Assembly: GCF_001886715.1 (NCBI RefSeq)
Contig: NZ_CP018082.1
Coordinates: 6,696,001 to 6,760,000, forward strand
Length of the DNA stretch: 64,000 nt
Reading direction: 5' to 3'
DNA from: Nocardia mangyaensis
GTDB lineage: Bacteria > Actinomycetota > Actinomycetes > Mycobacteriales > Mycobacteriaceae
Shown: positions 1-64,000 of the stretch, in pieces
How positions within the stretch are numbered: the stretch's first letter is position 1
Layout: each line of letters begins with the position of its first letter
Made by a program: the position numbers and the translations under genes
Notes under the pieces: model-generated
What the model saw: the letters and a program-made list of their open reading frames with translations, nothing else
What the model was told of the DNA's origin: nothing
The model's database searches: none

Positions 1-1
1 C

Positions 2-295
2 CGCGTCCTGCAACTGGCCGCCGACGACCCCGACATCACCGTCCGCCCCGGCTGGTCGGCCCCGATGCTCTCCTACGTCGACGCCCGCGACTTCACCGGC
101 AACCACTACTTCGACACCCCCGGCACCGGCATCTACGCCAACCGCGCCGCCACCGAGCAGGTCCTGCTCTGGATCAACCGCCTCCCCACCGCCACCACCC
201 TCAGCGTCATCTACCCCGACACCCCCACCGCCCACCACTCGGTCACCCGCTATGTCACCACCCTGCGCTCGATCATGCGCACAACATCACCCTGA
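2..295 (+). CDS. C-terminal part of an unrecognised protein (5' end outside window)
   Basis: The reading frame is open from base 2 to a TGA ending at 295, giving about 97 residues whose start lies before the window. I do not recognise the family. The visible part has no clear membrane segment and contains the stretch RPGWSAPMLSYVDARDF followed by FDTPGTGIYANRAA, and it ends TLRSIMRTTSP. Codon third positions are strongly GC, as in neighbouring real genes, which supports coding. The next 100 bases hold nothing I can identify. The function is left open. Confidence 0.55.
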   Translation, partial: RVLQLAADDPDITVRPGWSAPMLSYVDARDFTGNHYFDTPGTGIYANRAATEQVLLWINRLPTATTLSVIYPDTPTAHHSVTRYVTTLRSIMRTTSP

Positions 296-404
296 TCCCC
301 GGCCTGCTCACCATCAGTGCCGCCACCGTCGCGGAACTGCACTTCGGCGTCCTGGTGGCCGTCTGATCCGTCGCAAGCGATCTTCCAGCCCGTCGCGGGC
401 GAGG

Positions 405-736
405 TCAGCGCTGGCGGGGTAACCGGCTCTGCAGGTCCGCGAATGTCACGGCGAGACGCACCGGTGTGGTGAGGACCAGCGCGTCGGTGTGCGTGTGCCG
501 GGTGATGTAGCGGCGCCCCGACCAGTCGAGGCGGCATTCCTCGATCTCGGTGACCTGCTGCCAGTCCTTGTCGAAGTGCACGATGAGGTACACCGGGATA
601 CCGGCGCGGGCATAAAGCTGGCGTTTGACACCGATGTCGCCGTCGACCGTGCCTTCGGAGGTGATCTCGGCGATCAGCAACGTCTGCCCGGCGACCTCCT
701 GGACCGACCACGAACCCGCAGAGGACCCGCGCCCGA
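405..736 (-). pseudogene. Uma2-family (DUF820) restriction-endonuclease-like remnant, N-terminal half missing
   Basis: The last ~100 codons match the C-terminal half of Uma2/DUF820 PD-(D/E)XK proteins: LLIAEITSEGTVDGDIGVK followed by RQLYARAGIPVYLIVHFD is the family pattern of core strand, Glu, then Lys-x-x-x-Tyr. Family members are about 190 residues, so roughly the first 90 are missing. The homologous part begins where the neighbouring esterase gene ends (stop at 737-739); upstream of that the frame is only antisense to the esterase. I read this as a truncated remnant with no plausible start of its own. Confidence 0.6.
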
Positions 737-1771
737 TCAGCGCACCCGTAGGGCCTCGGCGAACACGGGCCAGGAGGCGTGCAGATCGGTTTGCCAGTAG
801 CCCCACGAGTGAGTGCCGGTGGGGCGGAGGTCGACGGTGGCGGGGATGTTCAGGTCGGCGAGGCGGGTGGCGAGCTGGCGGGTGCACTGGTCGGTGACGG
901 CGTCGAGGACGCCGCCGATGAGGATCTGGTCCACGAGCTTCCTCGTGTCGCCGGCGATGCCGGGGCCGTCGGGATGGTCGAGGGGGCCGGGCAGGCCGGT
1001 GCCCGAGGACGCGTAGATGGCGAGGCCGCGGAGGCGATCGGCGTGCAGGAGCGGGTCGTTGGCGGCCCAGAGGGGGTTGCCGGGCAGACCCCACATGTTC
1101 ACTGGGTCGCCGTTCTGACCGGAGACGACGGTGTTGACGATCGCATGACCCTGCGGTCCGCTGGTGGAGACGCAACCACTGTAGGAGCCGACCGCGCGGT
1201 AGAGCCGGGGTGCGGCGAGGGCGAGGTGGAAGGCGGCGGTGCCCGCCATCGAGACGCCCGCGATCGCGTTGGCGCCGCTGCCGTGGAACTCGGCGTCGAT
1301 CACCCGCGGGAGTTCCCCGGTGAGGAAGGTCGTCCAGCGTTGGCGGCCGAGCACGGGATCATCGGCGATCCAGTCCGTGTAGTAGCTGCCTGCCCCGCCG
1401 ATCGGCACGACCACGGTCACCTGCTGTTCGGCGAGGAATCGCTCGGCGTCGGTGCGGGTGAGCCAGTTGTGGCCGTCGCGCCAGTCATCGGTCGGGCTAC
1501 CGCCGTCTACCCCGTTGAGCAGATACAGCACCGGCGCCGCCGCGTCGCGATCGGGCGCGGGCAGCACCGCGACATGCACCGGTGTGCCCATGGCCGCCGA
1601 GTGCACGACCAGGTCGACCACCCGGCCCGGCCCCGGCGTCGCCGACACCAGCCGGGCGGCGTCGACGGCGCGTGCCGGTTCCGGCGGCGGCTGGGCCGAG
1701 ACCGCCGCGGGCACGTAGGCGATCCCGGCGATCAGCGCGAGCAGCAGCGCGTAGCGCGTCACGACGCCCAT
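737..1771 (-). CDS. secreted alpha/beta-hydrolase, Ag85-like mycolyltransferase family
   Basis: A 344-residue protein of the esterase D/Ag85 family, which in mycolic-acid bacteria moves mycolates onto trehalose or arabinogalactan in the cell envelope. The start ATG at 1771 has GGAGG a few bases upstream and opens a signal peptide (MGVVTRYALLLALIAG, cleavage near AVSA-QP). The nucleophile elbow is GVSMAG, the typical family turn VVPIGGAGSYYTDW is present, and the catalytic His lies in GTHSWGYW near the C terminus. A second paralogue lies at 59978-60991. Whether it is a true mycolyltransferase or a related esterase cannot be told from sequence alone. Confidence 0.85.
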   Translation of the reverse strand: MGVVTRYALLLALIAGIAYVPAAVSAQPPPEPARAVDAARLVSATPGPGRVVDLVVHSAAMGTPVHVAVLPAPDRDAAAPVLYLLNGVDGGSPTDDWRDGHNWLTRTDAERFLAEQQVTVVVPIGGAGSYYTDWIADDPVLGRQRWTTFLTGELPRVIDAEFHGSGANAIAGVSMAGTAAFHLALAAPRLYRAVGSYSGCVSTSGPQGHAIVNTVVSGQNGDPVNMWGLPGNPLWAANDPLLHADRLRGLAIYASSGTGLPGPLDHPDGPGIAGDTRKLVDQILIGGVLDAVTDQCTRQLATRLADLNIPATVDLRPTGTHSWGYWQTDLHASWPVFAEALRVR

Positions 1772-1890
1772 GCGCCACCTCCCTGTCCGGCCGAAGACGA
1801 GACCGTGCGACAGAGGGTAGGCCGCGATCAGCCCACGCGGACACATTTCTGAAACATTTGCGATTCAGAGCGGGCGCGGCGCGGCCGAGG

Positions 1891-2715
1891 TCACTCCAGC
1901 GCGTCGACGAAGGCGCTGACCTCGGCGACGAAACGTGCGCGGTCCTCGATGAACAGGCCGTGCTGGGCGCCCTCCCAGTAGGAACCCCGAGCATCGGGCG
2001 CGGTGTCGACGATGTAGCGACCGTTGTCGGCCGGCACCACCGGGTCCTCGGTGCCATGCAGCACCAGCACCGGGATGTCCAGTCCACGCAGGGTCTCGGT
2101 GTTGTCGATCGTGCGGTAGAACAGCGCCTTGCGCACCGAAGGCGCGGTCGCCAGACTGCCGCCGAACAGGCGCTGGGCATCGGGGCCCTTGTCCTCGCCC
2201 GGGCCGGTGTTGGCATGGCCGAACACGGCGAACGCACGCACCGCACGCCCCGCGGCCTCGTCGAAGACACCCGGAATCGCCTGCACCATGGCCGGTCCGG
2301 GAGCGGCGCCGGGCACGTCCGGGCCGATGCTCGCGGGCGCACCGCAGTAGATCGCCCCCGCGACCGCGCCGGTGCCGTGGGTGGCGAGGTAGTCGGTGGC
2401 GACGATCCCGCCGTAGGACCAGCCCAGCAGCACCGCACCCGATTCGATCCCCTCGGCCGCGAGCACCGCCGCCACATCGCCCGCCCACGCCTTCGGATCG
2501 TCGTAGCCGGTACCCGGATCGTCGGAATAGCCGTGCCCGCGCAGATCCACCGCGATCACCCGGTGGCGCTGGGCCAGATCATCGGCCGCGCCACCCCAGC
2601 AGCGCAGATTTCCGGCCCAGCCGTGCAGCAGCACCAGCGGCCTCCCGGTCTCCGGGCCGGTGACCCGGTAGACGATCCTCGTGCCCTCGGCACCGACAGC
2701 GTCACGAATAGCCAT
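1891..2715 (-). CDS. alpha/beta fold hydrolase
   Basis: A 274-residue cytosolic alpha/beta hydrolase (chloroperoxidase/epoxide-hydrolase-like). Visible elements are the oxyanion turn HGWAGN, nucleophile elbow GWSYGG, acid loop HGTEDPVVPADN and catalytic His in AQHGLF. The start was placed at ATG 2715 (MAIRDAV); upstream codons overlap the promoter side of the divergent SDR gene and look non-coding. It has no signal peptide and the substrate is unknown. Confidence 0.8.
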   Translation of the reverse strand: MAIRDAVGAEGTRIVYRVTGPETGRPLVLLHGWAGNLRCWGGAADDLAQRHRVIAVDLRGHGYSDDPGTGYDDPKAWAGDVAAVLAAEGIESGAVLLGWSYGGIVATDYLATHGTGAVAGAIYCGAPASIGPDVPGAAPGPAMVQAIPGVFDEAAGRAVRAFAVFGHANTGPGEDKGPDAQRLFGGSLATAPSVRKALFYRTIDNTETLRGLDIPVLVLHGTEDPVVPADNGRYIVDTAPDARGSYWEGAQHGLFIEDRARFVAEVSAFVDALE

Positions 2716-2860
2716 GCCGCCAGGGTAGTTCTCGGCCCGCCCCCGGCTCTGGAGTGACCGGAGGGTGCGACGAAGGACTGCCCGGGGGGAGGGAGGAAGA
2801 ACCGGGGGCACAGGGGCCGAGAACAGCGGCGCCAGCCGCAGAAGAATACGATCGACAGAC

Positions 2861-3595
2861 ATGAGCACTCGTACCGCCGTCGTCACCGGAGCCAGCTCCG
2901 GCATCGGGGAAGCCACCGCCCGTGAACTCGCCAAGCAGGGGTACCACGTCTACGTGGGCGCCCGCCGGTTCGACCGGGTGCAGAAGCTGGCCGCCGAGAT
3001 CGGCGGCACCGCGCTCGAACTCGACGTCACCGACGAGGACTCCGTGCGCGCGTTCGCCGACGCGATCGAGCGGGCGGACGTGCTGGTCAACAACGCGGGC
3101 GGCGCGAAGGGCCTGTCCACCGTCGCCGAGGCCGACCTCGACGACTGGCGCTGGATGTGGGAGACCAATGTGCTCGGCACCCTGCGGGTCACCAAGGCCC
3201 TGCTGCCGAAACTGATCGACTCCGGTGACGGCCTGATCGTCACCATCACCTCCATCGCCGCCCTGCTCACCTACGACAACGGCTCCGGCTACACCTCGGC
3301 CAAACACGCCCAGGGCGTGCTGCACCGCACCCTGCGCGGCGAACTGCTCGGCAAGCCGGTCCGGCTCACCGAGATCGCGCCCGGCGCGGTCGAGACGGAG
3401 TTCTCCCTGGTTCGCTTCGACGGTGACGCCGAGCGTGCCGCCAAGGTCTACGAGGGTATCGACCCGCTCTACGCGACCGACATCGCCGAGATCGTCGGAT
3501 TCGTCGCCGGCCGCCCGCCGCACGTCAACCTCGACACCATCATCGTCAAGCCCCGTGACCAGGCCGAACCCGGACGTTTCGCCCGTCGTTCCTGA
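2861..3595 (+). CDS. short-chain dehydrogenase/reductase (SDR)
   Basis: A 244-residue classical SDR with cofactor motif TGASSGIG, NNAG structural motif (LVNNAGGAKG), catalytic Ser in TITSIAA and Y-T-S-A-K active-site pair. NADP is likely, since a basic ARRFDR follows strand 2. The start ATG at 2861 is chosen because the Rossmann strand begins five residues later. It is divergent from the upstream hydrolase and followed by a strong hairpin. By position it corresponds to what I recall as Rv0484c in M. tuberculosis. The substrate is unknown. Confidence 0.88.
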   Translation: MSTRTAVVTGASSGIGEATARELAKQGYHVYVGARRFDRVQKLAAEIGGTALELDVTDEDSVRAFADAIERADVLVNNAGGAKGLSTVAEADLDDWRWMWETNVLGTLRVTKALLPKLIDSGDGLIVTITSIAALLTYDNGSGYTSAKHAQGVLHRTLRGELLGKPVRLTEIAPGAVETEFSLVRFDGDAERAAKVYEGIDPLYATDIAEIVGFVAGRPPHVNLDTIIVKPRDQAEPGRFARRS

Positions 3596-3654
3596 ACCGC
3601 TCGACGCTCTCCCGGTGGTCGGGGCAGTGAACCTCACCACCCTCGAACACCCCC

Positions 3655-3689
3655 GCGACCAGCTCGGAGGCTCCTGCCGAGCTGGTCGC
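3655..3689 (+). terminator. hairpin terminator of the SDR gene
   Basis: A perfect 13-bp inverted repeat (GCGACCAGCTCGG / CCGAGCTGGTCGC) with a 9-base loop lies 60 bases after the SDR stop. No U-tract follows, as is common in high-GC actinobacteria. Confidence 0.6.
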
Positions 3690-3881
3690 TTCGCGTCGAT
3701 TCCACACCGACCCAAGGCATTCCACGACGATCCCTGACCACCGTGCCCGATTGGCGCGCTCGAGGCAGGTCGCCGATACTGCCAGCGGGGGCCCTGCGGC
3801 GTTGCTGCGAGTTCGCTATCACCCTGTCGCGGCCGATAGCATCGCCCGAGTTTTGCTGACAGCCGAACGGAGTACCCAGAT

Positions 3882-4337
3882 ATGCCCAGCCTGAAACCCG
3901 CCCTCGATGGATTCAAAGACTTCCTGATGCGCGGAAACGTGATCGACCTCGCGGTTGCCGTGGTGATGGGCACCGCGTTCACCGCCGTGGTCACCTCGTT
4001 CACCAAGGGCCTGGTCGACCCGCTGCTCGCGGTGTTCGGCTCGACCAACGAGCTGGGACTGGGTGTCCAGCTGATGGCGGACAAGCCGGCCACCTTCATC
4101 GCCATCGGCCCGATCGTCACCGCCTTCATCAACTTCTTCGTGGTCGCCGCGGTCCTGTATTTCGTGCTGATGCTGCCGATGAAGACCTTCACCAACAAAT
4201 TCGGCACCACCAAGGCCGCCGAGCCGACCGAGACCGAACTGCTCATCGAGATCCGCGATCTGCTCGCCAAGCAGCAGGGGCTGAGCACCGACCAGACCGA
4301 GGAACTCAGCCGCGAACGCGCCAGCGAATCCGCCTAG
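3882..4337 (+). CDS. mscL: large-conductance mechanosensitive channel MscL
   Basis: A 151-residue MscL that opens under membrane tension to release osmolytes. The N-terminal amphipathic helix and TM1 signature GFKDFLMRGNVIDLAVAVVM are present, followed by a periplasmic loop, TM2 (IVTAFINFFVVAAVLYFVL) and a charged cytoplasmic helix ending LLAKQQG. Length is normal for actinobacterial MscL. Its TAG stop overlaps the stop of the convergent MFS gene in the tetranucleotide CTAG at 4334-4337. The 286-bp region before it holds the SDR terminator and presumably its promoter. Confidence 0.95.
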   Translation: MPSLKPALDGFKDFLMRGNVIDLAVAVVMGTAFTAVVTSFTKGLVDPLLAVFGSTNELGLGVQLMADKPATFIAIGPIVTAFINFFVVAAVLYFVLMLPMKTFTNKFGTTKAAEPTETELLIEIRDLLAKQQGLSTDQTEELSRERASESA

Positions 4338-5791
4338 TCCTCCGGCATCCGGCGCGGCAGCAGCAAGGCCGGAACGAGAGCCAGCGCGATCATGATCGGC
4401 GCGATCAGATAGGTGTACTGGAAGGCTTCGGCCAGCGCCGGCGCCAGCTCGGCCCGCGCGCCGGGGTCCAGGCCGTGCAGGGCCTGCAGTCCGCCGGTCA
4501 CCGGGAGCAGCGCGCTCAAGGTCACCGAGCTCACCGCGATGCCGATGGCCATCGCGGTGGTGCTGATCATGTTCAGCACCGTCGACCCCGCCGGTTGTTG
4601 CTCCCGGCTCAGCGACCTGGTCGCGGTGGTCAGCACCGGCATCATCGTGCCGCCACCGCCCGCGCCCATCAGCAGCAGAGTGGCGCCGAGCGCCCAGTAC
4701 GAGGCATCCGCGCCGAGCTGGAGCACGAACAGCACGAAACCGGTGAGCGCCACCGTGATCGAGGCGGGCAGATAGCGGCCGGGCGGAATCCGATCGATCA
4801 GCCTGCCCGCCACCTGCATGGAGATCCCGGAGGCCAGCGCCATCGGAATACCCAAAGCACCTGCCACCAGCGCGGATTCACCGCGAACAACCTGGAAGTA
4901 CAGCGGTAGCAACAACATCGACCCGAAATAGCCGGTCGCGAACAGCCCCAACAGAGCTGCGGAGGCGCCCGAAGTGCGGTTGGCGAGAACGCGCAGGTCC
5001 AGCAGCGGCACCGGGACCCGCAGTGAACGCCGCACGAACGCGGCGATCAGCCCGGCACCCAGCAGCAGCGGTACCAGGACGGCGGGCGAGGTGAAGTCCG
5101 CGTGCTCACCCGCGGCGGTCACGCCGTAGATCAGCAGTGCCAGTCCGGGTGACATGAGCAGCAGACCGCGCACATCCAGGGACCGCGGCGGTTCGGGCAC
5201 GTCCTGGGGAACCACCCGCGCGGCCAGCACCAGGACCAGCGCGCCCAGCGGCAGGTTGATGAAGAACATCCACCGCCACGACATCTCGTCGATGAGATAG
5301 CCACCGATCACCGGCCCCAGCAGCGGGCCGACCAGGATCGCCAACCCGAGGGTGCTCATCAACTGGCCGAGCCGTTCCGGACCCGCCGCGCGCAGCAGGA
5401 TCGTCATCGCGACCGGCATCAGCAACCCACCGCTGGCGCCCTGCACCACCCGGAACGCGATGAGCGACTCGATGTTCCAGGCCGATCCGGCCAGCACCGA
5501 ACCGACCGCGAACGCGGCGACCGCCGCCAGGTACAGCCGTTTGGCGCCGAAGCGCCCGACCAGCCACGCCGAGGTCGGCACCACCGCGCCGAGAGCCAGT
5601 GAGTAGCCGGTGGCCACCCACTGGATGGTGCTCAGCCCGGTGTCGAATTCGGCTGAGAGCCGGTTGATGGCCACGTTCACGATCGTCTGATCGAGCGTGG
5701 CCATGATCATGCCGACCACCAGCACCAGCGCGATGCGCATCGGGTTGCGGGTGACCGGCGCCGCCTTCGGTTCGATGAGCACGGCCGTCAC
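4334..5791 (-). CDS. MFS drug exporter, DHA2 (EmrB/QacA) family
   Basis: A 485-residue proton-coupled multidrug exporter with about 14 predicted membrane segments. The DHA2 signature DQTIVNVAIN is in TM1, WLVGRFGAKRLYL in loop 2-3, and GPLLGPVIGGYL (motif C of antiporters) in TM5. The start is a GTG at 5791 that overlaps the TGA of the upstream flavin reductase (GTGA), so the two are translationally coupled. The 3' end overlaps the stop of convergent mscL. Substrate unknown; the reductase partner may hint at redox-active compounds, which is inference. Confidence 0.88.
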   Translation of the reverse strand: MTAVLIEPKAAPVTRNPMRIALVLVVGMIMATLDQTIVNVAINRLSAEFDTGLSTIQWVATGYSLALGAVVPTSAWLVGRFGAKRLYLAAVAAFAVGSVLAGSAWNIESLIAFRVVQGASGGLLMPVAMTILLRAAGPERLGQLMSTLGLAILVGPLLGPVIGGYLIDEMSWRWMFFINLPLGALVLVLAARVVPQDVPEPPRSLDVRGLLLMSPGLALLIYGVTAAGEHADFTSPAVLVPLLLGAGLIAAFVRRSLRVPVPLLDLRVLANRTSGASAALLGLFATGYFGSMLLLPLYFQVVRGESALVAGALGIPMALASGISMQVAGRLIDRIPPGRYLPASITVALTGFVLFVLQLGADASYWALGATLLLMGAGGGGTMMPVLTTATRSLSREQQPAGSTVLNMISTTAMAIGIAVSSVTLSALLPVTGGLQALHGLDPGARAELAPALAEAFQYTYLIAPIMIALALVPALLLPRRMPED

Positions 5792-6372
5792 TTCCCGTAC
5801 GGGCGAACGGCGCGGGCGGTGCGCAGGGCCTCGCCCCACCAGCTCAGCTGATCGAGCATGACCGCCGCGGCGGCCTCGGCCTCGTCCGGCGCGCTCAGCG
5901 CACCGTCGGCGTCGAACCGGCCCCACGGGTTGGGGAAGGCGACCGAATCGCGCACGGTGACCGCGTGCAGTTCGGCGAACACCGGGCGCAGGTGCTCCAC
6001 CGCGCGCAGGCCGCCGGAGATGCCGCCGTAGGAGACGAAGCCGACCGGTTTGGCCTGCCACTCACTGTGGTGCAGATCGATCAGGTTCTTCAGCGAGCCC
6101 GGGTAGCTGTGGTTGTACTCGGGCGTGACCACGACGAACGCGTCAGCGCGGGCGAGCTTTTCGGTGGCCGCCGCCAGGGACGGATGCTCGGTGGCCGCGC
6201 CGAAGGTGTGTGACAGTTCCACCTGGCCGGTGTCGACGACGTCGACGTCGATCGCGTCCCTGAGCTCGGCCTGTCGCACGAACCAGTCGGCGACCGTCGG
6301 CCCGAACCGGCCCTCTCTGGTGCTTCCGACGACGACAGCGACCCGCAGCGCGGTCTGGACGTGCTCGCTCAT
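5788..6372 (-). CDS. NAD(P)H-dependent FMN reductase family oxidoreductase
   Basis: A 194-residue flavodoxin-fold NADPH-dependent FMN/quinone reductase. The FMN phosphate loop is VVVGSTREGRFG near the N terminus, and the second flavin-binding motif is TPEYNHSYPGSLKNLID, typical of the SsuE/ChrR-type family. Start ATG 6372 is preceded by AAGGGG. It is first gene of a two-gene operon with the MFS exporter and divergent from the second MFS gene, sharing the 156-bp intergenic region. Substrate unassigned. Confidence 0.87.
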   Translation of the reverse strand: MSEHVQTALRVAVVVGSTREGRFGPTVADWFVRQAELRDAIDVDVVDTGQVELSHTFGAATEHPSLAAATEKLARADAFVVVTPEYNHSYPGSLKNLIDLHHSEWQAKPVGFVSYGGISGGLRAVEHLRPVFAELHAVTVRDSVAFPNPWGRFDADGALSAPDEAEAAAAVMLDQLSWWGEALRTARAVRPYGK

Positions 6373-6479
6373 CACTATTCCCCTTGCTCGGTGGCGACCC
6401 TTCGATCGCCGCTCCGCTCCACGGTCGTACCTCAACCTCTCTTCAGGTCAAGTCGACGGAATAAACGAGCCGGTTTAGT

Positions 6480-6506
6480 GCTTATTGCATTCATACGCAG
6501 ATAAGC
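6480..6506. promoter_or_regulatory. candidate operator dyad in AT-rich divergent promoter
   Basis: GCTTAT (6480-6485) and ATAAGC (6501-6506) form an inverted repeat with a 15-base spacer in an unusually AT-rich stretch just upstream of the RBS (AGGAGG, 6514-6519) of the MFS gene. The half-sites are about two helical turns apart, as expected for a dimeric regulator. No regulator gene is adjacent. The position suggests control of the MFS gene at 6529. Confidence 0.45.
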
Positions 6507-6528
6507 GATAATGCAGGAGGCCGGGAGA

Positions 6529-7881
6529 ATGTCCGTATCACTGTTCGCCCACCGGGACTACCGGTTGCTGTTCACCGCACAGGTGGCGGCCCTGTTCGGC
6601 ACCGGTCTCACCACCGTCGCCCTCGGCCTGCTCGCCTACGAACTCGCCGGCGGCAACGCGGCCATCGTGCTCGGCACCGCGCTGACCTTGAAGATGGTCG
6701 CCTATGTCACCGTCGCGCCGATCGCGGGCGCCTACGCCGGACGGTTGCCGCGCAGACAGTTCCTGGTGGCACTCAACGCCGTTCGCGGCGCGATCGTGCT
6801 CGCGCTGCCGTTCATCGACCAGATCTGGCAGATCTACGTGCTGATCACCCTGCTGCAGATCGCCTCGGCCGCCTACACCCCCACCTACCAGGCCGTACTG
6901 CCCGACATCCTGCCCGACGAACGCGACTACACCAGGGCACTCTCGGCCGCCCAGCTCGCCGCGACCATGGAGACGCTGCTCAGCCCGATGCTGGCCGCGC
7001 TGGCACTGAGCGTGCTCAGCTTCCACTGGCTGTTCGTCGGCACCGGCCTCGGTTTCGCCGTCTCGGTGGCGCTGGTTCTCGCCGCGCGCATCCCGAACGC
7101 GGCCACCGGCGAGGGCGCGATCACCGAACGCCTCGTCGCCGGGCTGCGCCTGTTCGCGGCCACCCCGCGGTTGCGTGGACTGCTCGGACTGAACCTCGTG
7201 GTCGCGGCGGCGGGCTCGGTGGTCATGGTGAACACCGTCAACTACGCGCGAGACATGCTGAGCGGCAGCCAATCCGGGGTCGCGATCCTGCTGGCCGCCA
7301 ACGGTCTGGGCACGATGGTCGTCGCGCTGACGCTGCCCCGGCTCCTGGACCGACGCGGCGAACGTCCGGTGATGCTCACCGGCGCGGCCGTCCTCGCCGC
7401 CGGACTGATCGCCGCCATCGCCCTGTCGACCGCCACCACCGGCGACTGGCGCTGGGCCGCCGCGCTCACCGTCTGGGCCGTGATCGGCGCGGGCACCGGC
7501 CTGGTCCTCACCCCCACCGGCCGCGTCCTGCGCCGCTCGGCCCGCCCCGAGGACCGCCCCGCCCTCTTCGCCGCCCAGTTCTCGCTCTCCCACGTCGCCT
7601 GGCTGGTCACCTACCCGATCACCGGCTGGCTGGCCACCACCACCGGCTTCACCGCCACCTGGCTGGTCCTGGCCGCCATCGCCGCCCTCGGCGCCCTCGC
7701 GGCCCTGCGCCTGTGGCCGAGCAACGACCCCACCGAGATCACTCACGTCCACGAACTCGGCACCGTCGACCCCGCCATCCTCACCGACGCCATCCGAGTC
7801 GGCCCCCGCCACTACCAACACACCCACCCCTACGTCATCGACCGCGACCACCCTCGCTGGCCCACACTTGCCGCGGCTTGA
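6529..7881 (+). CDS. MFS transporter (EntS/NreB-like) with His-rich C-terminal tail
   Basis: A 450-residue 12-TM major facilitator of the MFS_3 type (HRDYRLLFTAQVAALFGTGL at the N terminus, AGAYAGRLPRRQF after TM2). The start ATG at 6529 is 9 bases after AGGAGG; an in-frame ATG at 6511 overlaps that RBS and was rejected. After the last TM the protein has a soluble tail with clustered histidines (THVHEL, then RHYQHTHPYVIDRDHPRW). His-rich tails occur in NreB-type nickel exporters, so metal efflux is a reasonable inference but not proven. The 3' end lies 40 bp from the convergent L,D-transpeptidase. Confidence 0.85.
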   Translation: MSVSLFAHRDYRLLFTAQVAALFGTGLTTVALGLLAYELAGGNAAIVLGTALTLKMVAYVTVAPIAGAYAGRLPRRQFLVALNAVRGAIVLALPFIDQIWQIYVLITLLQIASAAYTPTYQAVLPDILPDERDYTRALSAAQLAATMETLLSPMLAALALSVLSFHWLFVGTGLGFAVSVALVLAARIPNAATGEGAITERLVAGLRLFAATPRLRGLLGLNLVVAAAGSVVMVNTVNYARDMLSGSQSGVAILLAANGLGTMVVALTLPRLLDRRGERPVMLTGAAVLAAGLIAAIALSTATTGDWRWAAALTVWAVIGAGTGLVLTPTGRVLRRSARPEDRPALFAAQFSLSHVAWLVTYPITGWLATTTGFTATWLVLAAIAALGALAALRLWPSNDPTEITHVHELGTVDPAILTDAIRVGPRHYQHTHPYVIDRDHPRWPTLAAA

Positions 7882-7920
7882 CCGCTCGTCCACCATCGCG
7901 CCCCGGCGATTCCTGTGTGT

Positions 7921-8805
7921 CTAGCGCGGAGCGGCGACGCCGGGGATCGGCGAATCGGCGGACTGGGCCGACAGGGATTGCCAGGTCGGCCAGTCGATGG
8001 CCCGGTCGTAGATGTCGCCGTCGGCGGCGGAGAGGTCGATGGTGGTGCCGGTGACTTCGACCGGGTCGCCATAGCGGGCGGTCGGGAAGTAGGCCTGGGC
8101 GTCGGCGGGTGAGAGGTTGATGCAGCCGTTGGTGACGTTCGAGGAGCCCTGGGCGGACAGGGATTCGGGGTTGGCGTGGATGAATTCGCCGTTGTTGGAG
8201 ATGCGAACGGCCCAGCGTTCGCGAACGTCGGTGTAGTACGGGGGATTCGACATCAGGAAGTCCTCGTACTTCTCGGTGACCACGTGGGTACCCGAGCGGG
8301 TGACATTGCGCGGTTCGTTGCCCTCGCCGTAGGAGACGGCGAAGTCGAAGACGGTGACACCGTCGCGAACCACCTGCATGCGGTGGCTCGGCGCGTTCGC
8401 GAGCACGATCTGGCTGCGGCCGATGGTGAAATCGGAGGTCAGGTCGGCATCGCCGTAGGCGCCTTCGCCGAAGTCGACTCCGTAGAGGTTCGCCGCGACG
8501 TGCACGCTGGTGCCGGGCGTCCAGTACTCCTTGGGCCGCCAGTGCACGCGGGAACCGCCGTCATCGGGCAGCCACGCCCACGAGCCCTCGGTCGCCGGTT
8601 CGGTGGTGACGGTGAGCGCCTTCTCCACCGCGGCCTTGTCGGTGACCGGCCCGGTGAACTTCACGATGATCGGGGCGGCGATGCCGACCTCCTGACCGTC
8701 GCCGATATTGATCGTGGCGGGCGTGGTCGATGTCGGAGCGACCGTGGTGAAGTCACCCTCGATCGGGACCGCGGCGCGCACGCCCTGCTGCCGCCCCGCG
8801 TGCAC
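7921..8805 (-). CDS. L,D-transpeptidase (LprQ/LdtMt5 type), apparently 5'-truncated
   Basis: The open frame gives 294 residues: an Ig-like domain (about 15-125) and a YkuD catalytic domain. Catalytic His is in [10 protein letters not shown] and catalytic Cys in [10 protein letters not shown]; the Asn before GC replaces the usual His of SHGC, as I recall for LdtMt5. Such enzymes make 3-3 cross-links in peptidoglycan outside the membrane. The only possible start is GTG 8805, because TAA occurs five codons earlier, and the product has no signal peptide, no lipobox and no first Ig-like domain. Another GTG at 8836 in a different frame begins [14 protein letters not shown] and ends after 27 codons. 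An internal deletion or frameshift is likely. Confidence 0.75.
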
Positions 8806-8935
8806 GCGACGGTCCGGTTACCGAAAGTTTGCTCACGTATCGAATGTACGCCGAGCTAACGATCTTGGCGGTCGGGTGTGCCGCACACCATGGTGCTCGA
8901 GCGCTGGCCGGACGCTCGGCCGGAGCCGGTGCCGG

Positions 8936-10045
8936 TTACAGAGTCAGGCCGACCGTCACCGGCTCCGGTTCCAGCGTCACGCCGAAACGGTCCAGCACAC
9001 CCGCGCGCACGGTTCTGGCCAGGGCGACGATGTCGGCCGCGCTCGCGGTACCGCGGTTGGTCAGCGCGAGGGTGTGTTTGGTGGACAGACGTGCCGCAGC
9101 CTGTTCATCGGGGAACCCCTTCGCGAACCCGGCGCGCTCGATCAGCCAGCCCGCCGAGAGCTTGGTTCCCTCGGGCGCGGGATAGGTGGGCACCTTCACC
9201 GCGTCGCCCAGATGGGTGGCGATGGCGGCGAGCACCTGCGGTAGCCGGTCCGCGCTCACCACCGGGTTGGTGAAGAACGAGCCCGCGCTCCAGGTGTCGT
9301 GATCGGCGGTGTCGAGCACCATGCCCTTGCCCGACCGCAGCCGCAGCACCTCGGTCCGCACGTCCGCGGCGGGCCTGGTCTCGCCCTCGCCCGCACCGAG
9401 GACCTTCGCCAACTCGCCGTAGCGCAGCGGCGCGCTCGCACCGGTCGGGTCGAGCGCGAATTCGACCGCGAGGACCACCGCGTCGTCACGGTGCTTGAGC
9501 ACACTGGTCCGGTACCCGAACCCGAGTTCGGCGGGCTCGGCCCAGCGCGCCGCGCCGGTCTCGCGGTCGAGCAGCCGAACCCGCCGCAGCAGTGCCGCCA
9601 CCTCGACGCCGTAGGCGCCCACGTTCTGCACCGGCGTGGCACCGGCCGACCCGGGAATCCCCGACAGGCACTCCAGCCCGCCGAATCCCGCTGCCACCGT
9701 CGTCGCCACGACCTCGTCCCAGTTCGCCCCGGCCTCGGCGAGCACGCTGTCGGCGCCCAGCTCGACGCCGGCGTTGCCCACCCGCACCACGACCCCGTCG
9801 AAGCCCGCGTCGTCGATGAGCAGGTTCGAGCCGCCCGCGAGCAGCAGCACCCGCACCCCGGCCGCGTCCAGCGCCCGCACCGTGGCGACCAGCGCCTCGG
9901 TACTGCCGCATTCGGCGACCAGCGCGGGCCCGCCGACCCGCAGCGTCGTCAGTTCGGACAAACGCACCGATTCCCGCACCACCGCGCCGGTGTCGGCGAG
10001 GAGGTCACGCAGCTGATCGGAGGACACCACCCGTGTTGTTCGCAC
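8936..10045 (-). CDS. murB: UDP-N-acetylmuramate dehydrogenase MurB
   Basis: A 369-residue FAD enzyme that reduces UDP-GlcNAc-enolpyruvate to UDP-MurNAc in peptidoglycan synthesis (cytosol). FAD-binding residues are in TLRVGGPA and [12 protein letters not shown]; the substrate loop is [19 protein letters not shown]; the catalytic Ser is in [12 protein letters not shown]; the C-terminal domain has [18 protein letters not shown]. It lies upstream of the L,D-transpeptidase on the same strand, as in the mycobacterial murB-lprQ pair, though 130 bp separate them here. Length fits type I MurB of actinobacteria. Confidence 0.95.
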
Positions 10046-10070
10046 GGTTCAAGACGGTAGCGTGTCGCGC

Positions 10071-10553
10071 ATGGCTACACCTCTGGCGTACACGGCTCGC
10101 TATACCTATTCGGTCGAGGCCGTGCGCGCGGCGTTCTCCGATGAGCAGTACTGGAAGGCGCGCATCGCCGAGGTCGGCGGCCCCGGCGCCCGGCTCGACT
10201 CCTTCACCGTCGACGGCGACCAGGTCCGGGTCCAGATGGTCCAGGCCATCCCCGCCGACCAGCTCCCGCCCGCCATCACCGCCGTGCGCCCCGGCGATCT
10301 CGTGATCCCCCGCACCGAGACCTACACCGGCACCACCGGCAGCTTCGAGGCCCGCGTCGAAGGCGCCCCCGCCATCGTCCGCGGCACCGTCACCCTCACC
10401 GCCGAGGGCAACGTCTCGGTCGGCACGGTCACCGGCAGCATCGAGGTCAAGATCCCCCTCTTCGGCAGCAAGATCGAAGCCGCCATCTCCGAACACCTCG
10501 TCGCACTCCTGGCCAACGAAGCCGAGTTCACCGAGCAATGGCTGGCCCGCTGA
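10071..10553 (+). CDS. DUF2505 domain protein
   Basis: A 160-residue protein of the actinobacterial DUF2505 family (START/polyketide-cyclase-like fold). It begins ATPLAYTARYTYSVEAVRAAFSD, the typical first strand and helix, and ends in an amphipathic helix EHLVALLANEAEFTEQWL. ATG 10071 was preferred to the in-frame GTG 10062 because homology starts there. Divergent from murB. The adjacent gene at 10663 is a paralogue, so this is a tandem duplication. Biochemical function unknown. Confidence 0.82.
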   Translation: MATPLAYTARYTYSVEAVRAAFSDEQYWKARIAEVGGPGARLDSFTVDGDQVRVQMVQAIPADQLPPAITAVRPGDLVIPRTETYTGTTGSFEARVEGAPAIVRGTVTLTAEGNVSVGTVTGSIEVKIPLFGSKIEAAISEHLVALLANEAEFTEQWLAR

Positions 10554-10611
10554 CCGCCACTCCCAACCCCGCACCCGCGACCCCGAGGACCGGCTGCCTC
10601 CAGGGGCCGCG

Positions 10612-10632
10612 ACTCGAGCGCGCCAGCGCTCC
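10612..10632. repeat. fragment of the intergenic hairpin repeat family
   Basis: Twenty-one bases between the two DUF2505 genes are identical to 36073-36093 and complementary to the start of the repeat block at 30106. This marks a third, degenerate copy of the repeat described at 30106-30448. Confidence 0.6.
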
Positions 10633-10662
10633 GACAACACACCCCCGGTAACGTGTCGGCAC

Positions 10663-11184
10663 ATGGCACGTCGACTGGACTACTCCGCCCGCTACCCGCT
10701 GCACACCACCGAAGAGTTGTATGCGGCGCTGCAGAGCAGGGATTACTGGGAAGCGCGCGTCGCGGAGATGCGCAAGTATTCGCCGCACAACGAGGTGGTC
10801 AGCCACGAGGTGAGCGCTGACGGCATCGACGTGGTGCTCGCCCACACGCTGCCGCGTGAGATGCTGCCCGAGATCGCCCAGACCGTGATGCGCAAGGACA
10901 TGGTGATCACCCGCAAGGAGAGCTGGGGCCGCTTCGCCCACGACGAGACAGAGGGCCGGTTCTCCGCCTCGATCCCGGCCGGTCCCGGCAGCCTCAACGG
11001 CACGATCCGCCTGTTCCCCACCGAGACCGGCGCCACCATGCGCTTCTCCCCCACCGCCAAGGTCTTCATCCCGATGGTCGGCCCGCGCCTGGAACAGCTG
11101 ATGCTGGTGAACCTGGTCGACCTGTTCCGTGCCGAGCAGGAGGAGACCGCGCGCTGGCTGGAGAAGGCCGAGAAGACGGTCTGA
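10663..11184 (+). CDS. DUF2505 domain protein (tandem paralogue)
   Basis: A 173-residue protein sharing the architecture of the preceding gene: DYSARYPLHTTEELYAALQS at the start, a central strand pattern with VLAHTLPREMLPEIAQ (compare MVQAIPADQLPPAITA in the neighbour), and a terminal helix LVDLFRAEQEETARWLEKAE. I recall a single member, Rv0481c, at the matching place in M. tuberculosis. No catalytic residues are evident; a lipid- or ligand-binding role is possible from the fold. Confidence 0.82.
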   Translation: MARRLDYSARYPLHTTEELYAALQSRDYWEARVAEMRKYSPHNEVVSHEVSADGIDVVLAHTLPREMLPEIAQTVMRKDMVITRKESWGRFAHDETEGRFSASIPAGPGSLNGTIRLFPTETGATMRFSPTAKVFIPMVGPRLEQLMLVNLVDLFRAEQEETARWLEKAEKTV

Positions 11185-11206
11185 CACCGCCGAGGACCGC
11201 CCACCC

Positions 11207-12004
11207 GTGGACCAGGCACGTCCCGGCCGGAAATCTCCTCCCCCGGTCGGCACGATCACCCGCGGCACGACCGGCGTCAACCGGTTGCGCCGCAGCGACC
11301 GCTGGCTCGTCCACGACGACCTGGTCACCGACCGCCTGCTGACCGCACCCGACCCGATGGTGGTCGACCTCGGCTACGGCGCCGCGCCATGGACGACCTT
11401 CGAACTGGCCGCCCGCCTGCGCACAGTCCGCCCCGACCTGCGTGTGGTCGGGCTCGAGATCGACCCGGCGCGAGTCGTCGAGGGCCGCGATGGCGTGCGC
11501 TTCGCCCGCGGCGGCTTCGAACTGGCGGGCTTGCGCCCCGTCCTGGTCCGCGCGTTCAACGTGCTGCGTCAGTACCCAGAGGACGCCGTCGCCGACGCCT
11601 GGGCCCGGATCCAGTCGAATCTGGCCCCCGGTGGACTGCTCGTCGACGGCACCTGCGACGAACTCGGCCGCCGCTGCGCCTGGGTGCTGCTCGACGAGCA
11701 CCGCCCGCTCTCGCTCACCCTGGCCTGGGACCCGTTCACCGTCGAGCGGCCATCCGACATCGCCGAGCGCCTCCCGAAAGCGTTGATCCACCGCAACATT
11801 CCCGGCGAACCGATTCACGCCTTGCTCACCGCGACCGACCGCGCCTGGGACCGATCCGCCGCACTGGCGCCCTACGGCCCACGCGTGCGCTGGCGTGTCA
11901 CCGCGGAGTTGTTGCGCGCCAACGGCTTCCCGGTGCGGGCCTATCGCCGCCGGATGCGCGACAACGTGCTGTCGGTCCCGTGGGACGTGGTCGCGCCCAC
12001 CTGA
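11207..12004 (+). CDS. class I SAM-dependent methyltransferase
   Basis: A 265-residue protein with SAM-binding motif I VVDLGYGAAPWTTFELA, acidic loop VVGLEIDPARV and motif IV-like VRAFNVLRQYPEDAV. The start is taken as GTG 11207 because the frame upstream overlaps the DUF2505 gene. The conserved N-terminal NRLRRSDRWLVHDDLV precedes the SAM domain. It ends one base before the stop of the convergent AbiEi-like gene. Substrate unknown. Confidence 0.75.
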   Translation: MDQARPGRKSPPPVGTITRGTTGVNRLRRSDRWLVHDDLVTDRLLTAPDPMVVDLGYGAAPWTTFELAARLRTVRPDLRVVGLEIDPARVVEGRDGVRFARGGFELAGLRPVLVRAFNVLRQYPEDAVADAWARIQSNLAPGGLLVDGTCDELGRRCAWVLLDEHRPLSLTLAWDPFTVERPSDIAERLPKALIHRNIPGEPIHALLTATDRAWDRSAALAPYGPRVRWRVTAELLRANGFPVRAYRRRMRDNVLSVPWDVVAPT

Positions 12005-12613
12005 TCAGACCGCGTTCAAAGCCCGGCGCACCCTTGTGGCCGCCCGGGGCGCCAATTGCTGCCCCTCCCACCAGATCTCGTCGATATCGCTGCGATGGAT
12101 CGCGACCGCGTCGGCCACCACCTCGTCGAGGGCGGACTGCGAGATCTCGGTCTCGGCCAGATCCAGCACGGTGCGCACCGGCGTGGTCACCAGGAAGGGC
12201 CCGGCCGATTCCACATCGGGTCCACCGAGCTTGCGCCGGGTCAGCACCAGCCGCGGTGTCACCGGCGGCCGCCCCGCCGACACCGACAGGTGCAGGAACC
12301 GCGGCCGCAGCCGACCGATCCCGTGCAGTTCGGCCGCGCTCTGATACGACACCGCCGCGGCGCCGTCGAACCAGGCCGCCCACATCGCGTACTCGTCGAG
12401 CGGACCGGCGCGCCACTGTGCCAGCCGCATCATCCCGACGCCCGCCCTGGTCACCGAGCCGTCGCCCAGCGCCGCCCGCACCTGCGATTCGCAGCCGGTG
12501 CGCAGCACCTGCCTGGTGGTGAAGAATCCAGCGTGCCGCCCCGCGAGGCGCCGCAGCACCCGCCACCGATGGTCCGCTGTTCCCGCCACCCGGCGCTCCG
12601 CCTCGCCAGTCAT
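12005..12613 (-). CDS. AbiEi-like antitoxin-domain protein, orphan
   Basis: A 202-residue protein resembling type IV AbiEi-family antitoxins: an N-terminal winged-helix segment (GRHAGFFTTRQVLRTGC), a linker with SYQSAAELHGIG and a C-terminal part with VRTVLDLAE, the typical transition in AbiEi_3/4 proteins. Normally such genes sit beside an AbiEii nucleotidyltransferase toxin; none is present on either side. Many actinobacterial copies are solitary and may act as DNA-binding proteins. Start ATG 12613. Confidence 0.65.
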   Translation of the reverse strand: MTGEAERRVAGTADHRWRVLRRLAGRHAGFFTTRQVLRTGCESQVRAALGDGSVTRAGVGMMRLAQWRAGPLDEYAMWAAWFDGAAAVSYQSAAELHGIGRLRPRFLHLSVSAGRPPVTPRLVLTRRKLGGPDVESAGPFLVTTPVRTVLDLAETEISQSALDEVVADAVAIHRSDIDEIWWEGQQLAPRAATRVRRALNAV

Positions 12614-12719
12614 GGCTTCAGGGTACGCCGCCGAACGTGTGCCAGGTCACACTTTGCCTGCGAAGGCTTTCATCGGGTCCTCAGAGCAGACACAGAAACA
12701 TCGGGAAGAATCCGATGTC

Positions 12720-13460
12720 ATGAGCACGCAGACACCCCAACGGCCCAGGATCGGTCGGCGCACGCTGGTGATCGCGGTGGTCGTGGTCGCCGCTCTGATC
12801 GTCACCACCCTCGTCGCGGCCGAAGCCTATGCTCGCCACCAGATCTCGCGCTGCATCGCCGGCCAGTTCGAGCAGGAGATGGGCTCGAGCATCGACGTGA
12901 GTTTCGGGCCCAAGCCCATGCTGATCACCTACCTCGACGGCAAGGTCGGCTCGGTCACCATCGACAGCGAGGACAACGAGTTCGGCCCGGCGATCGGCAT
13001 GGCCGTGCACGCGAAGTTCAGCGACATCGAACTCGTCGACCGCGGTCGCGGCGGCGGGACGATCGGCGGTTCCGAGGCCGAGGTGCGCTGGGGCAACGAC
13101 GGCATCCGCCAGACGCTGGGCACCATGGTCAGCGGCGTGCGGTCCTCGGCCAGCGATGACACGCTCACCCTCGACGTGCTCGGCGGCCTGGCCCAGCTGC
13201 AGGTGCAGCCGACGGTCCGCGACGGCAGTGTCGTGGTGGAGACGAAGTCGGCTCAGCTGCTCGGCATCGGGCTGCCCACCGATCTGGTGCAGGGCATCGT
13301 CGATGTCTTCACCGAGAGCCTGCAGAGCTACCCGCTGGGCCTGCGCGCCGACGAGGTGACGGTCACCGACGACGGCCTGACCGTGCAGTTGTCCGGTGGC
13401 AAGACCCCACTCGAGACCGTCGACCCGACCACGCGGCAGCAGACCGAGATCGCCTGCTAG
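12720..13460 (+). CDS. DUF2993 (LmeA-like) membrane-anchored protein
   Basis: A 246-residue protein with a single N-terminal membrane anchor ([20 protein letters not shown]) and a DUF2993 exported domain, the family of the mycobacterial mannosyltransfer factor LmeA. The domain shows [14 protein letters not shown] after the anchor, [15 protein letters not shown], and [15 protein letters not shown] near the end. ATG 12720 follows GGGAAG. Its stop overlaps the convergent deoC stop in CTAG (13457-13460). By position it corresponds to Rv0479c as I recall it. Confidence 0.8.
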
Positions 13461-14125
13461 TCGGCGAATCCGGCGAGCACCGCGGCCGATTTCGACAGCC
13501 CGAGCCGGGTGGCGCCCGCGGCGATCAGCGCCGCGGCGTCCTCGGCGGTGCGGATGCCGCCACTGGCCTTCACCCCGAGCCGCCCGCCCACGGTCTCGGC
13601 CATCAGCCGCACCGCGTGCACGCCGGCCCCGCCCGCGGGATGAAAACCGGTGGAGGTCTTCACGAAATCCGCTCCGCCCTGCTCGGCCGCCCGGCACGCA
13701 CCCACGATCGCCTCGTCGGTGAGCGCGGCCGATTCGATGATCACCTTGAGCACCGCCCGGTCGACCGTCGCCTCGCGCACGGTGATCACATCGGCGAGAA
13801 CGGCATTGAAATCTCCGGCCAGCGCGGCACCGACGTCGATCACCATGTCGACCTCGACCGCGCCCTGGTCCACGGCAAGGCGCGCTTCGGCGCCCTTCAC
13901 CAGCGAATGATGTTTGCCGGAGGGAAATCCCGCGACGGTCGCGACCACGAGACCGGGCGCCCGCACCGGCAGCATCGACGGCGACACGCAGATCGCGTAC
14001 ACCCCCAGTTCGCGCGCCTCGGCGATCAGCGCCTCGACCTGTGCCGGTGTCGCGTCGGGGGCGAGCAGGGTGTGATCGATCATGTCGGCCACGTCGGCCC
14101 GGGTCAGCGGCGTCGAAACGGTCAT
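13457..14125 (-). CDS. deoC: deoxyribose-phosphate aldolase
   Basis: A 222-residue class I aldolase that splits deoxyribose 5-phosphate into glyceraldehyde 3-phosphate and acetaldehyde. The Schiff-base lysine is in [12 protein letters not shown], the second lysine in [10 protein letters not shown], and the Asp in VDMVIDVGA. The start ATG 14125 gives a normal length; the longer frame upstream was not used. It overlaps DUF2993 at the stop codons. Confidence 0.95.
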
Positions 14126-14207
14126 GGGTTCGAGTCTGGCACACGCCCGCCCGACCACATCGGTGCCGGAACATCATTGCGCCCGCCTACCCATATCCGG
14201 GAGACTT

Positions 14208-14741
14208 GTGCCTGTGCTGATCCGTCGCGAGACCCCAGCGGACGCCGCGGCGATCGCCGCGATCCACCGTGCCGCGTTCGCCGCGCACTACGCCGAGGAC
14301 CCGGCTGTCACCGAACCACCCGAACCCGCCCTCGTCGAGGCGCTACGCACCGACGAGTCCTGGATGCCGACGCTGTCGCTGGTCGCCCTCGAATACGACA
14401 CCGTGATCGGGCACCTTTGCCTCACCAGGGCGGGCATCGGCCCGTTCCCGGTCCTCGCGCTGGGCCCGCTCGGCGTGCAACCCGACCACCAGAAGTCCGG
14501 CGTCGGCTCGGCGCTGACGCACGCGGCCCTCGGCGCGGCCGACGCGCTCGACGAATCGGTGGTCGGCCTGGTCGGCGACCCCGACTACTACGCGCGCTTC
14601 GGCTTCGTCCCCGGCGCCCGGCTCGGCATCGTGCCCGACGAGCCGGACTGGGCCGCGCACTTCCAGGTCCGCGCGCTCACGGCCTACGACCCGGCCGTCA
14701 CCGGGGAATTCCGCTATCCGGGGCCCTTCTACGACCTCTGA
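14208..14741 (+). CDS. GNAT-family N-acetyltransferase
   Basis: A 177-residue acetyltransferase beginning VLIRRETPADAAAIAAIHRAAF, with acetyl-CoA-binding region GPLGVQPDHQKSGVGSALTHA and C-terminal DPDYYARFGFVPGA, the pattern of YhbS-like GNATs. GTG 14208 follows CCGGGAG and was chosen over GTG 14214. The stop is directly next to the stop of convergent purU. Substrate unknown. Confidence 0.85.
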   Translation: MPVLIRRETPADAAAIAAIHRAAFAAHYAEDPAVTEPPEPALVEALRTDESWMPTLSLVALEYDTVIGHLCLTRAGIGPFPVLALGPLGVQPDHQKSGVGSALTHAALGAADALDESVVGLVGDPDYYARFGFVPGARLGIVPDEPDWAAHFQVRALTAYDPAVTGEFRYPGPFYDL

Positions 14742-15632
14742 TCACTCGAAGACGACGGTGCGCCGCCCGTGCACCAGCACCCGGCCCTCGAGGTGCCAGC
14801 GCAGACCGCGCGCCAGCACCACCCGCTCGATGTCGCGACCCTGCCGGACCATGTCGCGCACGTCGTCGGCGTGGTCGACCCGGATCACGTCCTGCTCGAT
14901 GATCGGGCCCGCGTCCAGCTCGGCGGTGACGTAGTGGCAGGTCGCGCCGATCAGCTTCACCCCGCGCGCGTACGCCTGGTGATAGGGCCGCGCGCCGACG
15001 AACGAGGGCAGGAAGCTGTGGTGGATGTTGATCGCCCGGCCGGCCCAGTGCTCGCACAGCGACGAGGGCAGCACCTGCATGAAGCGGGCCAGCACCACCG
15101 CGTGCGGGTCGTGCGCGTCGACGAGATCGCGAACCTGTTCGAAGGCGGGGCCGCGTTCGGCCGGGTCCTTCGGGAACGGCACGTAGTGGAACTTCACCCC
15201 GTGCGCCTCGGTCATCCCGGCCAGATCGGGGTGATTGCCGATGACGGCCTCGATGGTGGCGGGTAGTTCGCCGACCGCCGCGCGCCCGAGCAGGTCGTGC
15301 AGGCAGTGCCCGTCCTTGCTCACCAGCAGCACCGCGCGGCGCGGTGCGCCCGTGTCGTGCAGCTGCCAGTCGGTCTCCGGACCGAACTCGGCGGCGACCG
15401 CGGCGAAGCGGGTGCGCAGTTCCTCGAGGCCGAAGGGCACGGTGGTGGCCTGCACGGCCTGGCGGGTGAAGAACCAGCCGATGTCACTGTCGGAGTGGTA
15501 TCCGGCCTCCACGATCGAGCCGCCGAAATCGGCGATGAACGAGGAGATCCGGGCGATCACGCCCGGCCGGTCCAGGCACCCGAGGGTCAGCACGAACCGG
15601 CGGTCATCCGAGGTCACAGGGGCAGAACTCAT
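14742..15632 (-). CDS. purU: formyltetrahydrofolate deformylase
   Basis: A 296-residue PurU that hydrolyses 10-formyl-THF to formate and THF, supplying formate and balancing one-carbon pools. An N-terminal ACT domain (FVLTLGCLDRPGVIARISSFI, residues 12-95) precedes a formyltransferase domain whose catalytic Asn-His-Asp are in NIHHSFLPSF and ELDAGPII. Start ATG 15632 opens MSSAPVTSDD. Length is normal. Confidence 0.95.
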   Translation of the reverse strand: MSSAPVTSDDRRFVLTLGCLDRPGVIARISSFIADFGGSIVEAGYHSDSDIGWFFTRQAVQATTVPFGLEELRTRFAAVAAEFGPETDWQLHDTGAPRRAVLLVSKDGHCLHDLLGRAAVGELPATIEAVIGNHPDLAGMTEAHGVKFHYVPFPKDPAERGPAFEQVRDLVDAHDPHAVVLARFMQVLPSSLCEHWAGRAINIHHSFLPSFVGARPYHQAYARGVKLIGATCHYVTAELDAGPIIEQDVIRVDHADDVRDMVRQGRDIERVVLARGLRWHLEGRVLVHGRRTVVFE

Positions 15633-15652
15633 CTGCCCATCCTCGCAGGCGA

Positions 15653-16705
15653 TCAGGCCATGGCGCGCGCGGGCTCGGTGGCGGCGGTGAGCACCTCGGC
15701 CAGTTCGGCGTTGAACAGGTCGAAGCGCTCGACGTTGCCGAGGTGACCGGTCGGCAGCACCTTGAAGGCCGCCAGGGTGCCTGCCCGGCGCAGCAGCTCG
15801 GCCAGGCGCTCGGCGTGGATCGCCGGGGTCATGTCGTCGCGGTCGCCGGCCAGCACGGTGGTCGGCACGGTGAAATTGGTGGCGGCGTCGCCGAGGTGCA
15901 GTGCGGCCAGCAGCAGGCCGTAGCGCGAGCGCGTCATCATCGGACAGCCGCGCACCACCGACAGCGCGTAGTCCAGCTTCTGGCGCGAGGTGTCCAGCGT
16001 CATCACCTGACGGGCGAAGATCCAGCGCACCGGCGCGACCGGCGGCATGACCACCGGGGTGCCGAGAATCAGCTTTCCGAGCCAGTCCGGGCTCGGCAGG
16101 GCGCGGCCGCGCAGCAGGCGCAGCGGCTTGTTCAGACCGGGCACCATGGTCGAGACCTCGACCAGCGAGTGCGCGCCGGTGTTGGTGAGCACGACGGCGG
16201 CGGCCTGCTCGGCGACCCGCTCGGGATAGCGACCGGCCCAGGCGATGAGCGTCATCCCACCCATGCTGTGCCCGACCAGCACCGCGCGCTGACCCGGCAG
16301 CAGCGCCGCGTCGAGCACGTCGCACAGGTCGTCGGCGAGCAGGTTGGTGCTCGGCTTGGCGTAGCCGTTGGTGCTCTCGCCGTGGCCACGCTGGTCGTAG
16401 GCGATGACACGGTATTCACCGGCGAAGGCGTTGATCTGGGCGTTCCAGTACTCGATCGAGCAGGTCCAGCCGTGGGCGAACACGATGACCGGCGCGTCGA
16501 CGGGCCCGTAGGCGTGCACGCGCAACCGCGCGCCGTCCGCGGTGACCACCGGGATCACCTCGTGCGGGACGGTCGGCGGATCGAAGGCCGCGATCCCGTG
16601 GGACCGGGTCCGCAGATCGGCTCGGTGGGCCGCCAGGGTGGACTTGACCACGGCGGACGCCGTGTCGACCAGGTTCACCACAGCCGTCGGCAGCATTGCG
16701 CGCAT
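15653..16705 (-). CDS. alpha/beta fold hydrolase under a palindromic operator
   Basis: A 350-residue hydrolase with oxyanion turn FAHGWTCS, nucleophile GHSMGGM, acid in AGDRDDMTP and His in PTGHLGNVE. The first ~30 residues (LPTAVVNLVDTASAVV) could be a membrane-associating helix. ATG 16705 follows AAGGAG; a longer frame upstream crosses the 23-bp palindrome at 16721-16743 and was not used. Its regulation probably depends on a repressor encoded elsewhere. Substrate unknown; a lipid ester is a guess. Confidence 0.82.
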   Translation of the reverse strand: MRAMLPTAVVNLVDTASAVVKSTLAAHRADLRTRSHGIAAFDPPTVPHEVIPVVTADGARLRVHAYGPVDAPVIVFAHGWTCSIEYWNAQINAFAGEYRVIAYDQRGHGESTNGYAKPSTNLLADDLCDVLDAALLPGQRAVLVGHSMGGMTLIAWAGRYPERVAEQAAAVVLTNTGAHSLVEVSTMVPGLNKPLRLLRGRALPSPDWLGKLILGTPVVMPPVAPVRWIFARQVMTLDTSRQKLDYALSVVRGCPMMTRSRYGLLLAALHLGDAATNFTVPTTVLAGDRDDMTPAIHAERLAELLRRAGTLAAFKVLPTGHLGNVERFDLFNAELAEVLTAATEPARAMA

Positions 16706-16720
16706 CGGCACACTCCTTTG

Positions 16721-16743
16721 TGTTACTGCTAGATACAGTAACA
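16721..16743. promoter_or_regulatory. perfect 8+7+8 palindrome, candidate repressor operator
   Basis: TGTTACTG-N7-CAGTAACA is a perfect inverted repeat whose near edge is 15 bases from the start codon of the hydrolase gene, next to its RBS. Such AT-rich 23-bp dyads are typical of TetR-type operators. No regulator gene adjoins it. Confidence 0.6.
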
Positions 16744-16791
16744 CCGCGTATCAGTGACCGCGAGTGTTGCCGAGCGGAAATTTCCGGGCTG

Positions 16792-17088
16792 CTACCAGCG
16801 TGGGCCGCGCTGTACCTCGTCGACCTTGGGACGCACATCGGCCAGGTAGACCCCGGTCGCCACGATCGCGATGATCGCCAGCAGCAGGAATCCGCCCGCC
16901 GCGAGCAGCAGGCACAGCAGCGCGCCGCCCAGGATTCCCAGCCAGATCGGTTTGGTCATCTTGTCCACCGCGGTGAAGGCATCCGGGCGCTGCCGCACGG
17001 CATGGATCAACGCGAACACCGTCGCGCCGAAGGCAGCCAGCCACAGGACCAGCATGATCAGCGATGTCACTCCACCCACAAAGTTCAC
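16792..17088 (-). CDS. DUF2516 small membrane protein
   Basis: A 98-residue protein with three hydrophobic segments (TSLIMLVLWLAAFGATVFAL, WLGILGGALLCLLLAAG and LLAIIAIVATGVYLADV) and the DUF2516 motif VRPKVDE near the C terminus. GTG 17088 gives the family length; the longer open frame upstream is antisense low-complexity sequence. It lies downstream of the HbhA-like gene on the same strand, as Rv0476 follows hbhA in M. tuberculosis. Function unknown. Confidence 0.78.
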   Translation of the reverse strand: MNFVGGVTSLIMLVLWLAAFGATVFALIHAVRQRPDAFTAVDKMTKPIWLGILGGALLCLLLAAGGFLLLAIIAIVATGVYLADVRPKVDEVQRGPRW

Positions 17089-17158
17089 ACCCCCATGATA
17101 CGAACAGCGGCCCCGGACACGAGTCGTGTCCGGGGCCGCCGGTTCGAGCGGTGGTGCT

Positions 17159-17800
17159 CTACGCCTTCTTCGGCGCGGCCTTCTTGGCCGGAGCCTTCTT
17201 GGCCGGAGCCTTCTTGGCGGCGGGAGCCTTGGCCGTAGCCGGCTCGGTGGTGACGGCGACGACCTCGGCCTCGACGACGGCCTCGACCTTCTCGGCGGCG
17301 GCCTCGGCCTCGGCCTTGCCACGGCCGATCAGGTCGGTGACCTTGGCCAGGGCATCCTCGGCGCGGGCGGACGCGTCCTTGTACAGGGACTCGACCCGGC
17401 TGATCTGCTCGTCGACGGCCTCGTTGGTACGCAGCCGGTCGACGGTCTCCTCACCGCGGACGGCGAGGTCGGCGTAGATGTCGAGCGCCTGGCGGTAGTA
17501 CTGCTCGGCGATCTTGCGCAGTTCCTCCGGGGTGAACTTCTCGCGCAGCTCGGCGAGGTCCTCCGGCAGCTCCGAGGGCAGGCCGGACAGGCGCTCACGG
17601 AGGGTGTCGAACTGAGCCTGCACATCGGCGGGCACGTTCGCGAAGCGCTCGCGGGCCTCGTCGACGCGGGCCTTGGCATCGGTGGTGGTGACGCGCTCGC
17701 GGACGTCGGCGACGACGTCGTTCACGGCGGCGTAGAGGGCATCGCCCGCGCCGACGGTGGCGAACAGCGGCTTGGTCACGGTTGCGGTCTTCTCGGTCAT
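17159..17800 (-). CDS. hbhA: HbhA-like heparin-binding protein
   Basis: A 213-residue protein like mycobacterial heparin-binding haemagglutinin, a surface adhesin also tied to lipid-inclusion handling. It has an N-terminal amphipathic region, a long coiled coil (about 25-165, repeated charged heptads such as ARVDEARERFANVPADVQ) and a Lys/Ala/Pro tail of KKAPAKKAP type that binds heparan sulfate in the M. tuberculosis protein. There is no signal peptide, as in known HbhA. ATG 17800 shares its A with the TGA of the upstream XRE gene (TGATG), so translation is coupled. AGGAG lies 10 bases before the start. Confidence 0.85.
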   Translation of the reverse strand: MTEKTATVTKPLFATVGAGDALYAAVNDVVADVRERVTTTDAKARVDEARERFANVPADVQAQFDTLRERLSGLPSELPEDLAELREKFTPEELRKIAEQYYRQALDIYADLAVRGEETVDRLRTNEAVDEQISRVESLYKDASARAEDALAKVTDLIGRGKAEAEAAAEKVEAVVEAEVVAVTTEPATAKAPAAKKAPAKKAPAKKAAPKKA

Positions 17801-18249
17801 CAGTCTTCGTTCTCCTGGCGTGGCGGAGTGTCAGTTGTCGTGAACGAAACGTCGCTGTCCCGTTCGATCCCCCCTGAGCCGGTTTCTTCCCCGTTTTCCC
17901 GGCGAAACGACTCATAGATTTCCAGCAACACCTGTTTCTGCCGCTCGGTCACCGAAGTGTCGGCGAGCAGGGCGTCCCTGACCGGGCTGTGCGGACGCTG
18001 TTCGAGATATCCGGCCCGCACATACAACACCTCCGAGGACACACGCAGCGCCTTGGCGATTTGCGCGAGCACTTCGGCGGAGGGGTTGCGCAATCCGCGT
18101 TCGATCTGGCTCAGGTACGGATTGCTGACCCCCGCCAGGGCGGCGAGCTGACGTAAGGACACCTGCGCAGCTTCACGCTGGGACCTGATGAACCCTCCGA
18201 TATCTTGAGCCGCGTGCGCTACACGACCCTCGGGCTGGTCTGCCATCAC
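17800..18249 (-). CDS. XRE-family transcriptional regulator upstream of hbhA
   Basis: A 149-residue regulator with an N-terminal Cro/C1 helix-turn-helix (VSLRQLAALAGVSNPYLSQ, recognition helix about 40-50) and a C-terminal region RQKQVLLEIYESFRREN. It matches, by position and by the DNA-binding region, the M. tuberculosis regulator Rv0474 that precedes hbhA. Two adjacent ATGs (18249, 18246) follow GAAGGTGAG. An inverted repeat at 18288-18319 in its promoter region is a candidate autoregulatory site. It is translationally coupled to hbhA. Confidence 0.85.
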   Translation of the reverse strand: MMADQPEGRVAHAAQDIGGFIRSQREAAQVSLRQLAALAGVSNPYLSQIERGLRNPSAEVLAQIAKALRVSSEVLYVRAGYLEQRPHSPVRDALLADTSVTERQKQVLLEIYESFRRENGEETGSGGIERDSDVSFTTTDTPPRQENED

Positions 18250-18287
18250 TCACCTTCTGGCGGTTGTACGGTCAATGATAAATCAGG

Positions 18288-18319
18288 GTGCTAACTATTG
18301 CAAGCACTCCTGTTAGCAC
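18288..18319. promoter_or_regulatory. inverted repeat GTGCTAAC-N16-GTTAGCAC in the XRE-hbhA promoter
   Basis: Perfect 8-bp arms at 18288-18295 and 18312-18319 flank a central AGCAC (18303-18307) that repeats the half-site core. The dyad sits 40-70 bases before the XRE start in an AT-rich patch, a likely operator for autoregulation. Confidence 0.5.
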
Positions 18320-18340
18320 GGGCTCGACGACGGACCGAGC

Positions 18341-19681
18341 TCAGTGGAACAGCAGGTCCGAGAGGGTGTAGATGGTGAGTCCGGCGAGCGAGCCGACCAC
18401 CGTGCCGTTGATCCTGATGAACTGCAGATCCCGGCCGACCTGCAGTTCGATCTTGCGGCTCGCCTCGTCGGCGTCCCAGCGCGCGACCGTATCGGTCACC
18501 AGGGTCGAGATCTCGGCCGAGTAGTTCCCGACCAGATAGCGAGCGCCGCGGTCGATCCAGCCGTCCACCTTGCCGCGCATCGCCGGGTCGTCGCGCAGTC
18601 GTTCACCCAGCTGCTGCACATTCTCGGCCACCTTGCGGCGCAACGTGGAATCGGGGTCCTCGGCGGACTCCAGAATCAGCCGCTTGGCCGCGCGCCACGT
18701 CGCCTCGGCCATGCCGGTGATCTGCTCTCGGCCCATGATCTCGGCCTTGACCTTCTCGGCCTTGGCGATCATCGCCTCGTCGTGCTGCAGGTCGTCGGCG
18801 AAGTCCTGCAGGAAGCGATCGGCGGCCTTGCGCAGTTCGTGATCGGGATTGGAGCGCACCTTCCAGGTGAACTCGACCAGCTCCCGGTAGATCCGCTCCG
18901 AGAGCAAGGTGTTGACGAATTTCGGCGCCCACTGCGGCGCGTCGCGCAGCACGATCTTGTCGATCGTCTCCTGCGAACCCAGCGCCCACTGATGGGCGCG
19001 CTCGGCCAGCAGATCGATCAGCGGCAACTGCCGGTTGTCGGCGATCAGTTCCGAGAGCACCCGGCCCAGCGGCGGGCCCCACAGCGGTTCGGCGATCCGC
19101 TTGACGATGGTGTTGTCGATGATCTGCTCGACATCCTCGTCGCGCAGCACGCCGACCACCGCGGTCAGGATCGTCGAACTCTCCTGCGCCACCCGCGCCG
19201 CGTGCCCGGGCTCGGCCATCCACCGACCCACCCGCAGCGAGATCTGCGCGGACTCGAGTCGAGCCGAGACCACGTCGGGCGCGAGGAAGTTGGTCCCGAC
19301 GAAGGCGCCGAGACTCTCGCCGAGCTGGTCCTTCTTCTTCCGGATGATCGCGGTGTGCGGAATCGGCAGCCCGAGCGGGTGCTTGAACAGCGCGGTCACC
19401 GCGAACCAGTCGGCCAGCGCGCCGACCATGCCGGCTTCCGAGGCCGCGCGCACATAACCGACCCACTCGCCACCGCCACCACGTGATTCCAGCCAGCGGC
19501 AGAACAGATACACCAGGGAGGCGACCAGCAGGAAGCTGGTGGCCAGAGCTTTCATCTTGAACAGGTCGCGCTTCTTGCCCGCCTCGTCGGTCAGATCCGC
19601 GAATCCCGCGGGTTGCGCCGCGGGCGCGGAGCGCGGTGCGAGAACCGCCGTGGTGCCGGGAGCTTTCTCCATAGCCACCAT
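18341..19681 (-). CDS. DUF445 membrane protein
   Basis: A 446-residue protein of the DUF445 (YjiN-like) family, with an N-terminal membrane segment (KALATSFLLVASLVYLFCRW), the family motif GALADWFAVTALFKHPLGLPIPHTAII, long helical soluble regions, and a C-terminal hydrophobic hairpin (INGTVVGSLAGLTIYTLSD). ATG 19681 or 19672 could start it. It corresponds to Rv0473 in the mycobacterial order I recall. Role unknown. Confidence 0.85.
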   Translation of the reverse strand: MVAMEKAPGTTAVLAPRSAPAAQPAGFADLTDEAGKKRDLFKMKALATSFLLVASLVYLFCRWLESRGGGGEWVGYVRAASEAGMVGALADWFAVTALFKHPLGLPIPHTAIIRKKKDQLGESLGAFVGTNFLAPDVVSARLESAQISLRVGRWMAEPGHAARVAQESSTILTAVVGVLRDEDVEQIIDNTIVKRIAEPLWGPPLGRVLSELIADNRQLPLIDLLAERAHQWALGSQETIDKIVLRDAPQWAPKFVNTLLSERIYRELVEFTWKVRSNPDHELRKAADRFLQDFADDLQHDEAMIAKAEKVKAEIMGREQITGMAEATWRAAKRLILESAEDPDSTLRRKVAENVQQLGERLRDDPAMRGKVDGWIDRGARYLVGNYSAEISTLVTDTVARWDADEASRKIELQVGRDLQFIRINGTVVGSLAGLTIYTLSDLLFH

Positions 19682-19748
19682 TCTGCTGTGCGCGCCGCGA
19701 CAACGCCGCCACCGCACGCGGCAAACACGCAAACCGGGTGGTTTGGCA

Positions 19749-19760
19749 TACGCGCGCGTA
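19749..19760. promoter_or_regulatory. palindrome TACGCGCGCGTA between DUF445 and TetR genes
   Basis: A 12-bp perfect palindrome, extended imperfectly to GCATACGCG/CGCGTAAGC, lies in the 149-bp divergent region. It is a candidate site for the adjacent TetR regulator; GC-rich alternating sequence makes chance occurrence possible. Confidence 0.3.
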
Positions 19761-19830
19761 AGCATCCGAGTGTGGTAAATGCCCCAACGTCGCCCAAACG
19801 AGCGACGCCCCACAGCAGCGGGCCTAAGCT

Positions 19831-20613
19831 GTGTCAAGAGCAAACGCCAACATCGATCACAAGGGGGCTGTTCTGTCCACCGAAGACCTTGTCGAGATCG
19901 GCGAGAAGACCGGCCGAGGTCCCGCCGTCCGCGGCGGCGGCCCTGTCGACGGCCGCAAACGGCGGTGGCGCCAGCACAAGATCGACCGGCGCGAGGAGCT
20001 CGTCGACGGCACCCTCAACGCCATCCGCGCCCGTGGCAGTCAGGCGGGCATGGACGAGATCGCCACCGAGATCGGCGTGTCCAAGACCGTCCTGTACCGC
20101 TACTTCGCGGACAAGAACGACCTGGTGCACGCCACCATGCAGCGATTCATCGAGACCACGCTGCTGCCGCGCGTGTACGGCGCGATCAGCCTCGACGCCG
20201 ACGAGTACCAGCTGGTGCGCGCGGCGATGACCGAATACGTGGGCACCGTCGACGACGACCCCGAGGTCTACCGGTTCATCATGAGCAACAGTGCGGGCGA
20301 CAAGTCCTCGCTGGCGGAGTTCGAGCGGCTGTTCGCCGAAGTGGTCACCACGGTGCTGATCGACCGCGCCGGCGGCAAGGGCGTGCGCACCGATGGCGCG
20401 ATGCTGTGGTCGTACGTGCTGGTCGGGGGCATCCAGCTGGCCACCCACTGGTGGACCACCACCGACAAGGCCATGCCGCGCCAGGACGTCATCGACTACC
20501 TGACGATGATGGCGTGGAGCGCGATCGAGGGCGTCGCCAGGGCGGGCGGCTCGCCCGAACTGTTCAACGCCGAGAGCCACCCGCTTCCGGAAATCCCCGT
20601 ACAGCCCTCCTGA
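19831..20613 (+). CDS. TetR-family transcriptional regulator
   Basis: A 260-residue regulator with an HTH of TetR type at about 55-105 (GMDEIATEIGVSKTVLYRYF, then ADKNDLVHA) and a helical ligand domain. The N-terminal ~50 residues (poly-charged RGGGPVDGRKRRWRQHKIDRR) precede the HTH. GTG 19831 is the longest sensible start; the RBS is weak. Position and sequence correspond to what I recall as Rv0472c. Divergent from DUF445; ligand unknown. Confidence 0.85.
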   Translation: MSRANANIDHKGAVLSTEDLVEIGEKTGRGPAVRGGGPVDGRKRRWRQHKIDRREELVDGTLNAIRARGSQAGMDEIATEIGVSKTVLYRYFADKNDLVHATMQRFIETTLLPRVYGAISLDADEYQLVRAAMTEYVGTVDDDPEVYRFIMSNSAGDKSSLAEFERLFAEVVTTVLIDRAGGKGVRTDGAMLWSYVLVGGIQLATHWWTTTDKAMPRQDVIDYLTMMAWSAIEGVARAGGSPELFNAESHPLPEIPVQPS

Positions 20614-20758
20614 ACTGCGTTTTTCGGCGTTCGGCGGGAGCCGGGCTCGACATCGTGGCGCGGTTGGCTACGCTGAACCGGGCGGGACGCTGTGGCTTGC
20701 GTCACCGCAGGGGCGGCCGTGTGCCGCCGTGCGCGTCGGCACCAACGGAGGTACCTCG

Positions 20759-22177
20759 ATGGCGAAGAACGTGCCGACATCCCGGCTTGCCCGTGGGACG
20801 AAGCTGGGAGCGGTGGCGGCCAGTTCGGTCATCCGCTCGAAGAAGACCAGACTCTCGATGCGCGGACGGTCCGAGGCCGTGCGCGCGCGGATGGCCGAGG
20901 AGTCGATGATCCGCACCACCGAACAGGTGGTCATGGTGCTGGGCACCATGAAGGGCGTCGCGATGAAGCTGGGCCAGATGATGTCGGTCCTCGACCTGGA
21001 CCTGGTGCCCGAGGACCATCGCGAGCGGTTCCAGCAGCGCCTCGCCGTGCTGCGCAACGCGGCACCCACGGTGTCGTTCGAATCCATGCGCGCGGTGATC
21101 GAGCAGGATTTCGGCGCTCCGCTGGCCGAGGTGTTCGCCGAGTTCGATCCCGAACCCATCGCCGCGGCCTCGATCGGCCAGGTGTACCGGGCCACCCTGC
21201 CCGACGGTCGCGCCGTCGCGGTGAAGGTGCAGTACCCCGGTGTCGACGCCGCCGTGCGCGCGGATCTGAAGAATCTCACCATGTTCCGCCGGGTGCTGGC
21301 CTCGGCGATGCCGTGGATCACCCCCGCGGTGCTCGACGAGCTGAAGCTGAACATGGAGAGCGAACTCGACTACCAGGCCGAGGCCGCGACCCAGACCGAG
21401 ATCGCGCACCTGTACCGCGACCACCCGTTCATCGTGGTGCCGAACGCGGTGCCGGAGCTGTCGACCACCCGGGTGCTGGTCAGCGAGTTCGTCGAGGGCA
21501 CCGGCTTCGACGAGATCCGGCATATGCCAGCTGCCGAGCGCGACCGGGTCGGCGAGATCATCTACCGCTTCTACGTCGGCTCGCTGTTCACCTTCAACGA
21601 GTTCTGCGGCGACCCGCATCCGGGCAATGTGCTGCTGGCCCGCGACGGCCGAGTGGCCTTCCTCGACTTCGGCCTGTTCAACCGGATGGACCCGAAGCTG
21701 GTGCATTTCGAGACGCTGTGCCTGCGAGCGGCCGCCGAGGATCGCGCGGAAGACCTGCGCCAGCTGATGATCGAACGCGGCGTGATCGATTCGCCGGAGG
21801 AGATCGGCGCCGAGGAATGTCTCGAGTACGTGCTCGCGGCCTCGGAGTGGTGTCTGGTCGACGAGGAACTCACCATCACCCCGGAACTGGCCAGCGGCGC
21901 GTTCCTGCTCGCGGTCGACCCGCGTGCCAGCGAGTTCACCGGCATGAAGCAGCAGAACCTGCCGCCCGAGCATCTGTTCTCCCGTCGCGCCGACTTCCTC
22001 ACCTTCGGTATGCTCGGCCAGCTCGAGTGCACTGCCAACTGGCATCTGATCGCCCGGGAATGGCTCTACGACGAGCCGCCGGTCACCGAACTCGGCCTCG
22101 CCCACCGCGAATGGCTGAGCACCCACCCGCCGAAACCGGCGAAGAAGACCCGTTCCCGCAAGACGAGCACCCGATGA
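20759..22177 (+). CDS. AarF/ABC1/UbiB-family atypical kinase
   Basis: A 472-residue UbiB-like protein. The family-specific KxGQ motif is in MKLGQMMSV, the A-rich loop is AAASIGQVYRA, the ATP lysine in VAVKVQYPG, the metal-binding loop CGDPHPGNVLL and the DFG-like FLDFGLFN. Such proteins are ATPases or kinases linked to isoprenoid or lipid metabolism. ATG 20759 follows GGAGG. It is the first gene of an apparent run with the oxidoreductase and methyltransferase downstream (10-bp gap, then GTGA overlap). Confidence 0.88.
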   Translation: MAKNVPTSRLARGTKLGAVAASSVIRSKKTRLSMRGRSEAVRARMAEESMIRTTEQVVMVLGTMKGVAMKLGQMMSVLDLDLVPEDHRERFQQRLAVLRNAAPTVSFESMRAVIEQDFGAPLAEVFAEFDPEPIAAASIGQVYRATLPDGRAVAVKVQYPGVDAAVRADLKNLTMFRRVLASAMPWITPAVLDELKLNMESELDYQAEAATQTEIAHLYRDHPFIVVPNAVPELSTTRVLVSEFVEGTGFDEIRHMPAAERDRVGEIIYRFYVGSLFTFNEFCGDPHPGNVLLARDGRVAFLDFGLFNRMDPKLVHFETLCLRAAAEDRAEDLRQLMIERGVIDSPEEIGAEECLEYVLAASEWCLVDEELTITPELASGAFLLAVDPRASEFTGMKQQNLPPEHLFSRRADFLTFGMLGQLECTANWHLIAREWLYDEPPVTELGLAHREWLSTHPPKPAKKTRSRKTSTR

Positions 22178-22187
22178 AAGGCACGCC

Positions 22188-23441
22188 ATGCCCGTGAGTC
22201 CTGAGCACCGCGAGTTCGACCTGACCCTGTTCGGCGCCACGGGCTTCGTCGGCAAACTCACCGCCGAGTACCTGCTCACCGCCGCGCCGGCGGGCGCGCG
22301 GATCGCGCTGGCCGGTCGCTCGGCCGACAAGCTCGCCGCCGTGCGCGCCGAGCTGGGCCCGGCCGCGGCGAACTGGGAACTGGTCGTGGCCGATTCGACC
22401 GACCAGCCCTCCCTGGTCGCGCTGGCCGAGCGGACGAAGGTCGTGGTCACCACGGTCGGCCCGTACCTGCGCTACGGCCTGCCGCTGCTGGGCGCGTGCG
22501 CCGCCGCGGGCACCCACTACGCCGATCTCACCGGTGAGCCGCTGTTCATCCACGACGCCATCGAGCAGTTCGAGCAGTCCGCGATCGACTCCGGCGCCAA
22601 GATCGTGAATTCCTGTGGCTACGACTCGATTCCGTCGGATCTGAGCGTCTACGAGATCTATCGCGCGACCGTCGCCGACGACACCGGCGAGCTCGAGGAC
22701 ACCACCCTCGTCGCCTACCTCAAGGGCGGCATGAGCGGCGGCACCATCGATTCCGGTCGGGCCATGATGGAGGACGTCGCCAGCGATTCCACGCGCGGCA
22801 AGATCCTGGCCCACCCGTACTCGCTGAGCCCGGACCGCTCGATGGAGCCCGAGGTGGGCCGCCAGTCCGATCAGGCGCTCTCACGCGCCGAGAACATCGA
22901 TCCCAGCCTCGACGGCTGGGTCACCACCTTCATCATGGCCTCGCACAACACCAAGGTCGTGCGCCGCTCCAACGGCCTGCTCGGCTGGGCCTACGGCAAG
23001 CAGTTCCGCTACCGCGAGGTGATGAACGCGGGCCGCTCGACCGCCGCACCGCTGGTCGCCGCGGGGATCGCGGGCGGCATCGTGGCCGGCATGGCCTCGG
23101 GTGCGGTGCTGTCGCGGGTGTCGCTCGGTCGCAAGCTGCTCGACCGGATCCTGCCCAAGCCCGGCACCGGCCCCAGCGAAAAGGCCCGTCGCAGTGGCTG
23201 GTTCACCATGAGGACCTTCGCCCGCACCAGCTCCGGCGCCAAGTATCAGGCCACGTTCTCGGGCACCGGTGACCCCGGCTACCAGGCCACCGCGGTGCTG
23301 CTCGGCCAGAGCGGGCTGTCACTGGCTTTCGACGAACTCCCCCAGCGCGCGGGCATTCTCACCCCCGCCACCGCGATGGGCGAGGCGCTCACCGAGCGGC
23401 TGCGCGGCGCGGGCATGACCATCGAGGTCACCCGGCAGTGA
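22188..23441 (+). CDS. saccharopine dehydrogenase-like / trans-acting enoyl reductase family protein
   Basis: A 417-residue NAD(P)-dependent oxidoreductase of the family that includes mycobacterial Rv2449c and the trans-acting enoyl reductase Rv2953. The N-terminal Rossmann loop is LFGATGFVGKLTAEYL; VVVTTVGPYLRYG and NSCGYDSIPSDL are characteristic. A hydrophobic Gly/Ala segment (LVAAGIAGGIVAGMASGAVL) may anchor it to membrane. Its last codon overlaps the next gene in GTGA. Substrate unproven; a lipid intermediate is likely. Confidence 0.85.
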   Translation: MPVSPEHREFDLTLFGATGFVGKLTAEYLLTAAPAGARIALAGRSADKLAAVRAELGPAAANWELVVADSTDQPSLVALAERTKVVVTTVGPYLRYGLPLLGACAAAGTHYADLTGEPLFIHDAIEQFEQSAIDSGAKIVNSCGYDSIPSDLSVYEIYRATVADDTGELEDTTLVAYLKGGMSGGTIDSGRAMMEDVASDSTRGKILAHPYSLSPDRSMEPEVGRQSDQALSRAENIDPSLDGWVTTFIMASHNTKVVRRSNGLLGWAYGKQFRYREVMNAGRSTAAPLVAAGIAGGIVAGMASGAVLSRVSLGRKLLDRILPKPGTGPSEKARRSGWFTMRTFARTSSGAKYQATFSGTGDPGYQATAVLLGQSGLSLAFDELPQRAGILTPATAMGEALTERLRGAGMTIEVTRQ

Positions 23442-24067
23442 ATCTCGCCCGCAAGACCATGAACGCCCCCGCGTTGGCCGCCGTGTACGAACACGCCTGG
23501 CGGCCGACGCTGTTCTACCTGGCCAGCGGACGCACCACCGGTGACGACCGCCGCGACGCGGTCGACACCCTGCGCCTCGACGGCGAACAGAAGGTGCTCG
23601 ACCTCGCTTGCGGCCCCGGCAATTTCACCCGCCACCTCAGCGACCACCTCACCGGCGACGGCTACGTCACTGGTCTGGACTACTCCGAACCCATGCTGGC
23701 CAAGGCCGCCGCCGACAACTCCGGCCCCCGCGTCGGCTACGTCCGCGGCGACGCTCGCACCCTGCCCTTCGCCGACGGAACCTTCGACGCCGTCTGCTGT
23801 TTCGGCGCCCTCTACCTGATCCCCGACCCGATCACCGCCACCCGGGAGATGATCCGCGTCCTCGCCCCCGGCGGCCGCATCGCCATCACCACCAGCTACC
23901 GCGACGACAACCTCTTCGGTCGGGCCACCACCCTCGCCGCGAGCATCAGTGGCCTGCGCCTGTTCGACCGCGACACCTTCCCGCGGTTGTTCGCCGAGTC
24001 CGGGCTCACCGAGATTCACCAGCGCGTGCACCGATTCATGCAGTACGTCGACGCCACGAAAGCGTGA
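23438..24067 (+). CDS. class I SAM-dependent methyltransferase
   Basis: A 209-residue methyltransferase with motif I VLDLACGPGNFTRHL, acidic loop VTGLDYSEPML, motif VRGDARTLPFADGTFDAV and post-motif VLAPGGRIAIT, a UbiE/small-molecule type. GTG 23438 overlaps the upstream stop (GTGA), so the gene is coupled to the lipid-type oxidoreductase. Substrate unknown; a lipid or quinone is compatible with the neighbours. Confidence 0.85.
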   Translation: MNLARKTMNAPALAAVYEHAWRPTLFYLASGRTTGDDRRDAVDTLRLDGEQKVLDLACGPGNFTRHLSDHLTGDGYVTGLDYSEPMLAKAAADNSGPRVGYVRGDARTLPFADGTFDAVCCFGALYLIPDPITATREMIRVLAPGGRIAITTSYRDDNLFGRATTLAASISGLRLFDRDTFPRLFAESGLTEIHQRVHRFMQYVDATKA

Positions 24068-24130
24068 TCACGCTGCTGTCGGGCGCGGCCTGGCGGGTGC
24101 GGCGATAGCCGGGCGGTAGCGTTTCGCGGC

Positions 24131-25588
24131 ATGGACGCGGTGAACTCGGTGGTCGTCGATATCAACGACGTGTTGTGGAGCTGGTTGCTGATTCCGCTGG
24201 TGATCGGCGCCGGACTGTACTTCACGGTGCGCAGTGGGGTCGTGCAGTTGCGGATGATCCCGGAGATGTTCCGGGCGGTCGCCGAGAAGGGCCCGGTCGC
24301 CGCTGACGGGAAGCGCTCGGTCTCGGCGTTCGGTGCGTTCAGCATCTCGGCGGCGGCGCGGGTCGGCACCGGCAACATCGCCGGCGTCGCCACCGCGATC
24401 AGTGTGGGCGGACCGGGCGCGGTGTTCTGGATGTGGGCGATGGCCACCCTCGGCGCGGCCTCGGCATTCGTGGAATCGACGCTCGCCCAGCTGTACAAGC
24501 GGCCCGAGCACGAGCCGGGCACCTTCCGCGGCGGACCCGCCTACTACATGGAACACGGCCTGCGGCGACGCTGGCAGGGCATGATCTTCGCGGTCATCAT
24601 CACGGTGACCTTCGGTTTCGTGTTCAACGCGGTGCAGTCGAACACCATCGTGGCCACCGGCCGAGCCACCCTGTCGGCGCTGGACGGCGACTGGTTCGCC
24701 CCGCTGATCGGGCTGTGCCTGAGTACCCTGCTCGGCCTGGTGATCTTCGGTGGGGTCCGCCGGATCAGCCACATCACCGAGGTACTCGTCCCGGTGATGG
24801 CGATGGTGTATCTGCTGCTCGGTATCGCGGTGGTAGCGCTCAACATCGGCGACCTGCCCCGGGTGGTGGCCGATATCGTGGGCGGGGCGTTCGGGCTGCG
24901 CGAGGTGGTCGGCGGCGGGATCGGCGTCGCCATCGCGCAGGGCATCCGTCGCGGCATGTTCTCCAACGAGGCCGGTCTCGGCTCCTCACCGAACGCCGCC
25001 GCGGCCGCCGATGTCTCCCATCCGGTCAAGCAGGGGCTGGTGCAGTCGCTCGGCGTCTACTTCGACACCCTGCTCATCTGCTCGATCACCGCGTTCATCA
25101 TCTTGACCAGCCACCCCGATCTGTCCGAGCGGCGCGGCGCCGACCTCACCCAGAGCGCGCTCCAGGCCACGCTGGGCACGTGGGCCGGCCACGTCCTCAC
25201 CGCGGTCGTGTTCATGCTCGCCTTCAGCTCGATGATCGGAAACTTCTACTACGGCCGAACCAATATCGAGTTCATCACCGACAAGCCGCAGGTGCTCACC
25301 GCGTTCCGGGTTCTGGTGCTGCTGGCCGTCTTCGGCGGCGCGCTCGGTTCGGTGAGCCTGGTCTGGAACCTGGCCGACGTGTTCATGGGTGTGATGGCGC
25401 TGGTCAACCTGACCGCGATCATCCCGCTCGGCGTCATCGCGTTCCGGCTGCTCGCCGACTATCGCGCGCAGCGCAAGGCCGGCGTCGATCCGGTGTACGT
25501 GCACCGCCCCGAGATCGCCGACCCCGCCGGGGTAGCCTGCTGGCAGACAACGATTGCGTCGAGCTTGCCGACCGACCGCCCGCAGTAG
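24131..25588 (+). CDS. sodium:alanine/glycine symporter (AGCS family)
   Basis: A 485-residue Na+-coupled amino-acid importer with about ten membrane helices. Family signatures include SAAARVGTGNIAGVATAIS, FRGGPAYYMEHGL and GIRRGMFSNEAGLGSSPNAA. The C-terminal soluble tail (PEIADPAGVACWQTTIAS) is of unknown role. ATG 24131 is unambiguous. The next gene starts 16 bp later. Confidence 0.92.
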   Translation: MDAVNSVVVDINDVLWSWLLIPLVIGAGLYFTVRSGVVQLRMIPEMFRAVAEKGPVAADGKRSVSAFGAFSISAAARVGTGNIAGVATAISVGGPGAVFWMWAMATLGAASAFVESTLAQLYKRPEHEPGTFRGGPAYYMEHGLRRRWQGMIFAVIITVTFGFVFNAVQSNTIVATGRATLSALDGDWFAPLIGLCLSTLLGLVIFGGVRRISHITEVLVPVMAMVYLLLGIAVVALNIGDLPRVVADIVGGAFGLREVVGGGIGVAIAQGIRRGMFSNEAGLGSSPNAAAAADVSHPVKQGLVQSLGVYFDTLLICSITAFIILTSHPDLSERRGADLTQSALQATLGTWAGHVLTAVVFMLAFSSMIGNFYYGRTNIEFITDKPQVLTAFRVLVLLAVFGGALGSVSLVWNLADVFMGVMALVNLTAIIPLGVIAFRLLADYRAQRKAGVDPVYVHRPEIADPAGVACWQTTIASSLPTDRPQ

Positions 25589-25603
25589 TGGTAGGCATGG
25601 GAA

Positions 25604-26449
25604 ATGGCGAAACACTGGGCCGAGCCCGCTGTCACCGCGCTGCGCGCGAACGGTCAGCGGGTGGCCGATCTCGACACCTCCAGCACTCCCGGCTTCACCG
25701 GCGGCAAGCGGGAGGGCAAGGAACTGCTCGCCGAACGCGCCACGGTGCTCTCGGACCTGCAGGAGAAGCTGTTCGCCCACGGGCGCACCGGAGGCACCCG
25801 CAGTGTGCTGTTGGTGTTGCAGGGCATGGACACCGCGGGCAAGGGCGGCATCGTGCGCCACGTCATCGGTTCGGTCGACCCGCAGGGTGTCGATCACGCG
25901 TCCTTCGGCGTGCCGACCCCGGAGGAACTGCAACACGACTTCCTGTGGCGCATCCGCAAGCGGCTGCCCGCGCACGGCCAGATCGGCGTGTTCGACCGGT
26001 CGCATTACGAGGACGTGCTGGTGGTGCGGGTGCACGAACTGGTGCCCCAGCGGGAGTGGGAACCCCGCTACGACCTGATCAACGAGTTCGAACGCGAGGT
26101 CAGCGAGAACGGGACGATGATCATCAAGGTCGCCATGTTCGTCTCGCTCGAGGAACAGAAGCGCAGGCTGCGCGAGCGCCTCGAGCGCCCCGACAAGTAC
26201 TGGAAGTTCAACCCCTCCGACATCTCCGAACGCGCCTACTGGCCCGAGTACCAGAAAGCCTACGAGACGCTCCTTGACCGCACGAACACCGATTACGCGC
26301 CCTGGTACGTGCTGCCCGCCGACAACAAGTGGTACTCGCGCCTCGCGGTCACCGAGCTGTTGATCGACGCGCTGACAGGTCTGAATCTGGACTGGCCGCC
26401 CGCCGATTTCGACGTCGCCGAGCAGTTGCGCAGGCTCGACGAGTCCTGA
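25604..26449 (+). CDS. polyphosphate kinase 2 family protein
   Basis: A 281-residue PPK2-type P-loop kinase that transfers phosphate between polyphosphate and nucleotides. Walker A is QGMDTAGKGG, Walker B is FDRSHYEDV, and the lid carries KYWKFNPSDI. The length and the single PPK2 domain fit the nucleotide mono/diphosphate class; which class cannot be assigned here. ATG 25604 begins MAKHWAEPA. Confidence 0.9.
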   Translation: MAKHWAEPAVTALRANGQRVADLDTSSTPGFTGGKREGKELLAERATVLSDLQEKLFAHGRTGGTRSVLLVLQGMDTAGKGGIVRHVIGSVDPQGVDHASFGVPTPEELQHDFLWRIRKRLPAHGQIGVFDRSHYEDVLVVRVHELVPQREWEPRYDLINEFEREVSENGTMIIKVAMFVSLEEQKRRLRERLERPDKYWKFNPSDISERAYWPEYQKAYETLLDRTNTDYAPWYVLPADNKWYSRLAVTELLIDALTGLNLDWPPADFDVAEQLRRLDES

Positions 26450-26533
26450 CGGCGATCTTTTTCGGAAACTCTCAGGTTCGGCCCGCATGATGTCTCCGGT
26501 GGGGAGACGACGAACGAAAGGCGTGAGACGACG

Positions 26534-27289
26534 GTGAGCACCGGGAAGAACCCGCTGGCCAAAGCCGAGGCGGCCGACAAGAAGCGCAAGATCGCGATCC
26601 AGGTCGGTGTCACCGCGGTACTGGTGGCGCTGGTCGCCGCGATCGGCATCGGCATCGCGATGAACAGGTCGTCCGAGCCCGAGGTCAGCGCGGAGATCAC
26701 GCCTCCCGTCGAGACACAGTTGTCGCCGGTCGGCGGCGCGGTCACCGAGACCGGCACCGTGCGGGTCGGCAACCCGGACGCGCCGGTGCAGGTCCGCGTC
26801 GTCGCCGATATGCAGTGCCCGGCCTGCCAGCAGTTCGAGACCGCCAATGGCGCCGCGCTCGCCGAGGCGACCGCCAACGGGACCGCGGTGGTCGAGTACC
26901 AGGTCATCTCGTTCCTCGACCGGGCCTCGAGCAACCAGTACTCCTCGCGGGCCGCGAACGCCTCCTTCTGCGTGGCGCAGTCCGGTACGGACAACTACCA
27001 GGACTGGCTGCAGTCGATGTTCGAGCGCCAGTCGGGCGAGGGCGGTGCGGGGCTGTCCAACGAGGAGCTGGTCCAGATCGCGAACGACGCCGGGTACACC
27101 GATCCGGCCGTCACCACCTGCATCGTCGACCGGCCCTACCACGACTACGTCATGGCGGTCACCCAGGAGACCATGGCCGGTGGCGTCGAGTCGACCCCGT
27201 CGGTGTTCGTCAACGGCGAGCTGAACCAGACCGACGCGCTCTTCACTCCGAACGGCCTGGCGTCCGTGATCGCTGACGCGGCCAAGTGA
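26534..27289 (+). CDS. membrane-anchored DsbA-like thiol-disulfide oxidoreductase
   Basis: A 251-residue thioredoxin-fold protein with an N-terminal cytosolic basic stretch, one TM anchor ([20 protein letters not shown]) and an exported DsbA-like domain whose active site is [10 protein letters not shown], with cis-Pro region [10 protein letters not shown]. It resembles mycobacterial DsbA-like proteins that form disulfides in exported proteins. GTG 26534 is the start. It overlaps the VKOR gene in GTGA, fitting a donor-recycler pair. Confidence 0.88.
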
Positions 27290-27852
27290 TCACCGCCTCC
27301 GCCCGCTCGGCCTGGCTGCTGTTGATCGCCGGGCTGGCGGGTTGGTTGGCGTCGTTCACCCTCACCGTCGAACGGTTCAAGCTGTTCGTCGACCCCGACT
27401 ACGTGACCTCGTGCAGCATCAACTCGGTGCTCTCGTGTGGCTCGATCATGACGACCGACCAGGCCGCGGTATTCGGGTTCCCCAATCCGCTGATCGGTGT
27501 CGTCGGCTTCTCGGTCGTCGTGACGCTGGCAGTACTCGCCGTGGTCGCGGTCGGTTTCCCGCGCTGGGTCTGGGGCGGGTTGTGGCTGGGCACGGTGCTC
27601 GGGATGGCCGGGCTGTGCTGGCTGATCTTCCAGAGCCTGTACCGGATCAACGCGCTGTGCCCGTACTGCATGGTGGTGTGGGCGGCGGTGCCGGTGCTGT
27701 TCGCGGTGACCACCCAGGAGACCTGGGGTCGCGCGCGCGGGGTGATGGGCATCCTGGCCGAATGGCGCTGGACCCTGGTCGTGGTGTTCTACGCGGTGGT
27801 GCTGCTGCTGGTGTTCCTGAAGTTCCAGGACTACTGGCTGAGCCTGGTCTAA
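27286..27852 (+). CDS. vitamin K epoxide reductase (VKOR) family protein, DsbB-like
   Basis: A 188-residue integral membrane protein with five hydrophobic segments. The active-site pair is LCPYCMVVW and the shuttle loop cysteines are in [12 protein letters not shown]. In actinobacteria VKOR reoxidises DsbA using menaquinone. It is coupled to the DsbA-like gene by a GTGA overlap and converges on the serine protease, overlapping it by four bases (27849-27852). Confidence 0.92.
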
Positions 27853-28943
27853 CTGGGCGTTCCCCAGCCGAGCACCACCTCGACCGTGCGGGTGGTGCCG
27901 TCGGGCGCGATGACGTCGAGCAGGACGACATCGGCGGGTTTGCGGACATTGATCGCCGACCTCAACGCCTTGGCGGTGGTGATCGCCCGCCCGTCGACGG
28001 CGGTGATGATGTCACCGGTACCGATCCCGGCGGCCCGCGCGGGTTGTCCGTAGAAGGCCCAGTTCACCTGGGCGCCCGCCGGCTCGGCGTCGACGATCTG
28101 CACACCGAGGGTGGCGGTCGGGCCGATGTGCACGCTCTCGGTCGGTGTGCCCGACCGGATCTGCTCGACGATCCGCACAGCGGTGTCGATCGGCACCGCG
28201 TAGCCATTGGCCGGTTTCGTCTGGTGCTCGGTCCGGCCGCGCTCCCCCGACGCGGCCGTGATCACCCCGACGACCGCGCCGGTGGCGTCGACCAGCGCGC
28301 CACCGGACTGCCCGCCGACCACCGGCGCGGCGATCTCCACCATGCCGTGCAGCGCCTTGCGGGTCAGGTCGGCGGAATTCATCGCGATGATGGTCGCGTT
28401 CAGGCCGGTGATCGGTCCGGCGACCGAGTCGGGCGCGCCACCGTCACCGCCCGCGTCGCCGATGGCCAGCACCTCCTGCCGGATCCGCAGGTCGGCGGAG
28501 GTGCCGAGCCGGGCGGTCGCCAGGCCCGAGGCGCCGGTCAACGACAGCAGCGCGATGTCAGCGGCCGAGTCGTACCCGAGGACCGTCGCGTTGTAGGCCA
28601 GTCCGTTGCCGATGCCGGTCACTGTCAGCACCTCGGCGCCCTTGATCACGTGATGGCTGGTCAGGACCTGCCCGTCCGCGGTGAGCACGATCCCCGATCC
28701 GGCCGCGCCGATGCCCAACGGCGAGGACTCGACCGAGATGTTGACCAGCGCGGGCCGCACCTGATCGGCGACCAGCACCGGATCCAACGGCACCGGCGCC
28801 GGTTGCTCCGCGGTCGCGACGAACTCCGCCGCCGGGCCCGAGCCGAAAAACCCCACCTCACCGCGGTAACCGAGGAACGCGCACACGCCGAGCCCCGCGA
28901 CGAGCAGCGTCACCAGCACCCGACCCACACGATGCACGCGCAC
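27849..28943 (-). CDS. membrane-anchored HtrA-like serine protease with PDZ domain
   Basis: A 364-residue S1C protease. An N-terminal TM ([20 protein letters not shown]) anchors a trypsin-fold domain with catalytic His in LTSHHVIKG, Asp in DSAADIALL and Ser in [10 protein letters not shown], followed by one PDZ domain (about 265-355, [16 protein letters not shown]). It likely degrades or senses misfolded exported proteins. The GTG start at 28943 follows GAGAGGAC. Convergent with the disulfide-forming pair. Confidence 0.88.
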
Positions 28944-29054
28944 GTCCTCTCTCCCGAGCCGACGGTTCCATTGTCACCCGATTTCCCGGTCCGCCGGTCT
29001 CGATCCGGAACCGGTGGGTTGGCAAACCTCGCATGCGGCTGTAGGCATGTATCC

Positions 29055-30107
29055 ATGAGCACCGCAGCCGCCTACGCCATGTCCGCCCCGGACGGATCCT
29101 TCGAGAAGGTCACGGTCGAACGCCGCGCACTCGGGCCCGACGATGTCCTGATCGACATCAAGTACACCGGCATCTGCCACTCCGACATCCACACCGCCCG
29201 CGACGAATGGGGTGGTGCGCAGTACCCGTGCGTGCCCGGTCACGAGATCGCGGGCATCGTCGCGGCCGTCGGTCCGGAGGTGCGCAAATATCAGGTCGGT
29301 GACCGGGTCGGCGTCGGCTGCCTGGTGAACTCCTGTGGCAAGTGTGAACCGTGTCTGGCCGGCGAGGAGCAGTACTGCGCCACCGGCGCGACCTGGACCT
29401 ACAACTCCCCCGTCGCGGAGTCGGTGCAGCCCGGCGGGTACACCATCGGCGGCTACTCCACCCAGATCGTGGTGGGTGAGAGCTTCGTCGTCGCCATTCC
29501 CGAGGGGATCGGCCTCGATGTCGCCGCGCCGCTGCTGTGCGCGGGGATCACGCTGTATTCGCCGCTGCGGCACTGGAACGCCGGGCCGGGCAAGAAGGTC
29601 GCGATCATCGGCATGGGCGGGCTGGGCCACGTCGGGGTGAAGATCGCCGCGGCGCTGGGTGCCGAGGTCACCGTGCTCAGCCAATCGCTACGCAAGCGCG
29701 ACGACGGCCTGCGGATGGGCGCCTCCCACTACTACGCCACCAGCGACCGGGAGACCTTCCGTCAGCTGCGCGGCCGGTTCGACCTGATCATCAACACCGT
29801 CTCCGCCGACCTCCCGATCGACCACTACCTGCGCCTGCTCGCCCTCGACGGCACCCTGGTCATCCTCGGCCTGCCCGAGAACCCGATGCGCGTCACCGGC
29901 CGCCACCTCGCCGCCTACCGCCGCTCACTGGCCGGTTCGATGATCGGCGGCATCGCCCAGACCCAAGAGATGCTGAACTTCTGCGCCTCCCACGGCATCG
30001 GCGCCGAGATCGAACTCATCTCCGCCGACGAGATCGATTCCGCCTACGAACGCGTCGTGGCCAGCGACGTCCAGTACCGCTTCGTGATCGATACTGTGTC
30101 TATTTGA
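29055..30107 (+). CDS. zinc-dependent NAD(P) alcohol/aldehyde dehydrogenase (AdhC/CAD type)
   Basis: A 350-residue medium-chain dehydrogenase. Catalytic zinc ligands are in [15 protein letters not shown] and LLCAGITLY; the structural zinc uses four Cys in [15 protein letters not shown]; the nucleotide loop is [15 protein letters not shown]. This pattern is the AdhC/YahK family that reduces aldehydes with NADPH. ATG 29055 starts MSTAAAYAM. The hairpin repeat block begins within its stop codon. Confidence 0.92.
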
Positions 30108-30448
30108 GCGCTGGCGCGCTCGAGTTCGCGCCCCCGGCGGTCCCGCCGATCAGGTGCCGTGGCTTGCTCCTTCGTCGCCTACGCCACGGCACCTGATCGG
30201 CGGGACGGGCGCGAACCGCCGACTGCGTCGGCGATCCCTCCTCGGGGTCGGGATGTGCGGGGCCGGTTTGTTGGAGCGGTGGCGGGTTCGGGGTTCGCGT
30301 TCCTGAGCGGTCCTGTCGATCGGGCACCGTTGCTTGCTCCTTCGTCGCGTACGCACCGGCGCCTGATCGGCGGGACGGGCGCGAACCGCCGACTGCGTCG
30401 GCGATCCCTCCTCGGGGTCGGGATGTGCGGGGCCGGTTTGTTGGAGCG
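30106..30448. repeat. tandem intergenic hairpin repeat, two units
   Basis: Between adhC and the AI-2E gene two units of about 170 bp lie in tandem. Bases 30192-30278 and 30362-30448 are identical (87 bp). Unit 1 contains a 22-bp near-perfect stem (30142-30163 with 30183-30204, 19-base loop); unit 2 has a degenerate stem. The block starts at the adhC stop codon. A related, diverged block in opposite orientation is at about 35790-36093. From 30449 to 30626 I see only further GC-rich remnant sequence and the presumed promoter of the next gene. Confidence 0.85.
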
Positions 30449-30626
30449 CTGACGGGCTCGGGGTTTGTGGCACTGTCGGTCCCGTCGTACGGGGACCGGA
30501 AGGGGCCGTGCGGATTCGGGGAGTAGTCACCGGTTGGTGACCCTGCGGGGTTTGCCTGTGCTCCAGATGTGTTCGGGCCGTGCGTGCCGCACGGCCGGGT
30601 CGCCGCCGGATCGGTACCGTGACGAC

Positions 30627-31823
30627 GTGGCCGACGACGACGAAAAACCCTCCAGCCCCGCCACACCGGCGCCGGTCGGCGCGGCGGGGCTGCTGCCGCC
30701 GAGTTGGTCGGTGCGGCAACCGCCGCGGTGGTTGCCGAGGGCACTGCTGTACGCCGCGCTGACCATCGCCGGGCTGATCGCCGCCTTCTGGGTGCTGGGC
30801 AAGATGCAGGGTCTGCTGACCGTGCTGATGGTTTCGCTGTTCCTGGCGTTCGCGATCGAACCTGCGGTGAACTGGCTTGCCGCGCGCGGGGTTCGGCGCG
30901 GTGCGGGCACCGGCGCGGTGTTCCTGCTGGTGCTGGTGGTGATCGTGGCGTTCGTCTGGACGCTGGGCGCGCTGCTGGTCAATCAGGTGACCATGCTGGT
31001 GACGAACGCGCCGGACTATGTCCAGGACCTGGTCGACTGGATCAACGCCACCTTCAACCAGGATCTGTCCGGTGACGACCTGACTCACTACGCCACCGAG
31101 TGGAGTTCCACGATCGAGGGGTATCTGGTCGGGCTGGCCGGAAATGTCTGGGGCATCGGCACTGTCGCGATCGGCGCGATATTCCAGATGCTCGGAGTGC
31201 TGCTGTTCACCTTCTATTTCGCCGCCGACGGGCCACGATTCCGTACCTGGGTGTGCTCGCTGCTACCGCCGAAGCAGCAGAAGCACGTGCTGCGGGCCTG
31301 GGACATCGCGGTGGAGAAGACCGGCGGCTACATCTACTCACGCGCCCTGCTGGCCCTGTGCTCGACGATCGCCCACTACGTGGCGCTGCGGGTGCTCGAC
31401 GTGCCATCGGCGTTCGCGCTGGCCCTGTGGGTCGGCGTCGTCTCCCAGTTCATCCCCACCGTCGGCACCTACCTGGCCGGGGCGCTCCCGGTCCTGGTCG
31501 CCCTGGTCAACGACCCGATCACCGCGCTGTGGATTCTGCTGTTCATCGTGGCCTACCAGCAGTTCGAGAACTACGTCCTGCAACCACGAATCACCGCGAC
31601 CACCCTCGACATGCACCCGGCGGTGGCCTTCGGGGCGGTGATCGCCGGTGCCGCGCTACTCGGACCCACGGGCGCCCTGCTGGCCATTCCCGTCACCGCC
31701 ACCCTGCAGGGTTTCGCCGCCGCCTACGTTCGCCGCTACGAGGTCACCGAGGACACACCGGTCCGGCCGAGGAAGAAGCGCGGGCAATCCAAGCCCGAAC
31801 CCGCCGAATCGGACGAAGAGTGA
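30627..31823 (+). CDS. AI-2E family (PerM) transporter
   Basis: A 398-residue membrane protein with seven to eight hydrophobic segments. Family features are MQGLLTVLMVSLFLAFAIEP, the soluble middle domain with WINATFNQDLS, and QFENYVLQPRITATTL. Members export autoinducer-like molecules or act as Na+/H+ exchangers; the role here is unknown. GTG 30627 was chosen since upstream sequence is part of the repeat-derived region. The tail is basic and acidic (RKKRGQSKPEPAESDEE). Confidence 0.85.
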   Translation: MADDDEKPSSPATPAPVGAAGLLPPSWSVRQPPRWLPRALLYAALTIAGLIAAFWVLGKMQGLLTVLMVSLFLAFAIEPAVNWLAARGVRRGAGTGAVFLLVLVVIVAFVWTLGALLVNQVTMLVTNAPDYVQDLVDWINATFNQDLSGDDLTHYATEWSSTIEGYLVGLAGNVWGIGTVAIGAIFQMLGVLLFTFYFAADGPRFRTWVCSLLPPKQQKHVLRAWDIAVEKTGGYIYSRALLALCSTIAHYVALRVLDVPSAFALALWVGVVSQFIPTVGTYLAGALPVLVALVNDPITALWILLFIVAYQQFENYVLQPRITATTLDMHPAVAFGAVIAGAALLGPTGALLAIPVTATLQGFAAAYVRRYEVTEDTPVRPRKKRGQSKPEPAESDEE

Positions 31824-31965
31824 GCATCGGCGTGCCGACCGCCTGACCGTCCTGCTCGCAGTACCGGCATCGCCGCCGTCGACCGTCCATGGCCGGTCGA
31901 CCCGTACCTCATTTCACCCTCGACGGATGATGCGCACCCCGGCGCTCCCGCCGAGGCTGGTCCCC

Positions 31966-33300
31966 ATGACGAACCCGCCCGTATCCGAACTCGCCGCGCA
32001 GTCCTACCTGTACGGGTTCCCGCTCGTGTTCAACCTCGATTCCATCGATCGATTCGTCCGCGAAGGTGTCGGTTCGAGCCCGGCGACGCCGTACAACAGC
32101 TTCTCCCACGCTCGCGTCCTCGCCGACGCGAGCGCGACGTTCGTCTCGGTCAACAACGACACCGTGTACTCGATCGCGCCGGTCGACCTCTCGGTCGGTC
32201 CGGTCACCCTCCATGTGCCGCCCACCGAGGACCGGTACTACGTCATGCAGTTCATCGACGCCTGGACCGACAACTTCGCCTACGTCGGCACCCGGGCCAC
32301 CGGCAACCGCGAGGGCGACTATCTGCTGGTACCGCCGGGCTGGCAAGGCACGACCCCGGACGCCACGACGCTCATCCGATTCCCGACCACCGTCGGGGTG
32401 ATCGTCGGCCGGTGGGCCTGTGCCGACGAGGCCGATCTCGCCGCCGTGCACGCGTTGCAGGACGCGACGACCTTGACCGCTCTCGACCGAGCGGCGCAGC
32501 CCGTCGGCCTTCCGTCGCCGGACCCGGCCGTCGCCGCGGACCTGATGTTCCTCGAGAAGCTGCGGGTCTGGTCGCAGGCGTTTCCGCCGGCGCCGCGTGA
32601 TCGCGCACTCGAGGAATCGTTCGCCCCGATCGGCGTCACGACCGCGGGTAACTCCCCGTACCTCGATCTCGACCCGGATCGAGCCTCCGCCCTGCGGTCC
32701 GGGCTCGGTGAGGGCCAGGAAGAACTGACGACGGCGATGCGGGGCGGGGCGGGCGTCGTGGGCGAGGTCTGGCAGTTGATGCTGCACACCTTCGACTACA
32801 ACCTCGACTACTTCGAGGTCGGCGCGCTCGACGACGAGAAGTTCAAGATCGCCGACCCCACGCAGCGAATCGTGGCGCGCGCCGTCGCGGCGAAAGCCGG
32901 GCTCTGGGGCAACCACGCCTACGAGGCCGCCTACGCGATGATCTACGTCGACAGCACCGGTGCGCAGTTGAACGGCGCGAACACCTACACCTTGCGCCTG
33001 GACCCCACCCCGCCGGTCGACGCGTTCTGGTCGGTCACCATGTATTCGATGCCGGACTTCTATCTGTGCGCCAACCCGATCGACCGCTACTCGATCGGTG
33101 ACCGCACGCCCGGCCTCGTCTACGACGAGAACGGCGCGCTCACCATCACCATCAGCCACGTCGAACCCAGCGACCCCAAAGCCCGCGCGAACTGGCTTCC
33201 GGCCCCGGACGGAGACTTCCGCCCCTGCATGCGCATGTACGCGCCCCAGCCCCCGGTCATCGACCAGACCTACGTCCTGCCCCAGATCAACAGAACCTGA
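31966..33300 (+). CDS. DUF1254/DUF1214 domain protein
   Basis: A 444-residue protein with an N-terminal DUF1254 (AAQSYLYGFPLVFNLDSIDR; VSVNNDTVYSIAPVDLS) and a C-terminal DUF1214 (TYTLRLDPTPPVDAFWSVTM; YSMPDFYLCANPIDRYSIGD). Such proteins are widespread in soil bacteria and have no agreed function. ATG 31966 gives MTNPPVSELA; an ATG at 31927 is possible. No signal peptide is present with this start. It converges on metE, 31 bp away. Confidence 0.82.
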   Translation: MTNPPVSELAAQSYLYGFPLVFNLDSIDRFVREGVGSSPATPYNSFSHARVLADASATFVSVNNDTVYSIAPVDLSVGPVTLHVPPTEDRYYVMQFIDAWTDNFAYVGTRATGNREGDYLLVPPGWQGTTPDATTLIRFPTTVGVIVGRWACADEADLAAVHALQDATTLTALDRAAQPVGLPSPDPAVAADLMFLEKLRVWSQAFPPAPRDRALEESFAPIGVTTAGNSPYLDLDPDRASALRSGLGEGQEELTTAMRGGAGVVGEVWQLMLHTFDYNLDYFEVGALDDEKFKIADPTQRIVARAVAAKAGLWGNHAYEAAYAMIYVDSTGAQLNGANTYTLRLDPTPPVDAFWSVTMYSMPDFYLCANPIDRYSIGDRTPGLVYDENGALTITISHVEPSDPKARANWLPAPDGDFRPCMRMYAPQPPVIDQTYVLPQINRT

Positions 33301-33331
33301 GCCGGCAGAACCGGGCGCGCCGGTTTCGCGT

Positions 33332-35656
33332 CTACTCCGCCGAGGCCGCTTCGGCTTCGGCAGCCAGTGCCCGCCGACGCACTCGGCGCGCGGCGGCGAC
33401 CATGTTGCGCAGTGACGGCTCGAGCTGCCAGTAGTGGCGGGTCTTGAGGCCGCCATCCGGGTTGGCCCACAGACGTTGCGGGGTCACGGCGTTGGCGGCC
33501 TGGGTGAGGAGCTCGTCGAACTCGTCGATGTCGGGGATGCGGGCCGAGCGGCTCTCGTAGACACCGGGGCCGACGCCGTGGCTGAGACCGTGGCCGCTCG
33601 CGACGTCCTCGGTGAGCGCCTCGATGACCCACTCGATCGAGCGGGTCGCCACGATCGCGGTGACATCGGCATCGAGCTGATCGATCGCGTCGACCACCTC
33701 GGTGCGACCGGAGTAGCCGATGTGGGTGTGGATCTGGGTGTCGGCGCGCACACCGGAGGTGGCCAGCTTGAACGCGGCGACCGCCCAGCGCAGGTACTCC
33801 TCGCGTCCGTGCGGACGCGAGGGCAGCAGCTCGCGGATGGCGGGTTCGTCGACCTGGATGATCGCGATACCGGCCTTCTCCAGGTCGACCACCTCGTCGC
33901 GGATGGCCAGCGCCACCTGGTCGGCGGTCTCGTAGAGCGGCTGGTCCTGGCGCACGAAGGAGCGGGCCAGCATGGTGACCGGTCCGGTGACCATGCCCTT
34001 CACCGGCCGGTCGGTCAGCGACTGCGCGTAGCTGGTCCACTCGACCGACATCGGCGCCGGACGCGAGACATCGCCGTAGACGACCGGCGGTCGCACACAG
34101 CGTGATCCGTACACCTGCACCCAGCCGAAGCGGGTGGTGGCGAAGCCGTCGAGCTGCTCGGCGAAGTACTGGATCATGTCGTTGCGCTCGTGCTCACCGT
34201 GCACGAACACATCGAGGCCGATGTCCTCCTGCAGCCGGATCGTCGCCTCGATCTCGGCCTCGACCAGTTTGCGGTAGTCCTGCTCGGACAGCCGCCCCGA
34301 GGCCACCTCGTGACGGGCCTGCCGCAGCTTGCCGCTCTGCGGGAACGAACCCAGCGTGGTGGCGGGCACCACCGGCAGGTTCAGCCGTTCCTGCTGCGCG
34401 GCACGGCGCACCACGTACGGTTCGCGTTCACGCATGTCCGGGGTCACCGCGTACACCCGCTGCCGCACCGCGTGCTTCTGCTTGAAGTGCACCTCGGTGG
34501 GCCGCTTGCGCCAGTTCTCCGACGGGCCCTCGGTGAGCGCCTTGGCCAGCGAGACCACCTCGCCCACCTTCTGCTTGGCGAAGGCGAGCCGGTCGGCGAC
34601 ATTGCCCTCGATGTCGTACTCGGCGAGCACGTCATAGGGCACGTGCAACAGCGTGGTGCCGGTGGACACGACCAGGTCGGGGCAGACCTCGGCGATCGAG
34701 TTGAGGTAGTTCAACGTCACGTAGCGGTCGGCGCGCCAGACATTGGTGCCGCTGATGACACCGGCGTAGATCCGCTTGCGCTTGATCCCCGGGATCGCGG
34801 CCAGCTCCTCCGGCGTCATCCGGTAGGCGGACAGATCCAGCCCGATCGCCTCGACATTGCTCGCGGCCAGGATCCGCAGCGCCTCACCGAAATCGCCGTA
34901 CTGCCCGGTGACCAGGATGCGCGGACGCAGCGGCGCCTTCGACAGCGTCTGGTAGGCCTTCTCGAACGCGGCCAGTTCGGCGGGCGAGCGCTCACCGGTG
35001 AAGCAGGGCTCGTCGAGCTGGACACAGGTCGAGCCGCGCTTGGCCAGCAGCTCGAACAGCTCCTCGTAGAACGGCAGCAGCTGGTCGAGCAGGCTCAGCG
35101 TGTCGAACTCGGCCTCGCCGGGCACGTGCCCCGCCTTCGACAGCAGCAGCAGCGACACCGGACCCAGCACCACCGGACGCAGTTCGATCCCGCGCTCCAT
35201 CGCCCGGTCCCACTCGTCGAGCAGGGCCTCGGGATGCAGCGAGAACGTGGTGTCGGCGTCGAGTTCGGGCTGGCGGTAGTGGTAGTTGGTGCCGAAGAAG
35301 CGCACCAGCTCCAGCGGCGGCAGATCCGGGTTGCCGCGCGCCATCAGGAAGTAGAAGTCCAGCGGGTCCAGACCCTCCTGGTACTCGGCGAACCGTGACG
35401 GGACCGCGCCGAAGAGCAGCGCGTTGTCGAGCACGTGGTCGTAGAAGGAGAAGGTGTTGCCGGGAACCTGGGTGAGTCCGGTCGCGGCCAGCTCGTTGAA
35501 CTGACGCTCCTGGATGTCGCGGCCGACCGCGAGCAGCTCCTCGCGCTCGAGCGATCCGCGCCAATACGCCTCGAGCGCACGCTTGAGCTCGCGGTGCGGA
35601 CCGACTCTCGGATAGCCGAGAACACTCGACCCGAATCCATCGGTGACGTTGACCAT
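33332..35656 (-). CDS. metE: MetE-like protein (cobalamin-independent methionine synthase fold) with ablated zinc site
   Basis: A 774-residue two-barrel MetE-like protein of full length with strongly conserved scaffold: YPRVGPHRELKRA at the start, TTLGSFPQSGKLRQAR, DVFVHGEHERNDM, YGSRCVRPP and IQVDEPAIRELLP. The catalytic zinc site is not conserved. Only His645 remains (IHTHIGYSG); Cys643, Glu665 and Cys726 of E. coli MetE align with Gly647, Val669 (TAIVATRS) and Gly735 (NPDGGLKTR), and the YDIHSP histidine aligns with Arg703. Without these ligands homocysteine thiol activation is not expected, so the name describes homology only. Start ATG 35656 follows GGAAGGG. No cobalamin riboswitch is seen upstream. 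Confidence 0.9.
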   Translation of the reverse strand: MVNVTDGFGSSVLGYPRVGPHRELKRALEAYWRGSLEREELLAVGRDIQERQFNELAATGLTQVPGNTFSFYDHVLDNALLFGAVPSRFAEYQEGLDPLDFYFLMARGNPDLPPLELVRFFGTNYHYRQPELDADTTFSLHPEALLDEWDRAMERGIELRPVVLGPVSLLLLSKAGHVPGEAEFDTLSLLDQLLPFYEELFELLAKRGSTCVQLDEPCFTGERSPAELAAFEKAYQTLSKAPLRPRILVTGQYGDFGEALRILAASNVEAIGLDLSAYRMTPEELAAIPGIKRKRIYAGVISGTNVWRADRYVTLNYLNSIAEVCPDLVVSTGTTLLHVPYDVLAEYDIEGNVADRLAFAKQKVGEVVSLAKALTEGPSENWRKRPTEVHFKQKHAVRQRVYAVTPDMREREPYVVRRAAQQERLNLPVVPATTLGSFPQSGKLRQARHEVASGRLSEQDYRKLVEAEIEATIRLQEDIGLDVFVHGEHERNDMIQYFAEQLDGFATTRFGWVQVYGSRCVRPPVVYGDVSRPAPMSVEWTSYAQSLTDRPVKGMVTGPVTMLARSFVRQDQPLYETADQVALAIRDEVVDLEKAGIAIIQVDEPAIRELLPSRPHGREEYLRWAVAAFKLATSGVRADTQIHTHIGYSGRTEVVDAIDQLDADVTAIVATRSIEWVIEALTEDVASGHGLSHGVGPGVYESRSARIPDIDEFDELLTQAANAVTPQRLWANPDGGLKTRHYWQLEPSLRNMVAAARRVRRRALAAEAEAASAE

Positions 35657-35789
35657 GACCGGGACATCCCTTCCATCACCTGCTCGGGACCAACCAGTGC
35701 CAGTGGTCCACCGAGCAACGCTGCGCTCGCGATAATTCAGCCGCCCCGAATCCCCGGACCGGCACTATGCAGCTTAGGCGCTGACCTCG

Positions 35790-36093
35790 ACACGCTCACC
35801 CAACCCCGCACGACCGGGACCGGCAGGGCCGCGAACCGCGAGCGCCAGCGCTCCATCAAGCCCAACCCCGGAAGACCCGACCTCGAGAAGACAGGGCCGC
35901 GAACTCCGAGGGCGCCACCGTTGCAACAAACCCAGCCCCGCACGACCCGACCTCGAGGAGGGTCCGCCGACGAAGTCGGCGGTTCGCGCCCGTCCCGCCG
36001 ATCAGGCGCCGTGGCGTAGGCGACGAAGGAGCAAGCCACGGTGCCTGATCGGCGGGACCGCCGGGGGCGCGAACTCGAGCGCGCCAGCGCTCC
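35790..36093. repeat. inverted, diverged copies of the hairpin repeat
   Basis: The 439-bp region between metE and fadB2 holds about two units of the repeat seen at 30106-30448, in opposite orientation. The clearest has a 22-bp stem with one mismatch (35994-36015 with 36035-36056, 19-base loop), and ends 2 bases before the fadB2 stop codon. On the fadB2 strand the repeat therefore begins right after the stop, as at adhC. It may act as a terminator. The remaining 35657-35789 is the metE leader with a 6-bp dyad GGACCA/TGGTCC. Confidence 0.8.
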
Positions 36094-36095
36094 AA

Positions 36096-36962
36096 CTAGT
36101 ACTGGTAGAAACCAGCGCCCGTCTTCTTGCCGAGCAGGCCGGCTTCGACCATGCGCATCAGCAGCGGCGGCGCCGAGTACAGCGGCTCCTTGAACTCCGA
36201 GTACATCGAGTCCGCGATCGACTTCACCGTATCGAGCCCGACCAGGTCGGTCAGCGCCAGCGGGCCCATCGGGTGAGCACAGCCGAGCACCATGGCCTTG
36301 TCGACGTCTTCCTTGGTGGCGAAGCCCGACTCGACCATCCGGATGGCCGAGAGCAGGTACGGCACCAGCAGCGCGTTGACCACGAAACCGGAGCGGTCGG
36401 CCGAACGAACGACCTGCTTGCCCAGGATGTCGGCGGCGAACTGCTCGGCACGCTTGGCGACCGGCTCGCTGGTCTTGAGCGTGGTGACCAGCTCGACCAG
36501 CGGCAGCACCGGCACCGGGTTGAAGAAGTGCAGGCCCACCACGCGCTCGGGGTTCGCGGTGGCGACGGCGATCTTCATGATCGGGATGGATGAGGTGTTG
36601 GAGGCGAGCACAGCGTCGGGGTCGGTGACGACCTTGTCCAGCTCGCTGAAGATGCCGGTCTTGACCTCTTCGTTCTCGACAACGGCCTCGACCACCAGCT
36701 GACGGTCGGCGAAGTCGCTGAGATCGGAGGTGAAGCGCAGCCGCCAGGCGGCCTGCTCCCGCTCGCGCTCGGTGATCTTGCCGCTGCTCACGCCACGATC
36801 CAGCGAGCGCAGGATGCGCGCGCGGCCCGCAGCGGCGAGTTCACGGGTGGTCTCGTAGACGAGGACGTCGACGTGCGCGCGTGCGCACACTTCGGCGATA
36901 CCAGCGCCCATCTGTCCCGCGCCGATGATTCCGACGCGCTGGATCTTCTCGCTGCTGCTCAC
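36096..36962 (-). CDS. fadB2: 3-hydroxybutyryl-CoA dehydrogenase
   Basis: A 288-residue NAD(P)-dependent 3-hydroxyacyl-CoA dehydrogenase. Cofactor motif GIIGAGQMGAGIAEV, active-site Ser/His/Glu region SNTSSIPI and GLHFFNPVPVLPLVELV, and Asn in DRSGFVVNALLVPYLL are present, and the C terminus LGKKTGAGFYQY is typical. It interconverts acetoacetyl-CoA and 3-hydroxybutyryl-CoA in lipid metabolism. The GTG start at 36962 follows AGGAG. Adjacent to aceA as in M. tuberculosis icl1-fadB2. Confidence 0.95.
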   Translation of the reverse strand: MSSSEKIQRVGIIGAGQMGAGIAEVCARAHVDVLVYETTRELAAAGRARILRSLDRGVSSGKITEREREQAAWRLRFTSDLSDFADRQLVVEAVVENEEVKTGIFSELDKVVTDPDAVLASNTSSIPIMKIAVATANPERVVGLHFFNPVPVLPLVELVTTLKTSEPVAKRAEQFAADILGKQVVRSADRSGFVVNALLVPYLLSAIRMVESGFATKEDVDKAMVLGCAHPMGPLALTDLVGLDTVKSIADSMYSEFKEPLYSAPPLLMRMVEAGLLGKKTGAGFYQY

Positions 36963-37044
36963 GTCCCGCTCCTGTATCTATTAGCGGCTGGCGCCGCGGA
37001 TTTCGGCCCTGTAACCCGCGGGTTTCGGCCCACAGTATAGGGAT

Positions 37045-37080
37045 GCCCTCCCCCGTCGGGGCTGATCGACGGGGGAGGGC
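37045..37080 (-). terminator. hairpin after aceA
   Basis: A perfect 13-bp inverted repeat GCCCTCCCCCGTC / GACGGGGGAGGGC with a 10-base loop lies 48 bases beyond the aceA stop, between aceA and fadB2. A TATACT-like -10 for fadB2 follows at about 37033-37038. Confidence 0.6.
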
Positions 37081-37127
37081 GTACACCCCTACTTTTGTAG
37101 AGGAAATCCGTTGCTGGTCAAAGCAAC

Positions 37128-38417
37128 TCAGTGAAACTGACCCTCTTCGGTGGAGCCCTTCAGGGCCGCCGTCGAGGTGTTCGGGTCCACGGTGGTGGCG
37201 ATGGTGTCGAAGTAGCCGGCACCGACCTCACGCTGGTGCTTGATGGCGGTGAAGCCACGCTCGGCGGCAGCCTTGAACTCGCGCTCCTGCAGGTCGACGA
37301 ACGCGGTCATGCCCTCGCGAGCGTAGCCGTGCGCCAGGTCGAACATGCCGTAGTTGAGCGAGTGGAAGCCGGCCAGGGTGATGAACTGGAACTTGAAGCC
37401 CATCGCGCCGAGCTCACGCTGGAACTTCGCGATGGTCGCGTCGTCCAGGTGCGCCTTCCAGTTGAACGAAGGCGAGCAGTTGTAGGCCAGCAGCTGGTCC
37501 GGGAACTCGCTGCGCACCGACTCGGCGAACTTGCGCGCGACCTCGAGATCCGGCACGCCGGTCTCCATCCAGATGAGGTCGGCGTAGGGGGCGTAGGCCT
37601 TGGCACGCGCGATGCAGGGCTCGATGCCGTTCTTCACACCGAAGAAGCCCTCGGCGGTACGGGTGCCGTCCAGGAACTCACGGTCACGCTCGTCCACGTC
37701 GGTGGTGAGCAGGGTGGCGGCCTCGGCGTCGGTGCGGGCGATGATCACCGACGGCACGTCGGCGACGTCGGCCGCGAGACGCGCGGAGGTCAGGGTGCGG
37801 ATGTGCTGCTGGGTGGGGATCAGCACCTTGCCACCGAGGTGGCCGCACTTCTTCTCCGAGGCCAGCTGGTCCTCCCAGTGGACACCGGCGGCACCGGCGG
37901 CGATCATCGCCTTCTGCAGCTCGTAGGCGTTCAGCGCGCCACCGAAGCCGGCCTCGGCGTCGGCCACGATCGGGGCCAGCCAGTTCTTGACGGAGTCGTC
38001 GCCCTCGACCTTGGAGATCTCGTCGGCGCGCAGCAGCGCGTTGTTGATGCGACGGACCACCGACGGGACCGAGTTCGCCGGGTACAGCGACTGGTCGGGG
38101 TAGGTGTGGCCGGACAGGTTCGCGTCACCGGCGACCTGCCAGCCCGACAGGTAGATGGCCTTCAGACCGGCGCGGACCTGCTGCACGGCCTGGTTGCCGG
38201 TGAGGGCACCGAGGGAGTTGATGTAGTCCTCGTTGTTGACGAGGTCCCAGAGGATCTCGGCACCACGGCGCGCGAGGGTGTGCTCCTCGACAACGTTGCC
38301 CTGCAGCTTGGTGACCTGCTCGGCGGTGTAGTTGCGGGTAATACCCTTCCAACGCGGGTTGGTGTCCCAATCCTGCTGGATTTCCGCAGCGGTCTTCGGG
38401 GTGCCGGGGATCGACAT
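37128..38417 (-). CDS. aceA: isocitrate lyase
   Basis: A 429-residue isocitrate lyase that splits isocitrate into succinate and glyoxylate for growth on fatty acids or acetate. The catalytic loop is [13 protein letters not shown], the metal/substrate region [15 protein letters not shown], and [13 protein letters not shown] the closing segment. The length fits the short actinobacterial Icl1 class. ATG 38417 follows a purine-rich GAGGAAGTGGAG. RamB-like TTTGC motifs lie about 225 bases upstream. Confidence 0.97.
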
Positions 38418-38638
38418 CTCTGACTCCACTTCCTCGGTGTGGTCGGTGCTCCGCGCCGCGCGGCCAGTGAAACATCCGGCGTCTGAACGCCTTCGGTTGC
38501 ACGGCTCGTACTGCTGGAGCAATTTGCAGGCTTGCTAGGACTAGCTAGGGCCCAAGGGGTGTACTTCCACACGATGGCACACCAGGAAATAGCCGTCTAC
38601 CTGTTGCTTGTGTGAATCTCAGCTAGGTTTGCCGCCGC

Positions 38639-38664
38639 GTTTGCTAACTTTGCGAAATTTGCGG
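38639..38664. promoter_or_regulatory. RamB-like binding motifs upstream of aceA
   Basis: GTTTGCTAACTTTGCGAAAT followed by TTGCGG contains overlapping copies of the TTTGC/ACTTTGC elements bound by RamB at glyoxylate-cycle genes in Corynebacterium and Mycobacterium. The rest of the 475-bp divergent region (38418-38892) is AT-richer than average and presumably holds both promoters; no ORF is supported there. Confidence 0.4.
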
Positions 38665-38892
38665 GCTAATTGCAAGCACCGAATCTACCGACGGGTAGTG
38701 CTGACCAGGAGTTTCAGCATAACGCTCGTACTGTTAGAGATCACCGGCCGGACCGGCACCGACCCGGCCAACCCTTCCACTCTGTGAGTCGTTTCACACA
38801 CCACGCGGGGGAGCAATGGTGTGCGTGTCGTCACCGCCGGGCGGGCGCGCCGCGTGCTGGACAGGCGTGCGCCCAGACGAGAAGGTGACCGC

Positions 38893-40047
38893 ATGAGGAT
38901 TACGAGGATCGCGGCGTCGAAGCTCGCCATGACCGTGGTCGCCGCGACGGTCACGATGACCCTGCTGCCCGCCACCGTGGCGACCGCACAGCCCGAAGCC
39001 GGCAGCGTCGTCGGCGTCGAAGCGCTCTCGGCCGCGGCGACCCTGCCCGGCTCGGCGCGCGCCGAGCGCCTGCTCTACCGATCGACGACCGTGGGCGATC
39101 AGCCGACCACCACCAGCGCGGCCGTGTACTTCCCGCCCGGCGCGGCGCCCGAGGGCGGCTGGCCGGTGATCGCGTGGGCACACGGCACCGTCGGCCTCGG
39201 CGACGACTGCGCCTACAGCGTGGCCGGTCCCGGCGCGGTCGAACGGGACTGGGCCTACCTGAGCACCTGGCTGCGGCAGGGATACGCGATCGTCGCCGCC
39301 GACTACGCGGGCCTCGGCGGCCCCGGCGAGCACCCCTACCTCAACGGCATCGTCGAGGCACACAACGTGGTCGACGCCGTGCGCGCCGCCACCGACCGCT
39401 ACACCGACCTGTCCACCAAGTGGGTCGTGGTCGGCCAGTCCCAGGGCGGCGGCGCCGCGGTGTTCACCGCCCGCTACGCCACCGAGTTCGGCGGCCCCGA
39501 CCTCGACTACCGCGGCGCGGTCGGCACCGGCGTCCCCGCCTACATCGAAGACGTCCTGCAACTACTCGGCCCCGGCATGCCCCCCATCGCCCTGAGTTCC
39601 CACCTGTCCGCCTACGTGCTCTACATCCTCAACGGCCTGCGCACCACCTTCCCCGACCTCGACATCGAGGGTCTGCTCACCGACTCCGGCCGCACCTGGC
39701 TCGACCGCGCGCAAACCACCTGCATCGGCCCCCTCGGCGACGAACTGTCCGACGCCAAGCCCTCCCTCGGCAGCATGTTCGCCCGCCCGCTGTCCTCGAT
39801 CCCCAACCTCCACGGCCTGCTCTCGAGCTACATGGGTCTCCCCGAATCCGGCTACGACCGCCCCCTCTTCCTCGGCCAGGGCCTGCGCGACACCGACGTC
39901 GTCACCCCCGAAACCCTCCGCTTCGCCGCTGTTCTCGTAGCGAACGGTGAGCCGGTCACCGTCCGCACCTACCCCACCGACCACAACGCCGCCGTCAACG
40001 CCTCCCTGGTCGACTCCCTCCCCTTCGTCCAGTCCCTCTTCGCCTGA
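38893..40047 (+). CDS. secreted lipase (LIP family, alpha/beta-hydrolase)
   Basis: A 384-residue secretory lipase. ATG 38893 opens a signal peptide (KLAMTVVAATVTMTLLPATVATA-Q form) with GAAGG upstream. The domain has AWAHGTVGLGDDCAY, lid-region DYAGLGGPGEHPYL, nucleophile VVGQSQGGGAAV and catalytic Asp/His near DTDVVTPE and PTDHNAAVN. Conserved cysteines DDCAY and TTCIG probably pair. It is divergent from aceA, which suits a role in using external lipids, though joint control is inference. Confidence 0.87.
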   Translation: MRITRIAASKLAMTVVAATVTMTLLPATVATAQPEAGSVVGVEALSAAATLPGSARAERLLYRSTTVGDQPTTTSAAVYFPPGAAPEGGWPVIAWAHGTVGLGDDCAYSVAGPGAVERDWAYLSTWLRQGYAIVAADYAGLGGPGEHPYLNGIVEAHNVVDAVRAATDRYTDLSTKWVVVGQSQGGGAAVFTARYATEFGGPDLDYRGAVGTGVPAYIEDVLQLLGPGMPPIALSSHLSAYVLYILNGLRTTFPDLDIEGLLTDSGRTWLDRAQTTCIGPLGDELSDAKPSLGSMFARPLSSIPNLHGLLSSYMGLPESGYDRPLFLGQGLRDTDVVTPETLRFAAVLVANGEPVTVRTYPTDHNAAVNASLVDSLPFVQSLFA

Positions 40048-40136
40048 CCCCCGCGGCGCACTCCCCGATCCGTCCCCGTCGAGGGAGTGCGCCGTCCGAT
40101 TCGGCGCCACCACCGGTCGCGAGATAGCTTGTCGCT

Positions 40137-40940
40137 ATGGCTGATTCGGCGCCCAAGCCCCATGACGCGTTCTTCCGGCACATGCTCCGCCGTCCCGCCG
40201 ACGCCGCCTCCCAGCTACGCCCAATGCTTCCGGCGGAAATCGCCGACCGCCTCGACTGGGCCAACTTGGAACCGCAGTCCGGCAGCTTCGTCTCCAAACA
40301 CCTGCGCGCCACCTACAGCGACCTGCTCTTCCGTACCCGTCTCGACGGGTGCGACGCCTACCTGTACCTCCTACTGGAGCACCAGTCACGCACCGACCGG
40401 TTCATGGCGCTGCGCATGCTCGACTACCTCGTTGCGATCTGGACCCACTACCTGCGCGACCACCCCAAAGCCACCACCTTGCCGCCGATCGTTCCGCTGG
40501 TGGTGCACGCCAGCACCCGCCAGGAAGCCTGGGACGCCCCCGTGGAGGTGGCCGACCTGATCGGCATCGACCCCGCCGCCCGCGCTGCACTCGGACCACA
40601 CCTGCCGCGGTTGCAGGTCGCCGTGCTGACGTACATCGTGAGTGTCGGCGACACTCCATCCGCCGACCTGCAACCCTTCATCGATCAACTGGGACCAGAG
40701 GCGAAGGAGGCCTTCGTGACCACTGCCGAACAACTCCGCGCCGAAGGCGAGGCGCGTGGCGAGGCCCGCGGACGTTCCGCGATGCTCCGCGAGATCCTCG
40801 TCGAGCAGCTGACCTTGAAATTCGGCCCGCTCACCGCCGAGATCACCTCCCGTGTGCACAGCGCTGAGCAGGAACAACTCCGCGAATGGTCCGCTCGCAT
40901 CCTGACCGCCGCCAGCCTGGACGACATGCGCATCCGCTGA
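40137..40940 (+). CDS. Rpn-family recombination-promoting nuclease/transposase-like protein
   Basis: A 267-residue PD-(D/E)XK-type protein of the Rpn/YhgA family. It starts KPHDAFFRHMLRRPADAASQ, has the nuclease core YSDLLFRTRLDG then AYLYLLLEHQSRTDR, and a C-terminal DUF4351-like segment with ILVEQLTLKFGPL. These proteins cleave DNA and promote RecA-independent recombination. No terminal repeats or target duplications surround it, so it is not treated as a mobile element. A short hairpin at about 40947-40970 follows. Confidence 0.82.
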   Translation: MADSAPKPHDAFFRHMLRRPADAASQLRPMLPAEIADRLDWANLEPQSGSFVSKHLRATYSDLLFRTRLDGCDAYLYLLLEHQSRTDRFMALRMLDYLVAIWTHYLRDHPKATTLPPIVPLVVHASTRQEAWDAPVEVADLIGIDPAARAALGPHLPRLQVAVLTYIVSVGDTPSADLQPFIDQLGPEAKEAFVTTAEQLRAEGEARGEARGRSAMLREILVEQLTLKFGPLTAEITSRVHSAEQEQLREWSARILTAASLDDMRIR

Positions 40941-41041
40941 TCGCGCGCACTCTCCAATGTTGGAGTGCAGAACATTTCACCATCGACGATGGCGCTGAAC
41001 GCCTCGTGTACCAACCGGATCGGCCGGGTAGGGTCAGGCGT

Positions 41042-41329
41042 ATGAGGGGAATTAGATCCATCGTTCTCGCTGCTGCCGTCCTGGCGTTCGCCCCGGCGTT
41101 CGCACACGCCGACCCGCCGCCGATCTTCACCCAGGAAGAACAGTGCGAGACGACGCGCGACCTGGTGAACAACATTCGCGCCGCGAAACCCGACGCGACG
41201 CCGGAAGAGATCGCCGACGCCTTCGTCAACTACATGGATTCCCTCGGCGCCTACAACCGCGTCCCCCAGGCCAAGGAATCCGACCGCCAGATCACCTTGG
41301 CCAACATCGAACGCTGTGGCCTGGCCTGA
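41042..41329 (+). CDS. small secreted DUF732-like protein
   Basis: A 95-residue protein with a signal peptide (GIRSIVLAAAVLAFAPAFAHA-D form) and two cysteines, in EEQCETT and IERCGLA, which likely form a disulfide. The predicted helical layout and length match DUF732-like exported proteins common in mycobacteria and nocardiae. ATG 41042 is clear. Function unknown. Confidence 0.7.
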   Translation: MRGIRSIVLAAAVLAFAPAFAHADPPPIFTQEEQCETTRDLVNNIRAAKPDATPEEIADAFVNYMDSLGAYNRVPQAKESDRQITLANIERCGLA

Positions 41330-41417
41330 TCACGCCCGGAGCAGGCGCCGAGTTGCGTGAGTCGCCCACACCGACCTTCCTGAAGTCTTCGGCTACCACC
41401 AGCTAGTATCGCCGACT

Positions 41418-41594
41418 ATGAGCAGCCCTTGGGGGGGACGGCCAGTCGTTGACTGTGGTCCCGGAGAAAGTTCGCGAAGTCGGTAGCTACGTGTACGGGG
41501 CTCGCCCGGTGTCACCGCCGACACCTACGTCCGACAAGACGAAACCAACTCCACCCTGCTGAACACCTTCAGCCTCGACCTACCGGGCGCCTGA
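41418..41594 (+). pseudogene. EspC-like (DUF2580) ESX-associated protein, frameshifted and internally deleted
   Basis: From ATG 41418 the frame closes after 23 codons. If one G is removed from the G7 run at 41431-41437, it reads MSSPWGDGQSLTVVPEKV then REVGSYVYG, the start of an EspC/DUF2580 protein. A different frame then gives GVTADTYVRQDETNSTLLNT and ends LPGA at 41594, the family's C-terminal pattern. The middle ~60 residues are missing. Two lesions, one of them a deletion, make this a pseudogene. Its stop overlaps the WXG100 start (TGATG). Confidence 0.75.
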
Positions 41595-41893
41595 TGGCGA
41601 CCGACTTCAACGTAGACCTCGACCACCTCGAACAGATCGTCTCCAAACTCACCGGACTGTCCGGGTTCATCAGCGACCATCTCGATGAAATCGACGGCAA
41701 GGTGGCAAGTTTGACAGGTACCGGCTGGGAAAGCATCGCCGCAGAGGCATATCAGGTCGCGCACCAGCAATGGGCAGCTGGCGCACGCGAATTCGTCGAG
41801 GGCATCCGGGAGATCAGCGATGCCACTCAGGCGGCACACGGACGGTACACCGCCGCTGTCCAGCTGAACCGGCGCATGCTGCAAGGCGGATGA
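41594..41893 (+). CDS. WXG100-family (Esx-like) protein
   Basis: A 99-residue helical-hairpin protein, the size class of type VII secretion substrates. Helix 1 ends GKVASLTGTGWESIAAEAY, where the WXG turn is W-E-S, and helix 2 carries HQQWAAGAREFVEGIREI. It is intact, unlike its neighbours, and would normally pair with a partner or with the downstream effector for export by an ESX system encoded elsewhere. Confidence 0.8.
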   Translation: MATDFNVDLDHLEQIVSKLTGLSGFISDHLDEIDGKVASLTGTGWESIAAEAYQVAHQQWAAGAREFVEGIREISDATQAAHGRYTAAVQLNRRMLQGG

Positions 41894-41897
41894 CGTC

Positions 41898-42847
41898 GTG
41901 TACGTCGACTGGGTCTCCTACCACGACGCCGCGAAGAAGTGCCATGATCTGGCCGCCGAACTACGTGCAGCGGACAAACCCGTACACACCGCAGTGAAAC
42001 AGATCGGCGCGGGCATGGCAGGAGACGCTCCGGGCTGCGTGGAGTGGGCCGAGCGTACGACGACGTCGCGCAACGGACCCTCCAGTCCTGCACCAATCTC
42101 GCCGACGCTCTGACCAACTTCGGCAACGTCCTCTACGCCGCTGGATACAACTACGGAACCAGCAACAACAGCGATCCCGCGCCGCCACAACCGACCATCG
42201 CCGCACTGTCCGAGTACAAAGTCACGATCCCCTCGGCGACGACGGCCACGGCCGGAATCGGAGTCCAGAAGGACAGCGAAGGCGACTTCTTCGACCAATT
42301 GTCGACAGCATCGCCAGCGAGTTCAACAAGCTGCCGAACGCGAACATCGACGCGCTCGCTGAGGTGTCGCGAGCATGGTCGACATTCGCTGCGAGCGATG
42401 CGCTCTCCGGCGCCAAGGCCAGAATCACAACCATCTCGCAGATGTTCGACGGCCTCGACGAAATCGAGAACCGTGCACTGATCCAGCAACACCTCGATAC
42501 GATCAGCGCTTCTGCCGACACCATCGTCCTCGCCGCCGTCGGATTCATCTTCTCCATGGGAGGGTCGGCAGCGATCGCGGCGGCCCGGGTTGGGGTCCTG
42601 GTTGTCAGCGCGGTGTCGAAAATCCGAACGACGCTGAACTCACAAAAGCTTCTGAAGATCCTCGGTTTCACCGCAGCATTCGGCGGAGCAGTCGGAGCCA
42701 TCACCGCTTTCGAGGAGGTGCCCGACACACAAAAGGTAGCCCTAGCCCTCGCCGAGATCATCGCTATGAAAGTACTGATAGACGAGGGTGCAGAAGATCG
42801 ATTTCAATAATGTCCCCGGCGTCCCAGTGAAGCGCTGGCACATCTAA
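41898..42847 (+). pseudogene. ESX (type VII) effector remnant with two or three frameshifts, toxin domain not seen
   Basis: Starting at GTG 41898 (VYVDWVSYHDAAKKCHDLA) the reading continues through three frames. One missing base near 42046 joins APGCVEW to GRAYDDVAQRTLQ; one missing A at 42297-42298 joins SEGDFFDQ to IVDSIASEFNKLPNAN. The reconstructed product of ~305 residues has an N-terminal helical domain, a Pro/Thr linker and a hydrophobic Gly/Ala-rich region (ADTIVLAAVGFIFSMGG), and stops at 42810. A third frame from 42785 gives KIDFNNVPGVPVKRWHI to a stop at 42847. The shape fits the delivery part of an ESX effector without toxin. Confidence 0.65.
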
Positions 42848-42863
42848 CATCGACCACGAAAGG

Positions 42864-43388
42864 ATGGAGCCGAACGCCATGAAGTATCTTGGAATGGAGT
42901 TCATGAACTTTCGCGACTACAATTTCGGAGCAGGTGGTTCCCACGGTTTTCGATGGGTGGACGTGCGAACGTTCACCATCGACGATGATCCCAGCGACGA
43001 CCGTCGTATCTTGGCCGGGATCATCGCAAGTGTCGAGTACAGAGACGATTATGTTGGCGGCGGCGTTGATCCGAGCGGCACACGTCATGGGCCGTACTGG
43101 ATCTCCAGCATTTCAGCCGATGTCTTCCGATCTGTGGATCCGACGACAGCCACTGCTGTCGTCGAGCAGTGGCTGCAGAAGTGCGGGATACTTCCCGAGA
43201 CGCTGCAACGCGATCTGCACGACTCCGCTTACCGGGCCATCAAGGCCAGCGATTCCTGCTACGAGCTGAACGAGCTGGGAAAATCCGCGATCAATGACTA
43301 CGGAAACATCCACACGGAGTTCCACGAACTGGTGGCCATCGATCGGTCAGCACAGAAGGTTGCGTTGATCGTCTTGTCGGACGACTGA
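42864..43388 (+). CDS. unknown protein in the immunity position of the ESX cassette
   Basis: A 174-residue acidic cytosolic protein of no family I recognise, with no signal or membrane segment. ATG 42864 or the better-placed ATG 42879 (GGAG 9 bases upstream) may start it. It follows the effector remnant by 16 bp and has visibly lower GC than the surrounding genes. Position, size and composition are those of an immunity protein for a polymorphic toxin, but this is inference. It carries no frameshift. Confidence 0.7.
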   Translation: MEPNAMKYLGMEFMNFRDYNFGAGGSHGFRWVDVRTFTIDDDPSDDRRILAGIIASVEYRDDYVGGGVDPSGTRHGPYWISSISADVFRSVDPTTATAVVEQWLQKCGILPETLQRDLHDSAYRAIKASDSCYELNELGKSAINDYGNIHTEFHELVAIDRSAQKVALIVLSDD

Positions 43389-43421
43389 CCACTGTGGATT
43401 AGCGTCTCGCCCCGACAAGCC

Positions 43422-43700
43422 TCAGTCGAGGTAGCGGGGTTTGCCGAAGAGGCCGCCGTAGCAGCCGATGTGGGTGTTGGCCATCGAGGCGCCGATGACG
43501 TAGTCGCCGCCGGTGAGTTCGCAGAGCAGGACGGCAGTGGGGAGATCTACGCCGACGGAGCCGGTGGAGGAGCCCGATTGGACCAGCTCGGTGCCGCTGC
43601 CGGAGCCCGGTTGGGCGGCGGCGGAGGCGGTGGGGCCGAGGGCCAGGAGGGCGCAGGATATGCCCGCTGCGGCAAGGGTTTTCGCCAGGGTTCGAGTCAT
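43422..43700 (-). CDS. small secreted protein, unknown
   Basis: A 92-residue exported protein with signal peptide (LAKTLAAAGISCALLALGPTASA), a Ser/Gly-rich linker (GSGSGTELVQSGSSTGSVG) and a short C-terminal domain with two cysteines (LLCELTGG and HIGCYGG). ATG 43700 follows AAAGGTGAT. It lies downstream of the puuE terminator and is probably transcribed separately. No family recognised. Confidence 0.65.
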   Translation of the reverse strand: MTRTLAKTLAAAGISCALLALGPTASAAAQPGSGSGTELVQSGSSTGSVGVDLPTAVLLCELTGGDYVIGASMANTHIGCYGGLFGKPRYLD

Positions 43701-43742
43701 GGGGATCACCTTTCGCCGCGACTGTTCCGGATTCGAACAGTA

Positions 43743-43790
43743 CCCACCGCCCACAGAAAGTGAAATGCCCATATTTCTGTGGGCGGTGGG
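43743..43790 (-). terminator. 17-bp perfect hairpin after puuE
   Basis: CCCACCGCCCACAGAAA (43743-43759) and its exact complement (43774-43790) with a 14-base loop start 6 bases past the puuE stop, closing the purine catabolic operon. Being so close to the start of the small secreted gene it could also affect that promoter. Confidence 0.75.
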
Positions 43791-43796
43791 GGCTCC

Positions 43797-44696
43797 TCAG
43801 ACCGGGTGGACCTTGTGCCAGTGTTCGGCGATGTCGATGCGGCGGGTGATCCAGACCCGGTCGTGGGTCTGGATGTGGTCGAGGAAGCGTTCCAGGGCTG
43901 CGGTGCGGGCGGGGCGACCGGCCAGGCGGCAGTGCAGTCCGATCGAGAGCATCTTCGGACTACCCTCGGCGCCTTCGCGATACAACACGTCGAAGGCGTC
44001 GCGCAGGTGGGCGTAGAACTCCTCGCCGTTGGCGAAACCCGCGGGCGAGGCGAAACGCATGTCGTTGGTGTCGAGGGTGTAGGGGACAACGAGGTGGTCG
44101 TGGCCGTTCACCTCGGTCCAGTACGGCAGATCGTCGGCGTAGGAATCGGAGTCGTAGACGAAACCGCCGTGTTCGACCACCAATTCGCGAGTGTTCGGCG
44201 AGTCGCGCCCGGTGTACCAGCCGAGCGGGGCCGAACCGGTGAGCTCGGTGAGGACGCGGACCGCCTCGGCCATGTCGGCGCGCTCGGTATCGCGATCAGT
44301 GAGCTGATAGGACTGCCACCGCAGTCCGTGACTGGCGATCTCGTGCCCGAGCTCCCGAAAAGCAGCCACCGCTTCGGGATTACGCTGCATGGCCCGCGCC
44401 ACCGCGAAGATGGTGAGCGGCAGTCCGCGCCGTTCGAAGACGCGAAGTACCCGCCACAGCCCGGCGCGCGAACCGTATTCGTAGAGCGATTCCATGCTCA
44501 TGTGCCGGTTCGGGAACGCCTCGGCCGGCGTCATCTCCGAGAGGAAGGTCTCCGAATGCGGCGACCCGTCGAGGACGTTGTTCTCCCCGCCCTCTTCGTA
44601 ATTCAACACGAACTGCACGGCGATCTGCGCCTCGTCGGGCCATTGCGGGTCGGGCGGATTCGGGCCGTAGCCGACGAAGTCGCGAATATCGCTCAC
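43797..44696 (-). CDS. puuE: allantoinase PuuE (polysaccharide-deacetylase fold)
   Basis: A 299-residue NodB-fold hydrolase of the cofactor-independent allantoinase class that opens allantoin to allantoate. Features are VQFVLNYEEGGENN at the N terminus, the NodB-like ELGHEIASHGLRW, and GWYTGRDSPNTRELV. GTG 44696 overlaps the stop of allantoicase (GTGA). Last gene of the purine operon. Confidence 0.9.
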   Translation of the reverse strand: MSDIRDFVGYGPNPPDPQWPDEAQIAVQFVLNYEEGGENNVLDGSPHSETFLSEMTPAEAFPNRHMSMESLYEYGSRAGLWRVLRVFERRGLPLTIFAVARAMQRNPEAVAAFRELGHEIASHGLRWQSYQLTDRDTERADMAEAVRVLTELTGSAPLGWYTGRDSPNTRELVVEHGGFVYDSDSYADDLPYWTEVNGHDHLVVPYTLDTNDMRFASPAGFANGEEFYAHLRDAFDVLYREGAEGSPKMLSIGLHCRLAGRPARTAALERFLDHIQTHDRVWITRRIDIAEHWHKVHPV

Positions 44697-45670
44697 GCGC
44701 CCAGCTCCCCGAACAGCCGCAACCGGGCGAGCCCGCCGTCGGGATAGATGTCGAGGCGCACTTCCTCGACCGAGGCGGCGGCCGGGGCGAGGGCGAAGCG
44801 GTGCCGGGTGTCGGGGAGCAGCTCGGTCCGTGGCAGCAGTTCGACTTCGGTGCCGTCGTTGGTGAATCCAGTGAGCGAGGCCGCACCGGGACTGTTGCCG
44901 AGGAAGCAGGAGGTGTCGATCTCGGCGAGCCGGATCGCGCCGGGACCGGCCAATCGGATACGCACCCAGTCATTTCCGTCGTCACGGCGGCGCGCGGTCT
45001 CCCAACCGTCGCCCATCACCCGCGCCTGACCGGGGTAGAGCAGCTGGTTGGGCGAGCTGTAGAAGCGGTTGGAGCAGTCGAGTACGAGCGCGCCGTTCTC
45101 CAGCGCGGCGAGGTCGAGCGGGCCGAGGCCGAGCAGAGTCGGGTCGGGGCGGCCCTCGCCGTGCACCCGTAGCCGGGCCACCCCGCCGTCGGGGTGCATG
45201 GTGAGTTTCACGTGCGTCCAGCGCTCGTCGCTGTCGATGGTGAACGGATTGCGGCTGTCACCATCGACTTCGACGCGGTCGAGCAGGGTCACCCAGTCGG
45301 TGCGCGCGGCGATGTCCTCGGCGGGCGGGTAACCCGCCACGACCAGCGCCGACAGCGAGACCGCCGGCGGATAGTTGCCCTTGAACCACGCCGTGTCCAC
45401 CACGACACCACGGATCACGCCGGGCACGCCGAGCCGGACGATCGCGGTGTCGTCACCGGGCTTGCCCCGGTGCCGCCGAGTCTCCCACCCGTCGTAGACC
45501 TGGCCCTTGTGCCCGAAAGTCGACGGCTGGTACTCGGCCGGACCGGGGTTGACCAGATTCTCCTTCTCGGCGAAGAACTCGTCGTTCGCCCAGATCACCG
45601 AACCGCCGAGCGGTCGAGCCGCCAGGTCCGGTAGGAGCGTGAAGTCTTCGCTGCCGTGGTGTTCGCTCAC
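44693..45670 (-). CDS. alc: allantoicase
   Basis: A 325-residue allantoicase with two repeated jelly-roll halves; each contains a DGWETRRHRG / DGWETARRRDD motif and a VDTAWFKGNYP / IDTSCFLGNSPG motif. It hydrolyses allantoate to ureidoglycolate and urea. GTG 45670 follows GAGGAGACAC. It overlaps puuE by four bases. Confidence 0.93.
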   Translation of the reverse strand: MSEHHGSEDFTLLPDLAARPLGGSVIWANDEFFAEKENLVNPGPAEYQPSTFGHKGQVYDGWETRRHRGKPGDDTAIVRLGVPGVIRGVVVDTAWFKGNYPPAVSLSALVVAGYPPAEDIAARTDWVTLLDRVEVDGDSRNPFTIDSDERWTHVKLTMHPDGGVARLRVHGEGRPDPTLLGLGPLDLAALENGALVLDCSNRFYSSPNQLLYPGQARVMGDGWETARRRDDGNDWVRIRLAGPGAIRLAEIDTSCFLGNSPGAASLTGFTNDGTEVELLPRTELLPDTRHRFALAPAAASVEEVRLDIYPDGGLARLRLFGELGA

Positions 45671-45828
45671 CGTGTCTCCTCGTGCCTCGGGCACTCCGCT
45701 CGATCGGCGGACGCCCCTCTGTGTGCTGCGCTGCGCGTGTCGCCCCGCGTCGGGCCAGGTCCGGTGCTGTCACGTTCTCCTGTACCGCCGGCATCGCCGA
45801 GATACGGCCGCAAACCCGCCGAGGTGTG

Positions 45829-47061
45829 TCATCGGGATTCCTGCGGCGGGGTGCGTCGTGCCGCCAGCGCGGCCAGGACATCGGCGGTGAGCTCCGGTGC
45901 GCGGTCGAGCAATTCGGACTCCGAGGTCGCCGCGCAGTGCAGTCCGCGCAGCACGGTGGTCGACAGCGCCTCGGCCGTGGCCGGTTCGTCGACGACGCCG
46001 CCGCAGCGCCGGTCCAGATATGCCTGCAACCGGGGCACGGCCACGGCGGTGGCGGTGCGGAAGAAGTCGTAGGTGGCCAGCCAGCGGGTGATCAGGTGGC
46101 CGGGGTGCATGTCCCAGCCCTGGTAGTAGCCCCGGCGCAGCGCGCGGTCGACCAGGCGGTGGTGGTTGGCGAAGGCAGCCTCGGGATCGGCGTCGGGCAC
46201 GATCTGGGTGGAGCCGTCGCAGATCCACACCCCGGTCTGCGCGGCGGCGACCTGCATGACGGACTTGGCGTGATCGGCGGCCGGGTGATCGAGCGCCTGG
46301 TCGGTGGCGGCGATGCCGCAGGCGGCGGTGTAGTCGTAGGTGCCGAAATGCAGTGCGCTGCACCGTCCGGCGGCGAGAGAGATCATCCGGGCGATCGGCG
46401 CGGTGCCGTCGGGGGCGATGATCGCTTGCGGGCTCTCGATCTGCAGTTCGAAGCGCAGGGTGTGATCGGGCAGGCCGTGCCCGCGTTCGAGCCCAGAGCA
46501 CAGGTCGACGATCGCCGAAACCTGTTCGGCAGCGCGGATCTTCGGCACCGTGAACACGAATCCGGGCAGCACGCCGCCCGCACCGTCGAGCACCAGCTCC
46601 AGGGTGCGCAGCGCGCGCCTGCGCTCACCCGCGGCCAGCCCCTTGGTCCGCACCCCGAACGAGGCGGGGGCGCCGGGCCGATCCGCCCAGCTCGCCAACG
46701 CCTTGCCCGCCGCGATCGCGGCGGCGTCCTCCTCCTCGTCGGAGCGGAAGCCGTAGCCGTCCTCGAAGTCGATCCGCAGATCCTGGATCGGCTGGTCGGT
46801 CAGCCTGCGCCGGACCGCGGGCAACGAACCGGTGGCATCGAGGCCGACCAGGAAGTCCGCGTGCCGGTGCAGCAGTTCGAGGGCGGCCGCGCCCCAGTCC
46901 GCGGGGGTGTCGGCGGTGGCGCGGTCGGCGGCCACATAGGCGGTGTGCACCGGCTGGACCCGGTCGCCCTGGCCCGGATATCGCGCCCGCAGGTCGGCGT
47001 CGACCGAGTCGAGCACCGCGTCGATCCGGGCGCGGATGTGCTCGGGAAGATGGGTGCTCAC
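45829..47061 (-). CDS. DUF6986, HpcH/HpaI aldolase-like protein in the purine operon
   Basis: A 410-residue protein of the phosphoenolpyruvate/pyruvate-domain (HpcH/citrate lyase/malate synthase-like) superfamily. [45 protein letters not shown] and [13 protein letters not shown] carry the likely acidic metal ligands. GTG 47061 overlaps the xdh stop (GTGA), so it is an integral member of the operon between xanthine dehydrogenase and allantoicase. No ureidoglycolate lyase gene is seen, so action on ureidoglycolate or glyoxylate is a testable guess. Confidence 0.78.
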
Positions 47062-50000
47062 CCGGCGGTTCCTTCCTTGACGGTCCGCCACACACGGTCG
47101 GCGGTCATCGGTAGTCGGTCCGGTCGGACGCCGACGGCGTCGCGGATCGCGTTCGCCAGGGCCGGCGCCACCGGGTTGTACGGGGACTCGCTCATCGATT
47201 TGGCGCCCAGTGGTCCCAGTTCGTCACTGGTTTCGGCGAAATAGACCTCGGTGCGAGGCAGATCCGCGAACTGCGGAAGGTGATAGTGGCGCAAAGTCCT
47301 GGTGGTCACCACGCCCTGGTCGGTCCGCAGGTCCTCGTAGAGCGCGGTGCCGATCGCCTGGGCGACCCCGCCCTCGATCTGGCCGCGCAGCTGCACCGGG
47401 TTGACCACGGTGCCCGCGTCGGCGACCTGGATCGACTGCAGGATGCGCACGATGCCGGTGCACGGCTGCACGGCCACCCGGAAGGCGTGCACGTTGAAAC
47501 TCACCGAGCGCGGGGTGCCCGCGTGGGTGCCGTGGGCGACGAGCGGACCGTCGGCGAGCAGCGCAGCGGCGGCGAGCAGGTCGTCGCCACAGCGCACCCC
47601 GCCCGCCTCGAGCACGCATTCCCGTTCGGGATGTCCGCTGACCTTGGCCGCCCTGGCCAGCAGCATCGCGTGCAGTTCCAGGGCCGCCGCGTAGGAGGCC
47701 TTGCCCGCGACCATGGTGCCGGTGGAGCCGAAGGCGCCGGTGTCGTGGCCCACCACATCGGTATCGGACTGACGGATCACGATGCGGTCGGCGGTGGTGG
47801 CCAACGCCGTCGCGGCCAGCTGGACGTGCACAGTGGTGGTGCCGTTGCCGAATTCGGCGGTGCCGACACCGATTTCGTAGCGACCATCGGCCAGCACCCT
47901 GGCGGTGGCGTCGGCATGGTGTCCGCGCGGCGGCACGGTAGCGATCATCGCCACGGCCATCCCCTCGCCCAGCTGCCAGTCCGGGCCGGGCACCGCGGCA
48001 CCGTTGCCGCGGCGCAGGGCCTGCTGGGCGGTGTCGAGGCACTGGTCGAGGCCGTAACTGCCGAAGGTCAGATCGCTCTCGTCGACCTCGGCGCCGGTGA
48101 ACTGGTCGCCCGGGATCACCACATTGCGCCTGCGGAATTCGAACGGGTCGATGTCGAGTTCGCGGGCGAGTTCGTCGATGGCGGACTCGACGCCGAAGAT
48201 CACCTGCCCCAGGCCGTAGCCGCGGAAGGCACCGGAGGGAACGTTGTTGGTGTACACCGCCTGTGCGTCGACGCGCTTGTTCGGGCAGCGGTAGACGGCC
48301 ACCGATTCGCCGACGGAGTGGAACAGCACGCCCGCGCTGTGGTTGCCGTAGGCGCCCGCGTCGGCGAGGACGTCCACCGCCAACGCGGTGAGCAGGCCGT
48401 TCGCGTCGGCCGCCGCGGTCACCGCCACTCGCATCGGGTGACGAACGGTGGCGGAGGTGAATTCGTCGGTACGGGTGAACTCGTACTGCACGGGGTGCCC
48501 GGTCCGCAGCACGGCCAGCGCGATCAGGTCCTCGGCCAGCATCTCCTGCTTGGCCCCGAATCCGCCACCGACGCGAGTGGCGAAGACCCGCACCCGATCT
48601 CGCCCGAGTCCGAAGAGATGGCACAGCTCCTCGCGCACCAGGAACGGCACCTGAGTGCTCGACCGGACCACGAGTCTGCCCGCGTCGTCGAGCCAGCCGA
48701 TCCCGCCGTGCGTCTCCAGGTGCACATGTTGCACACGCGGCGAATTCCACACGCCTCGAACGATTTTCGCTGCACCCTCGATGCCTGCGCCGACATCGCC
48801 GACACCGCCGTGGATCTCGGCGATCAGATTGTGGTCGCGGTCGGCGATCCGCGCCGAATCCGGCTTGTCGGCATGCAGTTTCGGCGCATCGTCGGCCAAC
48901 GCCGCTTCCGGTTCGAACACCGCGGGCAGCACCTCGTATTCCACCCGCAACGCCCGCACACCGGCCCGCGCCGCGTCGAGAGTCTCGCCCACCACGGCCG
49001 CCACCCGCTGCCCCGCGAACCGCACGGTGCTGTCGAGCACGAAGGTGTCGTCCGGATCGTCCTCGCGCAGTTCGTGCCGCGCCGTCGAGAACGCTGTCGC
49101 GGGTGCGTCCCCATGCGTCAACACCGCCCGCACTCCCGGAACAGCCGCTGCCGCGGTCACATCGATGGCGACGATCCGCGCGTGTGGATGCGGGCTGGCC
49201 AGCACCGCGAGATGCCACGGCGCCACCGGCGGCGCCTGCTCCCCCGACCCCGGCACCACATCGAGGGTGAACGCCTCCCCACCCCGCACGATCCGCTCCG
49301 CCCCAGGAGCCCGTACCCCGTCCCCGACCTGTCCGGCGCGATGCCGACCCCGCATGCCGCCGACCTCGGCGTTCACTACGGGCACTGCCTCGGCCCCGGC
49401 ACCGCTCTCGGACTCCGCCGGGCTCGCCTGCACGTCGCTCGCAAGCCCCGAGCCGTGACCACCCATTCGCGCCTCGACAGCGTGCGCCGCGGCCTCCCCT
49501 ACGTCGGGGCCTTCCGCCGCGGAAACAGTGGTGGTTTCCCGCTCCCGACTCGCACCGACGTAGGAGTCGACGGCGGGCCCCGCGGCGACGACCGCCGCAC
49601 CGGTGGCGGCGTCGACCTGCGAATTCACGGGGAGAGCAGTCGCCTCGTCAGTGAAGCGCCCCTCCACGTCGCCAGCGGACGGACCAGGCCGCTCGGCCAC
49701 CGTTTGCGGCGAATCGGCAGGTCCGGCGGTTGTGCACAGGGATGCACAGGGTGTGGTGAGGGCGTCGGCGATGGCACGGTAGCCCGTGCAGCGGCAGAGG
49801 TTTCCCTTCAGCAGTTCAGCGCGCTCGGTGTCGGTGACGGCCTCCGCGCTCAGGGGTTCGGTGTCGGCGGTCTCCGCCTGACCGTCTTCCGCCGGACTCG
49901 GCGAGTCGCCGCTGACAGGAGCCGAGCGGGCCGCCGCGAGACCGGTCGCGGTGACCACCATCCCGGCGGTACAGAACCCGCACTGGAATCCGGCGCGCTC

Positions 50001-50264
50001 GACGAAGCTGCGCTGCACCGAATTCGGGCCGTCGGTATCGGCGAGGCCGGCGGCTGTCGTCACGGTACGGTTCGCGGCGCGGTGCGCGGGGATGAGGCAG
50101 GAGTGGACCGGTTCGCCGTCGAGCAGGACCGAGCAGGCACCACAGTCGCCCGAGTCACAGCCCTTCTTGACAGCGAGTTCGCCCTGGTCACGCAGCAGGG
50201 TGCGCAGGCACTGGCCGGGGCGCGCGGTCGCCTCGACCGCGTGTCCGTCGACTTCCAGTCTCAT
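47058..50264 (-). CDS. xdhA: xanthine dehydrogenase, fused [2Fe-2S] and molybdenum subunits
   Basis: A 1068-residue fusion. Residues 1-170 form the iron-sulfur domain: first cluster Cys36, 41, 44, 56 ([16 protein letters not shown]), second cluster Cys95, 98, 157, 159 ([20 protein letters not shown]). A 35-residue insert (about 113-147) splits the second-cluster domain and a disordered Ala/Glu/Ser linker (about 175-310) leads to the molybdopterin domain, with [20 protein letters not shown] and [16 protein letters not shown]. It oxidises hypoxanthine and xanthine to urate. FAD is on a separate chain encoded upstream. Confidence 0.9.
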
Positions 50265-50286
50265 GAGCCACCTCCTCGGGCCGTGG

Positions 50287-51132
50287 TCAGGGTGTCGCCC
50301 GTAGCTCGGCGGCCACCTCGGCTGCCAGCAGCCCGGTCACGTGCCGACGCCAGTCCGGCGCGCCGTGCGGATCGTCGAACCACAGCGACGGCTCGACCTC
50401 GGACAGCGCGTCGGCGAGCTCGAATTCCCTCGGTACAGAATCGAAGTCGAGTACCACCGGACGCACCGTGGCGGCGGTGACGGTGATCGCGCACCGGCCG
50501 TCGGCCGTCCGCCTGCCCATCACCACCGCACCGGAGCGACCGAGCGGGGCCAACGCGATCTTGCGAAAACTGGTGTGCGCCATCAGGCTCGCGGCGGGTA
50601 CCAGGAACGACCGCACCACCGCGCCCGCGGCCAGCACGTTCTCCCCGGGCCCGGTCACGAACTCGCGCAGCGGAATCCGCCGCTCGCCGCCCCCGCGCGG
50701 CCAGACCACCGCGACCGCGTCGAGCGCGACCAACGCGCCGAGCACCGCACCTGCCGGCAGTGAAAGACAGACGTTCCCGCCGACGGTGGCCGTGCGCCAG
50801 ATCTTGTGCGAGGCCAGCAGGGCCCGGCACGCCGGTGCGAACAGCGCGGTGCCGGGCCAATCCGGACGCAGCGTCGCCGTGCCGAGTTCCCGGCCTGGAC
50901 GCGCACCGGCGAATTCGGCCAGCGTGCAGGTCGCCGCGATCTCCAGCCCGGCCGGGGTCGCGGTGAGCGACGGCCAGCCCAGCGTGGTGATGTCGACGAG
51001 CCGGTCGAGATGATCGTGCGGCTCGGAGTACAGGAAGGTGCCCCCGGCCAGTACCGCGCTGCCCGGCCCGACCAGGGCCAGATCGGCGCGTTCGCGGGCG
51101 AGAACCACCTCTCGAACAGTGTCCAGATCCAC
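50287..51132 (-). CDS. xdhB: xanthine dehydrogenase FAD-binding subunit
   Basis: A 281-residue CO-dehydrogenase-flavoprotein-like subunit. FAD contacts are in [26 protein letters not shown] and [15 protein letters not shown]; the C-terminal domain follows [16 protein letters not shown]. It passes electrons from the iron-sulfur domain to NAD or another acceptor. GTG 51132 is the start; the fused large subunit begins 22 bp downstream. Confidence 0.9.
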
Positions 51133-51225
51133 GTTGCACCTCGCTTACCTCACCGGCCACAGTAGGGGCCGGGAGTTGCCGCGATGTTGCGCGACACTCG
51201 CGACAGATTGCGCTGCGGTTAATCC

Positions 51226-51233
51226 GGTATACC
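51226..51233. promoter_or_regulatory. GGTATACC palindrome in the xdh promoter region
   Basis: The 155-bp region between the deaminase and xdhB genes contains GGTATACC in an AT-rich patch (GGTTAATCCGGTATACCACT). Read on the minus strand it offers a TATACC -10 about 95 bases before xdhB and could also be a GntR-type site. Confidence 0.3.
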
Positions 51234-51287
51234 ACTCCAGTGTGCGCCGATCTCGGCGAAACCGCAGCTCAGCACGCACGGCGACGA

Positions 51288-52658
51288 TCACGCACCGGCC
51301 AGCAGGGCGGCCTGCGCCTGGGCCACCTCGGCTCCGACCATCGCCTCGTCGACCGTCGTCACGACACCGTCGCGCACCACCTCGCACCCGTTCACCCACA
51401 GCCCGGCCAGCGGCGGTGCCGACCCGAGCACCAAGGCCACCACCGGGTCCTCGATCCCCGCATGCGCGGGCGTATCGAGCCGCCACAGCGCCAGATCGGC
51501 CAGCTTGCCCGGCTCGATCGACCCGATCTCGGCCTCGCGGCCGAGCACCCGCGCGCCGCCCATGGTCGCCAGTTCCAGCGCGGTCCGCACGGTCATCGCC
51601 CGCGGCCCCCCGACGGCTCGCGCGTACAGCAGCGCGTTGCGCGGTTCCTCGATCATCGAACTCGACTCATTGCTCGCCGCGCCGTCGACCCCGAGCCCCA
51701 CCGGTACCCCCGCCGCCACCAGATCGGCGGTCCGCGCGATCCCCGCGCCCAGCCGGCCGTTGGAGGTCGGGCAGTGCGCCACCCCAGTGCCGGTGCGCGC
51801 CATCGCGGCGATCGCCGGATCGTCGAGGTGCACGGCGTGGGCGTACCAGACGTCGTCGCCGAGCCAGCCCAGCTGTTCCATGTACTGCGCGGGCGTGCAA
51901 CCGAAGGTGCGCAGGCAGAAGTCCTGCTCGTCGAGGGTTTCGGCGAGGTGGGTGTGCAGCCGGACCCCGGCGGTCCTGGCCAGGGTCGCGGACTCGCGCA
52001 TCAGTTCGGCGGTCACCGAGAACGGCGAGCACGGCGCGAGCGCGATCCGCACCATGGCGTCGAAGGACGGGTCGTGCCACTCGGCGATGGCCCTGGCGCT
52101 CGCGGTGAGGATGTCGTCGATCGACTCGACCACCTCGTCCGGCGGCAGCCCGCCCTGGCTCTGTCCCAGGTCCATCGACCCGCGCGCCGGATGGAAGCGC
52201 AGCCCCACCGTGGCCGCCGCGCCGATCTCGGCGCCGAGCAGATCGCCGCCGCCGCGCGGGAACACGTAGTGGTGATCCGAGGACGTGGTGCAGCCGCTGC
52301 GGGCCAGCGAGACCAGCGCACCGGTCGCCGCCGTGCGCACCGACTTCTCATCGATGCGCGCCCACACCGGATACAGCGTGGTCAGCCATTCGAAGAGCGT
52401 GTTGTCGGCAGCCAGGCCGCGGGTGATCCACTGGTAGAGGTGGTGGTGGGTGTTGACCAGACCGGGCGTGAGCACACAGCCGCGTCCGTCGATCCGGGCG
52501 ACCTCGGGCCCGAGGCCCGGTGCCTTGCCCGCACCGACGGCATCGATCCGGTTGCCGCGCACCGTGACCCAGCCCTCGCGATACTCGGTACCCGCCGCGT
52601 CGACGGTCACCACCGCGCACCCGTCGATCAGCAGGTCCGGCGTGCTCACGGCTGCCAT
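51288..52658 (-). CDS. amidohydrolase, probable 8-oxoguanine deaminase
   Basis: A 456-residue amidohydrolase of the guanine/8-oxoguanine deaminase class. Zinc and catalytic residues are in NTHHHLYQWITRGL, RLHTHLAET, WYAHAVHLD and GLGVDGAASNES; SSDHHYVFP is typical of 8-oxoguanine deaminases. It would yield urate directly from 8-oxoguanine. ATG 52658 overlaps the urate oxidase end by 13 bases; GTG 52649 in GTGA overlap is an alternative start. Confidence 0.85.
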   Translation of the reverse strand: MAAVSTPDLLIDGCAVVTVDAAGTEYREGWVTVRGNRIDAVGAGKAPGLGPEVARIDGRGCVLTPGLVNTHHHLYQWITRGLAADNTLFEWLTTLYPVWARIDEKSVRTAATGALVSLARSGCTTSSDHHYVFPRGGGDLLGAEIGAAATVGLRFHPARGSMDLGQSQGGLPPDEVVESIDDILTASARAIAEWHDPSFDAMVRIALAPCSPFSVTAELMRESATLARTAGVRLHTHLAETLDEQDFCLRTFGCTPAQYMEQLGWLGDDVWYAHAVHLDDPAIAAMARTGTGVAHCPTSNGRLGAGIARTADLVAAGVPVGLGVDGAASNESSSMIEEPRNALLYARAVGGPRAMTVRTALELATMGGARVLGREAEIGSIEPGKLADLALWRLDTPAHAGIEDPVVALVLGSAPPLAGLWVNGCEVVRDGVVTTVDEAMVGAEVAQAQAALLAGA

Positions 52659-53551
52659 GCGATGCCCGCCTCGGGTGCGTCGGCGCGGGCCAGGGTGGCG
52701 TGGATCGAGCCGTAGGGCCGGTCCGCCGCCCAGAACACCTCGTTGACGTTCCCGAGCCCGAACTGCGCGAGGTCGTAGTCGAAGTGGTGTTTGTTCGGCG
52801 CCGACAACCGGATCTCGGCGAGGACCGGGAACCGTTCCAGCGCGGCGGTGCCCATCGCGTGCAGCGTCTGTTGCAGCGCCTTGGAGTAGGTGGTCGCGAA
52901 CAGTTCGAGCAGGGTGGCGCGGATGCCGTCGTAGACCTCGTCCCAGTCGAATCCGCTGGTCTCGGCGAAGCGCCACTGCACGATCAGCGAGGTGGCGAGC
53001 ACGCGATCGTGGGTCGGGGCCAGGGTCGTGTACTCGTCGGTCAGGAAATCGGCGAACTCCGAGCCGGTCGACTTGAGCAGCACCAGGTCCTTGATCCCGC
53101 CGATCACCCAGCTCTGCTGCTCGGCACCGGTGCCCGCCACGGTCACCGCGGCGGTGCGCACCTCGGGACCCTGCCGGACCCAGGTGTGGTCGTGTTCGGT
53201 GCCGTCGATCGAGACACGCTGCCAACCATAGGAATCCACGTCGATGCGTGCGCTCGACACCGGGTCGACCGTGTCGACGAAGTGCTTCGCCAACGCGATC
53301 GCGTAGTCCTCCACGGTGTCGAGCCCCGGCTTCTTCGAGAAGATGAAGGCGGTGTGCTTCTGGGTGTCGGTGGGCAGGACGTGACGCTGGTCACCCTCGG
53401 TGTAGGCCGCCTCGAAATCCCCGCGCAGGGTGGTCGAGACGTTCACGTCGCGGATCTCGTGGCGCGCGTTCTCCTTGTGGAAGCGCACGACCCGGTTCTC
53501 GGCTTTGCCGTATCGGTGGTCGGTCAACACGATCGGACCGGTCAATGCCAT
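52646..53551 (-). CDS. uox: urate oxidase (factor-independent)
   Basis: A 301-residue uricase converting urate to 5-hydroxyisourate and H2O2. Catalytic Lys, Thr and His are in RYGKAENRVVRFHK, LPTDTQKHTAFIF and SAPNKHHFDYDL. It occupies the expected place between the urate-forming and hydroxyisourate-processing genes. ATG 53551 is 3 bases from the uraH stop. Confidence 0.96.
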   Translation of the reverse strand: MALTGPIVLTDHRYGKAENRVVRFHKENARHEIRDVNVSTTLRGDFEAAYTEGDQRHVLPTDTQKHTAFIFSKKPGLDTVEDYAIALAKHFVDTVDPVSSARIDVDSYGWQRVSIDGTEHDHTWVRQGPEVRTAAVTVAGTGAEQQSWVIGGIKDLVLLKSTGSEFADFLTDEYTTLAPTHDRVLATSLIVQWRFAETSGFDWDEVYDGIRATLLELFATTYSKALQQTLHAMGTAALERFPVLAEIRLSAPNKHHFDYDLAQFGLGNVNEVFWAADRPYGSIHATLARADAPEAGIAWQP

Positions 53552-53554
53552 CGG

Positions 53555-53872
53555 TCAGCTCCCTCGGTAGGTGGAATAGGCGAACGGCGACAGCAGCAGC
53601 GGCACATGCAGATGCGGCTGCTCACCCACCGTGAACGCGACGCAGACCTCCGGGTAGAAGGTCTCGACGCCCTGCGCCGCGAAATAGGCCCCGGTATCGA
53701 AGAACAGGCGGTAGTCGCCCGGATTCAAACCGGCGGCGAGCTCTTTCACCCGCCCGTCGGCATCGGTGAGCGCCTCGGTGAGCCGCTGCTCACCGCGCGT
53801 GAGCCACACCGCGACCCCCTCGGCGGGCACCCCGCGCACCGCGTCGAGCACATGCGTGCTCAGCCCGGTCAC
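53555..53872 (-). CDS. uraH: 5-hydroxyisourate hydrolase
   Basis: A 105-residue transthyretin-like protein with catalytic His in LSTHVLD, the His in PHLHVPLLLSPF and the diagnostic C-terminal tetrapeptide YRGS. It hydrolyses 5-hydroxyisourate to OHCU. GTG 53872 overlaps the upstream decarboxylase stop (GTGA). Confidence 0.96.
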   Translation of the reverse strand: MTGLSTHVLDAVRGVPAEGVAVWLTRGEQRLTEALTDADGRVKELAAGLNPGDYRLFFDTGAYFAAQGVETFYPEVCVAFTVGEQPHLHVPLLLSPFAYSTYRGS

Positions 53873-54363
53873 GACGCGTCCACCAGTCGCGCCAGGCGCA
53901 GTCGGTTGATCTTCGCCAATTCGGTTCGCATGACCTGCCTTTCGGTCGGAGCATCGTTGTCGAGCCGGGCCCGCAGCAGCGCCAGCAACTCCTCGCCGCC
54001 GCGCCCCGCCGCGCACACCAGGTAGATGTGGCCGAACTTCGCCTCGTAGGCGCGGTTGCCCTCGGCCAGTGCCGAGCGCACCTGGGCACCCGAGACACCG
54101 GACTGCTCGCGGGCCGAAGCCGCCGAGGTCGGGCGGTCACCGATGCGCGGGTGACCGGCCAGCGCCTCGTCGATATCGGCGTCGTCGAGCGCCGCCAGCG
54201 CGGCGTCGGCGGCATCGAACAGCGAATCCGCGGTGTCATAGGGGCGGGCGGCCACCACCGCCCGCGCCCAGCGTGGGGCGGAGCAACAGGCAAGCAATGC
54301 CGACTCTGCGGCCGGCGCCGCAAGATCGTTGAAACCCGCGAGGCCGATCGCTTCGCTCTGCAT
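53869..54363 (-). CDS. uraD: 2-oxo-4-hydroxy-4-carboxy-5-ureidoimidazoline (OHCU) decarboxylase
   Basis: A 164-residue decarboxylase giving S-allantoin. The catalytic His is in GHPRIGDRP, Glu in SAREQSGV, and YEAKFGHIYLVCAAGR is a family signature. ATG 54363 starts MQSEAIGLAG; the large open frame upstream is not coding. It is first gene of the left-going group, divergent from mocA. The 126-bp divergent region contains GTAAT (54451-54455) and ATTAC (54475-54479) as a weak dyad. Confidence 0.93.
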   Translation of the reverse strand: MQSEAIGLAGFNDLAAPAAESALLACCSAPRWARAVVAARPYDTADSLFDAADAALAALDDADIDEALAGHPRIGDRPTSAASAREQSGVSGAQVRSALAEGNRAYEAKFGHIYLVCAAGRGGEELLALLRARLDNDAPTERQVMRTELAKINRLRLARLVDAS

Positions 54364-54489
54364 CGGTCCAGCATCTCCCCATCCCCACCTGGCCGCCACC
54401 GATGTGCAGTCCGTCACGTCGGCGTGTCGTCGCCGAGGGGCTGCGCGGCTGTAATCGACCGGCAACATTGCGTCATTACCTTTGCTCAC

Positions 54490-55071
54490 ATGTCCCCGAT
54501 CGAGCCGTGCGCGGGAATCGTCCTCGCCGCGGGCGCGGGTACCCGCTACGGCAAACCCAAGGCACTCGCCGAGAACGGCGCCTGGTTGCGCGCGGCGGTC
54601 ACCGCCCTGCGCGACGGCGGCTGCGCGCCGGTGATCGTGATGCTCGGCGCCACCGGACCAGATCCAGCGAACGTCGATCTGCCAGCCGACACCGAGTGGC
54701 GCTGGGTCGCCGACTGGGCGACCGGGCTGAGCGCGACCGTGCGCGCGGGCTTGCGCGCGGCCGCCGAGGCGAACACCGAATACGCGGCGTTCCTGCCCGT
54801 CGACCTCCCCGATATCGGTGCCGATGTCGTCGCCAGGGTGCTGGCCGCGGCGCGCGCGAGTGACAGTGGATTGGCTCGTGCTGTGTTTCACAGCACACCC
54901 GGTCATCCCGCTGTGATGAAGAACAAGCACTGGGAAGCAATTTCGGCGACGGCAGTAGGTGATACAGGGGGCGGTTCCTATTTGGGCACCCGACAGGATA
55001 TGGTGTGCGTCACGTGCGACGACTTGGCGACAGGGACCGATCGCGATTTCCCGGAAGTCGCCGCACAGTGA
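54490..55071 (+). CDS. MobA/MocA-like molybdenum cofactor nucleotidyltransferase
   Basis: A 193-residue NTP transferase beginning AGIVLAAGAGTRYGKPKAL, with LPVDLPDIGADVV and HPAVMKNKHWEA. Homologues (MocA, XdhC partners) attach CMP to molybdopterin for xanthine-dehydrogenase-family enzymes. It precedes xdhC by 14 bp and is divergent from the catabolic genes, consistent with maturing the Xdh cofactor. Confidence 0.87.
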   Translation: MSPIEPCAGIVLAAGAGTRYGKPKALAENGAWLRAAVTALRDGGCAPVIVMLGATGPDPANVDLPADTEWRWVADWATGLSATVRAGLRAAAEANTEYAAFLPVDLPDIGADVVARVLAAARASDSGLARAVFHSTPGHPAVMKNKHWEAISATAVGDTGGGSYLGTRQDMVCVTCDDLATGTDRDFPEVAAQ

Positions 55072-55085
55072 TCGGAGTTTGAGAT

Positions 55086-56102
55086 ATGCGCGATATCGTC
55101 GATGACCTTCTGCGAGTGTGGCATTCGGGCCGCACGGGTGGCCTCGCCACCGTGGTCCGCACCATCGGCACCAACGCGCTGCCGATCGGTTCGGCAATGC
55201 TCGTCACCCCCAACGGCGGGGTCTTCGGATCCATCGCGTCGGGCCGGTTGGAAGAGACCGTCTACGCGGCCGCGCTGGAAGCCGCGCGCACCGGCGTCCG
55301 GCAATTACGCCGCTACAGCATGATCACCGGCATGGAGTCCACCTCCGACGACGGCACCCTCGTCGACATCTTCGTCGAGCCGTTCTCCTGCCGCGATTTC
55401 CCCGAGTTCCCCACCATCGCCGCCGACATCCAGGCCCATCGCCGGGTCACCGTGTTCACCGTGGTGTGGAATCAGGACCCCGATGTGATCGGCCAGCATC
55501 TGGTCACCGATCGCAAGCACGCCACCGAACTCGTCGCGCTGCCGGAGTCGGATCTGTTCGTCGCCTCCTACTGCCCGCCGCCGCGGCTGCTGATCTTCGG
55601 CGCCAACGCCTATGCCGCCACCCTGGCCGCGCAGGCCCGGATGATCGGGTACCAGGTCAGCATCTGCGATTCGCGCCCCGAATTCGCCGACCCGGCCTCT
55701 TTCCCCGGCGTCGAGGTGGTCGTGGACTGGCCGCACCGCTACCTCAACACCCTCGCGGCCGCGGGCGAGATCGACTCCGACACCGGCATCGTCGTCCTCG
55801 CCAACGAGCCCCGCTTCGAGATCCCCCTGCTCACCGTCGCCCTGCGCCTGCCCGAACTGGGCTACCTCGCCGCCCTCGGCTCCCCCGCCGACCAGGCCCG
55901 TCGCCTCGACGATCTGCGCGCGGGCGGCTTCGACGAGCCCACCCTGGCCCGCCTGCACGTGCCCGCCGGCCTCGAATCCGGGCCGCGAACCCCCGCCGAA
56001 ACCGCCGTCTTCATCACCGCCGACTTCCTCGCCTCCCGCGCGGGCATGCGCCTGGCCGCCCACCGCGATTTCGGTTCCTCCACGGTCGGCATGGCGATCT
56101 GA
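55086..56102 (+). CDS. xdhC: XdhC-family molybdenum cofactor insertion/sulfuration chaperone
   Basis: A 338-residue XdhC/CoxI protein. The N-terminal CoxI domain has ATVVRTIGTNALPIGSAMLV and GSIASGRLEETV, and the C-terminal Rossmann domain has RLLIFGANAYAATLA and CDSRPEFADPASFP. These proteins bind sulfurated Moco and load xanthine dehydrogenase. In tandem with the nucleotidyltransferase. A hairpin follows. Confidence 0.9.
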   Translation: MRDIVDDLLRVWHSGRTGGLATVVRTIGTNALPIGSAMLVTPNGGVFGSIASGRLEETVYAAALEAARTGVRQLRRYSMITGMESTSDDGTLVDIFVEPFSCRDFPEFPTIAADIQAHRRVTVFTVVWNQDPDVIGQHLVTDRKHATELVALPESDLFVASYCPPPRLLIFGANAYAATLAAQARMIGYQVSICDSRPEFADPASFPGVEVVVDWPHRYLNTLAAAGEIDSDTGIVVLANEPRFEIPLLTVALRLPELGYLAALGSPADQARRLDDLRAGGFDEPTLARLHVPAGLESGPRTPAETAVFITADFLASRAGMRLAAHRDFGSSTVGMAI

Positions 56103-56170
56103 CGGTGCCCGTCACCTGCGTTTTCAGCGACTGTTGAGCGTATGGATCGAGCTCTGCAGCTACTGACCGA

Positions 56171-56212
56171 GGCCCTGGTGGCGCCCACTGTCGTGGGTGG
56201 GCAACCAGGGCC
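56171..56212. terminator. bidirectional hairpin between xdhC and the ABC transporter
   Basis: GGCCCTGGT (56171-56179) and ACCAGGGCC (56204-56212) enclose a further GCCCAC/GTGGG stem. It sits between two convergent gene ends and can serve both strands. Confidence 0.6.
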
Positions 56213-56242
56213 AGGTGATCGATAGGTCCGGCGAACGAACCC

Positions 56243-57307
56243 CTACTTCAAGTCGGGGTTCTCGGCGTAGATCTCGTTCAGGATGGACATGTCGAACAGT
56301 TGGTCGGCGGTGATGTCGATCTTGGCGGTGCGCAGGGCGGCGATGTTCTGTTCGATGAGGGCGTCGGTCATCGTGAACAAGCCGTTGGCCTCGGTGTCCG
56401 GGGAGACCACCAGCTCGTTCTGGGCGATGGCTTCCTCGGTCTGCTCGGCCAGGTCGAGGCCCTGGTCCTTGCCGTAGATCTCGACGGCAAGGCGCGCGGA
56501 CTCGGCGGGGTCGGCGACCGCGTCTTTCCAGCCCTTGATCTCGGCGATCAGGAAAGCCTTGAGCTTGTCGCGCTCGTTGTCGATGGTGTCCTGGGTGACA
56601 GTGAATGTCTCGGCGACCAGCGGCAGGCCGAAATCGGCGAACAGGAAATGGTCGTTGGCGAAGCCCTTGGCGGCCAGCACGATCGGTTCGTTGGTCACGT
56701 AGCTGACCCAGCCGTCGACCTCGCCGTTGGCCAGCGGGGTGGGGTCGAACTGGGCGGGCACGACAGTCACCTCGTCGGGTTCGATGCCGTTGGCGGCCAG
56801 CAGGGCGGCGAAGATGAGCTGGTTGGTGTCCTGCACGCCGATCTTGCGGCCCTTCATCTCGGCCGGGGACTTGATCGGATCGGCCGCCGAGCTGACGATC
56901 GCGAACGGGTTCTTCTGGAAGGTCGCGCCGACGATCTTGGCGGGCAGGCCCTCGAGGATCGCGGGCGCGGTGGTCTGCGGCGCGGACAGCCCGATCCACA
57001 CCTTGCCGGTGTCGAGTCCGGCCTCCACCGAGGTGCTGGCCGCGCCACCGGCGATGAGGTCCACCGCGCCGAATCCCGCATCCCGGAAATATCCGCGCGA
57101 ATCGGCGAAATACTCACCCGCGAATTCGATGTTCTTGATCCACGACAACTGCACGGCGACCTTGCCGTATTTCGATCCGTCGTCGGTCGAGCCGTTCGGG
57201 GACGTACCCGAGCTGCTCCCGCAGGCAGCGAGCAGACCCGCGCCACCGAGCGCGACGCCGGTCAGCGCGGAATAGCGAAGAAAGGAACGACGGTCGATAC
57301 TGTTCAT
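56243..57307 (-). CDS. ABC transporter substrate-binding lipoprotein (NMT1/SsuA-like)
   Basis: A 354-residue periplasmic-binding lipoprotein with a Tat-like start (IDRRSFLRYSA) and lipobox GLLAACGS. The NMT1/THI5-like domain follows: VAVQLSWIKNIEFAGEYFA, GLSAPQTTAPAILEG, and KNPFAIVSSAADPIKSP. Relatives bind aromatic or heterocyclic amines, sulfonates or pyrimidines. It is the last gene of a four-gene importer operon beside the purine catabolic genes, so a purine or ureide ligand is plausible but unproven. Confidence 0.87.
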   Translation of the reverse strand: MNSIDRRSFLRYSALTGVALGGAGLLAACGSSSGTSPNGSTDDGSKYGKVAVQLSWIKNIEFAGEYFADSRGYFRDAGFGAVDLIAGGAASTSVEAGLDTGKVWIGLSAPQTTAPAILEGLPAKIVGATFQKNPFAIVSSAADPIKSPAEMKGRKIGVQDTNQLIFAALLAANGIEPDEVTVVPAQFDPTPLANGEVDGWVSYVTNEPIVLAAKGFANDHFLFADFGLPLVAETFTVTQDTIDNERDKLKAFLIAEIKGWKDAVADPAESARLAVEIYGKDQGLDLAEQTEEAIAQNELVVSPDTEANGLFTMTDALIEQNIAALRTAKIDITADQLFDMSILNEIYAENPDLK

Positions 57308-57360
57308 ACGCCGAATGTAGATTCAGCGCGTTTCGTCCACTTTGCGTCGACGTTCCGCTG

Positions 57361-58170
57361 CTAATTCGCGACTCGCCCCGCGCTCGGCCCGAATCGAGCG
57401 AGCACCAGATTCTCGATCACCCCGACGATCGCGTACAGCAGCACCGACACCACCGTGACCACCACGATCGAGGCCCACAGCCGGCTGTACTGGAACATCG
57501 GAATGGCCCGCACCAGGCTGGCGCCCAAACCCGTTCCGCTGCCGAGCCATTCGCCCAGCAGGGCGCCGATCAGCGCACCGGGCACCGAGATCCGCGCCGC
57601 GGCGAACACCGAGGGCAACGCGGCGGGTACCGCGACCATCCGCAGCCTGGTCCACCGCGACCCGCCGTAGGCGGTCACCAATTCCATGGCCTGCCTGGGC
57701 GCTTCGCGCAGGCCGGTCATGATCATCACCAGCGCGGGGAAGAACACGACGATCGCGGTCAGCACCGTCACACCGGCCGTGCCACGGCCGAAGACCAGCA
57801 CCACGATCGGGCTCAGCGCCACCAGCGGCACCGAGCGCAGCAACATGGCCACCGGCATGAATGTCTGCTGCACGGCCGAGTACAGCACGAACAGCACCGC
57901 GACACCGAGCGCGCCGAGCATTCCGACGACGAATCCGGTCGCCGCGTCGGTGAGGGTGATCGCCAGATCGTCGAGGATCGCCTGGCGCGCCGCCGGGGCG
58001 CCCGGCGCGGTCACCAGGTAGGTCCAGATGTCGGCGGGCGTCTTGCCCACGCGCGGCCCGATCTGCGGGAACAGACGCAGGAACAGCGTCCAGATGACCA
58101 GCAGCAACACCAGCGAACTCGCCAGTGGCAGCAGGAAACGGCCGATTCGGCCCAGCACGATCATCGTCAT
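57361..58170 (-). CDS. ABC transporter permease
   Basis: A 269-residue inner-membrane permease of the SsuC/ThiX (BPD_transp_1) family, with six membrane helices and the coupling-helix EAA-like segment AMELVTAYGGSRWTRLRMV followed by VPAALPSVFAAARIS. ATG 58170 overlaps the stop of the other permease (ATGA). It pairs with that second, related permease as a heterodimer. Confidence 0.88.
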   Translation of the reverse strand: MTMIVLGRIGRFLLPLASSLVLLLVIWTLFLRLFPQIGPRVGKTPADIWTYLVTAPGAPAARQAILDDLAITLTDAATGFVVGMLGALGVAVLFVLYSAVQQTFMPVAMLLRSVPLVALSPIVVLVFGRGTAGVTVLTAIVVFFPALVMIMTGLREAPRQAMELVTAYGGSRWTRLRMVAVPAALPSVFAAARISVPGALIGALLGEWLGSGTGLGASLVRAIPMFQYSRLWASIVVVTVVSVLLYAIVGVIENLVLARFGPSAGRVAN

Positions 58171-58976
58171 CGGTTCTCCTGCGCGCTCGTCCACGGCGTG
58201 ATCAGGCGCGCCGCCACCGCGACCACGGCGAAGCCGAGCCCGGCCAGCGCGGCGGCCGCGAGTGCCATGCCCCAGGTGCGTGGCACGTTGTAGGCGTTCT
58301 GGGCGGCGGTCAGCGCGACGCCGATTCCGCTGTCGACCCCGCCCAGATACTCACCGATGATCGCCCCGAGCACCGCCGAGGGCGCGGCGATCTTCAAGGC
58401 CGCGAACGTGTTCGGCAGCGCCGCGATGGCCTGCACCCGGTAGAGCTGCTGCCACCGGCCGCCGCCGTAGGCGCGGACCAGGTCCAGGCTCGCCGGATCG
58501 GCCGAGCGCAGCCCGCTGACCGCGCCGACCATGGTGGTGAAGAAGCAGTACATCGCGGCGAGGAACACCGTCGGCATCCGCCCGCCGAACACCACCAGAA
58601 TGATCGGGCCCAGCGCCAGCAGCGGCGTGCAGTAGCTCAGAATGGCCAGCTGGGTGGCCAGCGGCTCGATCCGCGGCACCAGCATGATCAGCGCCGCGAT
58701 CCCGATGGCGAGGGCATTGCCCCACAGGAATCCCTGGAGCGCGCCCGCCGCCGTGACCTGGAAGTTCGGCCCGTAGAGCGCCCAGCCGTCCGACCACATG
58801 GTGCTCAGCACGAGCCACGGGGTGGGAATCGTGCCACCGGCCACCCCGGCCGCGGCGAGCGCCCACCACAGCGCGATCAGGGCCGCGACGCCCAGCGACC
58901 CGGCGACCCGATCCAGCCCCACCCAGCCGGGCAGGCGCCCGCGCACGCCGCCCGTCGTGACGGCCGGCGCGCTCAT
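58167..58976 (-). CDS. ABC transporter permease (second)
   Basis: A 269-residue permease of the same family, with coupling segment [19 protein letters not shown] then [18 protein letters not shown] 58976 overlaps the ATPase stop (ATGA). Two different permeases in one importer of this family is typical of several heterocycle or thiamine-precursor-like systems. Confidence 0.88.
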
Positions 58977-59743
58977 GCCACCCCACCCCGCCCGAACAGC
59001 AGCTCGGACAGGTAGTCGCAGAGCTTGTGGAATTCCGGGGTGCGCATCATCTCGGGCGTGCGCGGGCGCGGCAGATCGATCTCGACCAGCTCGAGCACCC
59101 GGCCCGGCCGCGGACTCATGACCGCCACCACGTCGGAGAGGAACACCGCCTCGCCGATGCCGTGGGTCACCATCAGCGTGGTCGCCGGTTTCTCGGTCCA
59201 GATGCGCAGCAGTTCCAGGTTCAGCCGCTGGCGCGTCATGTCGTCGAGTGCGCCGAAGGGCTCGTCGAGCAGCAGTACCGAGGGCTGCACCACCAGCGCC
59301 CGCGCGATCGAAACCCGTTGGCGCATACCGCCGGACAGCTGCGCGGGCTTGGCCTTCTCGAAGCCCTCCAGCCCGACCAGCGCGATCAGTTCGGCGATCC
59401 GCTCCGGCTCGGTGGGCAGCCCGGCCACCTGCAGCGGCAACCGGATGTTGGATTCCACGCTGCGCCACGGCAGCAGCGCCGAGTCCTGGAAGGCGATGCC
59501 GAGCTGATGTCCGCCACGCAATTGGGTCGGCGTGAGCCCGTTGATCCGCGCGGTCCCCGCGCTCGGTTCCTCCAGCCCGGCCAGAATGCGCAGCACCGTC
59601 GACTTGCCGCAGCCCGAGGGCCCGAGCAACGAAAGGAATGCCCCGTTCGCGGTGCGCAGGTCCACCGAGTCCAGCGCATTCACTGTGTCGCGGCCCACTC
59701 GAAACGACTTCGACAACCCGCTGATCTCGATCCCGCTACCCAT
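58973..59743 (-). CDS. ABC transporter ATP-binding protein
   Basis: A 256-residue ATPase with Walker [13 protein letters not shown]-loop [12 protein letters not shown], signature [14 protein letters not shown], Walker [13 protein letters not shown] and H-loop MVTHGIGEA, the SsuB/TauB subclass. ATG 59743 (MGSGIEISG) is chosen over a longer frame with unrelated composition. First gene of the importer operon, coupled to the permease. Confidence 0.93.
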
Positions 59744-59977
59744 GGCGCCACCATAAGAGCGCCCGATTGCGCCGGTATTTCCGAATCCGGGGCAGTATTG
59801 CGGCACCGTTAACGTCCCCGAGATGCGGACCGGTAACAATTCGGGACCCGAAGAGGACATAGAGTGTCGACAGGATCTGACAGCCTCGTCGCTGCCGGGC
59901 GCACAGCTCGACCGCGACGGGGGCACACTGCGATGACGGGGCCGACAGGGCCCGTGGACTGGGAACCGACTGTTTCG

Positions 59978-60991
59978 ATGAAGCTCTCCGCACTACGTAA
60001 GACCGCCGCGCTGCGCACGACCGCCGTGGCACTCACCACCGCGTTGTCGGTGGCCGTGCTCGCCGGTGGCGCCGCCTCCGCCGAACCCGAGAAGCCCTCG
60101 TCGGTGAGCTCGATCGTCAAGGACGGGCGCACCTGGCACCTGAAGGTGTACTCGGCGTCGATGAAGCGCGACATCACCGTCGACGTGCAGCGCCCGGCCG
60201 ACGAGTCGACCCCGGCTCCCAACCTGTACATGCTCAACGGCCTCGACGCCGGTGAGGGCACCGCCAGCTGGGCCGCCCAGACCGACGCGCTCGGCTTCCT
60301 GGCCGAGAAGCACGTCAACGTGGTCCAGCCGATCGGTGGCCGCGGCAGCTACTACGCCGACTGGCAGCGCGAAGACCCGAAGCTGGGTCTGAACAAGTGG
60401 AACACCTTCTTCACCCAGGAGCTGCCGCCGCTGCTGGACAAGACGCTGAACTCGACCGGGCTGAACTCGCTGGCCGGACTGTCCACCTCGGGCACCTCGG
60501 TGCTGCAGCTGGCCGAGGCCAAGCCGGGTCTGTTCAAGTCCGTGGCCGCCTACAGTGGCTGCGCGCAGATCGCCGACCCGATGGGCAAGCAGTTCGTGAA
60601 GTTCTCGGTCGAGACCTGGTCCGGTGGCAACACCGCGAACATGTACGGCCCGGACAACGATCCGGCCTGGGTGGAGAACGACCCGGTCATCAATGCCGAG
60701 AAGCTGCGTGGCACCAACCTCTACATCTCCAGCGGCAGCGGCATGCCGGTGATGGAGGACGTGCGGTACTACACCGAGGGCAACGGCCCGATGGGTGTGG
60801 TCAACCTCGGACTCGGCGTGGCGATCGAGGCCGCGACCAACGAGTGCACCAAGAACCTGAAGAACAAGCTGGATTCGCTGAACATTCCGGCGACCTACAA
60901 GTTCAACCCGGTCGGCACCCACTACTGGCCGTACTGGGAAGAGGCGCTGCACGAGTCGTGGCCGATGCTCGCCGAGGGCATGGGCATCTGA
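59978..60991 (+). CDS. secreted Ag85-like mycolyltransferase-family protein
   Basis: A 337-residue secreted esterase/mycolyltransferase paralogous to the one at 737-1771. ATG 59978 starts a signal peptide ([20 protein letters not shown], cleavage near ASA-EP). Conserved family features: [27 protein letters not shown], nucleophile GLSTSGTSV and catalytic His in GTHYWPYWE. Two cysteines (SGCAQ, NECTK) may pair. An upstream in-frame ATG at 59933-59935 precedes non-signal sequence. A strong terminator follows. Confidence 0.9.
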
Positions 60992-61006
60992 TACCCGAAC
61001 ATGAGG

Positions 61007-61039
61007 AAAGGGAGGCATCCATTCGGATGCCTCCCTTTT
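61007..61039 (+). terminator. intrinsic terminator of the mycolyltransferase gene
   Basis: Perfect 14-bp stem AAAGGGAGGCATCC / GGATGCCTCCCTTT, 4-base loop ATTC, followed by a T-rich end. It is the most classical Rho-independent terminator in the window and also lies at the end of the convergent TetR gene. Confidence 0.88.
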
Positions 61040-61046
61040 GCTGTGC

Positions 61047-61718
61047 TCAGGTCGGCTGAACCGCCGGGCGCACCGAGAATCCGGAGTGGATGAAATAGCC
61101 GATCTCGTCGCAGATCTCGTCGACCGAGATCGCCTCGCCGGGCACGGTGGCGTGCACCATCTCCTGGGCCAGGGAGGTCACCGCGCCGATCAGCGCGAGC
61201 GTGAACAGGTGGAAACTGCGCGATTCGGCCTCGCCGCGTTCGGCGGCGCGCTGCGCCTCACGGGTGAGCAGACCGGAGATCGAGCGCCGCTGCCCGCGCC
61301 GCCACTCCTCGACCGCCGGACTCACCCCGACGACCTCGACGAAGAACACCCGCGCCGCCTTGCGATCGCGGCAGGTCACCGAGAGGAACGCGCGGAAACT
61401 CTCCACCACGCGCACCACCAGTGGCTGATCGCCGGTGCGCGCGAGCGCCTCGTCGAGCCGCTGGAGCGCGGCGGTGTTCAACCGGTCGACGAGCGCGATC
61501 AGCAGGGCTTCGCGGCTGCCGATGTCCTCGTAGAAACTGCGGGTCGACACATTCGCCGTCGCGCACAGGCGCTCGATGGACGTCGAGGAATAGCCCTGGG
61601 TGCCGAATAGTTCCAGCGCGGCGTCGGTCAACCGACTGCGTCGCAAGGCAACTCGCTGTTGGCGCGACAATCCGCCATAACTGCGACCACTGTCGGATTC
61701 ATCCGCACGCCGAACCAC
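61047..61718 (-). CDS. TetR-family transcriptional regulator
   Basis: A 223-residue regulator with a TetR HTH at about 28-75 (ALELFGTQGYSSTSIERLC and TANVSTRSFYEDIGSREAL) and a helical C-terminal ligand domain. The start is a GTG at 61718; leading residues are polar. It faces the ligB gene on the same strand and converges on the mycolyltransferase gene. Targets unknown. Confidence 0.85.
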   Translation of the reverse strand: MVRRADESDSGRSYGGLSRQQRVALRRSRLTDAALELFGTQGYSSTSIERLCATANVSTRSFYEDIGSREALLIALVDRLNTAALQRLDEALARTGDQPLVVRVVESFRAFLSVTCRDRKAARVFFVEVVGVSPAVEEWRRGQRRSISGLLTREAQRAAERGEAESRSFHLFTLALIGAVTSLAQEMVHATVPGEAISVDEICDEIGYFIHSGFSVRPAVQPT

Positions 61719-61880
61719 GGATGCATGCTAGCGCGCACCGGTCCGGCATCCGAGCGATTCGCCAACCACCGTGCCCCCAATTCCACTGGCACATCGAAAG
61801 TGTCGCCGCGCGACTACTCCGTTTCCGGTGTGGGCTCGACGATTATCGCCACCTCGTAATCGGTGAGATGACCAGTGAAC

Positions 61881-63389
61881 TCAGACGAGGGCCCGTACGG
61901 CCGCGATCGTATCGGCCTGGGCGGGTTCCTTGTCCGGTCGATAGCGCAGCACGCGGGCGAAGCGCAGCGCCACGCCGCCGGGGTAACGGGTGCTGGTCTG
62001 CACCCCGTCGAGCGCGATCTCGACGACCAGTTCGGGGCGCAGGTAGACCGTCTGATCGTCGCGGTGGGCCTCGTGGCGCACAAACTCCTCGGTCTGCCAG
62101 CGGAGCAGTTCGTCGGTGAGGCCCTTGAACGTCTTGCCGACCATCACCGGCTCGCCGGTGTCCGGATCGCGGGCGGCCAGGTGCAGATTCGACAGGAATC
62201 CGGTGCGCCTGCCGTACCCCCATTCCGCACCGATCACCAGCAGGTCGAGGGTGTGCGCCGGTTTGATCTTCTGCCAGGACTTGCCGCGACGGCCCGCCGC
62301 GTAGGGCGCGTCGAGCGCCTTGATCATCACGCCCTCGTTGCCGACCGCGAGCGCGTCGTCGTAGTACTCGGTGGCGGCGTCGAGGTCGGGGGCGATGAGC
62401 GCGGGAATGCTGTGCGCACCGGCCACCTGCTCGAGCGCGGTGCGGCGCACGCGCAGCGGTTCGTCGAGCAGGTCGACGCCATCGAGGTGCAGGCAGTCGA
62501 AGAAATAGGGGTGCAGGAGCAGTTTTTGGGCGTCGGCGACGGTGGCGAAGCGGCTCATCGTCTCCTGGAACGGCCGGGGGCGGCCCGCGTCGGTCAGCGC
62601 GAGGGTCTCGCCGTCGAGGACGACGCTGGTGCAGTCCAGTCCGGCGACCAGCTCGACGAGTTCGGGCACCCCCGCGGTGATCTCGCGCAGCGTCCGCGTG
62701 AAGACCCACACCTGCTCGCCGCGGCGATGCACCTGGATGCGGGCGCCGTCGAGTTTGTGTTCGACGCTCACCCTCGGTCCGAGCTCGGCCAACGCCTCGT
62801 CCAGCGCGCCACCCGGCGAGGCCAGCATGGGCGCGACCGGCCGCCCGACCTCGAGCCGGAACTCCGCCAGCGCCGCCGCTCCACCGGTGAGCGCGGCTTC
62901 GGCGGTGGCGGGCAGCCGGCCCGAGAGCATGTGGGCGCGCCGGACCACCTCGACCGGGATGCCGGTGGCGACGGCCAGCGCCTCGACGACCACCGCGGCC
63001 AGCGCGCCCTGGCGCAGTTCACCGGTGAGCAGCCGGATCAGGAACGACTGCTCGTCCTGGGTGGCGGCGGTGAACAGCTCACCCAGCATGTCGCGGCGTC
63101 TGATCGTGGAACCGGTGCCGCTCAGGCCGGTCAGCTGGGTGAAGACCGCGTCCACGGCGTCAACCGTCAGGTTCGCCTGCGCACTCGGCGGCGTCTGCAC
63201 ACCGGCCACCGTGCGCCACCCCGCGCCGATGCGGCCCTGGGTCAGGTCACCGGAGAGCCAGGCGACCACGGTCCCGATCTCGCCCGGACTCGCGGCAGCG
63301 AACAGTTCGGCCAGCGCGGCGATCTTCGCCTTGCGCGACCGGGTCGCCCGCACCGCCGCCGACACCGTGACGACATCGCTGAACAGCAC
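61881..63389 (-). CDS. ligB: ATP-dependent DNA ligase LigB
   Basis: A 502-residue ATP-dependent ligase matching mycobacterial LigB (Rv3062). An N-terminal DNA-binding domain (about 1-200) precedes the nucleotidyltransferase domain with nucleophilic Lys in EHKLDGARIQVHRRG, motif III TSVVLDGETLAL, motif IV NEGVMIKALDAPY and motif V SWQKIKPAHTLD, then an OB domain ending VALRFARVLRYRPDKEP. GTG 63389 (VLFSDVVTV) aligns with the mycobacterial start; the frame extends further up without support. Accessory repair ligase. Confidence 0.93.
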   Translation of the reverse strand: MLFSDVVTVSAAVRATRSRKAKIAALAELFAAASPGEIGTVVAWLSGDLTQGRIGAGWRTVAGVQTPPSAQANLTVDAVDAVFTQLTGLSGTGSTIRRRDMLGELFTAATQDEQSFLIRLLTGELRQGALAAVVVEALAVATGIPVEVVRRAHMLSGRLPATAEAALTGGAAALAEFRLEVGRPVAPMLASPGGALDEALAELGPRVSVEHKLDGARIQVHRRGEQVWVFTRTLREITAGVPELVELVAGLDCTSVVLDGETLALTDAGRPRPFQETMSRFATVADAQKLLLHPYFFDCLHLDGVDLLDEPLRVRRTALEQVAGAHSIPALIAPDLDAATEYYDDALAVGNEGVMIKALDAPYAAGRRGKSWQKIKPAHTLDLLVIGAEWGYGRRTGFLSNLHLAARDPDTGEPVMVGKTFKGLTDELLRWQTEEFVRHEAHRDDQTVYLRPELVVEIALDGVQTSTRYPGGVALRFARVLRYRPDKEPAQADTIAAVRALV

Positions 63390-63464
63390 CTCACGACGGT
63401 AATACAACCGCCCGCCGCCGTCAGCGGCCACGCCGCGCGGACATTTGCGCAAACGGTCCGGCCG

Positions 63465-63863
63465 TCAGATGATCGGTAGGTGCGGTGGAACCTGAACGGC
63501 GACGGAGATCAGCGAGTGAACCCGGGTGGCGATGATGCTGAGCAGCCCGTGGAACTCCGCGGGCGCGGTCTCGGTGATCGACTGCAGGGATCGCAGATCG
63601 TGGTCGATCTTGGCCAGGACCTCGCTGGTGTCCTCGGGTCCGGCCGCCAGCGCCGTGGCGATCTCCTCCAGCGGTATCCCCTGGGCTTCCAGGCGCTGGA
63701 CGAGATGGACCCGGTCGACGTCGGCCGGGCTGTAGAGGCGGTAGTTCCCCGCACTGCGTTGCGCGGGGACCAACAGACCCAAACTCGTGTAATAGTCGAT
63801 GGTGCGGGCACTGACCTCGGCGCGGGCAGCCAGTTCACCGATCTTGAGCAATGCGTCGGCCAT
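63465..63863 (-). CDS. MerR-family transcriptional regulator
   Basis: A 132-residue MerR-type regulator: winged HTH KIGELAARAEVSARTIDYYT and then SLGLLVPAQRSAGNYRLYS, a dimerisation helix, and a short C terminus without metal-binding cysteines. ATG 63863 follows GAAGGAGGG. Divergent from a gene at 63970 that it may control; a minus-strand promoter with TTGTCA and TGTATG elements lies at about 63890-63930. Effector unknown. Confidence 0.87.
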   Translation of the reverse strand: MADALLKIGELAARAEVSARTIDYYTSLGLLVPAQRSAGNYRLYSPADVDRVHLVQRLEAQGIPLEEIATALAAGPEDTSEVLAKIDHDLRSLQSITETAPAEFHGLLSIIATRVHSLISVAVQVPPHLPII

Positions 63864-63969
63864 CAGGCCCTCCTTCCGGCGCGCAGGTAAACCATACAGT
63901 GCCACGTGTTACTGTCTGACAAGTCTGCCAGGCAGGCGCCGACCGAACGAACGCGAGGTAGACCAAGAG

Positions 63970-64000
63970 ATGATGACGTACGCCGTGGCGAGCTCTACGA
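63970..64000 (+). CDS. 5' end of a gene divergent from merR (runs off window)
   Basis: ATG 63970 (or 63973), preceded by a GAGGTAG ribosome-binding site, opens MMTYAVASST and continues past the window end. Too little is visible to name it. By arrangement it is a candidate target of the divergent MerR regulator. Confidence 0.45.
   Translation, partial: MMTYAVASST

Follow-up and report, generated by a model that had tools for sequence, protein, structure and literature searches.

A full-length paralogue of MetE lacking the catalytic zinc site in Nocardia, Rhodococcus and related genera

The cobalamin-independent methionine synthase MetE (EC 2.1.1.14) has been described from structures of the T. 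maritima, A. thaliana, N. crassa, C. albicans and S. mutans proteins, and the roles assigned to individual residues in this work are taken from the study of the T. maritima enzyme (PMC539065). Relatives with altered metal sites have been described among the core methionine synthases MesA-MesD: according to PMC7857596, zinc-less MesB-like proteins in Chloroflexales carry FSHG, YCDQ or YREQ in place of HCEC, and the MesC protein of MSBL-1 has a glycine at the position of the glutamate ligand. In open-licence PMC full text we found no literature on a full-length MetE that lacks zinc ligands, nor any tying the protein described here to isocitrate lyase (aceA).

The gene examined here is encoded within a 64,000-nucleotide stretch of the Nocardia mangyaensis genome (7.31 Mb, single contig), which we refer to as the window. 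We use ZL as a label for its protein and for the clade to which that protein belongs (Table 1). The original prediction described a MetE homologue in an intact 774-codon frame, with a conserved scaffold and conserved GSFPQS and DEPA loops, in which nearly the whole zinc site had been lost by substitution. The frame is indeed intact: it starts with ATG, contains zero internal stops, and has a GC content of 0.71, 0.44 and 0.91 at the first, second and third codon positions, which is typical of a real gene here. The scaffold is present as well, because both Pfam domains, Meth_synt_1 (residues 10-324) and Meth_synt_2 (residues 431-757), are recognized and GSFPQ and DEPA are kept; together with structural alignments, these domains identify the two barrels of MetE in ZL. 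The predicted structure is a moderate model (pTM 0.54) that is silent on side chains.

Table 1. Features of the ZL locus and their positions in the window
Feature	Position	Strand
ZL (774 aa), MetE paralogue of full length, catalytic zinc site missing	33332..35656	-
Gly735 codon GGC, at zinc-ligand Cys (E. coli 726, T. maritima 704)	33452..33454	-
Arg703 codon CGC, at DIHSP His (T. maritima His672, one proton-donor candidate)	33548..33550	-
Val669 codon GTG, at zinc-ligand Glu (E. coli 665, T. maritima 642)	33650..33652	-
Gly647 codon GGC, at zinc-ligand Cys (E. coli 643, T. maritima 620)	33716..33718	-
His645 codon, sole retained zinc ligand (E. coli 641, T. maritima 618)	33722..33724	-
Arg565 codon, at pterin-stacking Trp (T. 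maritima Trp539)	33962..33964	-
fadB2-type 3-hydroxybutyryl-CoA dehydrogenase, conserved upstream neighbour	36096..36962	-
aceA, isocitrate lyase, second gene upstream, conserved	37128..38429	-

In order to compare functional residues, we aligned 71 distinct ZL proteins with 42 distinct canonical MetE proteins; duplicates had been removed from 80 and 43 sequences, respectively, and 19 sequences were skipped (ZL L220, L228 and L242, and 16 canonical ones). All functional residues compared, namely those for zinc, homocysteine, the pterin and the folate tail together with the proton-donor candidates, are present in 42 of 42 canonical proteins. Among the 71 ZL proteins (T. maritima numbering), one of the four zinc ligands His, Cys, Glu and Cys is retained in every case, and this is His618. 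The position of Cys620 holds Gly (30), Thr (27), Ala (4), Asn (3), Pro (3) or Ser (3) in a tally of the six commonest residues, which do not include Cys, with one further row that differs; that of Glu642 holds Val in 68 proteins and Ile in three, and that of Cys704 holds Gly in 70 and Phe in one. The histidine of the DIHSP motif (His672) is replaced by Arg in 68 proteins and by Lys in one, and is kept in two. Both the alignment and the codons thus agree with the claims that only His645 is left of the zinc ligands and that Arg703 stands where MetE has the DIHSP histidine. Judged by its sequence, ZL would be unable to use the known zinc-thiolate mechanism of MetE. The two proteins with the DIHSP histidine (L222 and L223) have lost three zinc ligands and are possible intermediates. 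Two other variants, NPDFGLK with Phe at the Gly735 position in L238 (G795) and AVPDGGLK in L243 (G793), are both without the zinc cysteine.

The pterin-stacking tryptophan, on which the original prediction was silent, is lost too: the Trp539 position is Arg in 64 proteins, Phe in four, Leu in two, Gly in one and Trp in none of the 71. At the Lys104 position Arg occurs 53 times, Ala once and Lys 17 times, and Glu583 is retained in 63 proteins; taken as a whole, the pterin site is not that of MetE. The remaining proton-donor candidates His111 and Asp467 are kept in 51 and 71 proteins, respectively. The residues that anchor the amino-acid head of homocysteine (Ser411, Glu462, Asp577 and Met468; Ser437, Glu488, Asp603 and Met494 in the window) and those that form the basic groove for the glutamate tail of folate (Arg15, Lys18, Arg493 and Arg496; Arg22, Lys25, Arg519 and Arg522 in the window) are each present in 71 of 71. 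The retention of these residues and the replacement of the others suggest that the anchoring sites are whole and that the chemistry between them has been rebuilt. In a comparison of 83 ZL rows with an earlier, smaller canonical set of 28, 35 positions were fixed differently (at least 85% in both groups); the narrow start pattern used for this comparison as a whole had lost 34 sequences. Sequencing error as a source of the altered motifs is ruled out, since among the 120 nearest listed proteins, of 6,587 passing, THxxY without the cysteine, YESRSAR in place of YDIHSP and NPDGGLK in place of NPDCGLK are each found in 120 of 120.

A ZL match was obtained in 98 of 98 sampled Nocardia genomes, nearly full length in 97 and as a contig-edge fragment in one, a count that rests on bit scores with residues read in some of the genomes. 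The named proteins among the 120 nearest listed are likewise nearly all from Nocardia, one being labelled Streptomyces gardneri. A species-level genome collection yielded 150 relatives, and the best 80 of the 150 are all ZL; they come from Nocardia, Rhodococcus, Skermania, Antrihabitans, Aldersonia and Smaragdicoccus, with R. oryzae, R. spelaei, R. tukisamuensis, R. triatomae, R. maanshanensis, R. tibetensis, R. spongiicola, R. xishaensis, R. aetherivorans, R. ruber, R. zopfii and others among the Rhodococcus. Within the family, the exact pattern NPDGGLKTR occurs in 162 of 401 genomes and in 20 of 30 sampled genera, and at least one ZL sequence was read in 17 of those 20. Among 30 pattern-negative genomes of the family, ZL is present in six (G795, G852, G784, G785, G813 and G793), which add three further genera, among others. 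The clade is therefore found in at least 20 of the 30 sampled genera, including Nocardia and Rhodococcus. The pattern is absent in the sampled genomes of g2 and g6, taken as Mycobacterium and Corynebacterium, and is found in a minority of those of g3 and g4. Across the phylum it was seen in three of 396 genomes, all three of the window's genus; as an exact pattern misses variants, a ZL variant may exist outside the family. An earlier survey of 298 genomes of the order, which placed ZL in nine genomes of three genera, scored three candidates per genome and included few family members, and is superseded by the survey of 401.

In a tree of the 71 ZL and 42 canonical proteins, ZL forms one side of a single branch (SH-aLRT 100) with a stem of 0.78 changes per site and is placed outside the canonical MetE of the family; the tree was made by a quick method with a midpoint root, at which the program warns of long branches meeting. 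The substitutions thus define a clade, as it had been proposed to check. Values of dN/dS are 0.04-0.12 in six ZL pairs, compared with 0.13-0.18 in three canonical pairs, and in 44 of the 45 pairs that ten genomes form, the two ZL proteins resemble each other more closely than the two canonical MetE proteins do (means of 83.5 vs 78.4%). ZL is under strong purifying selection. The statement that the substitutions are not simple decay is well supported by the single clade, the low dN/dS and the 44 pairs, and we reject decay as an explanation. In one genome (L220, G959) the end of ZL lies in a separate 94-residue frame; either this copy was lost recently or the assembly is faulty here.

A search for a second, canonical metE and for metH, also proposed at the outset, was successful on both counts within the same genome. 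The canonical metE (G000:C1:4862615-4864858) carries THLCY, SIEAARS, YDIHSP and NPDCG, and is preceded by a cobalamin riboswitch; ZL, which is 49% identical to its product over residues 8-761, has none of these. The riboswitch was found upstream of canonical metE in 11 of 11 scanned loci (L002 and ten of g7 and g8) and upstream of ZL in none of 15 (the window and four others, then ten). ZL occurs without a full-length canonical metE being found in eight of 98 Nocardia genomes, in three of six and nine of 18 in two sister genera, g7 (the genus of R. oryzae) and g8, and in four of 26 in g324, ZL being present each time. The Nocardia figure derives from at most ten candidates scored per genome, carries more doubt in the case of G001, G004 and G075, and includes a genome (G032) that is only 85% complete. 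A metH gene is present in 27 of 27 genomes tested, including 20 of the 24 without canonical metE (the four of g324 lay outside this test), and therefore ZL is not kept as the only methionine route in the genomes tested.

The genomic neighborhood of ZL is conserved. The order aceA-fadB2-ZL on one strand is found in 42 of 43 loci judged, which comprise 20 of 21 (the middle gene was unrecognised in L054), 18 of 18 judged among 20 new loci, and four of four; one of the 18 has an extra 90-codon call within this order, and two of 25 rows (L220 and L227), having no ZL call, were left out. The gap before ZL ranges from 5 to 609 bases, and its length of 5-12 bases in five loci (L218, L219, L225, L263 and L264) suggests one transcript there. 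A divergent ramB homologue is encoded upstream in 15 of 23 judged rows and in four of four in a further set, that is, in many loci outside Nocardia; it does not adjoin aceA in the window. The one member scanned is RamB (NF038139, 835 bits vs 700), the regulator by which icl1 of M. tuberculosis is repressed on glucose (PMC3420887). In genomes with aceA but without ZL, fadB2 follows aceA in 14 of 16. In two of these (L291 and L292) a methyltransferase is next, and the one scanned belongs to the mycolic acid cyclopropane synthase family. A genomic region of N. cyriacigeorgica described as containing both metE and isocitrate lyase (PMC3751702) may be the same locus.

Several Rhodococcus and related loci have a strong hairpin between fadB2 and ZL, and there ZL may be expressed apart from aceA. 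In L232, L323, L056, L079, L089 and L078 the hairpins are of about -29 to -47 kcal/mol, with arms that seem by eye to co-vary between species; such an element could act as a terminator or attenuator uncoupling ZL from aceA-fadB2. When 20 regions upstream of Nocardia ZL are aligned, a recurring GGCATAAGCTGCA-like string, which may be a -10 promoter box, is visible by eye in about half of them; in the window it lies at about 35768-35780 on the minus strand. We also considered zinc sparing under Zur control, and found no Zur-like box upstream: the best matches to three 15-base consensus strings have at least four mismatches in 21 of 21 upstream regions.

Elsewhere in the window, positions 43797-59743 hold a purine-breakdown cluster in which Pfam identifies a polysaccharide-deacetylase type protein, allantoicase, uricase and an amidohydrolase, and in which further genes resemble, by a look at the sequence only, xanthine dehydrogenase, HIU hydrolase, OHCU decarboxylase and an ABC transporter. 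Inside this cluster lies a DUF6986 protein (45829-47061; 475 bits) with a weak HpcH/HpaI aldolase match; our guess is that it handles a C2 product such as glyoxylate.

A possible physiological role for ZL comes from published proteomics (PMC8557817) on Rhodococcus qingshengii IGTS8, cultured with glucose and either sulfate or dibenzothiophene. According to that report, a 'MetE' (IGTS8_peg5907) rises 190-273-fold with dibenzothiophene, a condition of sulfate starvation, is among the ten most abundant sulfur-proteome proteins under starvation, and contains only 2 Cys and 7 Met. Its authors interpret it as methionine synthase, and zinc is mentioned a single time in their main text, in the title of a reference. 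We take g324 to be the genus of R. qingshengii. ZL is present in all 26 of its genomes and a full-length canonical metE in 22. The canonical proteins have 4-5 Cys in 22 of 22, and the 17 ZL proteins read of the 26 have 1-3, two of them with exactly 2 Cys and 7 Met; for these counts the last ATG or GTG preceding a conserved motif was taken as the start, so that Met counts may err by one or two. Over the whole family Cys counts overlap (2-6 in ZL, 3-7 in canonical MetE), and no canonical protein counted has two. Given these counts, together with the published ones and the identity of g324, peg5907 is very probably ZL. Sparing of sulfur as the reason for the loss of cysteines was rejected, because over the clade Cys and Met together make up 1.63% of ZL and 1.62% of canonical MetE. 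A metE of R. qingshengii PM1, with the copy unspecified, is reported to rise under selenite stress along with cysK and metY (PMC13414329).

Our preferred reading, which we hold as tentative, is that ZL is an old, neofunctionalised MetE paralogue, an enzyme that acts on a folate and an amino acid without zinc, serves in sulfur starvation and differs from MetE in its acceptor or its chemistry. By its sequence it keeps the double barrel and the homocysteine and folate anchors around a rebuilt reaction centre; it would still unite a folate polyglutamate with an amino acid. Arg703 and His645 may replace the role of the metal; the acceptor would most likely be another sulfur-related amino acid, if the chemistry is not something other than methyl transfer to homocysteine. 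Published data and residue counts suggest that ZL would be the Rhodococcus 'MetE' whose level increases about 200-fold when sulfate is short. A more specific proposal, and a more doubtful one, is that ZL could be a metal-free folate-dependent one-carbon transferase with arginine in place of zinc, a principal sulfur-starvation enzyme of Rhodococcus, Nocardia and their relatives, hidden under the name of ordinary MetE both in databases and in proteomics. Counting against the preferred reading, ZL is absent by exact pattern from most sampled genomes of g3 and g4 though aceA-fadB2 is kept, and it is not obvious how the aceA-fadB2 neighborhood goes with a sulfur response in glucose-grown cells. Retention of the homocysteine and folate-tail residues is also in line with a real methionine synthase, and it is conceivable, if rather unlikely, that ZL is a zinc-free one in which Arg703 and His645 stabilise the homocysteine thiolate and which takes over in sulfur starvation. 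Both anchoring sites are retained in 71 of 71, ZL is the only full-length MetE in a number of genomes, and in the starved IGTS8 culture MetY also rises and CH3-THF-Glu3 declines over time (PMC8557817), all of which speaks for such an enzyme. However, three ligands, the DIHSP histidine (Arg in 68 of 71) and the pterin tryptophan have been lost together, mutagenesis of the E. coli enzyme, as cited in PMC539065, shows that the histidine and two cysteines bind zinc, none of the 27 metH-bearing genomes needs ZL for methionine, and the equal Cys and Met content removes sulfur sparing as a reason for the loss of cysteines.

A non-catalytic role, in which ZL is a pseudoenzyme that senses folate or an amino acid, or a partner that tunes sulfur or glyoxylate metabolism, we consider unlikely. 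The pattern of anchoring residues kept and reaction residues lost is consistent with it, as are the conserved aceA-fadB2 order and the divergent ramB in many loci outside Nocardia, but the substitutes have in turn become almost invariant (Arg703 and Val669 in 68 of 71, Gly735 in 70, Arg565 in 64), which suggests a new rather than an empty active site; additionally, a place among the ten most abundant proteins (PMC8557817) would be high for a sensor, if ZL is peg5907. Very improbable is a metalloenzyme whose site has been rebuilt from His645 and newly gained residues: His645 is invariant and His489, beside the homocysteine glutamate, is present in 57 of 71, but its position holds Val, Ala, Ile or Pro in the other 14, and the extra histidines of the GHGLSH segment are altered in L017 and L018, and the loop is shorter in L019 and L020. 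A new metal site formed by this inserted, unconserved loop was rejected on the same four sequences. That ZL is an ordinary zinc-type methionine synthase, as annotated, with irrelevant substitutions, is hardly credible. It passes NCBIfam NF003556 with 927.6 bits (cut-off 541), but fails the curated equivalog TIGR01371 (cut-off 929.95) with 862 bits, as do the four further ZL proteins scanned (859-901), whereas the canonical MetE of the same genome clears it with 1035, and three of the four zinc ligands are missing.

The link to sulfur starvation and the aceA-fadB2 neighborhood, like the loss of the pterin tryptophan, are additions to the original prediction. The database name of ZL is probably wrong: the label metE covers two genes in Nocardia and Rhodococcus whose products differ, and where the canonical copy has been lost, the remaining 'metE' lacks the zinc site. 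Methionine synthesis by ZL is nevertheless taken for granted in metabolic models and in the interpretation of at least one biodesulfurisation proteome. If active, it would show that a zinc-thiolate enzyme can be rebuilt without the metal; if inactive, it would be an abundant and conserved pseudoenzyme of sulfur stress.

Among known systems, ZL shares with MetE the full-length double barrel, an identity of 36-42% to the solved structures in structural alignments, and the homocysteine-head and folate-tail residues; unlike MetE, it has replaced the Cys, Glu and Cys of the zinc site, the DIHSP histidine and the pterin tryptophan. Uroporphyrinogen decarboxylase, with a single barrel, a different substrate and 11-16% identity to ZL, is more distant. 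The MesB-like and MesC proteins are, as described, a precedent for MetE relatives without zinc ligands. The Mes core proteins lack the folate-binding N-terminal part, whereas ZL, with 774 aa and both domains, does not belong with MesA-MesD: it is full length, comes from another phylum and keeps the folate-tail residues.
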